Positions 1-64,000 of a stretch of 64,000 nucleotides of DNA are shown piece by piece. The DNA comes from Litoditis marina (lineage: Eukaryota > Nematoda > Chromadorea > Rhabditida > Rhabditidae): the NCBI GenBank assembly GCA_964036275.1, contig OZ038436.1, positions 24,154,639 through 24,218,638 on the forward strand. Direction: 5' to 3'. A program made the position numbers and the translations under genes. How positions within the stretch are numbered: the stretch's first letter is position 1; each line of letters begins with the position of its first letter. The notes below the pieces were generated by a model. The model saw only the letters and a program-made list of their open reading frames with translations. It made no database searches and was not told where the DNA came from.

Positions 1-887
1 TTGGCTATTACCCCTGATCCGGCGTTCTAGTGTCGGCGACTGTTCCCTTGCGGTACTAAGAGTATATCCTCCACCCAAACACTCGTTGCTTAACCCGCGT
101 CTAGCTCGTGACTTGCATCACAGCGGGAAGCTTGAAGTGAACTCTGGACCTGCGGCTATTCAATTCTACTGAGGAACTGGGGTATGTGAATGTGATGACT
201 ACCCAATTCTTACACATTACCAACTATACTGTAATACTGTTAGTAAACTGAACAGTTACGTGAAACATGGTAAACATGACGGAGCTCAGAAGCGTGCAGT
301 GACAAAGTGTACGATTTCTCATTAGAATGCTGACTTAAGTGATTATTCAATTTACATCTAGTATAATTATAAAGAAATGGAATAATCACCGCAATGTCAC
401 TTTGTCACTGCACGATTCCTTATTAGACAACTTCACGTCTCACGTGACTATTCATCCTACTTCTAGTGTNNNNNNNNNNNNNNNNNNNNNNNNNNNNNNN
501 NNNNNNNNNNNNNNNNNNNNNNNNNNNNNNNNNNNNNNNNNNNNNNNNNNNNNNNNNNNNNNNNNNNNNNNNNNNNNNNNNNNNNNNNNNNNNNNNNNNN
601 NNNNNNNNNNNNNNNNNNNNNNNNNNNNNNNNNNNNNNNNNNNNNNNNNNNNNNNNNNNNNNNNNNNNNATCTCCTCATTCAAAAGCACGAGTGATTTAG
701 TGAACAACAACAGAACAACAATGAGTTAGTTAGATTTATTTGCAAATATCTATTCATGTGTTTTGTTTGTTGATTTTGCCATTCCATAGCTAGTACTGTT
801 CAGTCAGTGCGGCCCGTTTCCTCATCTGGGGTGAGAGAAGTTTCCTGGTAAATCGAAACTTTCTAAAGTTAGGCAAGAATTCTACAT
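1..887. other. Unannotated flank with assembly gap
   Basis: Apart from a run of 200 N at 470-669, I see no gene, RNA or clear repeat here. Open frames that cross the N run are artefacts of the gap. Confidence 0.7.
470..669. other. Assembly gap (200 N)
   Basis: Exactly 200 consecutive N, a size often used as a placeholder for a gap of unknown length. Confidence 0.98.
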
Positions 888-957
888 TGTAGTTTGGTCT
901 TGATTTGTCTCACAGCTCAAGCATTTCAACCAAAAATAAGACGGACCAAACTACAAA
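888..957. repeat. ~65-bp palindromic mini-repeat, copy 1
   Basis: Begins TTGTAGTTTGGTCTTG and ends with the near reverse complement GACCAAACTACAAA. Related copies occur at 1399-1464, 2312-2377, 4326-4398 and 6084-6143. The arms always read TGTAGTTTGA/GTCTCG and its complement while the middle varies, which suggests a structure-conserved foldback MITE or hairpin RNA. Confidence 0.6.
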
Positions 958-969
958 GTTGGTGGAGTA

Positions 970-1710
<741 letters not shown>

Positions 1711-1711
1711 A

Positions 1712-1907
1712 TAGTCGTCGTCAACGGAAAGGCGGGAGGGTACTGTATATCTCACTTTCCGCTGTGTACGCACGCACGTCTTTTATTCCAAAGCTTGATG
1801 GTTATGTTCTCTAATAGCGCAGTGGTTCGCGCTCTGCCACAAAAATTTTGCTCGCAGGTTCGATTCCGGCGAGAGACAGAAACTTGTTAATTTGGCACCT
1901 ACTATAA
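1712..1907 (+). repeat. tRNA-derived SINE, copy 1
   Basis: About 195 bp. The tRNA-like core has a perfect pol III A box (TAGCGCAGTGG, 1814-1824) and B box (GGTTCGATTCC, 1858-1868). It is preceded by a conserved ~100-nt leader starting TAGTCGTCGTCAACGG and followed by GAGAGACAGAAA and TTTGGCACC. Six more copies share the same start and end (3305, 4096, 4464, 7984, 25183, and minus strand 30912). The tRNA part lies in the 3' half, unlike the usual 5' position. Confidence 0.85.
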
Positions 1908-3304
1908 GTATATCTCGTTATCAGTTAATGCGAAACTTGGAGAACCACTTTGTTATGACATTATGCCAAACCCGCTTCTGCACACTTACAGTACACGCAA
2001 CTGACAGCATTGAGGCATTTTGAACATGAAGGAGTTTTTGAACAATTTAGGATTTATCTTCTTTTTATATCCTATAGCTGAGCAGTGTTTTGGGATGTAT
2101 TTCAATGTACTCCAATGTATGTGTCAGGCACAATTTAAGTTACAGAGTCTCTCGCCACCAGCCGTCGCAGTAGAAGTGGAACTCGAACCTCTTCGAGGAA
2201 CGGAAGTCGGACTTCCTCTCGGGTGTCCTCCCGCTCATCCAGAACTAGTCGGTGAGAAGATGGTTGGGAAAGCCATCCGATTTCGGTAAACAGGAGAACA
2301 TCGTAACAGTGTTGTAGTTTGAACTCGACACCCGCCATAATTTTTTTACTGAATAGTGACGGGATTAAACTACAAACCCCTTAGTACATACACAGCATTT
2401 TAACGGTTAGCCAGTAATTCTAATGGACTACAACGATTCATTAAAGGAGACCGGAACACAACTTGAGCAGAGGTTCTGTTTTGGGCTGCTTCTAACTGTA
2501 TTGAGATTAGAGAACACAATTAAATCGTATATTAGTTTGATCAGTTCACGCGACATTCACATGACAATGCCGGGCGACACGCAACGCGTCCAACCATGAG
2601 TAGGATACATCAGCTTTACGAGCAACCATGTTGCTCTCCGGTCCCTTTTAGTGCTCCGAATCTATATTTTCAGCGGCAGTACTTCTCGTGAACAGTCCTC
2701 TGTCATCTCTCCTAAAGACGAGAAGTTACAGCAGTACAGAAGCAGGTTTGGGACTTCGCGAGTTTCGGAGGGAAGAAGACAGATTGGTAGTGGAAGTCAC
2801 ACAGAATCTCCTTTGGCCAATCTGAGTCTTTTCAAGATTGTAATTCTCTATATTATTACACATAGAAGGAAATATGAAGTACTGTGTGATGCGTAATAAA
2901 TTAGTATAAAGAAAAAAGTTACTCTTAACTTTTGACTTTGTAAAAGTGTTTTTATTGCACTGTTATCATTCGCAACGCACAGAAAAGGCAGAGTTGGCTC
3001 GATTGTCTTTACGTCTTTCTGTCTTCCATTCAGGTGCTCTTATCTTTTCATTTTCAAAAAACTCGACATTCTCTATTTACTATTCTATTTTCAAATAATC
3101 TTGTTTCTAAGCGATGAGAATGTGAACCCATAACTTATATAGGTCAGAACATTGCCTTGAAATTCGCGTTAGTATACTGTAGGTGTTCACGTATGTGTGA
3201 AAGGGATGAAATTACATAGTTGTCGTCAGTTGAAAATAAGATAACAACGGTGATTTTCATTGAAAGAAGTATCGTTTTCAAACATAAATTAATGAAATCA
3301 AGTA
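1908..3304. other. Unannotated sequence
   Basis: No convincing gene. A palindromic mini-repeat is at 2312-2377. Open frames here (for example 2020-2289) lack good splice context or recognisable domains. Confidence 0.5.
2312..2377. repeat. ~65-bp palindromic mini-repeat, copy 3
   Basis: Starts TTGTAGTTTGAACTCGACAC and ends GGATTAAACTACAAAC. Same family as 888-957. Confidence 0.6.
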
Positions 3305-3505
3305 TAGTCGTTGCCAACGAAAAGGCGGAAGGGTACTGTATATCTCACTTCCCTCTGTGTGCTCACAGATCTATTCGATTCCAAAGCTTTATGTCCATAC
3401 GCTCTAATAGCGTAGTGGTTAGCGCCTTGCTACGGAACTTTTGCTTGCGGGTTCGATTCCAGCGATAGACAGACATTAATAAATTTGGCACTCACTTTAT
3501 ATTTC
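3305..3505 (+). repeat. tRNA-derived SINE, copy 2
   Basis: Same ~100-nt leader, an A-box-like TAGCGTAGTGG, B box GGTTCGATTCC near 3450 and the TTTGGCACTCAC tail. It ends only a few bases before the exon acceptor at 3508, so it lies in an intron or directly upstream of that exon. Confidence 0.85.
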
Positions 3506-3508
3506 AGG

Positions 3509-5875
3509 CTCAGACGGTTAGCCTTGTGGCTGCGGTGGGACTCAACATTCACTCTGATATACCGGAGATGAGGAACATGGGCTTCTACATTGTACAGTTC
3601 GCTCTGGAGGTAGGCAGAGAGAGGGGGGGGGATAAAGAGGGAGAGAGAGAGAAGAGGAGCAAGAAGAGGAAGCAGGCGGAGAAGAGAGAGAGGGGGATGG
3701 GAGAGGGAGAGAAGGAAAGAGATAGAGAGAAGGAGAAGAAACAGTGCGGGAGGAGAAATTGAAAAACATGTTCTGGCAGTGAGAGGAAACTTTGAGCGGT
3801 TCTTCATTGAATGTCCTTCGCCGATCGTGAAAACCTGTCAGGCTTATCCTGTTGACTTGTATTTCCTGTCCTCTTTTTCATGTTCAATAGGATACGGACT
3901 CGCTTATCATTTTTACAATGACTAGAAAAAGAAACAGAACAAGTTTTGAATAGAATATGGACGAGAGATTTTATATAATAGTGAATACTTATTATTTCTT
4001 CTACAGGTGGTGCTTTTTGTTGTGGCCGTCTCTTTCACCTGCTCCCCGAAACGAGGAGAGTGAAGTTTAAAACAATTGTTAGAATCTAACTTTGTGTATG
4101 GTCGTCGCCAACGGAAAGGCGTGAGGGTACTGTATATCTCAAATTTCGTTGTGTACGGCCACATTTCTATCTATGATACCAAAAGTTGTCGGTAACATAC
4201 TCTAATAGCGCAGTGGTTAGCGCCCTGCTACGCATCTTTCGCTCGCTTGTTCGATTCCGGCGAGCGAGAGAAAGCTACAAATTTGGCACCCCCTGTAGCA
4301 CTTCAGCCTGAGAATGAATCATCTCTGTAGTTTGATCTCGGTACGCGTAATGATTCATGATCTTTGATCGGAAGGCAATGTGATTATACTCTACAAACAC
4401 AGCGGGATAGAAAAACATACATCGTGGAGAGCTTGGAAATAAGCGATCACTATGCAACCAGTTATAGTCGTCGCCAACGGAAAGGTGGAAGGGTACTGTA
4501 TATCTTACTTTCCGCTGTGTACGCGGACATGTCTTCGATTCCAAAGCTAGCCGGTTATGTGCTCTAATAACGCAGTGGTTAGCGCCCAGCCAACAACATT
4601 TTGCTCGCAGGTTCGATTTCGGCGAGCGACAGAAGTTTATAAATTGGACACTCTCTATATCATTTTTCTACAAAACGACAGTGAGAAAAATGTACCACTG
4701 CGGGACCGAACGAAGTACATCGTGTTGGCTTACTTTTGAAAACGAGAATTCTACAATGATGACTATGTTTCAGGCCTGCGTGTGCTCTTGATAGCCGCCT
4801 ATATATCGGCTGTTCTCTACAATCTCATCTGGATAAGTGTGCATCTGGTGGTAGAGGACGAGGAGCGACACTACTTGTGTGATAGAGAGTACGTTTATGC
4901 GGTTTCTGTTGATAATAATAGTGCAGTTTGTAGTTTAGTGAGGAAAAAACATTTTCCTGCTGGAAGTGTTGAAAAACTGTGTGGGGCTGTTGCGTTACCA
5001 ATACAAGAAGAGCTCATTTTGAGTGATTTGAGTGTACTTGTGTGATAGAGAGTATGGGAATTATTTGATTCTTCTGTCTGTTCATGCTAAAGTTGTAGTT
5101 TGTAGTCTATACATGATGCCGAGAAAATCGATAAGGCCGTGACATAACCGCTACATCGTCGTTCATCGGCCATCGTGTACAGTTCCAGAGCCTATTCGAA
5201 ACATTACAAACCAAACATTGTGCAATTTCGCCGGTTTAGAGGTCACTCTAAGGCTGATGCCTAAACCTCTGAAATGTTACTTCTGGAATTTTAAACCCTC
5301 AGGAGAATAGATCATATAGTCGGCGAAACATTGGAAGATATTACATTTGTGGAGAAAACTGTCTAAGCGGTGATTTTTTTACTTCAGGAATGCCGACAAG
5401 TCTCGGCATTCCTGTAGTATGAAACATGAAACTATTCGGAACAGTTCCCAACTAAAAAATAAGTTCATGTGTTTACCAGACCTTTTTGGGGTGAATCCCG
5501 CTTCTGGGCTGGGGCTTCCATTTCATGAAATGAGCAGCCCTTGTATGTTGTGCAAGGCAAGAAAATCAATAACACGTTAGAAAATTGGAAAACTTTAGAA
5601 AACATAATATTTGTTGAGAAAACAGTCTAAACAATCAATATTTTCTCAGGAATGCCGACAAGTCTGATGACGCATGTGTGCTGTTGATATTCTCGGCAAA
5701 ACACAATATTCTCGTTCTTTCGATTGGCCTTTGTGGAATACACGGATTTCTTTCTATTATGGCAATCGTGAGGATATGAAAGAATTAGGAGAGATAGACG
5801 GAGAAAACGAGGGAGAATGAGAGGAATAGGGAGAGCAGGAGAGAGTGAGGGAAAAGTGGAGAAAAAAAGGAAAAG

Positions 5876-5934
<59 letters not shown>

Positions 5935-8437
5935 AAATTGAGAGAGAAAGAAAGATGATTTGTTCCCAGCTGGTTTCCATCTGCTTCGAGGGGAGTATGT
6001 CCCACTACCGTTCCAGCGACCGCGGAAGAAGATTCCTAGAAAGGGTACTATTTTCTGCTATTTGTATGTTTATAAAAACGTGGTTTGTAGTTGATTTCGA
6101 GAACCGTGATTTGACAGAAAATGTGCGAGATTAAACTACAAACTCAGATCGATACAGTATACAGTATACACCCACCTGGACTTTTTTCTAAATTTTCGAA
6201 TCTCACAAAATGAATAGCAACCACTTCTGTGTTCGCACGTTCTACCACAGACTGTACCATACTCCATACTGTAGCGGTGCATTTACGATTGACGAGGACC
6301 ATGGTTTTCCAGTAAAAAAGTGCCGAAAGTGGATAAATCACGACTAATTTCGTACTTCCACGTTTTTTAGCACGTGAAGTCGTCCGGTCGCCGATCAAGA
6401 AGCCAGTCAAGTGAACGATCTTATCAGTCTCCCAAAAAGAGCGGCGATCAACCACCCAGGTTGGTAGGTTACAGAAGAAACGCTAAAAAACCTTCCATAA
6501 TTACTATTTTCCTACAAAAACCGTACAATCCCCGTTCAATTCTATAGTTCGTTTCACCAATCAATGTCCTTCTACAATAAGCTGTAAAATATTCAGGAGG
6601 CTTTTTTTAATGAATAAATTATTATTTTGCTTTCAAACTTTCAGAGTTTGTAGAAGTGAAGGTAGAAAACAGAATAGCAAAGTTTGAAATCATTCTGAAA
6701 ACATCAGACTACGAAACGCTGACCTGGAAGTTCGCGCAGATTACTGTAGAGGGTTATAAGTTCGTGGAACAGACTATATAAGGCATCAATCATTATGAGT
6801 GCGTAACAGGGTCACAATACCCTTTTTATCATCTGAATTTTTCTTCTTTCATTTCTCCAATCGGAGTGCCACATCTACAAAAGTGGAATTCACGTGTCGA
6901 ATCGCAAACCAGTCTATTCTATTCTATTATAAATTGAACGAATTTTCACCGATCTGCAGAGGGATCGGGACGAAAAGCGGGATAGTACAACATTCACAGT
7001 ATTCCTCCAACAAAGCGAACCCTGTAATCTGAAATATTGTCTTTTGTCGATGAAAAATCTGCAAGGTGATTCAGTGGAGGTGGTGGTCAAACGAGTTATG
7101 ATAAACCATAGCCTTCCCCTTGTTTTCATTTTTCTCAAATCAAAGAAGTTTTCCAGGGTAGACATTCATTTGGGCAGCGTGCCTCCAACTCCCGGCTCAA
7201 AGATCACTCAGGTACGTTTCTTGGCTGCTTCGATATACGTCAGATTCAAGCCGAGAGGAAACTCGCTTTTTGCAATCAAGAACCAAAGTTTCAGCTATGC
7301 ACCCCGAACGCTTTCGCCGTATAAAAGTTCCAATTACTAGAGGTAGAAGATGAAAACCGCTCTCAAGTTCCACTGTATTTTTATTTTTTTTCTGTTTTCG
7401 AGTAGAATTGTTTTTTTTTTCAGTCGATGACCCAGCAGCGAGTGGGTGCTTCCATGACAGGAGATGACGGAGAAACCATTGGCTATGGGGTCGCTATCAC
7501 GGACACCGTACAGGTACGTACGCTTTTCATACGTATCGATTGATCAGAATTTTGGCCATCTTGTGATGTCACCCATTCCCATCAAGTCCTACTAATTGTA
7601 GTCGTGTGCACCAGGCAACTGCACTCCCTTCTACCAGATCTGCGTGACTTTCACCTAGACTTTATCGTCTGCCAATAAATAAAAGATGCATTCCTTCCCG
7701 AACCGACTCTTCCCAAACCAAAACCGAACCGATTTTTTTCCCAGAACCGAACCAAATTTAGGCCAACAAAAGTGGAACCGAACCAATTCATGTAATTAAT
7801 GCTGAAATTGGTCGACTGCGTAACGTTTATTAGGGCTTGGTTCAGTTCATGTTTGTTTGATAACGCAAATGATCTGCATCTAATCAAATAAACGTTATGT
7901 ATGCTATTGCATCTCATACTAAATACGTATAAGAAGAATTATTTTGCCAAGCAAACAGGATGAAAACTACTCGAACAATTGTTATAGTCGCCGCCAACGG
8001 AAGGCTGGAGGGTACTGTATATCTCACTTTCCGCTGTGTACGCACACAAGTCTTCGATTTCAAAGCTTGCCGGTTATGTGCTCTAATAGCGCAATGGCCC
8101 TGCTACGGAACTTTTGCTCGCCGGTTCGATTCCGGGAAGAGACAGAAATTTATAAATTTGACATTCACTATACGTTGGTTTTCTGTTTGACTCACGAAGC
8201 TCGAAAACAAAGAATGTTCAATCTATGGTTCAGAGTAGGACGATTATGTCGACCGATCCCGTGTCAACGGTCCTTTAAACTACAATTGAAAAATGTATTG
8301 CAGTTTAAACGACGGAAGTGTTAGGATTGGACCACATAATCGTCCTTTCAAATGCACGTGTTTCCGGCCTTTGCTTTGTGTTATTTCATTCTGTGTTTCA
8401 GGATGTTCCAGCTCCTCTCCTACATGCGGTTACTTGA
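3509..8437 (+). CDS. Multi-exon host gene, unrecognised membrane protein (partial model)
   Basis: Exons inferred from splice sites and coding content: 3509-3608 after TTTCAG; ~4008-4061 (hydrophobic VVLFVVAV stretch); ~4775-4888 (hydrophobic helix LLIAAYISAVLYNLIW, then acidic residues and CDRE); 5970-6044; 6645-~6745; 7157-7211; 7424-7513; and 8402-8437 ending in TGA. The last three join in compatible phases (7157 to 7211, then 7424 to 7513, then 8402) and give a complete C-terminus. 5970-6044 and 6645 also join in phase. Phase between 4888 and 5970, and between 6745 and 7157, does not close, so an exon is missing or two genes are merged. It looks like a multi-pass or N-anchored membrane protein. 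No family was recognised. SINE copies sit in its introns. Confidence 0.45.
3610..3752. repeat. GA-rich low-complexity tract
   Basis: Irregular purine-rich (GAGA/AAGAGG) sequence just after the exon donor at 3608. Charged reading frames across it are not genes. Confidence 0.85.
4096..4300 (+). repeat. tRNA-derived SINE, copy 3
   Basis: Leader GTCGTCGCCAACGGAAAGGC, A box TAGCGCAGTGG near 4206 and a B-box-like GTTCGATTCC near 4250. Intronic to the plus-strand gene. Confidence 0.85.
4326..4398. repeat. ~65-bp palindromic mini-repeat, copy 4
   Basis: Starts TGTAGTTTGATCTCGG and ends CTCTACAAAC. A diverged member of the 888-957 family, between SINE copies 3 and 4. Confidence 0.45.
4464..4662 (+). 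repeat. tRNA-derived SINE, copy 4
   Basis: Leader TAGTCGTCGCCAACGGAAAG, A-box region TAACGCAGTGGTTAGCGCC and B box GGTTCGATTTC (one change). Lies within 170 bp of copy 3. Confidence 0.85.
5883..5932. repeat. (GA)n microsatellite
   Basis: Pure GA run of about 50 bases inside a longer purine-rich stretch from about 5775 to 5955. Confidence 0.95.
6084..6143. repeat. ~65-bp palindromic mini-repeat, copy 5
   Basis: Starts TTTGTAGTTGATTTCGAGAA and ends GAGATTAAACTACAAA. Same family as 888-957. Confidence 0.55.
6790..6932 (+). repeat. LINE-like 3' tail (TCTAT-ended repeat), copy 1
   Basis: Motif order: GAGTGCGTAACAGGGT, ATACCCTTTTT, CTCCAATCGGAGTGCCACAT, a GTGGAA palindrome, CACGTG, then ATTCTATTCTATT. 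Copies at 24512-24655 and 29019-29146 share this order and end in the same pentamer, as expected of a non-LTR element 3' end. Confidence 0.55.
7984..8175 (+). repeat. tRNA-derived SINE, copy 5
   Basis: Leader TAGTCGCCGCCAACGGAAGG. The A-box region TAGCGCAATGG has lost the following TTAGCGC, and the B box is GGTTCGATTCC. Intronic in the plus-strand gene. Confidence 0.82.
8235..8351. repeat. ~120-bp foldback MITE, TTAA family, decayed copy
   Basis: TAGGACGATTATGTC pairs with CATAATCGTCCTT, and an inner pair GGTCCTTTAAACT / AGTTTAAACGAC forms a second stem. Better copies at 32467-32590 and 62796-62919 keep TTAA at both ends, which this one has lost. Confidence 0.7.
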
Positions 8438-8451
8438 GTCAGACATTAGCT

Positions 8452-8923
8452 GAACTCCTTTCGTAAATGGAATCATGAGCTTCACCTACTTAAATTGGTC
8501 GCACTCGGTGACTGCCGCGTGCAGGTTCATTTCTCGGTTTATTATGTCGAGTACTATTTTGATTAGTTTTGTAAACCAGTTCGAAGGTTTTAATAACAAG
8601 AATACACGAATTCAAAACAGTACGTATGCTAGAAGATCCCGACACATTCCTTCCATCCTGCCTCTCTCGCTCTTCCTCACTATTTCCCCCATGAACAGTC
8701 CATGATGCTCCATTCTCACCAGGAATCAAAGATATGATATTGTGATTATGATGTATTGTATTAGTATTCGTGGCACTCCAAACTATCGAACTATTGCCGC
8801 AACCATTTGCAGACTACAGCGCTAAACTACACAAAATTACTTCTTCATCTCCTATCAGTATCATATCCAGGTTGTACTTATATTGAACGGTCGATTGTCC
8901 TATCAGCCTTTTTATCTTCATAG
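8452..8923. other. Unannotated flank of the LTR element
   Basis: Contains one end of the TATGCTAGAAGAT MITE family (8625-~8700) and a short repeat (GTGGCACTCCAAACTATCG, ~8770) also seen near 28312. No coding exon was found. Confidence 0.5.
8625..8700. repeat. TATGCTAGAAGAT MITE, single end
   Basis: TATGCTAGAAGATCCCGACAC matches the arms of the palindromic element at 32006-32163. Only one arm is clear here. Confidence 0.5.
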
Positions 8924-9273
8924 AATTGGGTGTTGGGCCCATTGGAAAGCAACTGGAGACGATAGAGTATCAAGGTTTATTCAACTCAAGACAAATGAAA
9001 GAGTCTAAGGAAAAATGGAGGCGGCATCCCGCTTTGGTCGTACGGACCTCTCTGGCCTTTTGGCTTGCTGTTGCGGGGCGCTACCTGTAATCATAACATT
9101 AGTCAGCGTTGCGACGTCCTTACGTGGAGCGATATTACAGGGGAATCACGTAGGTTCCTTTGGTCATCAAAGGAATCTTATTTTGGAAAGTTTAAAAACC
9201 TATGTTACTATTGGAATACCCTGGGTAATGGAATGGTACCATACTTGTTGATAGATTTACGTAATCACGTACA
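8924..9273 (-). repeat. 3' LTR
   Basis: Reads the same as 21145-21494 over 350 bp by eye. In element orientation it starts TGTACGTGATTACG and ends CAACACCCAATT. A core of 343 bp (8931-9273) ends in CA, but the copies stay identical for 7 more bases up to the ATAG duplication. Confidence 0.93.
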
Positions 9274-9286
9274 CCTCCCTTCACCA
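9274..9286 (-). promoter_or_regulatory. Polypurine tract for plus-strand priming
   Basis: In element orientation GGTGAAGGGAGG lies directly before the TG of the 3' LTR, the standard position of the retroelement polypurine tract. Confidence 0.8.
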
Positions 9287-9433
9287 AAAATAGTCCGTCC
9301 CTGGACTAGACTTTTGAGTTTGTCAAGCTTATCGTAAAAGTTCATCATTACTATCTAGGATACGAAGTTCTGGGTGTACTAGGGAAAAAAAAAACTAAAG
9401 AGTTTCAACGGAGAAGAACAGCTGAAACTCACC

Positions 9434-11227
9434 TTAGAAGTGATTGTGTTGGGCCAGTTCTTCTGAGGTGCAGTGGGCTCTGGCGTTCCATATGTCCCTG
9501 CAGACTCGGAACCAGACGTCGGCTGATATGAGAGTGTCTTTTCTTCCCAGGATGACTACCCCTTCTTTTGCTCGGGAGAGGGCGACGTTGACCCTGAGGC
9601 GGTCACCGAAGAAGTCACCTCTTGGAAGGAAGCCAGTCCTGCATGTTGAAAGAATTGTGACTGTGAACTCCCTTCCCTGGGAGGAGTCAGCGGTTCCGAC
9701 GAACACTCCCGTATTCTGCACTTGTTCCGCGATGAGGTCAGCTTGTGCTTTATACAGGGATAGAATTGCGACCGCACTAGGGTCAATTACTCTGGTGATA
9801 CTGTTTGCGAGTCGAATTGCAAACTCGGCTTCCTGGTCATTCGTCCACGAGGTCCCGACTGGGTGTTGGAATCCTTGAGTTTCTACGAAGGCCCATGGGA
9901 AATCTGGATTGGGCATGGCCATCTGCATAAGGAAATTTTGTCGCTGCCGTGCTGTGACGAGGGGTCGTAGACTTCCTGCGTAGAAGTTATCGGACAACAG
10001 CTTTGTAATCTCTGGGTGAGAACGAAACACCCCATGTAGTGGTAGGACAGGAATGAGGCGATGCTCTATAATTCTCTTTAGAAGCGTTCCGTTGGCGAGT
10101 GTTGGCAGAGCGTGGCTGTTTGTTGATGGGGTATAGGGACTTAGTTGCTTTGGATCCCCAATCAAGACGATCTTTGCATTTGGGAACCTGGTGTACATCG
10201 TGAAGAATAGCGACTCCTGGATTTGGGATCCTTCATCGATGAGGATAGATTTGATCTTGTCGTGATATTGACTCCATGGCCCTTTTCCGACGAACGAAGA
10301 TAGCAGGGTCGATGTAGTCGAGAAGATTCGGCGCGGTTTGTATTCTCGTATGAGCAGGTAAAGTATCTGGCTGAACTTGGTAGATTGCGTCGCTTCTGTT
10401 GATAGTAGCTCGTTGATCTGTTGTTCGAGAAGATCCATCTCCGTCGTGGCCAATTCATCGGTGCTATTGAGCCGCCGCATGTAGGAATTCACCAGTTCAC
10501 GCTCCTCGTCGTTCATCCGTTTCAGAACTTCGCGATCTGAGAAAACGCGTCTGATGACCAGGGGAAGGTCGAACTCGGAGTGCTCGTCTTGTAGGCGAAA
10601 GTTTGCCTCTGTTATTAAACGTAAGATAGGAAGATGTTGGTACTCGGTGAGTTTTGCTGCTGATTGTACGGCGTTGAGTACAGCGTTGTTGGTATGCGCT
10701 GTTATGACGTTCCACGTGTCCTTTTCCTTCTTAGCTGCCTCGGCGTTTATCACCACGGCTGTGGACGTTTTTCCACACCCAAATGAGGCATAAATAGCGA
10801 AAGCGGGAAGATTGGATGCGGCTGCCTGAAGTATTGCAGTCTGTTCTTCGTGCATGCGAAGGACGTTCCCACCGCTTTGAACTGTCTGAGGTACGGCAAT
10901 GTTTTGACAGTTGGAGGACTCTAGCCTCTTACCTCCGTGTAGAGCTCCGAAGAGGGTAGCTGCAGGGGTGTTTGCGAGCAGGGGTGCTAATCTCTCTTGA
11001 ACGTGCGCTCTCTCTGCGATGGTAAACATTGCCTCGGACGGGTTGGCGTTAGAGTCATCTTGATCTTGTTGGACGTCTGCGCGGAGAAATTCATCTCTCT
11101 GTTGGAGTCGCAGCAATGCGGATCCTGCTATTCCGAACATCACCGCGTACACCTTTATTTGGTTTGCTTCAGATTCAGTTGCGCCACAAATAAGGGCAGT
11201 CAATTTTATCTTTGTTCCAGTAGGCAT
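9434..11227 (-). CDS. ORF4: superfamily-1 (UPF1-like) helicase carried by the retrotransposon
   Basis: About 597 aa from the ATG at 11227; a GTG in frame at 11236 would add three codons. All SF1 motifs are visible in order: Walker A FGCGKTST (~aa 154), motif II LIDEGSQ (~335), motif III IGDPKQLSP, motif IV FRSHPE, motif V ADSSQGREF and motif VI NVALSRAK (~550). This is the UPF1/NAM7-like SF1B pattern, so it probably unwinds nucleic acid 5'-3' using ATP. It starts 143 bp after ORF3 stops and is followed by the polypurine tract, so it lies inside the element. The stop is followed directly by GGTGAGT, which resembles a splice donor. Role in the element is unknown; help with RNA export, decay escape or reverse transcription is inference. 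Confidence 0.92.
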   Translation of the reverse strand: MPTGTKIKLTALICGATESEANQIKVYAVMFGIAGSALLRLQQRDEFLRADVQQDQDDSNANPSEAMFTIAERAHVQERLAPLLANTPAATLFGALHGGKRLESSNCQNIAVPQTVQSGGNVLRMHEEQTAILQAAASNLPAFAIYASFGCGKTSTAVVINAEAAKKEKDTWNVITAHTNNAVLNAVQSAAKLTEYQHLPILRLITEANFRLQDEHSEFDLPLVIRRVFSDREVLKRMNDEERELVNSYMRRLNSTDELATTEMDLLEQQINELLSTEATQSTKFSQILYLLIREYKPRRIFSTTSTLLSSFVGKGPWSQYHDKIKSILIDEGSQIQESLFFTMYTRFPNAKIVLIGDPKQLSPYTPSTNSHALPTLANGTLLKRIIEHRLIPVLPLHGVFRSHPEITKLLSDNFYAGSLRPLVTARQRQNFLMQMAMPNPDFPWAFVETQGFQHPVGTSWTNDQEAEFAIRLANSITRVIDPSAVAILSLYKAQADLIAEQVQNTGVFVGTADSSQGREFTVTILSTCRTGFLPRGDFFGDRLRVNVALSRAKEGVVILGRKDTLISADVWFRVCRDIWNARAHCTSEELAQHNHF

Positions 11228-11369
11228 GACGTTCACTCGAGATCCTGCTCTCTATTTTTGCATTGGTGGGCGTCCTGTTGGGGTGGATAGTTTGAATGAG
11301 ATTGCTGTTTTGTTCCGGTTTGTTTCGGTCGTGGTGATCGTGGTAGAGTAGACTGCCAGATCCATTTGT

Positions 11370-12932
11370 TTACCGTTCGATGGCGTTTAATCCTGGTACT
11401 GAGAGGGCAAACGCGCGGAAAACCCAGTTGACGGCGTCTTGTGTCGTTTTAGTGTATCGGATCATGATCTCTCGGTTATCCAGCAGTCGTTTGGTTTGAT
11501 TGTCTGCCAGTGTTGCGTTCATGAAGGATGGCCACAATTTGTTCAGACGGCTCAGTTTCTGTTTTTCCTCGATCAGTCTTTCCTTGCTGGCGGTATCGAG
11601 TGGAGGGCAGGAAAAGCACTGAGTGGTTGCGTTAGGGAAGAACACATCTCCTGTCAGCAACGTATCCTGGATTATGCGTGTGTTGAGTGCGTCGGCAATG
11701 GCGACTGGTAGACGTATCAGTTGACGGCATCCTTCCACGGCCAACTTGTAGTGAGTAATACAAGCCTGCTCCTTTCGGTAGAGGGCCTCGACCACCACGG
11801 CTAGCTGTTCGGGGAGTATTTTTCGCTCGGCGAGGACGTAATTCTTCACGTTCCAGAGCTCTTTGTACGATGCTGTAGCACAGGCGTTCAGGTTAGTTTG
11901 TATAACCTGTTGGAAACCCATCCTTCTTCCGGCTGTTGTTGGCTCAAGATCCTGGACGAAAAGAAGGTCCCCTGGCAGGAGGTATGTTATGGACGTGGTA
12001 GCTCCTTGCTGGAGGGTGTTCCAGGAGAAGCTGTTCACAGAGATTTGTCGAAGGTCACCTCTGTCCGGGGCGTAGAGGTCGATATGCACCGCACGAAGAA
12101 TGGCTTTGTGGTTAGCCAGATGTGTAACTACGTACAATGCTACCGTTCCTTCCGGCTTATTCTTGCTCGTTACTGCTGGGCCGGTGATCGGGTCATCCGC
12201 TTTTCTTTCTTCACGTGGGTGAACAAACCAATCGTACGAGGCGTGGCGGAACTGTTTCACATCTTGTAGTGTGATGGAAGCTGTGAAGGATTTCTCAGTG
12301 TACGGGAATCCACTGTTTGGCTGCGTGTTGATCGTGAGGTTCTCCGTCGTCGTGACTTTGTCAGTTTTGAACAGTTGTTCAAATGGGTGTGGCGCAGTTG
12401 GTTCTGGCGTGATCATGGGTGGTGGTGGCAGTCTTCTTCGGACAAGAGGAGCAACCGGGGCGACGAATGATCCGGATTGGAAAGATCTGGATACATTCCC
12501 GAACGGAGTCCGCTTTTTCGGTGTTTCCTCCTTACAAGTATCGTTTGCAGGTTGTGTAGTCGTGTTGGAGATAGTGGAAATATTTGTGTCCACAGAAATG
12601 GTAGGGGAACGTTGTCGGTCACGGTATTCCTGAGTATTTCTTGTTGGGACAGTTACCACTGCAACGGTCTCTCGGTTCGTGGTTGGCGAGATTTTTGCAT
12701 TTCCCAGTTCGGTTGCGCAGGCTATGGCTGCAGATTTAGGCGAAACGTCCGACGACGTCACAAGTTGGTTTGCGCAGGCGCTGGCTGCCGGTTGTGCTAG
12801 GGTTTTCTTGCTGCCCGTTCTTGCTCGGCTAACCATGCTGGCGTAAGATATTGGGCTAGTTGGCGGTTCATCTTTCCGGAATTCACCACGTCCGCGACGT
12901 ACGGGTTTCGCTTTCGGTGGGTCAGCTGGCAT
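11370..12932 (-). CDS. ORF3: retrotransposon protein of unknown function (520 aa)
   Basis: Begins MPADPPKAKPVRRGRGEF. The first ~200 residues are Pro/Ser/Thr/Arg-rich and look disordered. The rest looks folded, with no motif I recognise apart from isolated cysteines (CFSCPP near the C-terminus). The ATG at 12932 follows TGTTTTCAG directly, a strong nematode 3' splice or trans-splice acceptor, so this ORF is probably expressed from a spliced or SL-trans-spliced RNA. It lies between pol and the helicase. A helicase partner or RNA-binding accessory protein is possible, but nothing in the sequence proves it. Confidence 0.8.
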   Translation of the reverse strand: MPADPPKAKPVRRGRGEFRKDEPPTSPISYASMVSRARTGSKKTLAQPAASACANQLVTSSDVSPKSAAIACATELGNAKISPTTNRETVAVVTVPTRNTQEYRDRQRSPTISVDTNISTISNTTTQPANDTCKEETPKKRTPFGNVSRSFQSGSFVAPVAPLVRRRLPPPPMITPEPTAPHPFEQLFKTDKVTTTENLTINTQPNSGFPYTEKSFTASITLQDVKQFRHASYDWFVHPREERKADDPITGPAVTSKNKPEGTVALYVVTHLANHKAILRAVHIDLYAPDRGDLRQISVNSFSWNTLQQGATTSITYLLPGDLLFVQDLEPTTAGRRMGFQQVIQTNLNACATASYKELWNVKNYVLAERKILPEQLAVVVEALYRKEQACITHYKLAVEGCRQLIRLPVAIADALNTRIIQDTLLTGDVFFPNATTQCFSCPPLDTASKERLIEEKQKLSRLNKLWPSFMNATLADNQTKRLLDNREIMIRYTKTTQDAVNWVFRAFALSVPGLNAIER

Positions 12933-12942
12933 CTGAAAACAT
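12933..12942 (-). promoter_or_regulatory. 3' splice/trans-splice acceptor before ORF3
   Basis: Element-strand TGTTTTCAG ends one base before the ORF3 ATG. It fits the nematode TTTTCAG acceptor consensus. Confidence 0.65.
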
Positions 12943-13142
12943 TACGTGTGTTCGAGGTGCGAGGACTATACCCTCAATTATGGCAGAAACTGGCAATTAA
13001 ACAGTAGAGATTTCTGGATTAGTGAACGGAGGAAAAAAAAACGAATATGCGGGATTTGCTTTTGGAGCAAAAATAATAAAGGAGCAAAGGTGAGATTTGT
13101 AAAATTATGGTGAAGTTGTGGTGAGCAAAAACTGGTACACGG

Positions 13143-16100
13143 TTATAGCGAGAACTGGCGTTTTCTAGTAGGGTTTTTGCGCAGGTTATACCGGGTTGTA
13201 GCACGTTCAGAGTTAGACATATAATCCTCCACCTCAGAGAAAATGTCAGCAGGAGAAACAAGAGGTGGAGACAACGGGGAAGGATTGTCAACAATTAAGG
13301 TGGAATTGGAAAAATTATGTGGAGGTGGGTCGTGCGAAGTGTCGATGGTAGGTTCCTGTAAATTCTCTTCGTTATCCTCCTTATTGGAAGTGCTAGCCGG
13401 ACCAGTTAACTCTAGGTACTTCTTTATTTGATTCAGATGAACTTGCCTAGGTTGTTTTTTGTTGTTTGAAATGTCTTGAATTGTTGCGAGAGGAGGATTC
13501 AGTTCGATAACTCTATACTGTCCTAACCATGGTAATACTAACTTTCTAGACAAGCCTACTTTCGAAGTGTGGTTCTGAAAAAGGACTCTATCACCTACCT
13601 TGATGGACGAAGGTTTTGCTTTACGGTCATACCTCTCCTTCATCTTTTCTTGTTCGGCGCGTATATTGTTTGCTGCCGTGTTCCATGCCTCTCGTAGGTT
13701 TGTCACCATCGAACTTTTGAATTCCTCTATAGCTTCGGGTGAGGTATCTGTTGGTTGTTCTGGAAATAAAATGCGGTCAATACAGAATACGGGGTCGCGA
13801 CCGTACACCAAAAAGAACGGAGATTCGAGGGTGGTTGAGTGGATTGACGTGTTGTAACAAAAGGCTGCGCAAGGAACGAAAAGATCCCAATCCTCGTGTT
13901 TTCTGTTTATGTATTTGGATAGAATGGCGTGAAACGTTCTAAAGGTACGCTCAGTTGCTCCATTGCCCATTGAATGATACGGAGTAGTCAAGTGATGTTC
14001 TATGGACAACATTTTGCAAAACTGGCTGTATGCTTCAGAAGTGAACGAGGAGGCGTTATCGGTTACTATTTCGGCCATCGTACCGTGTTTTAGTACAAAC
14101 TCTGTCAGGAGCGCCCTTGTTATGGTGTCAGTACGGGCGTCCGGAAGTGGTACCGAGACTACAAACTTGCTAAACCAACAAACAATGTTCATTATGTACT
14201 TATTGTCCCTTGTTGTAGTTTTCAAGGGGCCCGTCAGATCTATGCCTACCTTTTCGAACATTCTCTCAACGTGAAATGGTTGTAGAAGTTCTTTGTTACC
14301 GGGGATAGGAGAATTTTTCAGTTGACAAGACTCACATGCGCGCGTCCAATGGAAAATGTCCGTATACATTGTTGGCCAAAAGTATTTTGTTCTGACTTTT
14401 TGCAAGGTTTTTCTCCAATTGAAATGACCTCCCGATAAGCAACTGTTGTGGAGAGCTTCAAAAATAGTTTGTGTCATGTGTTTTGGTATGATGACTGGGT
14501 AATCACGGTAAGGTGCGTGTCTTTTGAGCACGAGAATGTCGGAGTTGGTGAGTTGGCACTGCTCAGCCAATGTGAGTATTGCGGATTTTTCGCTATCTGG
14601 GATATCCGAATCGATATCGCTATTCTTTAATATGCTCTTCACCTGCTTAAGTTGTGGGTCTTTCGATTGTTCTAGAGCAAAATCAATAAGCTGCAATTGG
14701 GCGCCCACCATTAAATAATGTACCTTTGCTCCGAGGGGATTTTGGTTGATCCATTTTGATTTTTGGATTGGCATGCAGACGGGAAACTCAACTATGTCCT
14801 TTAATTCTTCGAGAGCGGAGTTGTTGTCTGTCGAATCCTCTAGCGCCCGGGACAGAGCGTCTGCGACGGTGTTCTTTTCCCCTGAAATGTGAACGATTTT
14901 AATGTTCAGACCTTGTAGTTCAATGAGCCACCTAGCTAAGTTATCATGAGTTTTGCTTTTCTGTAGTAAGAACGTAAGGGGCTTGTGGTCGCAGTGTAGT
15001 ATCACTTTTGACATGCAAATATATGGTTTGAATTGTCTAAGGGCGAAAATAATCGCTCCCATTTCCACCTGTACTGCTGGCCAGCGTTGTTCGACATCCG
15101 ATAAGGTACGACTACAATATGCTATCACAGTAAAGCCTTTGGTGTCGCCAATTCTCTCCTGCATTAAAGCTCCTCCTTGTGCGACGGCACTAGCGTCGGT
15201 AAAAATGTGAAACTCACGATCGTAGTCAGGGTAGCCGAGTATCGGTTCGTTGCAAAGTGCGTCGCGTAAGGTTGCGAAAGCGGTTTGCTGCTCGATGGTC
15301 CATTGAAATTTCAGCTCTTTCTTAGTTAAACGAGTTAAAGGTTCGGCAATGTGAGCAAAATTTGGAATGAATTTTCTGAAAAATCCTGCCATTCCCACAA
15401 ATCTGCGTACTTCTTTAACGTTTTTTGGAGCCGGAAATTCTTTGATTACTCTGACGTTGGCACTGTTTGGTGTGTAGCTAGCCAAAGAGATATCATGTCC
15501 TAAGAATGTGATTCTGTTCCTAGCGAAGTCGCATTTCTTAGGTGAGGCCTTGATGTTGAAAGATCTAAACCGCTCTAATACTTTTCTAATTGTTTGAAGG
15601 TGTTGTTCAAACGAGTTATTGTATATGAGAATATCGTCTATGTATGCCAAAACGTTTGCGTCGAGTCCGGCTAAAACAATACGTAAAGATCTTTGAAAAT
15701 ATGAAGCCGCAGATCTCAATCCAAAAGGTAAATGGGTGTAAGCGTAAACCTTGTTTTCGGTGATGAACCCACATTTGTAGCTGGATTCCGGGTCGAGTTT
15801 CAGTTGTAGATACCCGTTGGCCATGTCAAGCGAAGTGAAGTACTTGTTCCCGCCGATCTTCTCTAGGATGGTTTCGATCCTGGGGATTGGAAAATTGTCT
15901 GGAATGGTTACCTCGTTGAGTTTTCTAAAATCGAGGCATACTCGGAGGCCGCCATTCTTCTTTCTTACCAATACAAGGTTACTGTTCCATGGAGTGTTGC
16001 TTTCCGTAATACGACCCGATTTTAGGAGGGAGTTGATATGTTTTTCTAACTCTGCCTGGAACTTGACCGGGACTCTATATGGACGAGCGCGTACAGGTAC

Positions 16101-16337
16101 TTCGGTAGAAGTATATATGTGAATTGGGTCTGTTTCCGCGCTACCAAGATCATATTGTGATTTGGAAAATACGTCCTCATATTCCTTTAACAAATTTTTC
16201 AAAGCGATTAATTCGGCATCAGTTAGGTCACACTTAGAAAAGTCAACCACAAACTCCGGGTCAATTTCTGCAGTTTCGGCTTTCACCATGTTCACGCTGT
16301 GTGCGCCTGTTTGCCCTGTTTCCACTATGCTAAATAC
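13143..16337 (-). CDS. pol: pol: reverse transcriptase, RNase H, integrase
   Basis: About 1,060 aa after the gag frame. RT shows DFRKLNEVT, LPFGLRSA and the catalytic YIDD (~aa 231). RNase H shows FTDAS, VEMGA and CDHKPL. The integrase has an HHCC zinc finger, then D (GIDLTG, ~696), D (VTDNAS, ~756) and E (NGATER, ~792), a DD35E spacing. No ATG is needed: the frame is +1 relative to gag and overlaps its TAG stop, so it is probably made as a frameshift fusion. The C-terminus after integrase is a Pro/Ser/Asn-rich tail. All catalytic residues I checked are present, so the enzyme set looks active. Confidence 0.95.
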   Translation of the reverse strand, partial: VFSIVETGQTGAHSVNMVKAETAEIDPEFVVDFSKCDLTDAELIALKNLLKEYEDVFSKSQYDLGSAETDPIHIYTSTEVPVRARPYRVPVKFQAELEKHINSLLKSGRITESNTPWNSNLVLVRKKNGGLRVCLDFRKLNEVTIPDNFPIPRIETILEKIGGNKYFTSLDMANGYLQLKLDPESSYKCGFITENKVYAYTHLPFGLRSAASYFQRSLRIVLAGLDANVLAYIDDILIYNNSFEQHLQTIRKVLERFRSFNIKASPKKCDFARNRITFLGHDISLASYTPNSANVRVIKEFPAPKNVKEVRRFVGMAGFFRKFIPNFAHIAEPLTRLTKKELKFQWTIEQQTAFATLRDALCNEPILGYPDYDREFHIFTDASAVAQGGALMQERIGDTKGFTVIAYCSRTLSDVEQRWPAVQVEMGAIIFALRQFKPYICMSKVILHCDHKPLTFLLQKSKTHDNLARWLIELQGLNIKIVHISGEKNTVADALSRALEDSTDNNSALEELKDIVEFPVCMPIQKSKWINQNPLGAKVHYLMVGAQLQLIDFALEQSKDPQLKQVKSILKNSDIDSDIPDSEKSAILTLAEQCQLTNSDILVLKRHAPYRDYPVIIPKHMTQTIFEALHNSCLSGGHFNWRKTLQKVRTKYFWPTMYTDIFHWTRACESCQLKNSPIPGNKELLQPFHVERMFEKVGIDLTGPLKTTTRDNKYIMNIVCWFSKFVVSVPLPDARTDTITRALLTEFVLKHGTMAEIVTDNASSFTSEAYSQFCKMLSIEHHLTTPYHSMGNGATERTFRTFHAILSKYINRKHEDWDLFVPCAAFCYNTSIHSTTLESPFFLVYGRDPVFCIDRILFPEQPTDTSPEAIEEFKSSMVTNLREAWNTAANNIRAEQEKMKERYDRKAKPSSIKVGDRVLFQNHTSKVGLSRKLVLPWLGQYRVIELNPPLATIQDISNNKKQPRQVHLNQIKKYLELTGPASTSNKEDNEENLQEPTIDTSHDPPPHNFSNSTLIVDNPSPLSPPLVSPADIFSEVEDYMSNSERATTRYNLRKNPTRKRQFSL

Positions 16338-16354
16338 ACTGCCCGTCCAACGCT
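16326..16354 (-). promoter_or_regulatory. +1 frameshift window between gag-env-PR and pol
   Basis: The two frames overlap only about 26 nt, between a TGA closing the pol frame upstream and the TAG closing the gag frame. The sequence at the stop reads CAG TGT ATT TAG C in the gag frame, and pol reads on as AGC ATA GTG GAA. The exact slip codon is inferred. Confidence 0.55.
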
Positions 16355-19300
16355 GTCAGAGCCGCTGTGGATATCTTCATACCCTTGAAAAGTTTCTTAG
16401 GTTCATTTGTTGGGTTTGAAATCATTATGTACGGGCATTCTGAGCTGATGATGGCTGGAGCCACTAATAAATCAAGCTGTGTTATTTTACTTGCTTGCGA
16501 CATGAGAACTAAGTCTACATTTTGAGTTCTGGAGTTGACAGTACAGGCAACAAATGCATCTGTGAGCGGGGGAACTACTGTGTTTTCTCCTACCCTGATT
16601 GCAACTTCATCAGCGTTCGAAATGTTCATTAAACCTGGGTTTCTTCCAAGCGGAATTTGCTCGTCCCCACAATGAAAAACGCCTTGCTGGTAGTCTAAAT
16701 GGAACTTAGGGAGTCTAGCTAGTGCATCGTTACCCAGTATGATCTCGTACGAGTTTGGTCCAGCTGGCGTGCATTTGTCTTCTGTGAAATGAATGACGTG
16801 ATCAAGCTCTGTTTCTCCTATGCGCATAGTAACGTTTTTACAACCTGCCAGTCTCATGGGGCTACCTCCTAACCCTACGGCTAGTATGGTAGTTGGTGGA
16901 TCTAATTGAGTAATTCTTAGGAGGGGGCATATACTTTTGCTTGAAACCGTGAAACTGGCTCCAGTATCAATCAAAGCTAACATGCGCAATCCGTTGGCAC
17001 GGATTGGTATGTGCGAAGTAAAGTACTCTTGTTTTGTATAAGCAACGTTCACACTGGGGATTTCGATAACTGGAGGCCAATTATCCGTTCCTCGCGTACT
17101 GTTTTGTGCTTGCAAGTTTACGGTAACGTTGGATATGGTTTCGGTGCGAGCATTACTGAGCTCAGTTTTACGTGTTCTCTCCAATGGCCAATTGGCAGGA
17201 GTCTCGTTTAGTTTTCTTATCCCAAAAAGAAGTGGGAACTGTAGTTTCAAGTACGTTCCGAAGAGTTTAGATAATATTGTGATTGTTACCCAGATACTAC
17301 ATAGCATTACCCAAAAACTGTAAACTGACCAGTTTCCCAGAAGTGTCGTCCATAGTGAGGTTAAGTTGACGTCCTCCATTATGTGAAGTGGGCCATCCTC
17401 AACTCCCGCTGCATGGTTTATGGCTTCTGTTATTGCTGCTGTGCTGCCGTCTATGGAGTCCCAAAGTTCTGAAAAGTGTGTTGTTGGGCTAAATTCAGAA
17501 ATGTTACCGATGACCATGTTGTGAAAAATTGTAACGGCCGGTGTCATTTTGTCTGCGACTATGTTTCTGTAGTCCAAATGAACTTGATTTGGAGCGGATT
17601 CACTTACCAAACCTGAAAAAGGGTTAATTTCGAAAATAGTTTCACCTTCTGCCAGCTGAAACACTTGGTCGGTATCACAAGGGACCTTAATGGCTCGGTT
17701 GCTTATAACCAGCGTAAGTGGGTCAAGGAAACCGGTCACAGAGACATTTTTTGGTAGGTGTATTCTCACTTTCGGTTTTGAGAAACATTCGCCTTCAAAT
17801 GGTACTATGTTAAAAGTTTTTGGAGCCAGTGCTGTACACACACGTGTGCTTACCACGCCATCGCCGAGGTACTCCGATACAATATCATTCCTCTTCAGCA
17901 AATGTCTTAATGCTAATGTTGGGTTAGCTGCCACCGTTGCAGTGACAGTCGCAGCCATGTTATCTATCGAAGAACATAATGAGTGTACGGTATGCGAGAA
18001 AAGAACTGACAAGTATTCATGCATAGACTCCTCTACTGCAAGGAGTTGGCTCGCAAGTTGATTAGAAGTCACTACTCCTACGTCGTGAGAGGATGCTCGC
18101 TTATTCCGCGATTGTACAAAATTAAACGCAAATCCTTGGTCGCTCACTATCAATTTGTTTTGGCAGTCAGTCAAACGAAGAGAAGAACCATTCCAAGAGA
18201 GTGCTAATTCATGATCGTTACTTAGCCAGATAAAACCAGTGCGAACACCTTGTAATGTAGTAAGAGGAATAAAGCGACATAATTGATTCAGATCAGGTTG
18301 CCACAAGAGAGCGTCTCCAATACGTAGACTACAAAAACCAGAAGAATATGAACAACCTTCTAAATTACCACTTGGAGATTCAGGAGTTAACTGATCAAAT
18401 CGAGAGATAATTGAAGACGGAATAAGAACACAATTCGTGGAAACCGCTGTTTTCTCGCCAATGAAGCTACCAAAAGGAGCGTTGGGCCATTCTAGTTCAT
18501 GTAAATTCGTAGTTTTCCAAATATTATTATGTGAAATCATGTCTCCATGGGAGCATCTATGATGAGTTTGCATTTGCCTACACTCTTCGGCGGACACTGT
18601 CAAGTGATTAGTTTGAGAATGTTGTTCACGAACACCAAAGAAACTTACTGAGTAATGGGTGACTTGCGTGACTATTTTGCACAGATGGGCTGGAGTTGAG
18701 TATTGCATAGAGTTTGGGCGAAATACGTTTAAGGCAACGTGATTCATGTGCGTTCCAAAAGGAGGGACAAAAGATGAGCAATTAATCGATTGCGGCAGAT
18801 GCCAGTGGTTGGCTATTGAGTGCGGGTTACAGAGCAAAGGAGAAAAGGCAACAACTGGATTGAGTAGACAAACAATTGAGAAGATCATTAATAGGTAGTT
18901 TGGAACTGACCAAACTGTGTTCACTGTTGCTGGTCCGTATGCCATCTCGTACAGTCTTTCGTTGCGTTGTTGAAGTGCCTCCATTTGTTCGTTCTTTTGA
19001 GCCAGTGCGGCTTCGAGTTCTTGAAGACCCGCTTCCCTCGGGAGTTTCTGCGCCGTCTGTACTACCATGCTAGCTGGAAAGTTGGAATTTTGTTGATGAT
19101 TAAAGACAGGATTTGCCGGGCCTTGTGGCACTTGACCCGCTTGACTTGACATTTGCTGTAACGTGTTATGCGCTGCTGGTGGGATTACTGTACCCTGTGT
19201 CATCAGATACGGGCAGAATGGTTTAATGTGTCCAACCAATCTACAATGATAGCATGTAATGTTACCGAAATTTGTTCTATTACCTAGAGTACGAGGTTGT

Positions 19301-20283
19301 CTGGGCGTGGATTTCTTACCACCGTAACCACCAAAGCCGGTATTATTAGCAGTATTCTGGTCATTGCTACTACTTTGGTTGACAGTTTGGCATGGTTGCG
19401 TCTGAACTACAGTTACGGGAAAAGAGGGTGTAATCGTGTTTGCCCGTGCTGCTTCGGATAAAAGGGCTTCATATTGTAAGGCTTTTCCAACTGCTTCATC
19501 TAATGATTTTGGTAAACTAGCTTTAACGTGGAATTTGATGTCGTAGCGCAAACCATCCAAGAATGCTTCTACCGCTTTTTCGTTTTGTACCGCTTTACTC
19601 AGTCCTGCTCCAGCTGTCTTGGCTAACTTTCTAAGTCTGTTGACGAAGTCGTCCACAGATTCTCCAATGTTCTGTGTACATGCTCTCAGTTGTTGACGGC
19701 TCAACTCTCTACGCTGTGGGTCCGAAAAGGCCGCTTTAAGGGCGGTTACTAATTCATCGAATGTAATTGCGGCATTGGCGTCGACTAACTCAGCCGCTTT
19801 ATCCCTAGCCTGATCTTTCAAGTAAGCCAAGAGAAGTTTGAGCTTACCTGCGTCGTCCAGTGCGGGTGTGGCTGCGTTAGCTAGGTCCTCGAAGGTTCTT
19901 ATCCATGCTTCGAAGTCGCCTCCGGAGCTACCTGAATACTGTTGCAAACCTGGGCCCTGGTTGAGCCCAAACGCTCCGAAAGCGTTCACCGCAGGTGGAG
20001 CATTTCTTTGATCCACTCTACCGGCTATGTTGACTAGTGCTGCGTTAATTTGATCTACTACATTACGTTCCGCGTTGTTAGCTCGAATTGAATGTGCGGC
20101 ACTCACTGTGGCCAACGCATGATGCGTATTCAGAATGTCATGGGCAGTAGCCTCTCTCAGGAGTTTGAACTCTTTTCCCCTAATGTTAGCTGAGTCTGAC
20201 AGTCTTGGCAAAAGCTCAGCTGTTGTTATCTCCAATGAAGAGATGTCAGGGAGAGAGTTTCCTAACCTACGAGGTGTGTCCAT
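16330..20283 (-). CDS. gag: gag + envelope-like region + aspartic protease in one ORF (1,317 aa)
   Basis: Residues ~70-300 are a retrotransposon capsid-type region (helical, with QQLRACTQ and FLDGLRYDIK). A CCHC zinc knuckle (CX2CX4HX4C) is at ~340-353. From ~460 there is a signal-peptide-like hydrophobic run, a cysteine-rich ectodomain-like segment with several N-glycosylation sequons, a furin-type RNKR site (~728) and a transmembrane segment (~985-1010). A retropepsin follows, with DTGAS (~1106) and ILGNDAL. The envelope-like region is therefore embedded between gag and protease without a stop. I do not recognise its fusion-protein class. It could be released by splicing, since acceptor-like TTTGGTCAG precedes the signal peptide, or made as part of the polyprotein. 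The ORF ends with TAG at 16330, and pol continues in +1. Confidence 0.88.
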   Translation of the reverse strand: MDTPRRLGNSLPDISSLEITTAELLPRLSDSANIRGKEFKLLREATAHDILNTHHALATVSAAHSIRANNAERNVVDQINAALVNIAGRVDQRNAPPAVNAFGAFGLNQGPGLQQYSGSSGGDFEAWIRTFEDLANAATPALDDAGKLKLLLAYLKDQARDKAAELVDANAAITFDELVTALKAAFSDPQRRELSRQQLRACTQNIGESVDDFVNRLRKLAKTAGAGLSKAVQNEKAVEAFLDGLRYDIKFHVKASLPKSLDEAVGKALQYEALLSEAARANTITPSFPVTVVQTQPCQTVNQSSSNDQNTANNTGFGGYGGKKSTPRQPRTLGNRTNFGNITCYHCRLVGHIKPFCPYLMTQGTVIPPAAHNTLQQMSSQAGQVPQGPANPVFNHQQNSNFPASMVVQTAQKLPREAGLQELEAALAQKNEQMEALQQRNERLYEMAYGPATVNTVWSVPNYLLMIFSIVCLLNPVVAFSPLLCNPHSIANHWHLPQSINCSSFVPPFGTHMNHVALNVFRPNSMQYSTPAHLCKIVTQVTHYSVSFFGVREQHSQTNHLTVSAEECRQMQTHHRCSHGDMISHNNIWKTTNLHELEWPNAPFGSFIGEKTAVSTNCVLIPSSIISRFDQLTPESPSGNLEGCSYSSGFCSLRIGDALLWQPDLNQLCRFIPLTTLQGVRTGFIWLSNDHELALSWNGSSLRLTDCQNKLIVSDQGFAFNFVQSRNKRASSHDVGVVTSNQLASQLLAVEESMHEYLSVLFSHTVHSLCSSIDNMAATVTATVAANPTLALRHLLKRNDIVSEYLGDGVVSTRVCTALAPKTFNIVPFEGECFSKPKVRIHLPKNVSVTGFLDPLTLVISNRAIKVPCDTDQVFQLAEGETIFEINPFSGLVSESAPNQVHLDYRNIVADKMTPAVTIFHNMVIGNISEFSPTTHFSELWDSIDGSTAAITEAINHAAGVEDGPLHIMEDVNLTSLWTTLLGNWSVYSFWVMLCSIWVTITILSKLFGTYLKLQFPLLFGIRKLNETPANWPLERTRKTELSNARTETISNVTVNLQAQNSTRGTDNWPPVIEIPSVNVAYTKQEYFTSHIPIRANGLRMLALIDTGASFTVSSKSICPLLRITQLDPPTTILAVGLGGSPMRLAGCKNVTMRIGETELDHVIHFTEDKCTPAGPNSYEIILGNDALARLPKFHLDYQQGVFHCGDEQIPLGRNPGLMNISNADEVAIRVGENTVVPPLTDAFVACTVNSRTQNVDLVLMSQASKITQLDLLVAPAIISSECPYIMISNPTNEPKKLFKGMKISTAALTALDGQCI

Positions 20284-21127
20284 TTTCAGGAAGAGATGCA
20301 GTTGCTCTGGCTCTGGCAGAGAGTTAATTGAGTTCTCAGTTGAGTACTCACGATACTACTGTACGAGTACAAACCATCTGCGCTCTGATATATATACCCA
20401 GGCGATGAGTGTATGTTGTGGTGCTTTCAATGAATATGCTATGTTTTGACTTTAATTCGTGTGAATATTTCAATGTTTTTATTGAATATTGAATCATCTT
20501 ACAATTATTGCGGGAATATTCTTATGTTTTGGTTCAATAAAATTTGTCTGCGCTGGCATGATTGAAAATACCACAACATACGTTACATAATTGTGAGAAA
20601 ATTCAAATTTTCTGACTCAATTCTTTTCACCTAAACCTAATTTAGTCTTCATTTTGCTGGCACGTGTACGGCCAATTCTTCCGAATCAAATTTCACGAGC
20701 GACCATACTGAGGTCCTAACCATTTTACTTACTCACCTTTTGCCTGCACCGCACGTGCGACAATAGTTGAGACTATGCATCGTCCCAACGCGCTCAAAAC
20801 TGTAGGAATACGTTTTCACCACGAGAGAAAACTACCACAAAACTACCAGGACAGTCTATCCTCTAAACGCACCATTTGCTTACCCGTTAAAGTTGAGATA
20901 AAAGGGCCCTAATTCAACTTTATCGGGTTCTAGAGGTTCTGCCTGTTCCGGCCGACCGGGAAACATCTATTTAACCAAACCAGGGTACCCTTCCTACAGC
21001 TAGCATCAAAAAAAATTCGAGAGCATCGAGACGAAGAAACGAATATTGAGAGAGAAAAACTACGAGAAACATAAATGAAAAAGATGGTGGAATGAAAGGG
21101 GGTGGTGGATCGAACTAGAAGTTTCTA
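20284..21127 (-). other. Retrotransposon 5' leader
   Basis: About 840 bp between the primer-binding site and the gag ATG. No ORF of note. Presumably holds the packaging signal and splice donors. Nothing specific was identified. Confidence 0.6.
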
Positions 21128-21145
21128 GAAAAGTCGCTGCTACCA
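21128..21145 (-). promoter_or_regulatory. Primer-binding site
   Basis: Element-strand TGGTAGCAGCGACTT sits at the inner edge of the 5' LTR, its first T being the last LTR base. TGG complements a tRNA CCA end. I cannot name the tRNA. Confidence 0.75.
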
Positions 21146-21494
21146 ATTGGGTGTTGGGCCCATTGGAAAGCAACTGGAGACGATAGAGTATCAAGGTTTA
21201 TTCAACTCAAGACAAATGAAAGAGTCTAAGGAAAAATGGAGGCGGCATCCCGCTTTGGTCGTACGGACCTCTCTGGCCTTTTGGCTTGCTGTTGCGGGGC
21301 GCTACCTGTAATCATAACATTAGTCAGCGTTGCGACGTCCTTACGTGGAGCGATATTACAGGGGAATCACGTAGGTTCCTTTGGTCATCAAAGGAATCTT
21401 ATTTTGGAAAGTTTAAAAACCTATGTTACTATTGGAATACCCTGGGTAATGGAATGGTACCATACTTGTTGATAGATTTACGTAATCACGTACA
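21145..21494 (-). repeat. 5' LTR
   Basis: Reads as identical to 8924-9273. The promoter and transcription start should lie here; no specific TATA box was confirmed. Confidence 0.93.
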
Positions 21495-21498
21495 ATAG

Positions 21499-22485
21499 TA
21501 CTAGCAACAGATTTTGGTGATGGTTTGGTTGGGAATACTAGACGTAGTTTCACATAAATTGAGTGATTCATGTAACTCACAATAGTAAAAACGAGTGTTT
21601 AGCTTGCCATAATGCTTGTATTCGTGATCGTATCAGTTCATTATGTCCCTGTACTCTCTCTCCTTCATCATATTTACAAAATTCCTGACTTTCTGATCAT
21701 CGACCATCGTGCGCTCGTAACTTATTGGGGGAGGTTGGTGGTTGCACCTTCTGCAGCCAGGCATACCCGGTCGGTTAGTTGCGTTCGTCACTTCAATGCC
21801 ACCCGTCCACCTCCAGCCTGCTCCAGCTGCCCGGTCCAAAGAGAAGCCTTGCCAACTCTCGTCTCCCACGCCTAGCCTTCCCTTTGACCGTTACGGGTTC
21901 TTGCACATATCCTCGACAATTTGTTTCCTGCAGTCGCTTATCGCGCGCAGCGCGAAGCGCTGTGCGAGATTTGTCTTTGGTCCGGCTAATGCGCGCCTCC
22001 GTTTTTTTAGTTTTCCCATAAAAAGGCTCAAATTCGCAAAACAGAACTTTTACGATTTGAGAAGTTTCTACAGCGTATTTGTGAGTTGTGTTTCAAATTT
22101 GAACAAAATCGGTTGAGTTTGAGCCAAGTTATGATGTTTTCGCTTCATCAAGAGCGCCAACTTCCGTCGTGTTTCCTTCCTTCCTTCCTTCCTTCCGTCT
22201 ATTTTGCTGTGATGCTATCTCTGCCAGAACTAACCAGATTTGGCTTAAATTTGTAGTATTAATAGAACTCGTATAGAAACGGAATGAGCGCAAATTTTTT
22301 TTTGAAAATTTTTTTTTAACCAAGTTACGACCTTTCGAAATAAATGTCTCTGCGTCTCTCCATTTTGTGCACTCTCTCGCTCTCTCTGTCAGGTCGGTTA
22401 TGCAAACTGTCTTGTAACTTAGGGTAACACAGACCGATTTCGATGAAAATTTAAATATGATACCATCGTGACTTTAATATAAGTA
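21499..22485. other. Non-coding repeat-rich sequence
   Basis: No exon recognised. Contains a (TTCC)n tract near 22168-22196 and AAGTTAYGA-type repeated phrases (22126, 22322) that suggest old repeat DNA. Confidence 0.45.
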
Positions 22486-22489
22486 AAAA

Positions 22490-23230
22490 GTATTCTATCG
22501 GTGACGTCAGTCAGGATTCTGGAGACCCGATGACGTCATCTTTGAAAAGTGCAAAGTTGACGTCAAATATTTCTCCAAATTATGACAACAGTTGGCAAGT
22601 GGGTTATTAACGATGGAGCTCCATCGGAAGGTGTCGTATTCTGGGATTCTGAAAGCCAGATGACGTCATATTCAAAAGTTCAAAGTTGACGTCAAATATG
22701 TTCTCAAATGATAATAATAGTTGGCAAGTGGGGTATTAACGGTGAAACTTCATCTGAACATGACGTATTCTGGGATTCTGAAAGCCGAATGACGTCGTTT
22801 TTGAAAAGTGCAAAGTTGACGTCACATATACTTTCAAATGATGGTAATATCTTAGAAAAGGTCAATTAACGGTGGAACTCAATCTAAAAGTGACGTATTC
22901 TGGGATTCTGGAGACCAGATGACGTCATTTTTGAAAAGTGCAAAGTTGACGTCACATATATTTTCAAATGTGAAAATATCTCAAAAATGGTATATTAACG
23001 ATGAAACCTTATCTAAATATGACTTATTCTGGAATTCAGGAGGCCAGATCCCAGATGACGTTGACTTTGAAAAAAATTGACGTGAAATATGTTTTCGAAT
23101 GCTGAAAGTTTCTAAAAAATGGTCAACTTACGATGAAACTTCATTCAAACATGACGTATTTTGGGATTCTGAAGGGCACATAAAGTAAGTTTTTAGAACT
23201 GCAATGTTGACGTCATTTTTTTCGAATGGT
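22490..23230. repeat. ~130-bp diverged tandem repeat with TGACGTCA motifs
   Basis: The anchor CGTATTCTGGGATTCTG recurs near 22635, 22764, 22894, 23023 and 23155 (spacing 129-132), with an earlier partial unit near 22505. Most units carry GATGACGTCA, GTGCAAAGTTGACGTCA and a following ATAT-rich part. Units are clearly diverged. Confidence 0.85.
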
Positions 23231-23253
23231 GGTAATACTTAACAAGTGGTTCA

Positions 23254-23447
23254 TTAAAGGGGGACAGAAAGGAAAGTTAATATGAAAGAGCTTATCAAGA
23301 GAAACCGATATGTATAACTTTTAATTCAAACTAACGAACCTAATTTGCAAACGGTTGTTACGTGTTGTTACCTGTTTTGGCGCGTGCAACGTTATATTTA
23401 GGTACCCCGGGGTACCTAAACTAGCTTTCCTTTCTGCCCTCCTTTAA
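23254..23447. mobile_element. 194-bp TTAA-flanked MITE
   Basis: TTAA then AGGGGGACAGAAAGGAAAG at the left; CTTTCCTTTCTGCCCTCCT then TTAA at the right. The inverted ends match those of the 3.49-kb element at 50617-54103, so this may be an internal-deletion relative. Confidence 0.75.
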
Positions 23448-23524
23448 GAAAACAATTTTATCCGCACCGTACAGATCAAACCACCTCTCTACATACCTAC
23501 GGCATGTATACAAAAACAGAAAAA

Positions 23525-24252
23525 TTCATGAAAAAGTGGGGGCCCAACGACTGTGAGATTTGTCTTCTGCTGTGCGCCCCCTAGACAGCTACTCTCAAAT
23601 GGAGCAGCTACTGCTACAAAAACCGAAAAATACTAATATACTCAAGTATAACTGTTCATTACAAACATACAAAAGTCGTAAAATATTTTTTTCAAACCTG
23701 TAAACTAGAATCTGCAAATAACCGAAAATTACTAACATACTCAAGTATAACTGTTCATTACAAACATACAAAAGTCGTAAAATATTTTCTCAAACCTGTA
23801 AACTAGAATCTACAAATCACAGATGTTAACTCAACGTAGTCAACTATAGAGTTCCTGGTTTTGTGCACAATGGTTGGCATTTCTTGTCATTACTCCAATT
23901 CTAGCTGCTATAACGTTTTTAATGTTATTCCACAGTTGTTCTCTCTTTCGCAGCTGTGACTTGTGGATTCTAGTTTACAGGTTTGAGAAAATATTTTACG
24001 ACTTTTGTATGTTTGTAATGAACAGTTATACTTGAGTATGTTAGTAATTTTCGGTTATTTGCAGATTCTAGTTTACAGGTTTGAAAAAAATATTTTACGA
24101 CTTTTGTATGTTTGTAATGAACAGTTATACTTGAGTATATTAGTATTTTTCGGTTTTTGTAGCAGTAGCTGCTCCATTTGAGAGTAGCTGTCTAGGGGGC
24201 GCACAGCAGAAGACAAATCTCACAGTCGTTGGGCCCCCACTTTTTCATGAAT
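23525..24252. mobile_element. 728-bp foldback element with ~290-bp arms
   Basis: Left arm from ATTCATGAAAAAGTGGGGGC is the near-exact reverse complement of the right arm ending at 24252. Each arm contains two direct copies of a ~100-bp block (CTCAAGTATAACTGTTCATT). The unique centre is about 23820-23960. No ORF. The terminus resembles that of the 36005-37654 element. Confidence 0.9.
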
Positions 24253-24875
24253 TAATTATTGGAATTGCACATTTTTTATTCGTGACTCATAAGTGTTTAG
24301 AACTTTTCAAAACAAACGTCTGTTGATAATATTATCATGATAATTCCAATTTAAATCCCGGTTTTGATATAGTCCCAACGAAACCTAACTTCACAAAATC
24401 ATCTCTACAATAATATAAATAGATAATCCCGAAAGTGTTTCATAATAATTACGTCACTACAAAAACAGGTATAATCACCGTTCAATCGTACTACACTGCA
24501 AATTGCATCCATCTATAACTACAAGCGCGTAACTGGGATACCATTCTTCCATCTATTTTTTCCTTCTTTTATCCAACAATTGGAGTGCCACATTTCAAAA
24601 TGTGGAAAGTCACATGTTGAATAAATCTATTCTATTCTATTCTATTCTATTTCTTGTCTCTTACATCGCGACGGAATGTAAGAGCAGAGAAATAGCGTAT
24701 GTTTGAAGATACGCAGAATGGGAGGAAAGTGCCGGAATCTTCTAGCATACGCACTTAAAGTATGCGGTGTGAACACTGTTGAGCGCAAGGTTGTTTCGGT
24801 TTCTCAGTTCATTCCGTTTTCAACCGTTAGAACATCTATATAGAAAAAGGCTTACAGTATATATTCTTTCTTCAG
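24253..24875. other. Non-coding flank with LINE tail and MITE end
   Basis: Holds the TCTAT-ended repeat (24512-24655) and one arm of the TATGCTAG MITE (~24650-24760). Confidence 0.5.
24512..24655 (+). repeat. LINE-like 3' tail, copy 2
   Basis: CAAGCGCGTAACTGGGATACC, then CAATTGGAGTGCCACAT, a GTGGAAAGTCACATG stem and five ATTCT/TCTAT units. Confidence 0.6.
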
Positions 24876-24997
24876 CTCAATCGATCCATATATTGATAAG
24901 AACGCCGCTATCGTGGCAAACGGATCCATTATTTTGGATTTCGCTTACAAGAATGTGGCCTTCCCTGAGGACATTGCAACTCAACGGATGAAAAATG
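24876..24997 (+). CDS. Isolated host exon, unknown protein
   Basis: 122-nt exon between TTTCTTCAG and GGTGAGT. Translation in the open phase includes SIDPYIDKNAAIVANGSI and ends near QRMKN. Splice sites and composition support a real exon. Neighbouring exons were not identified, and a SINE and LINE fragments follow. Confidence 0.5.
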
Positions 24998-25182
24998 GTG
25001 AGTATAATTCAAATCGATGGAAATAATGTTTTGTAGAATGATTTGTAGAATGGATACGCAGTTACCGTTGACGTCAGGTTAACAATTGAATAGACTTAGA
25101 GAAGAACAGTTTTATTTGGTTGGAATGTTGCCATAAAACAGAACTACCAACTCAAATCCTCCAATATCAAAATAATGAAGCA

Positions 25183-25380
25183 TAGTCAGTGCCAACAGAG
25201 AAGCGGGGGGGGGGGGTACTGTATGTCTCAATTTCCACTGTGTACAGACACATGTCTTCGATTCCAGAGCCCTTTTGCAAGTACTCTTGTAGCGCAGTGG
25301 CTAACGCACAGTTCCGAATCTATTGCTCGCAGGTTCGATTCCGGCGAGAGACCAAAGCTTATAAGGATGGCGACCGCTAG
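25183..25380 (+). repeat. tRNA-derived SINE, copy 6
   Basis: Leader AGTCAGTGCCAACAGAGAAG followed by a poly-G run, A box TAGCGCAGTGGCTAACGC and B box GGTTCGATTCC near 25332. Confidence 0.8.
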
Positions 25381-25956
25381 ATTACACTACTGAAGACTGC
25401 ATCGAAGGATTGTCTAGCTAAACGTTCTTCTACATTGTTGATTCAATTGTTCCCGCTCAGGTACATGGGTGTACCTCCGCTCAAGGTCGATAAGTTGGAG
25501 TGTATATTGAACTGATCTCCAAGGATCGCGTAGATACATCGCTTCAACGAGTGGGGGGCTGAACTTCAATACTGAAAATGTTCACTTTCTATCCCCTACC
25601 CTCAAACTTTCGCGTTGCAGGTGATGGATTGAATCATCATCCCCCGGTGGGAGAGGGCGGTCAAACTACATGTCCCCGAAAGCAATACAAACTGCGAAAG
25701 TTGGGGTTAAAGGCTATGTTCCCTCTGCCGCCTAAAGCAAACCAAACCTCACAACTGTTCTTCTATCTCTCGTTTTCATTTTCACGAAAGCAGCTTTTGC
25801 GATGGTTTGGGTCTGTAATCTATACTCTTCCATCTATTACTGCGTGCTGTTGTGCAAAGTATTTCACTTTAACAACATCAAATAATATCGGGAAAGTATG
25901 AAATTATTTATTTAAAGTACCCGCAACAACACAATCAAATTTATTCACAGTCTGAC

Positions 25957-26670
25957 ATGGATTTCATATTTATTTTAAAACCTGATTATGTACAGTTCAA
26001 CATTGGCTTTAATAGTCCAATTGTTGAAAGTGGATGTACTGTGTTTAATTCAGATAAAGGTGCTGTAAAAGCACTTGAATCCGTGCAAAACGACTTCACT
26101 AGGAAGTTGTTTATGAGGAAAGGAGGCTACACTTATTGTAAAGTACCTTCATCTGAAGTGCGAAATAGAATACTCGGTCTGACATCTCTCCTCAGTCGTA
26201 GAGATAGATTTGATCTGGTCATGGTGCACAAAACTTTAATTGGTCAGATAGGTTTGAAACCTTCGAACTTTTATTGTTTTTCAAACTCCAGAACTAGAGG
26301 ATCAACCTCAAAACTGAGTTTTCCAATGCCAAAAACAAAGTTGCGTCAACAATTTTTCTCCGTGCGGGCAGGCTCAAAATACTTGAAACTAAGTAAAAAG
26401 AAAACTTTGCCATTTTCAGTTGCTGGGTTAAAACGAATAATAACATAATATTGTGACATATGTACTGTATTGACTGACTGTTTACGATGTAACTATTGCC
26501 ATATTATCCATTCGTGTACTGTATATTACCTGTGTTTTCGGTTTAGAATTTGTCTCCAACTTGTTGTAATATCTTTTCACGTTTCAACCATACTGTCTTT
26601 GCAATCTCGACAATGTTTTCCATGTTATCCATTTATCTTATCACACGCTTCATTTGCGTGATAAATTCAT
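25957..26670 (+). pseudogene. CR1-like LINE, 3'-terminal fragment
   Basis: Frame 25957-26448 carries the C-terminal part found after the RT in CR1/Jockey-type ORF2: EVRNRILGLTSLLSRRDRFD, a KLSFP segment and a basic end. It is followed by a ~200-bp 3' UTR ending TTCATTAATTCATTCAA, an ATTC-type tail. The upstream RT is absent, a typical 5'-truncated insertion. Confidence 0.65.
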
Positions 26671-27096
26671 TAATTCATTCAATAGAAAACTCACGTCTGA
26701 TTTTCTTTGTGTAAGAAACCAAACCTAAGGTCAGATCATTATGTTGTAATGAAAAAAGCTTCAAAAAATCACTGTACAAAAAATAAATCGGAAGAAACTT
26801 TCCGATGTATAGAAATTGATGAATCAATTCTGATCACATATTGTGATGTGTTAAATGTGTCGATCACACATAGGCTCAATTTCCGTTGTACCGGCTGAAT
26901 AGTGGAAACTCTATCATTTTTCATCCAGTGCCCGAAAATCTTTTCTCACATAGAATTGTTTGTAATAATCATGATCCGCGGAGAACTGAGAGAAATAACG
27001 TCCACAAAAACACAGTTGTATCGAAATAGTTGAGTTAAATCATGAAACTCAGAGGAGTTTTCTGGTCTTTGACGGTTAAGAAGTACGTAACATAAA

Positions 27097-28149
27097 GTGC
27101 TACACATCCTAGCCAAATTAGGAGTGAGGGGTAACTTTTGGTGTTGGATTTCGTCTTTTCTCAAAAATCGTTCTTGCAAAGTCAATATTAATGGTTCTCT
27201 CTCGTCATCTTTTGATGTTATAAGTGGTGTGCCTCAGGGTTCAGTTCTTGGTCCAATACTGTTTTTGATCTATCTCTTTGATTTACCAAAAATCATTCCA
27301 TCATGTCGCGGCGTACGCTTGTATATGTTTGCTGATGATCTAAAAATGCTGAAAACTATTCAAACCGATTCTGGTACACATGTTTTGCAAGCCTGTATAG
27401 ATTCTCTAGTCTCCTACATGACAGCTCGACAACTCAAGTTGTCACCAACCAAAACTCGCATAATGCATTTTGGAAAAACAAACCCATGTCACTGTTATAC
27501 GCTTTATGATCAGATATACCTTGAAACTACTGAGACTATGAAAGATTTAGGTATTCTTGTTATTAATCGTCTCACGTTCACTACGCACATGGAAAACTTG
27601 ACTAGGAAGGCGCGATGTGCTATGTTTATCATTCTACGACTGTTTGCAAACCCCAACTCAAAATGTGTCATTAGATTATTCAAATCTTTCGTGCTACCTA
27701 TTCTTGAGTATGGTTGCAGTGTATGGAGCCCTTACCTTAGAAAGGATATTATATGCATTGAAAATGTGCAACGAACTTTTACTAGAATATTGTACTGTAA
27801 ACTGAACAGAGTCTCGCCAAGAAACGCACCTTCGTATGAAAACCGATTGAAAATGTTTAAACTCGAGCCCCTAGCTGTGAGAAGAGTGAAAATCGACTTG
27901 ATCAACTTCAAGCAAATTTTGAATTCTGTGTCGCCATTGAAATTTTCAAACTTTTTTGTATTGCGCCCGACCGGAGGCCGAAATAGTCAATTTGAAATTC
28001 AAATAGACTTTACGAAGTTCAATCCGTATTATCACTCTTATTTCATGAGAATACGTCGTTGGTCAAAATTACTTCCAACATCATTTTATGGTGCAAACAT
28101 GTCTCAATCTGAGCATAAAGAGTTTCTTTCCAAAATAAAAGTAGTTTGA
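27097..28149 (+). pseudogene. CR1/Jockey-like LINE reverse transcriptase fragment
   Basis: 350 codons, open. The RT core shows SGVPQGSVLGPILF and the catalytic MFADDLK, then the thumb and the C-terminal region with VQRTFTRILY and NRLKMF. Endonuclease and N-terminal RT are missing, so it is a 5'-truncated copy. The C-terminal half is similar in layout to the fragment at 25957, suggesting related LINEs. Confidence 0.85.
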
Positions 28150-30911
28150 TGTGTACACATTTACTCTACTCGAAATTTCAGTTACTGTTTGTCAAGATGT
28201 GGTTGATGATCTTGCAATTCAAATGCTGTTCAGTGTTCCAAGACCGATGTGTTCCGTGATGCTCCGTTCCGCCAAGACAACATAAATGATAAAATACAGC
28301 GATTAGTAGTTGTGGCACTCCAAAACTATCGCCGCAATTAGTTGTAGAGCTCAGGATGTGACAAAATCTCTCTCATCATTCCATTTCTATACATACACAG
28401 TGTGGACATAACGGTGATTGTCCAAAACGGCTCATTATCTCCAATAGTGCTAGTGAGAGAGGGTGAAACATGTCTTGGTTGGGATTGAGCCTTCAAAAGC
28501 CTACACTAGCACAAAGATGTTTGAATATATATCCCTATGCATATATGGATGGTCACAAATGTTTTCTATGTCTTATTAGGTGGGATGACATTTATGTCTA
28601 TCCGCGGTGTTGCGAAGTGCGGCCGTTCTCTGTACTCTGTGGTAGAAATCTGATCTACGAAGTGTCATTGGTTAGGGGCAACGTTACTAACTGAACCGTC
28701 TTGACACTGGATAGCATTGTTGCATGCATGATCGAACTATTCGATTTTTGGTATAGAGTTACAAGAACGGGCAAACTCAAAACAGCGCAGAGTTTATGTC
28801 TTATTACTATGTATTTTGTGACCGTCTATTGCATCCCTCTGTTTTTACACATGGCACAGCCAACGTGCATACATCTCATCCCAGCCAAACATGCCAATCC
28901 GGATGATCTCTTCACAAAACATATCTTCATTACAACGTATCTTTCAAGATAACTATTGTCCCACAAATCATTTGGTTCAATCGCCGTTGTCCAGCACTGT
29001 CAAATTGCATGTAATATTATGAGCGCGTAACAGGGTAACCATACCCTTTTTCTTCTCAACTTTTCTCTCCATTTACTCCATTGGAGTGCCACATACTATG
29101 TGGAAGTCACGTGTTAAATCACGAATAAATCTATTCTATTCTATACGTTAGCTGGAATGCGGTTGAACATGAATACGAGGCAAAAACCTGAGAACCAGAG
29201 CTGAGCGATGAGCAATGCTGGCTCGTGGTTGTATCTGTAAATTCATAATCAATTTCAAATTGTAATTGTAACATAGCGGTGGTCAGATACATCAGACCCA
29301 AATGTATGTACGCCATATTCATAGGCTCTTTTCTAAACGGAATAATGTTCATTCACGAATGACATGCTAGATATATACCAAAACAAATGGGAGCGAATGA
29401 TTTTCACTGTCAAAAGTCGGAACAGGGATCTAACCATATATGCCCTTCAAAAGAAATCAGAGCATGACAAAACACAAGCATTATTGTGGTCGATAATGTT
29501 ACCGAACATACATCACTGCGGTGCCTTTGAACTGCCAATTCTCTGTTAGTTGAACATTTTATTCACCTGGAAAGCTGTCCGGAAAAATTTCTTGCCAGTT
29601 TTTTTGTAATTTGTGAAACAGTTTTCGAGAAATTTGCTGTGATCTATGGTTTACCCCTTGATAATACTCATCCCCCAACCTGAGCTCCGTTTTACTAACG
29701 AGCTATTATAGAAAACACAAGTGGGACAATTAATTTGGTTCGGCCTCAGCCTGGACCTAAGTTAATGTACTGAAAGTGGATCGATTATTGTGTTTTTTAA
29801 TTGCATTCCAGTTGCGGCGGTTGGTTTCTACTGCCTCCCAGAGAGCTGAGTATATTAATTTTAAGTGATTTAGGTATTGTTTTCAACTCCTCTCTATCGT
29901 AATATTAGAGATTTGATCATAAAATGATTAAGAGTACTCGGAACTGGTTGGTTAGTTTATAAAACAACTTCACTTCTCCGATTTCTGTAACACAATAGAA
30001 AATTATGAAACTAGAACCGAAACAGAGACAAATTCTGAACAGAGACAAAACCAAAACAGAGAAAAGAACATGCTCAAACTACCACGCGAAGGGACAGTAG
30101 TTTCGAACGAAAAATGTGGGGATGAAAATAAAATATTCCCTATACATTGTTCCATGTTTCAACTCCTGCAGGGCTGAAATAGAGGATTGACATTGTATTA
30201 CTGAATCGGTTTCACAACAACAACTAACTCAGTTATCCAGAGACTACACCTTACTAGTACATAATACGTAGGGAATCAATGAAATAACACACCACATTGA
30301 ATCCAATCAAGCAACAACCGTTCTCAATCGAACAGACGGAAACATAATCGAAAATTCGGGAGCGCAGAAATGTAACATAACAGCGGAAGAACAGCAGTCT
30401 TGCTACTCTACACACCGTAATGTAAGATATACGGTATCCTCTACTCTGCGAGATTACGGGAAAAGCATGAAAACTCAGCATTATACTATAGTAAAAACTA
30501 AATAACAACAGACATAGTGAAGAGTTATAATATCAACAAATCAGTTTCACTACACACATATGCAGCGGCAAACTGACAAATGATCTTTTTTCAACCTCAA
30601 TCGACGGAAGATGATGATTTGAATGAGAGATCGGAGACTATGCAACGAACTGTAGAGAGAACAACACATACTAGTGGTGCACAAGCACGTGAAACATTTC
30701 AAACACAGCAGAACTCAAAGACTAGCGAGAACAAAGTGTACGAAATGTGCAATGGCAAAGGGCACGATTTACTTGTAGTAGAAGTGGTTTCTCTTCATTC
30801 GTCCAGCACCAGATTTCTCTTTTCCCTGGCCGCGAGAATGCATGAGCGAGAGTGTCCGACATGGGGCTGTCTCTCGAAGCCGGTCCCTGGACGCCACTGA
30901 ATTATATACAC
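28150..30911. other. Non-coding region
   Basis: Contains the GTGGCACTCCAAAACTATCG repeat (~28312, shared with ~8770) and a LINE-like tail (29019-29146). Open frames here show no domain or good splice context. Confidence 0.45.
29019..29146 (+). repeat. LINE-like 3' tail, copy 3
   Basis: GAGCGCGTAACAGGGTAACC, ATTGGAGTGCCACATAC, GTGGAAGTCACGTG, then ATAAATCTATTCTATTCTAT. Confidence 0.6.
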
Positions 30912-31103
30912 TATTATAGTAGGTGCCAAAATTATAAAACAAATTCTCGCCGGAATCGAACATGCGAGCAAAAGTTTCGTAGCAGGCCGCTAACCACTGC
31001 GCTATAAGACACGATATCTTTCGGAATCGAAGACATGCGTGCGTAAACAGCGGAAAGTGATATATACAGTACTCTCCCGCCTTTCCGTTGGCGACGACTA
31101 TAT
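30912..31103 (-). repeat. tRNA-derived SINE, copy 7 (reverse)
   Basis: Reverse complement shows leader TAGTCGTCGCCAACGGAAAG, an A-box region ATAGCGCAGTGGTTAGCG and a B-box-like GTTCGATTCC. The only minus-strand copy in the window. Confidence 0.85.
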
Positions 31104-31548
31104 ACTACATTATCATTTTTGAGAATTGCGGAAGAGTTGGTGATGTAGACATATTATTGGATCATGGCATTTGAAACGTCAATTATAGTTTTGAATTCAC
31201 AACTCTGACATCGGTACATTGTACATGAAATGTTTGAATAGTTTCTACATTCCCAAAAAAGGTTATAAAGCTCTCTTCGAATGAGTGATTTCAGGAGCAA
31301 ACTACAATAATGACTAAACCATGTAACGGAGACCAGCAAGTAATGTCTTTTCCATTTCTTTTGCTATTGCTGGAGCATTAATACAAGACCTCCGAGTTAT
31401 AATACGGATGATTATACGTTTATGAAAGGTAGTTCTATTTTTACTGAGAAAGTGAGTTATTCGCGCATTAGATTCTGATTTCGTACTACAAATAGCGCCT
31501 TCGACACGTATTCGACTTTCCAGATGTATTGATACGGTTTCGGCGGTT

Positions 31549-31790
31549 TACACTTGCAACCGGGTTGCATGCAACCAAAATTCAACCCAGTTGCACGTGT
31601 ACAAAACTGGTTGCTTTTCAAATGCAATCAAATTTACCTTTTTGATTATGTTAAGTGATTTTGGTTGCATTTGAGATGCAACCGGGTTTCATTTGGGTTG
31701 CAACCCGTTTGCATTTGGAAGCAACCAATGGTTTCGCACACATGCAACCCGGTTGCATTTTGGTTGCATGCAACCCGGTTGCATGTGTAA
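31549..31790. mobile_element. ~242-bp MITE built from GGTTGCA/TGCAACC motifs
   Basis: Left TTACACTTGCAACCGGGTTG and right arm (reverse complement TTACACATGCAACCGGGTTG) form inverted repeats of about 34 bp with one mismatch. The interior also has many TGCAACC/GGTTGCA copies on both strands. Confidence 0.7.
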
Positions 31791-32005
31791 TTGGCCTACG
31801 ATTTCAAAATAATTTATGCATACTGAATGACACTGAATGACCCGCTCAGATATGTAGTGGTTGGAAAGTGAACAGGAATGGTTGAAAATGTCTTCTCTGA
31901 GCGGCACAGTGCGAAATCAGATGCAATGATCTACGAACTATTCTTTCCTTTTGACTAGAACTGTAGTTTGCAGTTTGCTGTCCATTTTTGTCCCCCAGAG
32001 GTACT

Positions 32006-32163
32006 TATGCTAGAAGATTCCGGCACCTTCATCCCATCCTGCGTCTTCTCAAACAAACGCTGTTTCTCTGCTCTTACATCCCGTCGCGATGTATGAGACG
32101 AAAAATAGTGAGGAAGAGCGAGAGACGCAGGATGAGATGAAAGTGCCGGGATCTTCTAGCATA
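32006..32163. mobile_element. 158-bp palindromic MITE (TATGCTAGAAGAT family)
   Basis: Left TATGCTAGAAGATTCCGGCA and right TGCCGGGATCTTCTAGCATA are inverted, with GATGAGATGAAAG and GACGCAGGATG also paired. GTACT/GGTAC flank the ends. Single arms of the family are at 8625 and ~24740. Confidence 0.8.
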
Positions 32164-32466
32164 GGTACTCTGTACTTTCGCGGTATGGGTGAATCTTCTT
32201 TGCACCGAATCCACTTCTCTTGGAGACTTTTCTGCAGGAGTGGCACTCATAGTCAGTGTACTTCTCCGTGATACTCTGAACGAGAAATTGTATAAAAATC
32301 ACACAAATATAGTCTATTTCATTTCCATTCACGAGCTCGGAAGCAACCTACGTTTTCATGCTTTTTTGGTTTTTTATGCAATTGCTTCTATGTTGTCGAA
32401 AGAGAGAGTGATGACATTTCTAGTCGGCAAAGTTATCGGGGATAACCGATTCAGGCCAACTCTCAG

Positions 32467-32590
32467 TTAAAGAAGGACGATAATGTGGACCTCTCCCGTG
32501 TCAACGGTCCTTGAAACTGCAATTGAAAAATGTATTGCAGTTTGAAGGACTGAAGCGTTGCGATTGGACCACATACTCGTCCTTCTTTAA
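32467..32590. mobile_element. 124-bp foldback MITE with TTAA ends
   Basis: TTAA, then AGAAGGACGATAATGTGGAC; right side GTCCACATACTCGTCCTTCT-type arm, then TTAA. An inner stem pairs GGTCCTTGAAACTGCAAT with ATTGCAGTTTGAAGGAC. Confidence 0.85.
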
Positions 32591-32856
32591 CTGACTTACT
32601 GCAAAACCTCTTTCAAATGTTTATCAACACTCTAATATATGCTCACCTTTTTCCTCTAGGCACGTTTTGCCTGTCTTTGGTATATTTTCATGATTTACGT
32701 AGACAGCATTCGTGTCTTAACGATTTTCGTATCCTATATGTAGTTTAAGATTTTGTTTCTTACAAAATTTGAAGTCAGAAGAGCGGCTGGCTACACTGCA
32801 CTTTGTTAAATTGGGTTGAAATGTTTTGCGTTAGAACTATATCTAGTGTTACATAC

Positions 32857-32999
32857 CTTTCGGTTCAAAACAAAGACGAATCCAGAGCGATTTGGAACAT
32901 CCACCAAGTGATGCAACGGTCCGGCATCTACAAACACAGTTCGGTCATTTGATATATCTGTGTATGGTTCCGGTCTCAGAACGATTAGCGTCAATTTTC
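32857..32999 (-). CDS. Host exon, unknown protein
   Basis: 143-nt exon: acceptor AATCGCAG, donor CGAAAG|GTATGT. The open phase contains LRPEPYTDISNDRTVFVDAG and ends near FVLNRK. Coding character is good. No family was recognised. It may belong with the exon at 33307-33641 upstream on the same strand. Confidence 0.5.
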
Positions 33000-33306
33000 T
33001 GCGATTGGCCAGCTACAAAAGCGAGAGAGTATGCAGGTCAATGAGGCCGCAGTCGTCGTCTGCGTCTCTCTGGTCTGCACACTCTCTCGTCGAGGCCGCT
33101 ACAAAAGTAGCTGACCAATCTAAAGACTCTACACACTTGAGCAGGCAGTTTGAGTGTGTCACTGTAGATGTAGGAAAAAGAAGTGCGTGGAACAGTTCAA
33201 AAGTACGAGCGGTATAGGGAAAAGTTTGAACTACTATCTAGTTATAGCTGGAGTTCCGTTTTTCTTTGCTGAACTGAAATTCATCTTCATACTCAATTTA
33301 TCGAGG

Positions 33307-33641
33307 TCAAAGTCTGAGCCACTGGTTTTCTTTGATATGAATGTGCCATTTCTCATCCCCCTTTGACCTACTATCTGAGAACAATGCGGGATTGCCAGTA
33401 AAGTCGTCCATGTCTTCTTCGTCATCCGCTTCGGCGGGGACATCGTGAACAAGCACGACGTCGGCGTCCCCATCGTGAGCAGCAGCTCCATCTTCGACGA
33501 CGGCAGCGACTTCGTGACGAGCAATAACAGCGTCGACCACGGGGAGATCATCTAAGACGGGCGCATCGGCACCTGGAGCAGCCTCTCCGACATCGGCAAG
33601 CAGCACGGGGTCAACACCCCCTTCGGGCACCGTCTCCGCCT
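33307..33641 (-). CDS. Acidic, Ala/Val/Asp-rich terminal or internal exon
   Basis: After acceptor TTTGATTTCAG the frame AETVPEGGVDPVLLADV runs open to a stop at 33307, through an Asp/Glu-rich centre. A donor-like ATA|GTAGGT inside could instead splice to 32999. The block is much more GC-rich than its surroundings. Low complexity prevents a family call. Confidence 0.4.
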
Positions 33642-34493
33642 GAAATCAAACACGGATTATTGTACAACTACCCAAGCTTGTGACCATTTTCAGAAATGTT
33701 CGGGTCAGCTCAACCTCTCAGTTCGACTCGAACCGACCTCATGACACTTGAAATTAAGATTTTGTCAACTGCTCACGTGCCTGCTCTACGAGAACTTCCT
33801 AAGTCGTATTTTGTTACTTATTGTGTGATGTTTTGAATGTAAATACGTGTGAATTCCTGGGCTTTCTGGAGCTTCAAGTTCGTTCGGACATTTGAAACAC
33901 ATAGAGTTATTTGCGTGAGCTAGAAGTCAGGCACCGTAGCAAAGTCTTATGAAAAGGTCATCTTTGAGCTGAACTATCTGGTCACCACCTCGCCCAAATT
34001 TGGGTCACCTGCACTATAGTTACACATACAAAGTTGGCAAATATGTGGCCAGAATGTGATCAGGCGCTCGATCAGGTTGAGCTCACAATTTTCAACTTTG
34101 CTACGGTGCCAGGTCTTATGGAGTGTTTCATATGAGTAGTATATGTCACTGGTTTTGACTCAGCGCAACTGGTTTTAACTCACTTCTCTCAAGTATCCAA
34201 ATCAACTCACCACGACCCCAATTTAACTCTCACAAGTGACCATTTTTTAGTCAGTCCCTCAGAAATAGTCATGCACTATTTACGTTGTCTACAATGGTCG
34301 TCTAGCTGATCTGCGCGGTAGATAAAAAATTTCCATAACGAGAGCGCGAAAACCAATAGAGTCATGAAGTGAGTAAATGTACAGAAATAGTATTTTTAGG
34401 TAAGTTTCAATCGTTCTCACTCTATGTATCAGAAACAACTCACCTTTTGAGACTTAGTTGTTACATTTTTTTTAAATTTCTTGCATTTGACAT
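33642..34493. other. Non-coding sequence
   Basis: No exon or repeat recognised. Confidence 0.4.
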
Positions 34494-34980
34494 GCTACAT
34501 AGCATACCGGAGGCAATCTCGAATAGAGCCATCTGGGTTGTCTTTTCAACTCGATGCCAAACTATACAATTTCACTAAAAAAAGATGTGGACATGCGTTT
34601 CTCGCGCTACACGCAAAGCGGCAAAATCGCCAAAAAAAATAAAGAAAACCTTTCTAAATAATACTAAATATTGTGGGTGCGGTTTAGTTGTAGGACAAAC
34701 AGTGATGTCGAATTGAGTGGAAAACAGGCTCGGCACGCATGCTCTGAATATGAGTGTTTAGTGAAGTAAGAGCGCACGCGTGCATGAGGCGCGGCAAAAT
34801 GTGAAGAAAATTTTTCTGACTATGGAAAAAAAGTGTGTAATGGCTATCTTTTGGAACATTATTCTTCCGGTGCTTCAGAATATATCTCCTTTCTAGAGGT
34901 CTTTCACTAGAAAATCTTACATTAAGCGTCAATCATATCTTTTCTCGACGAACCAAACAGGCTGAAAAGCCAATAAAACA
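34494..34980. repeat. 487-bp direct duplication, copy A
   Basis: Reads as identical to 35519-36005, offset 1025 bp. Both copies produce the same spurious reading frames. The end of the block overlaps the first unit of the 155-bp array. Confidence 0.93.
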
Positions 34981-35520
34981 TACACACTCGATGACATTTC
35001 TCAAATATGACACGTTTTCGGCCAGGATATTGGAAAATATCACCTTACAAGAGCTTTTTTACTAGAAAATCTTACATTAATCGTCAATCATATCTTTTCG
35101 CGACGAACCAGACAGGCTGAAAAGCCAATAAAAATTACACACTTGATGACATTTCTTAAATATGCCACGTTTTCGGCCAGGATATGGAAAAATATCACCT
35201 TACAAGAGCTTTTTTTACCAGAAAATCATACATTAATCGTCAATCATACCTTTTCTCGACGAACCAGACAGGCTGAAAAGCCAATAAAAATTACACACTT
35301 GATGACATTTCTTAAATATGCCACGTTTTCGGCCAGGATATGGAAAAATATCACCTTACAAGAGCTTTTTTACTAGAAAATCTTACATTAATCGTCAATC
35401 ATACCTTTTCTCGACGAACCAGACAGGCTGAAAAGCCAATAAAAATTACACACTTGATGACATTTCTTAAATATGCCACGTTTTCGGCCAGGATATGGAA
35501 AAATATCACCTTACAAGAGC
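34905..35520. repeat. ~155-bp tandem repeat, about four units
   Basis: GACGAACCAGACAGGCTGAA recurs at about 34946, 35101, 35257 and 35412. Units are about 95% alike, with the last ending TTACAAGAGC where copy A' begins. Confidence 0.92.
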
Positions 35521-36005
35521 TACATAGCATACCGGAGGCAATCTCGAATAGAGCCATCTGGGTTGTCTTTTCAACTCGATGCCAAACTATACAATTTCAC
35601 TAAAAAAAGATGTGGACATGCGTTTCTCGCGCTACACGCAAAGCGGCAAAATCGCCAAAAAAAATAAAGAAAACCTTTCTAAATAATACTAAATATTGTG
35701 GGTGCGGTTTAGTTGTAGGACAAACAGTGATGTCGAATTGAGTGGAAAACAGGCTCGGCACGCATGCTCTGAATATGAGTGTTTAGTGAAGTAAGAGCGC
35801 ACGCGTGCATGAGGCGCGGCAAAATGTGAAGAAAATTTTTCTGACTATGGAAAAAAAGTGTGTAATGGCTATCTTTTGGAACATTATTCTTCCGGTGCTT
35901 CAGAATATATCTCCTTTCTAGAGGTCTTTCACTAGAAAATCTTACATTAAGCGTCAATCATATCTTTTCTCGACGAACCAAACAGGCTGAAAAGCCAATA
36001 AAACA
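35519..36005. repeat. 487-bp direct duplication, copy A'
   Basis: Second copy of 34494-34980. It is cut short at 36005, where a foldback element starts. Confidence 0.93.
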
Positions 36006-37654
36006 TTCGTGAAAAAGTGGGAACCAGATAGTGCGTGAGTTGTGTTTGGTTTCGCCGATTCCAATAAAAAGTGAACAATACAAAGCACACTCGGTTATTT
36101 CGCATGGTAACTTTACCTAGAGACACTGCAAGTTCGGAAACGCAACAAAAGGAGAACAATACGCAAACCTACGTATGAACACTACAGTACCTATGTCTTC
36201 CGAATGTCATTCGGAACTCTCTTCAATTCTCAAACTTTTATTTTCGTTCTTTTATGAAAATAACACTTCCCTAGATTTGTACTTATAGAAATTATCGGCA
36301 CGTAAAAGATTGAAAAGTAAGAAGTGCGTGAATAATCGATTATGACAATTCACATACTCAACTACGCAAATCCGTTAGTTAGAAAATACAGCAAAAGGCG
36401 AACAATACGCATAGCTACGTTAAGTATAATTTAAATTATTCTCAATTAATGTTATTATCCATTTCCTTCTCTCTCTTTCCTACTGTCATCATCTTTTTAT
36501 GGTTATCCTAATAGTTTATTTAACTTTTCTAATCTCATTCACATATATCACGCTAGATAAATTTACTACCATTCTGTTCACAACTCACTGGTTGCGGCTC
36601 GTTTTTGTTATTGTACGGGCATGGTACACGTACCAAAGCGATGACAGTAAACTGTGTTTAAAGTGGGAGAGTAAGCAACGTGAATAGTTATTTTTACCAA
36701 AGTAACCGGCATACAAATTTCACTGAAAAGCGAAAAATAAATCTTGTTCTGAGAGAGAACTCAATTTTGATTATCATTGCTTTCATGATGATCGACAACT
36801 TTTGACAGCACAATGTTAACTGACCTTTATGTGGGTTGTCTGCTGTTTGTTACACGCAACTCATGCCGACAGGAAGAGGTCAGGAATGATTGGGTACTTG
36901 CTATCGTATCGTAACCCTGTTTGGTCTAGCATACTTGGATGCTCAACACTATTATAATTTGCTATTACAACTCTATTTTGTGAAACTATGTTTAGACGCC
37001 TAACATTTGCTACCAGTGTTCGTGAGCGTAATTTTTTATCAGGTAATAATAAGTGCACTCGCCGCAACCAGTGAGTTGTGAACAGAATGGTAGTAAATTT
37101 ATCTAGCGTGATATATGTGAATGAGATTAGAAAAGTTAAATAAACTATTAGGATAACCATAAAAAGATGATGACAGTAGGAAAGAGAGAGAAGGAAATGG
37201 ATAATAACATTAATTGAGAATAATTTAAATTATACTTAACGTAGCTATGCGTATTGTTCGCCTTTTGCTGTATTTTCTAACTAACGGATTTGCGTAGTTG
37301 AGTATGTGAATTGTCATAATCGATTATTCACGCACTTCTTACTTTTCAATCTTTTACGTGCCGATAATTTCTATAAGTACAAATCTAGGGAAGTGTTATT
37401 TTCATAAAAGAACGAAAATAAAAGTTTGAGAATTGAAGAGAGTTCCGAATGACATTCGGAAGACATAGGTACTGTAGTGTTCATACGTAGGTTTGCGTAT
37501 TGTTCTCCTTTTGTTGCGTTTCCGAACTTGCAGTGTCTCTAGGTAAAGTTACCATGCGAAATAACCGAGTGTGCTTTGTATTGTTCACTTTTTATTGGAA
37601 TCGGCGAAACCAAACACAACTCACGCACTATCTGGTTCCCACTTTTTCACGAAT
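36005..37654. mobile_element. 1.65-kb foldback element with ~595-bp arms
   Basis: Left arm 36005-~36598 and right arm ~37060-37654 are near-perfect reverse complements; unique centre ~36599-37059. Starts ATTCGTGAAAAAGTGGGAAC and ends with its complement, matching the ends of the 23525-24252 element. No transposase ORF. It interrupts the 34.5-36 kb repeat block. Confidence 0.92.
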
Positions 37655-38365
37655 TGTTCTCTTTTTGCTAGTTGTGTAGTCACAACGGAAAAGACCAAAG
37701 CAATGGTTTGCATTTTAAAAGTCTCACTAAAAACGACCGTAACTATATTTTATCTTCACACCGATCTTTTCCTAACTAAATTTTTGAGAATATCGAGAAA
37801 AATTTATATGTTCATTTTTAAAACTGTACACCCCTGGCGAAATTTTTCCAAAACAAACTTTATTAACTCATGTTGAAAAACTCAACGTGGATAATGTGAA
37901 AACTGAAATATATATGAATCAATACATGAATGGATGATCAGAACAAAATTGTCGTATTTCATACATTTTGCACCACTTCGTTGATCACTGCAAGCTAGAA
38001 AATTTAATTCATGAGATCGTTAAATCTTCAAAGAAGTGCTTTTGGAACATAACAGTTTTGGATCAGTTTTGCAACTGATTATAATAATACTGTCTAACTT
38101 GCTCGATCAACCCAGCTGTAAACCAGTTATATTCAAACTACATTTTGATTACTGTTAAACATTGTACAAACATCGGAGAGGGAGACCATCTACAAATGTG
38201 TCTTACATGCCTCCATGTCTACCCACTAGGCGCCATTTTACCGGTTGTCGTTTGAATATAATCGATTTGTGCAAGTGGAGGTAGAAAACGGTGATTGGGA
38301 CCACTCATACTCATACATGTAACTGCTGACTAATTGTAGTAATAAGCAATAATAAGACCCGATTT
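37655..38365. other. Non-coding sequence
   Basis: No exon or repeat recognised. Confidence 0.4.
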
Positions 38366-41300
38366 TCAAGCCACAATAATTTGGGTTGGCGATGTGAATA
38401 GACACTTTTTGACGATGCAAAACATGAAAACAAAAACAACAATCGTTGCTCCTACTATGAGGACCCATTCCAGTTTTGAAAAATTCAACTCTTGCATGTC
38501 CGCAAGGTTGGAAAAAATCTGACTCCTTCGGTTGTTTGACTCCTTCAGCTCCTTCCACAGAGGGTCGTCTTCCAGCTTCTAAAAGTTCAACATAGTATGA
38601 AACAAACCGGAAAATTATATTCACTGGTAAGCGAACAATGCCATTGCTGCTCACTATGTTCAATAATGGCGTAGAAAATTCTACATAACCACTGTGTATT
38701 AGTTTTAAAAAAATTCCTAAATATAATTATTTCCAAACGTTTCCCCACTAAATATAATTATTTCCAAACGTCACTTTGCACTACAACATAATTATAAACT
38801 GTATATTTCAAATGGACTAAATTTATCTAATGTCGGGAACAGAAATTACGAAAAAGTCGACTTTTCCTGTTCATTTTGTTTGCCATTTCAAAATGTAGCA
38901 TAGTTTTCGTTATCGTACTGCGTCAGCTAAGTTTAACTGTTACCAAAATACTTGTTCATTATCACACCATATTACCTGCACATCGAGATGGAGAACATGT
39001 GTGTGACCGTCGTGCATGCCTTTCACGGTTTGATTTCCAATACTCGCGAGTTCACCATATTCCAATCGCATGGCAAAGGTGCCCGAGGTCGGGACTTCTC
39101 TGTTCACAATCTTCTGTGTCCCATTGTTATATATGGAGTACCTCTGAAATACGGTATTCACGCCAATTAGTTTAGTCAACCTATACGGCTGATGTTTGTA
39201 GACTGTATACAGTATCTTATCGGCGGCCAACGACGTTTGCTTTCATATATTCACAAGGTCACTTGTATCAGTTAGGTTCCTTTTAATGAATGAATGTGTT
39301 GTGGGTGGGTAAATCAAGTATTTGACTCAATCAAGTTGTATGACATTAATTTTAGTGCAAAATAGCAAATTTTGAAGTGGGAGATGAGAGGTTTCTGACA
39401 TCTCTGTTGGTAAATTTTGATCGATTCAAAGGATTAATCACCTTCAATTTTGTAGCAACAATCTCGTAATCGTTGTTTTTTCTTATCAAAGTGAACGTTG
39501 AGCTAGCGTTCTCTTTCCTGATTTGACATCCATTTCCGGTCCTGAACTCACAGACTGTGGAATTGGTTTGGCGGCACCAAAATAAACGTCCCTAGAATCG
39601 AATAGACCTCACATGTTTGTTAGTTGAAAAGTAAAGCAACTTGAAAAACATGTTTTCAGCAATATTGCTGTTTCACTGATATTCCTTATAGTTGCACGCT
39701 TTTCTGCATGTGAAGAAAAGGCTAGTTCTGCCGGTAGATGTATTTTTCCTGCTGTAGTAACCGCCGTATTTCTAGAATTGAAACGTTATATGTTTTATAA
39801 ACCTCATGTGAAATGTCAAACTCATTTTTGAATTTTAGATGTTTAACTCACCTTCATGTCACAATCGTTTTTGTCCACAGGGGTGTAAACTCCGCTCTTA
39901 GACCGGATGTAGAACGGCAAATCATAATACTGATACACTTCACCTTCGTTCGTAAAAGACCCAACATGTGAGATCTGTAATTTTGAATATATGGAACGTG
40001 TGGCCTATGAACTTTGTTTTGAGGTCACCGGTTTGTGAATCACCTCGTTACATACATCTTTCTAGTAGCTCTCTGTTAGTTCAATGAACGTTCAAATTCG
40101 AATTTACAAGAATTTTAGCTAGTTCAAAGGCATAGCAAAGTTGTCAGTCTTGCACTTACCTTCATGAGATCGCCACTTATCCGGTTTTCTGAATATCTGT
40201 AGCAGACATTCATCGTTACCAACATCTTTCTGCAGCCTCTCACCGTCACGTGAAGTTTTTCAGCTATCTCCACCGAGCTGGCAAACGACAGACCTGCTCT
40301 TTCAAGAACGACCTAAACGTAATTACATGTATTAACTAAGTATATTCAAAATTAAATGCATTTTCCAACTTTTAGTCTGATAAACTCACAACATCGTATA
40401 TCTGAATGAAAAATGACAGAACGATCGAACTGATAATTGTCAATTGTGCAGTAAACTAGTTTCAATGAGATTAAAAGCATAACAGTAAGTTCATACATTG
40501 AATTGTGTGGTATAACACACTAACTAACTTCGCTCAGCAGTGTCTTGTCCAGTAGGAAGCCAGATAAATGTCCCGAAAAGAAGAGATCATATAGAGCCTG
40601 GCGGTAATCAACCATTCGAGCGCGGTTTTCGTGCCGAGCGAGAATTCTGAAAATAATTTACTAGATTTTCAGAGAGTTTCGCCCAAAATCAACCTGAAAA
40701 TCGACCCGTACTTTACCCAAACATTGTATTCAGTCTTGTATGTAACACTTGGTCTGCTTCAGCATAGGAACTGTGGAAAATATAGGTTCATGTTTAAAAA
40801 AAATATGACCGTAAATTCTATGAATTTTAGATGTTTAAGTAAAATATTCGACAGTTTAAAACAGCAATTGAAGTTCTGAATTCACTCACTTTTGCATGAT
40901 GGACACTGTGGTGTTGAATTCCTGAAGTGCCTGCTCTAGTTGCTCAATTCTAGCTTGCATCTGGTTAACTCGTCTACTCAGTATCACTTGGTTTACAAAC
41001 AAGCCTGACACGGAGCCTATCGCTGCCGCGCCAACCAGCACAGGAAGGAATCTTTTCGGCCGTGTTCCTAAATGAATTAACAATTTAGAAGAACCAATGC
41101 AATTTGCATTGTAAACAATTTTGACGGCTATCATAGAGTCTCCATACATCAGCTGACTTTTCTGGTCATGTCAGCTCAGAGACTTAATCATTACAAATTA
41201 ATAAATTTTACTAATAAACACCACATTCTGTGGGCTGGACTGATTTTTACCATTTGCTCCTATTTGTCACCTGAGTTATACTGATACCTCTTTCCTAGAA

Positions 41301-42072
41301 GAAACCTGGTGTGTGGAGCTACAGTGAACCGACTTTTCAGTTTTGCAACAGCAAAACATCTTTCATAGAACAATGTCGGGTTAACTGCGATTAATATATA
41401 GGAATTTCTTTCATGTTGTGTTTACTTGAGAAAAGCTAACCGATATTTTTCGATGTGGCGCAGTAGTTATGAATGGTTTCCATCAGTTCCTCTTGAGTGG
41501 GTAGGTCTTTATCAAATAGGTAGACAGACGTTTCCTGGCACTCGACTTCTCCTTCTTTCTCCATTCTAAACGTGCTAGTTTATCTCTGTTATTTCTGAGA
41601 TAAATTCGTGTGAATTCTACCTAACGATTCATAATGCTGAAATAGGCTATTCACAACAGTTCAGGCCTAAATTATTGTCCGTGTTCGAGCTTTTCAATGA
41701 CTGTTCTCAAATGGAATAATCGATATTTCAAATTTGCTTGAGTTCGCAAGAGATAACCATTCTCTGATTTATAAAACCTATCGTTCTATCGTAATTCGAA
41801 CGAGTTTTTGAGTCAACGGGAGAATGAAAAAGACTGTATTTATATAGTAATCAGCGATCTTTGATCGTTCAAGATTACCATTTTGAACATAGAATTGAAC
41901 CTCATTCCAAATTCCCCTGATTCTTACTTTTACAACGATTGGAAATAACTAACACTGCGTCACCGAGAAGTTCTTCAACGAAACCGTCATGCCGTACAGG
42001 TGTGTCCCTCGAGAGCGCACCCACCATTGACGATGTAGAAAGTAATAGTAGAATTAGATGAAGCATCCTCAT
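38366..42072 (-). CDS. Multi-exon envelope-like type I membrane protein gene
   Basis: Inferred exons on the minus strand: 42072-~41931 (ATG and a clear Leu-rich signal peptide), ~41588-41440, ~41070-40888, ~40646-40530, ~40315-40160, ~39975-39850, ~39590-39450, ~39145-38985 and ~38580-38366. Layout: signal peptide, short N-terminal part, an RPKR furin-type site followed at once by a Gly/Ala-rich hydrophobic segment, a heptad coiled coil, a cysteine-bearing ectodomain with NST/NGT/NQT sequons, and a C-terminal transmembrane anchor with a short cytoplasmic tail ending in TGA. This is the order of class I fusion/envelope proteins. The introns suggest a host-retained gene rather than a fresh insertion. 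No gag or pol lies beside it. Family assignment is inference from layout; a purely cellular protein is possible. Confidence 0.5.
38698..38772. repeat. Short tandem duplication
   Basis: AAATATAATTATTTCCAAACGT occurs twice, separated by about 10 bases, in an intron of the envelope-like gene. Confidence 0.8.
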
Positions 42073-42599
42073 ACTATCTGTGAATAGAGATGTTGATTAT
42101 ATCAATAAGTAGGTTCTATGTAATTGAGCGAGATGTAAAAAAGAAAAAAAAAACAGATAATTTGCGTGGCATTCCCGTGGAGCCTTTCAACTATATATGG
42201 GTTGATAATCACTGAATATTTATTATGAATGTGGAAAAAGTAGACAGTAATTCGAATGAGTTTCACATGAAGAAATTGGCAGGTAATTTATATTCTATAT
42301 ATATACACTTTTCTGTTAGTATTATGTAACAAATTTGAGCATATGTTTACAATCCGAGAATGACGCGACAGATAATGTGTTTTTTCAGCAACAAAGCACA
42401 TAATAAAAACATAATATTCGAGACCTTAGTTAACAATTAGTTGAAATATTTACACGATTGCGAGCATTGCTTGCTGTTTTCAATGTAGCATGATGATGCT
42501 GAGTTTCCTATAATGAGTAAGATCTAAGTATAGTTCATTCCGATTACACGCTTAAACGTATTTTCCCACAGTAAACCATTTGAACTTCTATTCTTTCCT

Positions 42600-43190
42600 C
42601 ACTCGTTCATGTTTTGATACATTTGTAAGTAGCAACTCACTATACTATTGTTTTCGATGTGAATTTTGTAGGAAAATACGCGTTTGAGGTTTTGAAGTCG
42701 TACTGTAGCGGCATTTAAAACAATGAAATAGACTATATGTGAGATTGAAGTACGCATAACACAAGTGATTAGACAAGAATCAGATACAGACGGCATCTGA
42801 ATTCAACAAATACTTGTAAGTAGCAACTCACTATACTATTGTTTTCGATGTGAATTTTGTAGGAAAATACGCGTTTGAGGTTTTGAAGTCGTACTGTAGC
42901 GGCATTTAAAACAATGAAATAGACTATATGTGAGATTGAAGTACGCATAACATAAGTGATTAGACAAGAATCAGATAGAGATGGCATCTGAATTCAACAA
43001 ATACTTGTAAGTAGCAACTCACTATACTATTGTTTTCGATGTGAATTTTGTAGGAAAATACGCGTTTGAGGTTTTGAAGTCGTACTGTAGCGGCATTTAA
43101 AACAATGAAATAGACTATATGTGAGATTGAAGTAAGCATAACTAAAGTGACTAGACAAGAAGCAGATAGAGATGGCATCAGAATTCTTCA
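42600..43190. repeat. 191-bp tandem repeat, about three units
   Basis: Units with AAGTAGCAACTCACTATACT recur every 191 bp. They are nearly identical, so expansion is recent. The repeated open frames (all starting about 191 bp apart) are by-products. Confidence 0.93.
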
Positions 43191-43798
43191 ATTACTTGAA
43201 ATAGTATGTATAACTTGATTAGTTCCTATAACTTGGTTATTTACTTATCTATGACCTCAAACCTGTAAAGTGGTGAACTGATTCGTCCACGTACTAGAAT
43301 GGCAGTTGTGGGTGAATGAGAGAACAGTTGGGGTGTGGCATACTATACGTCTCTGCTACAGATATGCGTTTAGGGTCACCCATCTGGCCGAAAAGTTCAT
43401 GAGGTCAACTCAGGCCGGCTTATCAAATGTATCGTTCTGTGGCAGATGTTTACAGACAGATTGTAATGTTGATTAAAGGCACCGTACCGCTAGAGCCTGA
43501 CAGATGAAATAATTTATCAGTATATGACAATTTAGAGATGTTTTTCAGATTTGTAATAGGGCGCAAACCGAAAATATTAAACATCCTCATTGTTATCCGC
43601 GTGTGTTTCATTCACTCTTGCACCAGTTGGGATGTTGTGAACCACGACACACACAGTGTTTAGCAATTCTACAACTAAGAGTTAATTTCACCGTATGACT
43701 GAGCAAAATGCATCTCATGAAATCCATATCATTAAGTTTTAGCAGCACGGCCCTCATCAACTACATCTCACACAGAATAATTCGCGGTGAACAAGAAA
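43190..43798. other. Downstream flank of the Helitron gene
   Basis: No exon seen. A Helitron 3' terminus (short hairpin then CTRR on the minus strand) should lie here or further left; I could not fix it. Confidence 0.35.
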
Positions 43799-45475
43799 CT
43801 AAACTCGGTCAAAAAACATCATGTACATATTACTCATGAACTTCTTCATGCGTCTAGAACTACGAACGGTCGTGTCACTTATGTTGTCCCAGCCGTCGTC
43901 ATTTCGCACCCAAGCTTCATAGTGACCATGTGTTGGGGACGCTCCTTTGTGCTCTATAGACGATGTTAGCCTCCATCTCGACTCTTAATGAATAAAATGG
44001 TTGTGATAGTTACTCTAAGGTCGTTGTTTTATTTGTTGCAGAACTTAATATTCCTCTCACTCTATATCGTTCTTGAAGGAACTATTCAAACAACTGGCCA
44101 AGTTTGAAACAGTAAGGGGCAACTGTGAGCCACATGTTCGCAACAGTTTGATTAAAACTGGTCGGGATGTATACATGAGTTAATCAATAACCACATAAAC
44201 GAAAACTCACCGAACATTGGCTGTACTGCGCGAGGTCCAGGTGAGAGTTGTATGGTTGTTTTCATCAATCGCATGTTGTGATAAACAAACAGCGGCATAG
44301 TCATGACTAGATGGTTGCATGTTTCCGGAACAGTGATCAACTTTTGCTCTGTGTGTTCTGTCCGTATGCCGCACACATCACAGTGTCTAGTAAGCACCAC
44401 TCCTTGGTTTGTTTGATGTTGTATAAGGTCAGCGAAGGAAATTGTCAAAGTAGGCGAAGAAGGTGGACATGTCAAAGAGAGCATGACAAACTCTTCGACT
44501 TGTCCAAGAGTTTCCTGGAAGAGTTACTAGTATAATTAGTGGAACATTTTCGGAATACTATTTGGTAGTGTTTCAAGTGTAAAGTTGGCGCACCTATGTT
44601 ACATATTATTGTTATGATGTTTAAAAACGTTTCCAGTTCAGTTTTTGGTCTGCGAAGAAAACATACCATATTTGTTTACTAGAAAATTACCGAGAAACTC
44701 AAAGTAGTGCTCACGTTGTTGCAGCTTCCACAAACACATCTCAACTGTTGTAAAAACGTGTACTGGTTTTGTACTTGTTGTGGCAAGTGGGGTAGTAACT
44801 GATCGAAGAATTCGGACACGTCCTGCTGCCCGAAACTCAAATCAGTTCGACCATGTCTTCCTATGAATATAATGTTTAATTGAATAAAATTTGTTCCTAA
44901 ATAGGTCGTTCAACTTTTGCAATCTCAAAAACACAAACAAAATTTTTTTCAGTCAATTGTGTAATTAATGATTAATAAATAACACAGCAACACTTTGATT
45001 GCTTATCAATTAATCAAGTTATTGGAAGAAGTCTTTTTGATCAGGCTTACCTTAATTTTGATTTTACGAAGCATTTGTTTACCAATCATTTTAAGTCGTT
45101 TATGTTGAGCATACTATAACTTGTTTGGTGACGGTAATCAATTAAAAGTGTTTGCCCACCATCAAAATATGAGAGTAGTGTCCGCGATGAAGTCAAACCA
45201 GTAGAATTGATCAACGTTGATAGTTGGTACAATGAATTTTCTTCTTCTTCAGGGGCAACAATATCTTGTTTCACAGAACTCGAACGTAAACATTGCACCA
45301 CACTGTTGCAAAAGCACATTGTACCATTTCCATTTTCCAGAAGCAAATGATTGGTTTGGTTTTGTTGATTTGCTGCTTCTTCAACAGTGGGCAGAACTTT
45401 TTTCGGGGCTTTCTTTCTCGGGGCAGCAGTCTTCCGGGCTGGTTTTTTTGCTGGTGGACGTTCCACTCTGACCAA
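43799..45475 (-). CDS. Ubiquitin-specific protease (USP/C19) domain at the C-terminus of the Helitron protein
   Basis: Exons: 45475-~45100 (Lys/Pro/Ala-rich linker, then the Cys box GTMCFCNSVVQCLR); ~44862-44735 (QQDVSEFFDQLL and a CVCGSC zinc-ribbon half); ~44515-44213 (CDVCG, second half); ~43999-43799 (His box EHKGASPTHGHYEAW, then GWDNISDTTV, TAG stop). The intron from helicase exon end 45646 to 45475 joins phase 0 to phase 0. The joins 44735/44515 (phase 0) and 44213/43999 (phase 1) also fit. Catalytic Cys, His and Asp are present. The join from the Cys-box exon to 44862 does not close cleanly: a TGA lies at its end, so an exon boundary is unresolved or this copy is damaged. It would remove ubiquitin from proteins; its use to the transposon is unknown. 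Confidence 0.82.
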
Positions 45476-45645
45476 CTGAAACGTTTTCATTACTGTAAGA
45501 AGTCTTTCACTGTAATAATTTTTAGTATTAAATTATAAATGCAGTGAAGTAGATTAATAGAACCTTTCATGGAAGTAGATTAATGGAACTTTTAATGAAA
45601 GTAGATTAATGGAACTTCATAAGGCTGAAACCGTGAATGTTTCAC

Positions 45646-48604
45646 CTCTCCATCTCCTGACGTAATTTGATCAGCTGGTTGTTCTCCCAAAAACACAGAT
45701 AACCAGTTTTTGTTTTTCGTCTTGAGGAGCTCTTCGGCAAGTTCCGGTAGTTCGTTGTGAGCAGACAAGTGTTCCATAGAAATAGTATCCCCAAGGCGAT
45801 TGTACTCTTCAACAGCTCTGTGAGAAGCACGTATTGATGGAATATGAAGTGCAATCAGATGCAAACCACCAAGTGCCCGTGCTCTGCTCGTAGCGACATA
45901 CCTTAAACAGAGTAATTTGAAATCTAACGGAACAATCTTTTCGACTGGGACAAAATTTGAAAAGAACTCACGCTTATCCGTCACAAAAACAGTCGTTTAG
46001 TTCCGCCACCACGTTGTCCACAGATACCCCTTGGCACTTGTGAATCGTTATTGCAAACGATAGTGCAAGAGGAAATTGCAATCGGGCGGTTTGAAGTTCC
46101 GGCCCAATATTGTACACTGCTCTCACTCGGTTGATAGTGACGGGATCTTCGATGTGGTCGAACTTCACGACAATTTCTTTCACCACTTCATTCTCAAAAA
46201 CGAGATCTTCAACAACCCCCATGACTCCATTGACCAGTTTTCCATATACGTCGATGTTCCTTCTGAAAAACAGCAGGTTAAACTACTATCACCCTTGGTG
46301 ATAATTTGAATTAACAGCTGTGGTTCATTTTATGTTAAGAATGTTTTTGTTACCAATAGCAATGTCGTTGGTTTTATGTATAGTAAACTTCACGTAAACT
46401 TTAAAATTGTCCTAGTCGATGTCACTGTAAAAGTGTAGGAAAAGTCTACATCGAGTACACATAGAAGAGCGAAAGATTAGAACCAATCTTTTTGACAATT
46501 TTGACTTCAGCATGATGAGTTAGGAATCAACGGTGACTTTGGATAGAAGTTTTAAACTGAACCTAAAATGTTCGTTTATGATAAACTGACTACTCACGTC
46601 AACATAACTCTACTTTTCCTCTGGATAAGTAGCAGTTTAGTTAGTCCTCCAGCTCGCTTTGTTTCTGCTGGATCAGGAACTCCTTCTTCAGTGGTGTGAT
46701 ACAACGTGCTCGATGCTTCGTCAGAGAGTACATCTTTCATTCTCATTCCTTTTTTCAGCCACGGCCTATGGAGGGTCCCGCTGAACATAATTGTTTGAAA
46801 AAATCTGCTGTTGATTTTTTTTAGAATACGCAATGCTTACTTTCTACTACCTACAGATCCGACAAAAAAGTAATGTTCCATTCTGAATCTGTAAAATTGT
46901 ACCAAAATTGATCAACTGTAACAAAACCGATGCGAACCTTTTGTGAACACGGTGTACTCGTTCCTCAATTGCTGGAATCTTGACAGCCAACTCTCCAGTC
47001 GTCAGCTCGAGTTGTTTCACAATGAAGTTGTTGAATGCGAGCACAGTCTTTGTTTTGCAAAACACAGCTAACACTTTGCTGTCGTTTTCCAATAGCTTCA
47101 GGTAGTAGGCCCCCGTCTGTTCCAAAGTAGCCGGAGTTGGAGTTTCACCTGAATTCCCATTTGCTCGCATAATTTATCATTTCATTGTATGTACAAACTT
47201 ATGTATTATGTAGAATAGCCAACCATCTGTTCTTCCTGTGAGCACTGTGATATATCGTCCGAGTAGTGAGTTGACATCAGTAGAGGTGAGTGAGCCTATG
47301 CGTACCCTGTTCATTAGCTCGGAATAGGCAAGATCATCCCTCTGGCGCATGTTTATTGTGAGCTCCCTGCAAGTTTACATTAATATAGTCAACGAAACTG
47401 AGTTTTCAGAGAAAGTATAAATAGTAATGTATCTCGCTTACTGATAGGAGAAGGATTCTGCCCAGAGATCCAGCCCAACTGGTATAGTCTTGAAGATTTG
47501 CTTAGCATGGCGGTCTTTCAATCTAAGAAACACCTCCGGAACACGAACAGGGGGTAGTTGGAGCAGGTCTCCGAATGCAAGGACCAGCAAACCTCCAAAC
47601 ACTGAAACAGTCACAGTGTGTGGCATACATACTCTCTAACCATAATTCAATAAAAGTAAAGTATCAGACATGTACAAATGATTCAATAATATAAATAGTC
47701 AACCAACTTTTTTGAACTCCCGTGATTTCTTCCAGTCGTTGTTCCACTTTCCACAGCATGATGTTGCTCACCATAGATATTTCATCAATAATGAGCAATT
47801 TCACATTTCTAAAGAGAACTCTCAACTCGGAAAGTTTACCCGGTCTCAAGCCACGAAAACCGGCAACCTGAAAAAATCTTTTTGAGAACAATTTAGATAA
47901 ACTGAGATTATTTCTTTCATTCTTAGCTTCCTTCCATTACTTTAAGATAAAGTTCACCGCAGAGATAATTTCCAGTGAGTTATGTCTAATTTTCACCTGT
48001 GTGAAATGGAATTAACTTGCCTTGCCATGTTCTACTTCAATGTTCAATAGTGAATGTAGAGTATTTCCACCAATATTCACTGCTGCCAGACCAGTTGGAG
48101 CAGCCAGAATAACCGGCGGATCTGCGTTCTCTCTACCAGGAATTGTGTATTGCAACGTTACCGCATCAGCTAGAGTAGCAATGAGATGTGATTTTCCGGT
48201 TCCAGCTGAAACATGTGGGTTTTTGATGGGTCAATTGTACGAATCACTCCGTAACTATGGTGAACAAAACTGGGAAGAGCCGTGAGTTTTTGGGTTTTCC
48301 AAACATGTCGACGTGGTCCTAATTGGTGTGCATTGTGAATAGTTCGAAAAGTTTTGAAACTGTACATGGTACTCTTTTGAGCATTGTAGAAATACTCACC
48401 CACTCCACTAACGAACATGTTTGAACTCTTATCCGGATCTTCCTCTCCGTTAACTCTTCTCTCTATACAATTCATGACGTCATCGAATACTTTCTTTTGA
48501 TCGGAGTTTAGAGAATTCATATTTCTTTGAACTTGTTCTGCGTCAACTAGTCGAGGAGCCATTTCTATCGCTTCCACTTCTTCTTCAATGTCCTGCTCTC
48601 TCAT
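45646..48604 (-). pseudogene. Helitron Pif1-like helicase exons
   Basis: In gene order: a charged exon with REQDIEEEVEAIEM, then MNSLNSDQKKVFDDV (48604-~48420); Walker A AGTGKSHLIATLADAV (~48208-48010, the exon junction at G|CT is in phase); Walker B LLIIDEISMVS (~47880-47705); AFGDLLQLPPV (~47600-47440); MRQRDDLAYSELMNRVR (~47365-47230); FCKTKTVLAFNN (~47170-46940); ~46830-46600; FPLALSFAITIHKCQG (~46260-45970) and YVATSRARALGGLHL (~45904-45646). This is the full SF1 Pif1 motif set of Helitron helicases, a 5'-3' DNA helicase that unwinds DNA for rolling-circle transposition. A TAA at 45974-45976 interrupts the last junction where the family has a Gln codon. Confidence 0.88.
45974..45976 (-). 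other. In-frame TAA in the helicase C-terminal motif
   Basis: The exon reads DCFCDG then TAA then GC|GTGAGT, and the next exon gives YVATSRAR. Helitron helicases have a Gln at the stop position (GQ-x-YVA-x-SR), so a CAA to TAA change explains it. The donor phase only fits if the stop is read through. Confidence 0.65.
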
Positions 48605-48866
48605 GAGTTCTCTTCTTGCTTTTTCTTCCTCGTTTCGCTCTCTTACAGCATCGTACAGCTCTTGGGTACGCTTCCTTAAACGAAGATAGGTCTCTAGTTT
48701 TTTGTTCTTTTTCTCACCTAATTAATGTCGAAATATTTGTTCAAAGTACTCTATCTTGGTTTGCTCTCCATCTTTCTCAATTATATTTCAATAAACATAA
48801 CATTCTAGGTCACGAATTCACGCGTTTATAAAATCGTGAATTATTTAGGGAAGATGCACTAATCAC

Positions 48867-49970
48867 TCACAGTAAAATTTGAATATCCTGGCGACATTGA
48901 GTTGAACAATTCTCCCAGAACTCTTGTAAAGCTTCGGAATATGTTTCATGGCTCTCCTTAAGATCTGTATTTTCATTTCTCCACGGCTTGAACATGAACA
49001 ACACCCTTCTGCTATGATCTTCTAGAGTTTCTGGATCTTCTGAGGATAGATCAGGCAGCCAGAATCTTGCAAGAATAGCTTTGGTCTTTGCTTTCCACCA
49101 ACCAACACCGTTTTTCAATTGAAACACCGATCCTTTTGGAAACAGGTAGAATGGACTGGTAGAATCTTGGGTGTGCGACGGCGAATCCTGAAAAATACTG
49201 CGTTATACCTTGAATCAGATTATTACTTGCTGACTTTTCAATATATATGCAAGGACGAAACTAGTTCATTACCTGTACTGCGTCATGCAGATTATCAGCG
49301 TCATTTTCATCTTCGCTGTCTGTGCCGCTCAGGTCTGTTCGATTGGGAAGGTTGGAGTTGACTGCTGTGTTCCCAGGTTTCTTCTTTGAGTAGCTGACAT
49401 ACATTGAAATCACCACAGAAACAACATTGTACTATTTGGCAGCTTCTTAACGGAAGTTCATGAAATTTTCGTGAAAAGTTTCCAGTCCCATTCGTGAAAC
49501 TTACTTCAAAGTGGTAAACACCGTGAAAATGCAACAGTTTTCTAATTCATCGGGTCGGTTGAGATAGTACACATCATACAAGTTGTTTGCAAACGGTCTG
49601 TCGTTCGGATTGTTCTGCAGCTCCGACAATCTGAATGGAGTAAATTATTATTCGCAAGCATCAAGTCAAGTTGCTAGACGTAGAGTCCACTTTTTTGTTT
49701 GTAGCTTTCTTTCAAGGTCTTATAACAGTTGTAACAAATTTCTTTACCTATTGTTTTGCAGTCATCGTTTTTTGAATTCACATTGCAAACTAAAAGCATT
49801 CTCCTACCCTTTCATGATACGAGTTCGCTTTTCTGGTGGATTGTTGTTCAGGTACAAGACGGAGCAGTCACTGTCATAGAGGTGTTGACCCAGCAGCCTA
49901 TCATAGATTTCCGGCATTCCCATCTCCCTCATTTTCATCATTCTCTGAAGTAAAGGAAAATTCACTCATT
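48867..49970 (-). CDS. Helitron exons between Rep and helicase
   Basis: Exons include MREMGMPEIYDRLLGQHLYD with NPPEKRTRIMKG (~49950-49800), RPFANNLYDVYYLNRPDELE (~49630-49505), a Ser/Asp-rich linker (~49390-49275) and WKAKTKAILARFWLP with FKPWRNENTDL (~49185-48870). These match the segment that joins Rep to the helicase in Helitron proteins. Confidence 0.75.
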
Positions 49971-50008
49971 CGTCATCTATAAGTGCAGTTTTGATTTGGT
50001 ATTCACGA

Positions 50009-50616
50009 TCAAGCGTGCAGACGGACATATTTATATTCCCTTCGAAAGGGCAAAACACTTTTAAATAAGAACTTGCTCGTTTGTAAACTCACCAATGCAA
50101 GTTTGATGAGATCGGTTTTGTTGAGACGAGTTCCGAAATCAGCGAGGTCCAGTTTTGTCTTACTTTCCCCTTTTCCCACGTAGCCTGTGACATACTCGAG
50201 ATTGTTCTGGGAATGTTCACCCAAATACTGTACGTCCACGTTTCCTCTCCAGCAGAGTAGAAGTGCTGGGTTGTAAGCATTGACGTATGCACAAGATTTG
50301 TCTCTCTTCAACAAGTATGTCTTCTTTTTCGCCATCGGATCATCGAATAGTCCCGTTTTTTCCTGTAGAACAGTTTTAGCTTGGGGTTTGAACGGGAATC
50401 CGAATCTGCATTGTTCTAGTATGCGATTTCCCTTCTTGTAACGAGTCAAACAAGTTTCCAGGCACAGCGAGCGGTGGACTTGAAACTTGTTCACCAAATC
50501 ATGCAGTATTGGCTCCGTGACGGCATCGGGCATACGTGTAGTGATACGAGCATCTATCCAGGCACAAACTTCATCTGAGGTAGCTTGGCCGATTCTAGGT
50601 GCTGCATCGTACCATA
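50009..50616 (-). pseudogene. Helitron Rep domain, C-terminal half
   Basis: Continues exactly where 54104 stops once the inserted TTAA element is taken out: GL then IWYDAAPRIGQATSDEV. It includes LHDLVNKFQVHR, the C-x-RFGFPF segment, NPALLLCWRGNVDVQY and EYVTGYVGKGE, the region of the Rep catalytic tyrosines. Confidence 0.88.
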
Positions 50617-53600
50617 TTAAAGGAGGACTGAAAGGAATGTGGAAACTGAGTTCGGTCAGTTCGCGCGCTCTAATGCAAATGAGGCAGACGCAGACGACCA
50701 GGACCGGCTCAATCAATAGTGTCGGGCAGGCAATCAGACTTAAAATTCTTCCTCGAATGTTTCGTTTTCTTTTCTAATTTCATTATTATTTGATGATTCT
50801 TTTATGTTTCATGTATGTTTCAGTTCAAATATGTTGAAAGACGTTTAGAATCTTGTTGCGCACAACGAAAAACCTGTGCCTAAAGTTAACCGGCTGACTT
50901 TCTTTTAATTTTCGATGTTAGTTTTTTGGAAGATAGTTTCTGGGAAATTAGTTAGTTAGTTAGTGGAAAGAACTGTCAGCAGGTTTTAGTCCATTATCTT
51001 TTTATGAGAAGTCGCTGTGGGGGTTTGGTATTTATCAAAATTCAATCAGCTTTTCAAACTCCCCTATTTACTCCGTTCGTAGTTATTGTTGAAAAGTAGT
51101 AATTCTAGCCATGTTTTCAGGTTCAAGACAGGAAAAGCGTCAATTTGGTATTATGTGGATTGCCCCTTCCTTACATTTAATCGAAGCACCTCTTCACTTT
51201 CCTCCCTGCTACTCTCTCAGGTTTGTATACGAATTTTTTCTTCTTTCTGATTAGTAAAATATGATGATCGTTCCAGAAAATAGGAAAAAATTGTAAATTT
51301 CCATATTTTGCTCGTGAACTCAGCAAACCAGTCAGCATCAGCAGTTCCCTCCCTCTTCTCCTCCGACTACTAAATATTATATCTTTTGGAAGGGATATTG
51401 TTTCTCTGAGAATAATATCTATTGTGAACAACGTTGTCTAACACAAGTTTCAAACGGGAAACAGGTTATTATGTCGATCTTGGTTGTTCCGAATGTCAGA
51501 CTCAGATTATTTCGTACAATGTTGTGAATTGTGTTGCTGAAAGAAATTACTGGTTACTGACCATACTCACCTATTCGTAGTTCGTAGGTTCAGTGTTGTA
51601 ATGTGAGGTTAGTTTCAGGTCTTCTATTCCCTCCCCATGAAGTGTTTTTTCTGTGCTTGGACGTTGGCTGTTTGTCGTTTGTGCTACTCGTAGTCACTTC
51701 ACAAAAAGCATATGGTCGCTTCTTGTAAAATGTAAGTCAACCTAATTGTTTTCTTTCAATTTTCATAATTTTCGTGTCAAAGAATCATACATATGGCCAC
51801 TTTGTTGTCCACAGAAACTCATTGAAAATCGGGTGCTTGATCTAGATGACTAAACGGAACTGGTAAGACAATGAGGTTATGTGGAAAAATTATTGAAATT
51901 GGGGTAGTTTAAAATCTTGATTCTGAAAAAACGAGTGAATCAATAGACCAACCAGCAACGTCGCCCTACGTTTGCAAAGAATGCAAACATTTTCTATGTG
52001 GCTTCATGAAAAATAAGATCATACCTTATTCTTCAGATAACATCGTTGCAAAAGCTAGAAAATACTCATAAAACTACATAATAAAGCTGGAAATCATGAA
52101 CTTTTGTACAACATCGAACGGTTTTTGTTTTCGTAGCTTAGTCACATCGTTCTTCTAAACTTCGGACGAGCATTGATGCTATGACCTATGAAAACTTAGT
52201 ACTCTACGTATAATCTAGTTCTGTAATTTGCATCATTTGTGAATCACAAAATGTTCCATTTATCACATAGAAGTTGTATTGCTTTTCTTGATTAGAGCGC
52301 TTACGAATCACTTTTGGTCAGCGATTTGCCGGGTGGTGGGTAAAGATGAGTGTATAATTATTACTTTTACTCGTTTACAGTACCCGGTGAATCGATATTA
52401 TTGATATCTCTCAGAAGATCGTAATCAATGTCGTTGATTCCCGACATGGATACGGACGGCACCAAGGTAAACTGGTAAACAATCGAATTGATTACTACTT
52501 TTGAATCGATTTTTCTTCATTTTAGTTTTTCTAATTTATTATTGACCGAATTGCCGTAAGTATAACTGATATATTGCATGTTGAGTTCCTATTGCGTTTA
52601 TGCGTGCATTTAATTTCAATAGTTTGGAATGGAATGGAAATAATGCACACAGCACATTTTTTTTCCGACTGTTGTGCTGTTGTCTGTTGTACATATTTCC
52701 TATTTCAGTGGGTAAATTGCCACGCAGTTCTGTGAATGATGAGCTTGTCCCGTGCTCTTTATATGCGGTTACACGTACACCTCGCAAAATGGAAAAAAAA
52801 ACAAGGTAACCTTTTTGGTACTAGGGCGGCGTTTTCGATCGGAAAAGAAAACCCAGAATTGATTATTTGCGTTTGGGTTTTTCAATTGTCTCCACTACCA
52901 GCTCTGGTTTATTTTGCTAAATAAGAATATTGAGGTGGATGTGGTAGTGGATATTGATTATGCGTAACGTAGATTTCGAATGTTCCGATCTGTCAGCTTT
53001 ATCAGGGGGTATACCAAAAAGCAAATTCATGCATAATTGGAAGTGAATAAGGGAAATACAACCAAAAATCGAAGTTTCGGAGAGGACGCGGGCGGGATTA
53101 CAATATTACAAAACCAATCTGTGACCTTTGGCGGATAATGCTCTTTGCTCTTTACCCTACGGATACTGAATACACTATTCAGGTGTACACTAACTGTCGA
53201 GAACTATAAAAATGTTCCGCTCTATTCTGAGACAAAGGCTTTCATTCTATTAGTTCTGTAATAAAAAAATAGACCTCAGCTTCTGCTCTTCGGACATAAT
53301 TTGGCAAAAACACACCGGAACATCAGGAAAATTGTAAACTGGGCTTTATGGTACTAGTACATTTCGTGTAAAATGAGTAATGATAGTATATAACAAACTC
53401 ATATGTTCTAGGGTGTGATTTTCGGGTTTTCCTTCTCGAGTTTCCATGTTCTACGGCTGGCGACAATTTCGGATTCTCTTTCAAATTTGGTATATTTCTG
53501 CATGTCTGTGAAATAGTCTATAAATTTGATTGGCTCTATCTATGGTTTTATCTAGCAAACCTCACCTTATCACTTTCTCACTTTGTATCGTAAATATGTC

Positions 53601-54103
53601 ATTGTAGATGTATATCCTTTTTATTCGAATGTAATGAAAACGTATTTTAGTTTTATTTATTTGTGCTCTTGTGTAGAGAAGTGTACATATATTTCTGAAA
53701 CTAGTGATTTGATAACCCCTGTGTGATTGTTCTATGACATTTTTACTTACTAGAAAAACTCAATTTTGTTGGTTTTAGACAGTGTCCAAACATGATGTCT
53801 TACATAGATTGTACTTATGTTTTCAGTAAACGTAAATTGTATGGATATAAATTTCCCTGCCAGTTACCCAGTGTTGAAAACAATATTGATTGAAAAATGT
53901 GTGTATGATATGATATGAGAACCAAACTGCAAATGCCACCAATTTGGCGCCACTCCAAAACCCTCTACGTGTCTGACCAGGGTGAAAATTGAGTAAAGTT
54001 ACAAAATAGAGGTTTATAGTTAGAATATCAGAAAGATTTAGGTATAGATCGAGTTGTCACAGTTTTCTCTATTATTTTAACATTCCTTTCTGTCCACCTT
54101 TAA
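50617..54103. mobile_element. 3.49-kb non-coding TTAA-flanked DNA transposon
   Basis: Left TTAA (50617-50620) + AGGAGGACTGAAAGGAATGT; right end, read on the minus strand, TTAA (54100-54103) + AGGTGGACAGAAAGGAATGT. Removing it with one TTAA restores the Rep reading frame, which proves it is an insertion. TTAA target duplication is typical of piggyBac-type elements, but no transposase frame was found in 3.4 kb, so it appears non-autonomous. The ends match the MITE at 23254-23447. Confidence 0.9.
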
Positions 54104-56560
54104 ACCGTGGCAATGTGGTGCTCCCCTCATTTGATACTCAGTTCGTCTGAAGAAGTGAATAGCGTTTCCCATCAGTCCGTTTTTCCCGAGAAGATGGCGA
54201 TAGGCAGCTGTCACACGATGTGCAAAGTAGCGCACAAAAATCATAGCGTCTAGAATAGTCATGGACAGTGTGCTCTTTCCTGCATATTGTGGGTACGCTG
54301 CTTCGTACATGAGGCGAAGAGGTGCCCATTCACCTTCGGCTGGGTTCAGGGTGACAAACGCAGTTGGAGGGCCGTAGTATCTGAATTTCGACGTTATTCG
54401 ACATTAAAATTACATTCGTACAAAGTGAAACGGCGTTCAGTGTTTACTACGTCCAATTAGCAACGTTTAATACATTTCTATATTGTTTCCTTTGATGTAT
54501 TTTATTTGGTAAAAGTTTCTTGACGGGAAGTTCATAAGCAAAACTTTCATGTTTCTCGCAATATTGCCATATGCTATGTTTCGAATTAATGTTTCAAGAA
54601 ATCAAGATTACACACGCATAAACTGACTGAATCATGGTCTTTAATTCCTGTCGTCTCTGTTTCCAATAGTCTTGATGGTTACGGAGAGCAGAAAACGTTG
54701 TTGACATGTCGTCGTCGATACTGGTATCTTTGTTGCTCAACCGATTGAGAATGCTTTCGGTATTCATATTTTTTCGCATAGTTATATTCACTGAGCCCAT
54801 CACCGCTTTTAGATCCTGTAAAGACAGTTATGTGTGTGAATGTAGTTGCTAGATAGATACAGTTCAAATCGAGCTTTTGTCAATGTAAGCACCGCCATGA
54901 TTACTCAAAACGTCGAGATAAGTTATGAGATTACCAATCAAAAACTAGGGTATTGAAGTTGCCGTGTTTCTGATTCATTTTATTTTCTTCACTAGCGTTT
55001 GACATTCATTTTTAATCTATCAGATTATTGAACTTTTGTTTATATCAGAAATTTTACAAAAAACTCACCGCTTTGTTGTTCATGAAAATTGCATACTGGT
55101 TGTTGATGAATCGCCTGTCAGCATTTCGAAAACGGCTTCGCATGTACTTAGTTTCAGAGCATTTCACCACACGCTGTTGATCCATTCCACCCTTTCCGAG
55201 CGGAAAAATTTCCGGAAAGGCCTTGACGTCAAGATTAGTCTCAGATGGCTGGACAGGCGCTCCTAAAACGTAGTTATAAACAATGTATGCATATTTGGTA
55301 TATGCAAAGTGCACAAAAACACCCTTGGTTGAATCTCACACTTCTGGTATATTTGCCCTCAAATGTCACATGTTTATTCAATAGCAAGTATGTAAAATTA
55401 TCATTGCTACCTTTCATGTCTTTCAGTTTGTAGATCAGATCAGAAGTTTGTCCAGCGGGTGCGACCGGATCTTTGTTGGTTACGGTGACAGTAGTTAGTG
55501 GAAGTTCAACCAAAGTGAGAAGATGATCATTGGCGTTGGTGTTACCTGATAGATAATATATATATTCTCATTTTTCTAACGATTCTGAGATTACTCAACA
55601 CGTTTCTTTTAACTATTTTTGGCGTGAGATTCGAAATACAAAAATGAGAACTTGTTCTGATGTTTACAATTGAAAGCTTTGTGTACAAAATTGATATGAC
55701 ATTTACCGGGTGCTTGGTCAGATATACCAGCCGAGTCTAACATACTCTCGACGTCGTCGGCGTTGATATTGATGTCATTGTAGTGTCTATTGTTCGCCTT
55801 CAACCACTTGAGAGCGTCTACCACCTGTAATGTAACGATTTGCGCAGATGAAAATGTTGAATGAGACCATTTTTTTGCGTTCGGACCACGGTCTTGTTAG
55901 AGTTATCACTCTCGTTCGGTACCTCAAAAAACAGAAGCTCGTATGATTTTGATGTACTGACCTTTCCCATGTTGACCAGCTGATCTCTAGTCATACCCGC
56001 CTTGGTAGAACTTTGTACAACTATGTTGAAATCGCTGGACGACGGCAGGTCTTTCAGTACTTTGCTTACAGTTTCTTCGATAGGAACAGGGAGATGTAAA
56101 ATTGTCCCGATGTACCCTCGTTGCCCTCCTTTTAGTGTGAAAGTACTCTGTAAATGCATTAAGTGTTGCTAGTTCGGAAGAACTGAATAAGTATGTTCCA
56201 TTTTATGTGCAACCGCTAACACCGCGTACACAAATTAAAATCAGAATAAAAAAATTAGTTTGTATAAAAAGATGGGAGGTGGATGAAGACTCCTATATGG
56301 TGAAGGGTGTCAGGACTGTTTTTGATGTAATAACCTGATGCCATAATTTGATATTCCCCACCATGAGTGGTCGAACACGCCTTATTAGAGAGTACTCCAG
56401 CCAATTCAAGTTCTTCAAAACGTCCGGAATGTCATCTAGCTCCAATCCATTTTGAATACACAGTGGTGGCATATGACCCTGAAAAGTTTTGTATGTCAGT
56501 GAATGGCACCATCAGAGATATTGTCTACAGTAAAAATTTCAAAAACCTTTTTCATGAATG
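54104..56560 (-). pseudogene. Helitron DUF6570-like and Rep (HUH) exons
   Basis: In order: LICKECISFMKKV (~56590), PPLCIQNGLELDDIPDVLKN with LISRRVRPLM (~56475-56340), GQRGYIGTILHLPVPIEETV (~56160-55960), VDALKWLKANNRHYNDI (~55825-55710), ~55545-55415, FPEIFPLGKGGM with FRNADRRFINNQYAIF (~55263-55070), ~54817-54620, YYGPPTAFVTLNPAEGEW (~54380) and the HUH motif GAPHCHGL (~54104-54125). The HUH histidines coordinate the metal for DNA nicking in rolling-circle transposition. The frame is cut right after the motif by the TTAA element. Confidence 0.87.
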
Positions 56561-56715
56561 AGATGCATTCCTTGCATATTAATACAGGTGCACTGTCAGG
56601 AGGCCCTCGAAGGAAAGGTAGTAGCTTGGGATCGTTAGCAGGGATGTTTTTCACCTGAAAATGCGAAATGAGGTATCAGAACAGTGGGGTTTTAATATGC
56701 TGAACATGGCTGAAT

Positions 56716-58480
56716 AAACTGCAGTGTCTCACCTCTTTCGCTTTCATGAATCTGTTACAGCTTCTGCACACAGAACTTTCTATTTCTTGTACAGCTCGAT
56801 CGAACGCTGCCATTTGTTTCCGGAAGGTGGCACGAACTGTTGTTTCAACGTGGCCAGAAAAAGATGCCTTGCTCTGTTTGTATGCTACTTTCTTCCTCAT
56901 TTCTACAGGAAGATTCTCTAGGGCAACATGAGACCGATATTCGTTGAACGAGACATTCTGATTTTCTTCTATCTTTTTCCATTTCAGAAGCCATCGCACA
57001 TTTTTTCTTAGATCGTAGAACTTCCGCAAAATGGTTCGAATGTTGATATAGTGAGGTTTGAGTTGGTTCAGCAAATCAAGAACTGAAACAAGAGTGTGAA
57101 GATGGCTGGAGCCCCTCGGCACATTGGACGCAGTTTTCATCTTCGACAAAATTTCCCAACTCTTCTAGATTTTTGTCATGCAACGATTCCAGATGCGCAC
57201 GTATTATGGCAGGCCAGTCTACACTGGGCATTTCACTCGAGCATGCTTCATCAGATATTCTCATCAAGGTAATTGGGCTACGTCTTCGGAGGGGAGTGGT
57301 ATGGCCAGCGTGGCCAGCAGAATCTCGAGCTTCAGGCTCATCACACAAATTGGACGTGTCGTTGGAGTCGTTGACCGTAAGATTCAGAAAAAGTGGTTCT
57401 TCAGCAATAACATCAATAGAATTATGATGATCGTCTTGTTCAGAAGATTGTGAGATAAGAGGATCCTCCACCCTAGTGTGTTGATGATTTCTCGAATGTC
57501 TTCGTCTGACGAATCAGACGTGTCGTCAGAATCGTCAATGCACACATACTGAGAGGCTGGTTCTTCAGCAACAAGAGCAGTCTCATCGTGAACGTCTTGT
57601 TCAGAAGACTGTAAGGAGGAATTGTCATCATCGTCAATGTTCTGGGTTTTTATAGGCGTTTTATCGCGAGCTGCGTCTCCCCATTCTTGAGAAACCGCGC
57701 AACCGCAGGTACACTTTCATGTCGTGAAGCTGTGCACTGTTTCATGGGTGTTCCTTGCAATGGCGAGAAGAACGATGGATTGGAGTCTTGTGTATTACGG
57801 CGAGTTGGTGTGGAAAACCCTCTCTTAACCAGTTCATCAACGTGTTGGGGAAAAAGTTCCGTTGCATCGATGTAAATTCCTCTTTTTGTCTTCACGGTGT
57901 CGTGCGTGGCTGCATGCATATGATGTCCTCCTATCGCGAAAATTTCCCTTTCCGCAGCAGAGAGAGAGGCAAGTTTACATTGAAACCGACCACGAGCTAC
58001 CAACTGTGCACGAATTTTTTCAATGTGCTTTTCGACTAAAACACCAACTTCCTTGCCACAGAAGTAAATAGTATCGATTTCGAGCACAGCTTGATTCTGA
58101 AAGAAAAAACAATGTTCCATCATAGATACGACTATATGATTAGTATAACTGTAAACTGGAGAAGAACACTCGCTAAAATAACAAAGTTTGACCTCCTTCC
58201 ACACATGTTTGTTATGAGCAGTGCTGAGTGTAATTGATTGTAGATTATGTTTATCAATGAATAAAGAATGATAAATGCTTGTAGGATGCTGCTGTACATG
58301 CATTACTTGTTGAACCCGGTCTTTTTTCATCATAATTTGAAAAAGGTAGAACTGAGAGGTATTTTTACTCACCACTTGGTGTGCGGTGGGAACCGTGTTA
58401 TTCGTAGTCTCAAAGTAGTCGAGGACTAATGCTATCCTTTTACGCTTTTCCGCACGGGTGTCAGTGGGAGTTTGAATGCT
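56716..58480 (-). pseudogene. Helitron N-terminal region: acidic duplication and zinc-finger exons
   Basis: Exon ~58477-58380 has a basic AEKRKRIALVLDYF segment. Exon 58097-~57653 reads FCGKEVGVLVEKHIEKIRAQ and KRGIYIDATELFPQHVDEL. 57640-57290 contains two tandem acidic blocks sharing SSEQD and AEEP, in frames that do not join directly. ~57065-56730 has LPVEMRKKVAYKQSKASF and CRSCNRFMKAKEV, a C-x2-C finger. Frame changes near 57650 and 57490 may be introns or decay. Confidence 0.6.
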
Positions 58481-58815
58481 CTGTAACATCCATGTAAAGA
58501 TAAGAATTACATGTTAAGTGTATATGTACTCGGTTGTGTAGTTCATCGTAGAATAGAAGACTGAAGATTGGCAGCTTTTGGGTTTTGTAAACATCTATCA
58601 GAACATCTCGCCAAACTCCATACACATATAAAAGCATTCCATAAGCGCAAGAGTCCGAAAGTACTATGAACGATCACAGCTAGAAATTCTGGTCTGAAAA
58701 CTGAAGTAATCCTACGAATGATGACTGAGAAACTGCATGTGTTTTGTAATGTTGATTGGCATCACAGTAATTGTTTTCACATCCGAATATTATCACTCAT
58801 ACTAGAAAGATCTCG

Positions 58816-59515
58816 TACCTTTATTTTTTCCAGGAGCCGCAACACCTTTTTCGAAGAAAGAACAGTTTTTCTCTTGGCGCCGGGTAGTTGATATTCCGTT
58901 TTATGCGAGAAACAACTTTTTGCTTAGTTGTTCTCGGATTTGTCCGGATTTTTTGTTCCAATCGCATAGCATTGTTCACTTGTCTAAAGTTTTGAAATGG
59001 TTCACTATTTATGAATATCAGAACACCAATACGTTAAACCACACTTATTTATAACCAATAGAAACGTTCATGTACAAGAAACAGAGTACTCACTCTGCTT
59101 GATCTCTTTCCGCATTTAAGAGCCGCTTTTTCTCCAGGGATGAGTAGTGTTCTCTTCTACTGCTCGATATTTTTTGCATGAACCACCTAAAAATTAACGT
59201 TTAATAATTTGATTAGGAGTAGACAGAGTGAGCGAAACCTCTGAATAAAAGTATGAAAATAATCTGACTCAGTAAGAGAAGACGAGGAAGTCTGCCTGGT
59301 CTGTTCTTGTGCGCTAGTCTGTATTGGTGGTACTCTCGTTTTCGAAGGTATATTGGACGGGAACAGTCTTCGCTTCACTTTGAATAGACCGTTTCTGAAA
59401 ACACGCACTTGTCAATGGAACTAAGTTGAACAAATTGGACGCGATTTTACTAATTTCAGTTTACCTGAGTCTGTCGCGTAATCTCTCCCTTGGTCCTGTT
59501 GTAGGGTGACTGCTT
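58816..59515 (-). CDS. Helitron linker exons
   Basis: Exons 59465-59515 (51 nt), ~59239-59395 (Pro/Thr/Ser-rich) and 59094-59186 (93 nt) join in phase with the repeat array. 58816-58990 follows, with two possible frames, one of which ends KKVLRLLEKIK before a GTACGA donor. Basic and helical. No domain recognised. Confidence 0.5.
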
Positions 59516-59705
59516 CTGTAAACAACTATGTTCAAATTGAATTTCAACATCCATTTCTGGGCTAGAACGAAAACTCGACGTTTGAGATTTTTTCGCTATT
59601 TGGTTTGTTATGGCGCATATCGAGATTAAATTAGACGAAAGACTTGGGTACTCTCTACAGATGTTTACATACACACTCTTTTTGACCTGTGAATTTGAAA
59701 AATAC

Positions 59706-61708
59706 CTGTTAATCCGGCGCTCGGCTTCTTTAGAACGCACATCTGGGTTGACGCGCGATTTTCTTTTCTGAGATGCTTCTCTTGTTTGAGAAGCTGCGAT
59801 GTTCGCAATACGTCTGTAACAATCATAAAGGTTATTGAGAAATACAAAATGGTAAATAGTCCTCTTCTTTCGAGTGATTCAAACAAAACCATATAGTAAA
59901 TATAACTTTAGTAAAAGTTGAGATTTTTAAGCAGAATTATAATTTTAACCAAGTCTCTCAGGATCAGTGCGAGCAGCTTGTTTCTGAGTTAGTTCTCTCG
60001 TACGCTCTTCTTCGAGATGAAGTTCGCGTCTGGAATGTGTGTTGTCAGAACCATTTTCTTTTTCGAAACATTTCAGCATACAAAAATTCTCATAAATGAC
60101 TCACAACTCTCGTTTCTGTTGTGCTTCCTTTTGAAGTCTCTCAGGATCGGTACGCGCAGCTTGTTTCTGTTGAGCCTTCCTTTTACGTTCGGCTTCGAGA
60201 TTGAGTTCGGTGCTAAATATAGTGCTATCAGAAATCTTTTTTTCATCTTGGAACATTTTTAGCAGATGGATAATTGATATTGTTCACTCGCAATTTGCGT
60301 TTTTCCTCTGCTTCCTTTCGAAGTCTGTCAGGATCGGTACGCGCAGCTTGTTTCTGAGTTAGTTCTCTTGTGCGCTCTTCTTCGAGATGAAGTTCGCGTC
60401 TGGAATGTGTGTTGTCAGAAACCATTTTCTTTTTCGAAACGTTTCAGCATACAAAAATTCTCATAAATGACTCACAACTCTCGTTTCTGTTGTGCTTCCT
60501 TTTGAAGTCTCTCAGGATCGGTACGCGCAGCTTGTTTCTGTTGAGCCTTCCTTTTACGTTCGGCTTCGAGATTGAGTTCGGTGCTAAATATAGTGCTATC
60601 AGAAACCTTTTTTTCATCTTGGAACATTTTTAGCAGATGGATAATTGATATTGTTCACTCACAATTTGCGTTTTTCCTCTGCTTCCTTTCGAAGTCTGTC
60701 AGGATCGGTACGCGCAGCTTGTTTCTGAGTTAGTTCTCTTGTGCGCTCTTCTTCGAGATGAAGTTCGCGTCTGGAATGTGTGTTGTCAGAAACATTTTCT
60801 TTTTCGAAACATTTTAGCATACAAAAATTCTCATAAATGACTCACAACTTGCGTTTTTGTTCCGCTTCTTTCCGAAGTCTCTCAGGATCGGTACGCGCAG
60901 CTTGTTTCTGAGTTAGTTCTCTTGTGCGCTCTTCTTCGAGATGAAGTTCGCGTCTGGAATGTGTGTTGTCAGAAACCATTTTCTTTTTCGAAACATTTTA
61001 GCATACAAAAATTCTCATAAATGACTCACAACTTGCGTTTTTGTTCCGCTTCTTTCCGAAGTCTCTCAGGATCGGTACGCGCAGCTTGTTTCTGAGTTAG
61101 TTCTCTTGTGCGCTCTTCTTCGAGATGAAGTTCGCGTCTGGAATGTGTGTTGTCAGAAACCATTTTCTTTTTCGAAACATTTTAGCATACAAAATTCTCA
61201 TAAATGACTCACAACTTGCGTTTTTGTTCCGCTTCTTTCCGAAGTCTCTCAGGATCGGTACGCGCAGCTTGTTTCTGAGTTAGTTCTCTTGTGCGCTCTT
61301 CTTCGAGATGAAGTTCGCGTCTGAAGTGTGTATTATCGGAAACCTTTTTCTTCTCTCGAAATATATTAAGAATTCAATATTTCAGTTATTCACTCACGAT
61401 TTGCGCTTCTGTTCAGCTTCCTTTTGAAGTTGCTCGAGATTCGTTCGAGCCGCCCTTTTTTGCAGATTATCTCGATTTCGCTGCTCAGCTAAATTAGACT
61501 GTCTCCTGAAAGTGTGAGGGTACTTATCAATCGTGATGGAACCGAAACGACAACTATGGAAAGCAATAGGTTTACAAACATTTGCAGGCCTACTTAACTT
61601 TACACAGCAGGGAAACATCAAATTGGTTTAATTACATCAATTGGGGTTCATACCTCAACGGTTTTTCTCGAGTTCCTCGGAGTTTTTCTGCGGATCGCTG
61701 TGTCGCCT
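59706..61708 (-). CDS. Array of 108-nt exons encoding 36-residue charged repeats (Helitron N-terminus)
   Basis: Exons of exactly 108 nt at 61398-61505, 61213-61320, 61030-61137, 60846-60953, 60663-60770, 60476-60583, 60292-60399, 60105-60212 and 59706-59813, after a lead exon ~61656-61708. All have the same phase, so each adds 36 residues such as QAARTDPERLRKEAEQKRKL. Two sequence types exist: A (RELHLEEERTREL) and B (TELNLEAERKRKA), partly alternating. The repeats are predicted long helices/coiled coils, like the Arg/Glu-rich N-terminal repeats of many Helitron proteins. 59950-60029 is a shortened 80-nt copy that would break the frame and is probably skipped. Confidence 0.82.
60105..61320. 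repeat. Exon-intron tandem duplication array (units ~183-187 bp; A+B pairs ~371 bp)
   Basis: Exon starts are spaced 183-187 bp apart, and introns are as alike as exons (CATTTTCTTTTTCGAAAC, CATACAAAAATTCTCATAAA). The three units from 60846 to 61320 are almost identical, so the array is recent or gene-converted. Confidence 0.92.
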
Positions 61709-62015
61709 ATAATAGAAAACAAAGTCATTAAACTGTTGCTGAAACAGCTGTTAAAGTTATAAGAAAACTATGTTTCATTGTGCAAAATCTATTTTTAACG
61801 CACTCACGTAATTTTTTTTCGCTCGGCATCTGATGACCATGATGCAACGAAACTGCCTATTTTCAATGAAGTGTCGATAGGTATAACATTCATAGACTTC
61901 GCGGTGGGAATATGTTGCTTCTCAAGTTCCTCGCGTAGACATGCAGCACGAATGGAATCAAGATCAAATGAATCTCCGTTGTTCAGGAGAGCCACAAATT
62001 CTCTATAGTCCCTTT

Positions 62016-63250
62016 TCGGTGAGCACGACAAAACTTATTTCCTCCAGAGTCTGGAAACATTGTTCTCATATAGTTTAGTAAACATGTTTGGCTTTTTTTG
62101 TTTGGCAATCATGACAAAAATATAATTTTTATCGCACAGAAAGACAGAAGTTTGTTGTCTTCTCTGATCTGCGTGAACACAAATTTGGATGAGTTGATTG
62201 TGAGTTGATTGCAAGAACTGTTTTTGCTGAACGCTATGCAATCACACCAGGTTGGATCCACTTCATTTCCAAACTTACCGTGTTATCATTCATTTCCAGA
62301 AAACATAAAGCAGCTTGAAAAGCTACCAAAAATCCTTCTCTTCGTGGATAACCGAAAATTTCTATACCGAGAATCGGGAAAGCCTGAAAATATTGTATCA
62401 CTGTTCTTCACAAATTTGCTCTCACATATTCTGATAATCATGAGCAGCAGAACATACAAACCAGTTTTTTCAGTTGTTTGTCCTGAGCGAGCTGCATACA
62501 TTGCATGTAGGACCGGCGTAGGAAATATTCATCCGTTCTACTGGGTTGCTTTCCTCCCCCAACTCTCGGTGCCGCAGTATGAATCACATCTGTAGTACGT
62601 TGATTGAACCCAGACTTTGGTTTTTCAACGCATTTAAGTAATATTCAAAACTGAGTAAAAACTACTAAACTTATGCTACTCAGAGTCAAAGTTTAGTTGT
62701 GACTAAAACTGGATGAAAGTGCGCAGTACTGTAAAAAGATACAAATGTTGTATAGGAAATCGTTGAAATGTATTCGTTTAATTAATTAATGAGTTTTAAA
62801 GAAGGACGATTATGTGGACCAATCCCGTTACATCGGTCCTTTGAACTGCAATTGAAAAATATATTGCGGTTTAAAGGACTGAAGCGTTGCGATTGGACCA
62901 CATACTCGTCCTTCTTTAAACTCAAAATTTTGCGTAATCACCAAATACACAATACGAGAAAAGTAAAACTACTTTTGAGTTTGTTTCAAATTTCACGATT
63001 GAAAACGAGTCAATCCTTCAACTTCTTTTAACAAGCATTTTTCTTCAAGGTATATTCTCAACTCACATTGACAACTGAGAATGTCATATGAGCCGGAAAT
63101 GACAGCGGATCCCGGTGTCATGGTTCCTTTCATTGCTTTCGGAAACTTGGCAATTATATCAGAGGTTTCAGTATTAATTCGAGGCCCCGCCGCTTTCCTT
63201 ATGCAACCATCCAAACCTCCTCCTAAGCATACAAAAGATAAATATCTAGC
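62016..63250 (-). CDS. Macro (ADP-ribose-binding) domain protein, N-terminus not found
   Basis: Four exons join in phase: ~63236-63078 (LGGGLDGCIRKAAGPR, then PGSAVISGSYDIL, donor T|GTGAGT), ~62592-62476 (YVIHTAAPRVGG and YFLRRSYMQC), ~62390-62279 (AFPILGIEIFGYPRREGF, VAFQAALCFLE) and ~62060-62016 (TLEEISFVVLTEKGL, TAG). These match the macro-domain GGG-x-DG-x-I loop, the VIHT strand, the FP-x-x-G-x-x-x-(F/Y)GYP loop and the C-terminal strand. The family binds ADP-ribose and some members remove it from proteins. The N-terminal NAAN part is missing: upstream exons are unrecognised or lost. It lies directly before the Helitron repeats on the same strand. Confidence 0.72.
62796..62919. mobile_element. 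124-bp foldback MITE with TTAA ends
   Basis: Same family as 32467-32590: TTAAAGAAGGACGATTATG ... CATACTCGTCCTTCTTTAA. It sits in an intron of the macro-domain gene. Confidence 0.85.
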
Positions 63251-63499
63251 TTGTTCAACGAACCTCAAGAGGACCACAATATAATGCATCTTGCATTCAA
63301 TACCGTACAGATTACTGTAGACAGACAAAGACAGTTGTCTTCGTTGTTCTATCATCTGTGTTGAGATGTGTTCACTTTCTAGTTACAGAGAAGAAGCGCA
63401 TTCCGACACACTCATGTGTACCGCTTGAATTTAATGAACTAGAAGTTTCTGTTATCCTACGCCATGGTGTTTGAGCATTGAGGAAGGGTTGAACTTGCT

Positions 63500-64000
63500 T
63501 TTAAGAACTTTGTAGCGTGATTTTCGTGTACATGAGTTAGTGAGTGAAAAGTTCAGAAGTACTATTTTTGTGATAACAATGCTTTGATTTTAAGGAAGGA
63601 ACATATTCATAGCAATTTCTTGGCATAGAAACACTTTGTAGCGTGAATTTCGTGTACATGAGTTAGTGAGTGAAAGTTCAGAAGTACTATTTTTGTGATA
63701 ACAATGCTTTGATTTCAAGGAAGGAACATATTCATAGCAATCTCTTGGCATAAAAACACTTTGTAGCGTGAATTTCGTGTACATGAGTTAGTGAGTGAAA
63801 AGTTCAGAAGTACTATTTTTGTGATAACAAGGCTTTGATTTCAAGGAAGGAACATATTCATAGCAATCTCTTGGCATAAAAACACTTTGTAGCGTGAATT
63901 TCGTGTACATGAGTTAGTGAGTGGAAAGTTCAGAAGTACTATTTTTGTGATAACAAGGCTTTGATTTCAAGGAAGGAACATATTCATAGCAATCTCTTGG
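63500..64000. repeat. 126-bp tandem repeat running off the window
   Basis: ACATATTCATAGCAAT recurs at about 63601, 63726, 63852 and 63978 (125-126 bp). Units are nearly identical. The array continues past the window end. Confidence 0.93.

Follow-up and report, generated by a model that had tools for sequence, protein, structure and literature searches.

In the 64,000-nucleotide stretch of Litoditis marina DNA analysed here (contig OZ038436.1; "the window" in the following), a ubiquitin-specific protease (USP, peptidase C19) is encoded directly behind a Helitron helicase. This raises the question of whether the protease belongs to the transposon and, if so, what it could be doing there. A preliminary description, made from the letters of the locus, had proposed a Helitron RepHel gene with a C-terminal USP, and this is still the best reading, supported by the domain order and by other copies. 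We give a probability of roughly three in four to a Helitron lineage with Rep, Pif1 and USP in one predicted spliced protein, the USP of which would likely remove ubiquitin and keep transposition going. The Helitron gene would be read into a single transcript and a single RepHel-USP protein. The USP domain, if an active deubiquitinase, would likely remove ubiquitin from the replication proteins of the element itself or from host proteins nearby; the RepHel protein or a host partner would be saved from ubiquitin-driven destruction, as has been proposed for VTD and OTU domains, and with the ubiquitin removed transposition could continue. In the case of VTD, another domain carried by Helitrons, deubiquitinase activity has been measured (PMC9741609).

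The element and its protease domain

By Pfam matches and motifs, the order on the minus strand of the window is DUF6570, Helitron Rep with an HUH motif, Pif1 helicase and USP, and the element extends past the span of the preliminary description, to at least about 56.7 kb. DUF6570, an N-terminal Helitron-associated domain, is found in open stretches at 55612..56675 (PF20209, 1.5e-17, a score for four stretches joined by hand, with exon ends not fixed). The Rep exon (Helitron_like_N, PF14214, 2.5e-15) occupies 54100..54385 up to the HUH motif GAPHCHGL, is split there by an inserted DNA transposon of 3,478 bp (50622..54099) with TTTAA on both sides, and continues at 50012..50621 from LIWYDAAPRIG to the Tyr motif EYVTGYVGK, both Rep motifs being present. 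Behind Rep lie the exons of a Pif1-type SF1 helicase (45646..48600, with GTGKS, DEISMVS and HKCQG; PF05970, 8.1e-24), the last of which ends with GDGE at 45646. As for DUF6570, the Rep and helicase scores of the window are for upstream stretches joined by hand. In another copy of the element, C183, which was likewise read by joining exons by hand, the values are 2.2e-18 for Helitron_like_N and 3e-23 for PIF1. An AP endonuclease (PF03372) was matched neither in the C183 protein nor in the scanned pieces of the window.

The last helicase exon and the USP linker are separated by an intron at 45476..45645 (GTGAAA...GTTTCAG), which is in phase 0 as described before and has an equivalent in two other copies, C3 and C183. 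The four USP exons, also on the minus strand, comprise a basic, Pro-rich linker and the Cys box GTMCFCNS (45160..45475; catalytic Cys codon 45316-45314), GQQDVSEFF with the first Cys-x-x-Cys (CVCGSC; 44691..44860), the second Cys-x-x-Cys (CDVC, in CDVCG) with the stretch behind it (44211..44514), and the His box GASPTHGHYEAW (His codon 43924-43922), followed by WDNISD with its Ser-Asp (Asp codon 43876-43874) and the stop TAG (43799..43953). All motifs named in the preliminary description, including the Asp that follows the His box, were present when the codons were checked. The remaining introns (45159-44861, 44690-44515 and 44210-43954) are all GT-AG. Spliced, the USP part has 945 nt, that is 314 sense codons and the TAG ending at 43799, and no internal stop. 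None of 20,000 base shuffles of this part was open, which excludes mere chance and is no test of splicing. It is predicted that the USP exons and the helicase are joined by splicing into one protein.

The assignment to the C19 family was borne out by profile: PF00443 (UCH), with a curated cut-off of 23.9 bits, matches the window USP with 45.1 bits (1.2e-11) and the C183 copy with 46.8 bits (3.8e-12; profile positions 3-241 of 254). The two are 33% identical, and both keep the catalytic Cys and His (GHY box), the adjacent Asp and the zinc-ribbon cysteines (CGSC and CDVC in the window, CEAC and CGVC in C183). OTU was not matched by Pfam in the window USP part or in the C183 protein, and the Asp-x-His of VTD is absent at the His box of the window, where the Asp comes after the His. 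By profile, the closest relatives with a solved structure are USP12 and USP46, followed by USP21 and USP2. With these cellular USPs the domain shares the Cys box, the QQD motif, the Cys-x-x-Cys pairs, GHY and the adjacent Asp; it differs from them in being joined to RepHel and in having Ser as canonical third residue, and it is too distant for its origin to be placed among them. As protein query, the C183 USP part gave 2,650 candidates, none of them at E 0.001, and a two-sequence USP alignment gave a single match, P0001, a USP without transposon domains; tblastn in phage records gave no match. It should be noted that a Pfam UCH search of the genome alone misses these USPs, since the 41 exon matches listed include none of the USP exons of C2, C3 or C183, C2 being the copy in the window.

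USP domains behind Pif1 in other organisms

Judged by predicted proteins, a USP behind Pif1 is not confined to this genome. Among 120 listed Helitron-type proteins retrieved with a helicase query, eight have a USP or a USP relic in this place, proteins from Artemia (brine shrimp) among them. UCH behind PIF1 exceeds the Pfam cut-off in P0021 (which also has Helitron_like_N), P0059 and P0075 (Artemia) and stays under it in P0087 (20.4 of 23.9 bits). A profile of six USP tails also matches P0034, P0084, P0002 (Panagrolaimus) and P0096 (Artemia); the same profile scores the cellular P0001 highly and is thus not specific for a Helitron subtype but picks up USPs generally. P0021 is a single predicted protein of 1749 aa on a 7.1-kb contig. 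The protein clusters of P0021, P0075 and P0059 comprise between 2 and 36 sequences, a hint that there may be more than one copy. An AlphaFold model of P0075 (8 rows) has a mean pLDDT of 59.9, with most of the USP part below 70.

Catalytic residues (Cys and/or His) have been lost in four of these eight tails. In two of the eight, P0034 and P0084, a USP without Cys and His is followed by an OTU with GDGNC and NHY, from which a swap of deubiquitinases is likely. As with the USP here, the OTU is C-terminal to the helicase in P0004, P0007 and P0034.

For a first helicase tree, the 113 listed proteins with a helicase match of 380-900 residues and our three copies (116 in all) were reduced to 30 by a 60% identity filter, every USP row being kept. 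Our copies join P0002 (SH-aLRT 92), within a starred set that also holds every USP row and the OTU rows. In a second tree, from which 6 of the 30 rows were dropped as long or distant and to which 7 were added, with Helitron L049 of the same genome as outgroup (branch length about 6 changes per column), no order is resolved at the base and our copies no longer join P0002. The OTU label needs four changes in this tree, which is not fewer than with shuffled labels, since the four OTU rows kept are interspersed with rows for which no OTU is listed. A USP tree with P0001 as outgroup has long branches that meet and no resolved order. Motif-keeping USP, dead USP with motif-keeping OTU, and OTU alone are all found in one part of the helicase tree. 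The preliminary description had suggested an independent gain of deubiquitinase activity; a single old USP with later replacement by OTU is compatible with the helicase trees, the root of which is not fixed. We put forward only tentatively that RepHel may have acquired the USP early, in a large lineage of animal Helitrons, that OTU later took its place, and that the USP would be a fourth ubiquitin-family protease of Helitrons besides OTU, VTD and Ulp1.

The lost residues also bear on whether the USP fold could be kept as a non-enzymatic module that binds ubiquitin or a partner, catalysis having been lost. Besides the four tails without Cys and/or His, this would fit C3, which has QQY for QQD and a frameshift in the Cys exon, and the Ser that takes the place of the canonical third catalytic residue (Asp/Asn in USPs) in the window copy, C3 and C183. 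This third residue, however, is common among USPs and not treated here as defining, and USP15 works without it (PMC10867860). All three copies have the highly conserved Asp, the "fourth critical residue", which is present in all human USPs except CYLD and USP50 and through which USP1, USP15, USP40 and USP48 act (PMC10867860). Cys, His and the following Asp are kept between the window copy and C183 at the low identity given above, and P0021, P0059, P0075 and P0087 also keep Cys, His and an Asp, so that we regard loss of catalysis as unlikely for the domain.

Copies in the Litoditis marina genome and their decay

Further genomic copies with the same order, which the preliminary description had suggested looking for, do exist. 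In this 262-Mb genome there are three places where a USP match and a helicase C-terminus lie together, C2 (the copy in the window), C3 and C183, and in all three the USP comes after the helicase, the two being separated by a phase-0 intron. One more USP match, at C1:10206028, is an isolated fragment, the 20 kb retrieved there containing no helicase match, and two other Helitron lineages of this genome show no USP behind the helicase. At C1 10.56-10.86 Mb there are nine helicase-exon matches; each of the eight fetched with 10 kb has one helicase exon only at E 0.01, with no other query exon and no USP. Being fragments, these loci speak neither for nor against the fusion of helicase and USP.

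Between the window copy and C3, dN/dS is 0.14 over 239 USP codons and 0.06 over 461 helicase codons at a dS of about 2, by which amino-acid change in the USP appears restrained. Such restraint could also reflect host use, if an old gene for RepHel-USP had been adopted by the host and kept in single copy. No more than three near-complete copies came to light, with a dS of about 2 or more between one and the next; the 3' flank of the gene is single-copy, and domestication of Helitron-like deubiquitinases has been published for VTD genes (PMC9741609). Yet every copy has lesions in Rep, USP or joint. In addition to those of C3, C183 has a frameshift ahead of the Tyr motif and, immediately upstream of the joint intron, a TGA in frame, and the Rep exon of the window is broken by the transposon (ends AGGTGGACAGAAAGGAATGT and, inverted, AGGAGGACTGAAAGGAATGT), 2.9 kb of which, when tested, had 95-98% copies elsewhere in the genome. 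The copy in the window is old and not intact, and its Rep is no longer encoded unbroken. The clusters of up to 36 members elsewhere also speak against a single-copy host gene, as a hint only. Domestication is quite improbable in our estimation.

Returning to a mobile RepHel-USP lineage, a simple scan for Helitron ends (CTRR with hairpin) found none in the three 3' flanks, the copies being too diverged, and a DNA search for recent copies with the 3' end found the window itself only. With the ends not found and the 3' flank single-copy, the mobility of this lineage is deduced from its proteins.

Helitrons capture host genes. That the USP merely adjoins the helicase, as a host gene of its own or a piece captured from one, is nevertheless very improbable: an in-frame ATG inside the joint intron of the window (VMKTFQ) would allow a start of its own there, and the C1 fragment has a USP without helicase, but this ATG is absent from C3 and C183, no copy has an in-frame ATG between splice acceptor and catalytic Cys (except for a Met directly before the Cys in two), three copies that lie at unrelated places, and whose USPs are as little as 33% identical, agree in order and phase-0 joint, and UCH is found behind Pif1 in single predicted proteins elsewhere (e.g., P0021).

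Significance and known systems

The USP bears on why deubiquitinases are kept by Helitrons. That several sources have a USP in this same place, and that a dead USP is found beside a motif-keeping OTU, would mean that selection acts on the activity rather than on one particular fold. If the USP is truly a fourth ubiquitin-family protease of Helitrons, ubiquitin removal would be a standing need of animal rolling-circle transposition. Mobile elements would also have to be counted among the possible sources of USP genes.

Helitrons with OTU and with VTD have already been published; no report naming a USP in a Helitron was found in the literature, in which Helinoto (Capriglione 2014) was considered by its title. 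Helitrons and Helentrons with an OTU cysteine protease (PMC4067079, PMC2836005) resemble the present element in combining a rolling-circle RepHel with a cysteine protease of the ubiquitin-cutting type; the protease here, however, is a USP of family C19 with zinc-ribbon cysteines. The VTD Helentrons likewise have a deubiquitinase inside the Helitron protein, which, as its authors propose, may keep transposition proteins from being degraded, but differ by the Asp-x-His motif and by a C-terminal AP endonuclease (PMC9741609), whereas here there is a USP and no endonuclease match. Helinoto, an icefish Helitron2, has "three deubiquitinase-like domains" according to its title (cited in PMC4528327, PMC7599744, PMC6387122), which does not give the class; it is likened by title alone, and should its domains be of the USP class, the element described here would be another member. 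Finally, in Trichomonas a Transposase_11 is joined to peptidase C19 in one protist protein named in PMC2836005. As here, C19 is joined to a transposon protein, but that protein belongs to an unrelated DNA transposon and not to a Helitron.

Helicase and USP in one predicted Helitron gene

Read on the minus strand between about 56.7 kb and 43.8 kb of the window, a predicted Helitron gene (the window copy) encodes in succession DUF6570 (1.5e-17), a Helitron_like_N domain that includes the HUH motif (2.5e-15), a Pif1-type helicase (8.1e-24) and a ubiquitin-specific protease (USP) domain. The USP, which the preliminary description had placed behind the helicase, is borne out: its exons, spliced as predicted, match UCH (1.2e-11) at 45.1 bits with a cut-off of 23.9; the four predicted exons, linked by GT-AG introns, comprise 314 codons and no internal stop. 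Tandem coding-like repeats (RRELHLEEERTRELTQKQAARTDPERLRKEAEQKRKL) on the same strand at 59948-61373 may be this gene's N-terminal portion.

The USP's N-terminal half, used as protein query, hits four places in the genome: the window, contigs C3 and C183, and an isolated fragment on C1. The helicase C-terminus as query finds the window, C3 and C183 again, together with additional helicase pieces. Other copies of the same order had been proposed as something to look for, and indeed the helicase-USP order is identical in C3 and C183. The C183 copy spans Helitron_like_N to the USP His box, and the C3 copy has an N gap ahead of the Tyr-motif region. The intron joining the last helicase exon to the USP part (45645-45476), already described as phase 0, could be confirmed: the donors each follow a Glu codon (GGAGAG|GTGAAA in the window, GGAGAG|GTGAGC in C3 and CTAGAG|GTAACA in C183), and the acceptors are in phase 0 in all three copies.

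The USPs of the window and C183 are 33% identical, yet both retain Cys, QxD, the two Cys-x-x-Cys, GHY and a Ser-Asp pair. Between window and C3, dN/dS is 0.14 for the USP (239 codons) and 0.06 for the helicase (461 codons), at a dS of about 2 and with codons biased toward the conserved side because they were drawn from alignable stretches; in the comparisons with C183, the window has reached saturation at synonymous sites and C3 is close to it (USP 0.27).

Immediately after the HUH motif, a DNA transposon of 3,478 bp (50622-54099) interrupts the Rep exon of the window copy. Its inverted ends are flanked by a duplicated TTTAA, and the 2.9 kb of it that was searched has copies 95-98% identical on C170, C4 and C16. 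In the C183 copy the frame shifts ahead of the Tyr motif, and a TGA stands in frame ahead of the joint intron; in the C3 copy the Cys exon is frameshifted and QQD has become QQY. In view of these lesions, the copies of the lineage in this genome are old. Protein and DNA searches of the genome found no recent copy, and no element ends were found near the copies. Repeated loci on C1 (10.56-10.86 Mb; L039-L046) each match a single exon of this helicase's C-terminus, no other part of the Helitron being matched in the 10 kb fetched per locus.

The genome contains at least 90 Helitron_like_N matches, among which two other lineages were read for contrast, L049 on C245 and L050 on C4. In both, the helicase frame terminates shortly after the last helicase motif, and no match to the USP exons (best E 0.72) or to a USP profile was found in stretches of 9.9 and 7.5 kb. 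At C245:32191 and C16:36685817, Helitron_like_N lies within very long open frames of 3765 and 3606 aa, that on C245 read in part only.

USP behind Pif1 in other proteins

With the C183 helicase as query, at least 145 proteins of 7,992 candidates scored were below 0.001. Among the 120 matches listed, precomputed domain matches are OTU in 52, UCH in three and Ulp1 (C48) in one. By hmmscan, UCH lies behind PIF1 in P0021 (1421-1721; Helitron_like_N at 180-376), in P0059 (925-1215; 2.2e-23) and in P0075 from Artemia franciscana (776-1060; 7.4e-24; gene model without a Rep part); in P0087 the match is below the cut-off (20.4 versus 23.9 bits). A USP profile built from six tails, namely these four and two copies of this genome, matches P0084, P0034, P0002 (Panagrolaimus) and P0096 (Artemia) at 1e-14 or below; it also matches the cellular USP P0001.

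Thus a USP or USP relic is C-terminal to Pif1 in 8 of the 120 matches listed. Cys, His and an Asp are retained in four (P0021, P0059, P0075 and P0087); P0034 and P0084 lack Cys and His, P0002 lacks His, and in P0096 no His box was seen. The Parnassius tails P0074 and P0058 give weak scores, and that of P0099 (Cotesia) is a USP remnant by eye only. P0003 from Mnemiopsis leidyi combines Helitron_like_N, PIF1 and a C-terminal Ulp1 (C48), which adds another ubiquitin-family protease to those carried by Helitrons.

Possible early USP or several captures

In P0034 and P0084, the USP without Cys and His sits between the Pif1 helicase and an OTU whose motifs GDGNC and NHY are intact, an arrangement that judged from sequence is likely to reflect a swap of deubiquitinases. 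On helicase trees the USP label needs three changes versus a shuffled mean of more than 9, and the USP rows split off successively around a set containing the OTU rows, which is compatible with one old USP whose place OTU later took. Several separate USP captures are a possible alternative. That a USP was built in early in a large animal Helitron lineage and later replaced by OTU is given odds of about 0.4, because the change counts do not separate gain from loss, the helicase trees have no fixed root, OTU clusters no better than chance on the second of them, the USP tree gives no resolved branching order, and the icefish Helitron2 Helinoto (Capriglione 2014) reportedly has, going by the title, "three deubiquitinase-like domains".

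OTU (PMC4067079, PMC2836005) and VTD (PMC9741609) are already known from Helitrons, according to the text available of these papers. No report of a USP in a Helitron was found in the literature searched, mainly titles and the openings of abstracts, with most subscription journals and Repbase reports outside its scope. As far as could be seen, the element belongs to a known kind, and its class of deubiquitinase is one apparently unreported for it.

Possible function, and a neighbouring element

The Rep of Helitrons nicks and rejoins single strands and the helicase unwinds. The predicted spliced-on USP would accompany the RepHel protein, where it could strip off ubiquitin in cis or from host proteins close by. 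The accessible part of PMC9741609 suggests that Helitron deubiquitinases keep the proteins that transposition requires from being destroyed by the proteasome, and reports activity for the VTD domains of zebrafish Helitrons. It should be noted that Ser occupies the canonical third catalytic position of this USP. This is not necessarily fatal, because USP1, USP15, USP40 and USP48 depend on the next Asp (PMC10867860, as far as its text was available), which is retained here.

Elsewhere on the minus strand of the window (9434-20355) lies a Ty3/gypsy element with a gag frame including an aspartic protease (1341 aa) and a pol frame with RT, RNase H and integrase (1070 aa). Behind these, also on the minus strand, come a frame of 523 aa that has no Pfam match and one of 605 aa with an SF1 helicase (AAA_11/AAA_12, 6e-32); a retrotransposon carrying its own helicase would, if true, be unusual.
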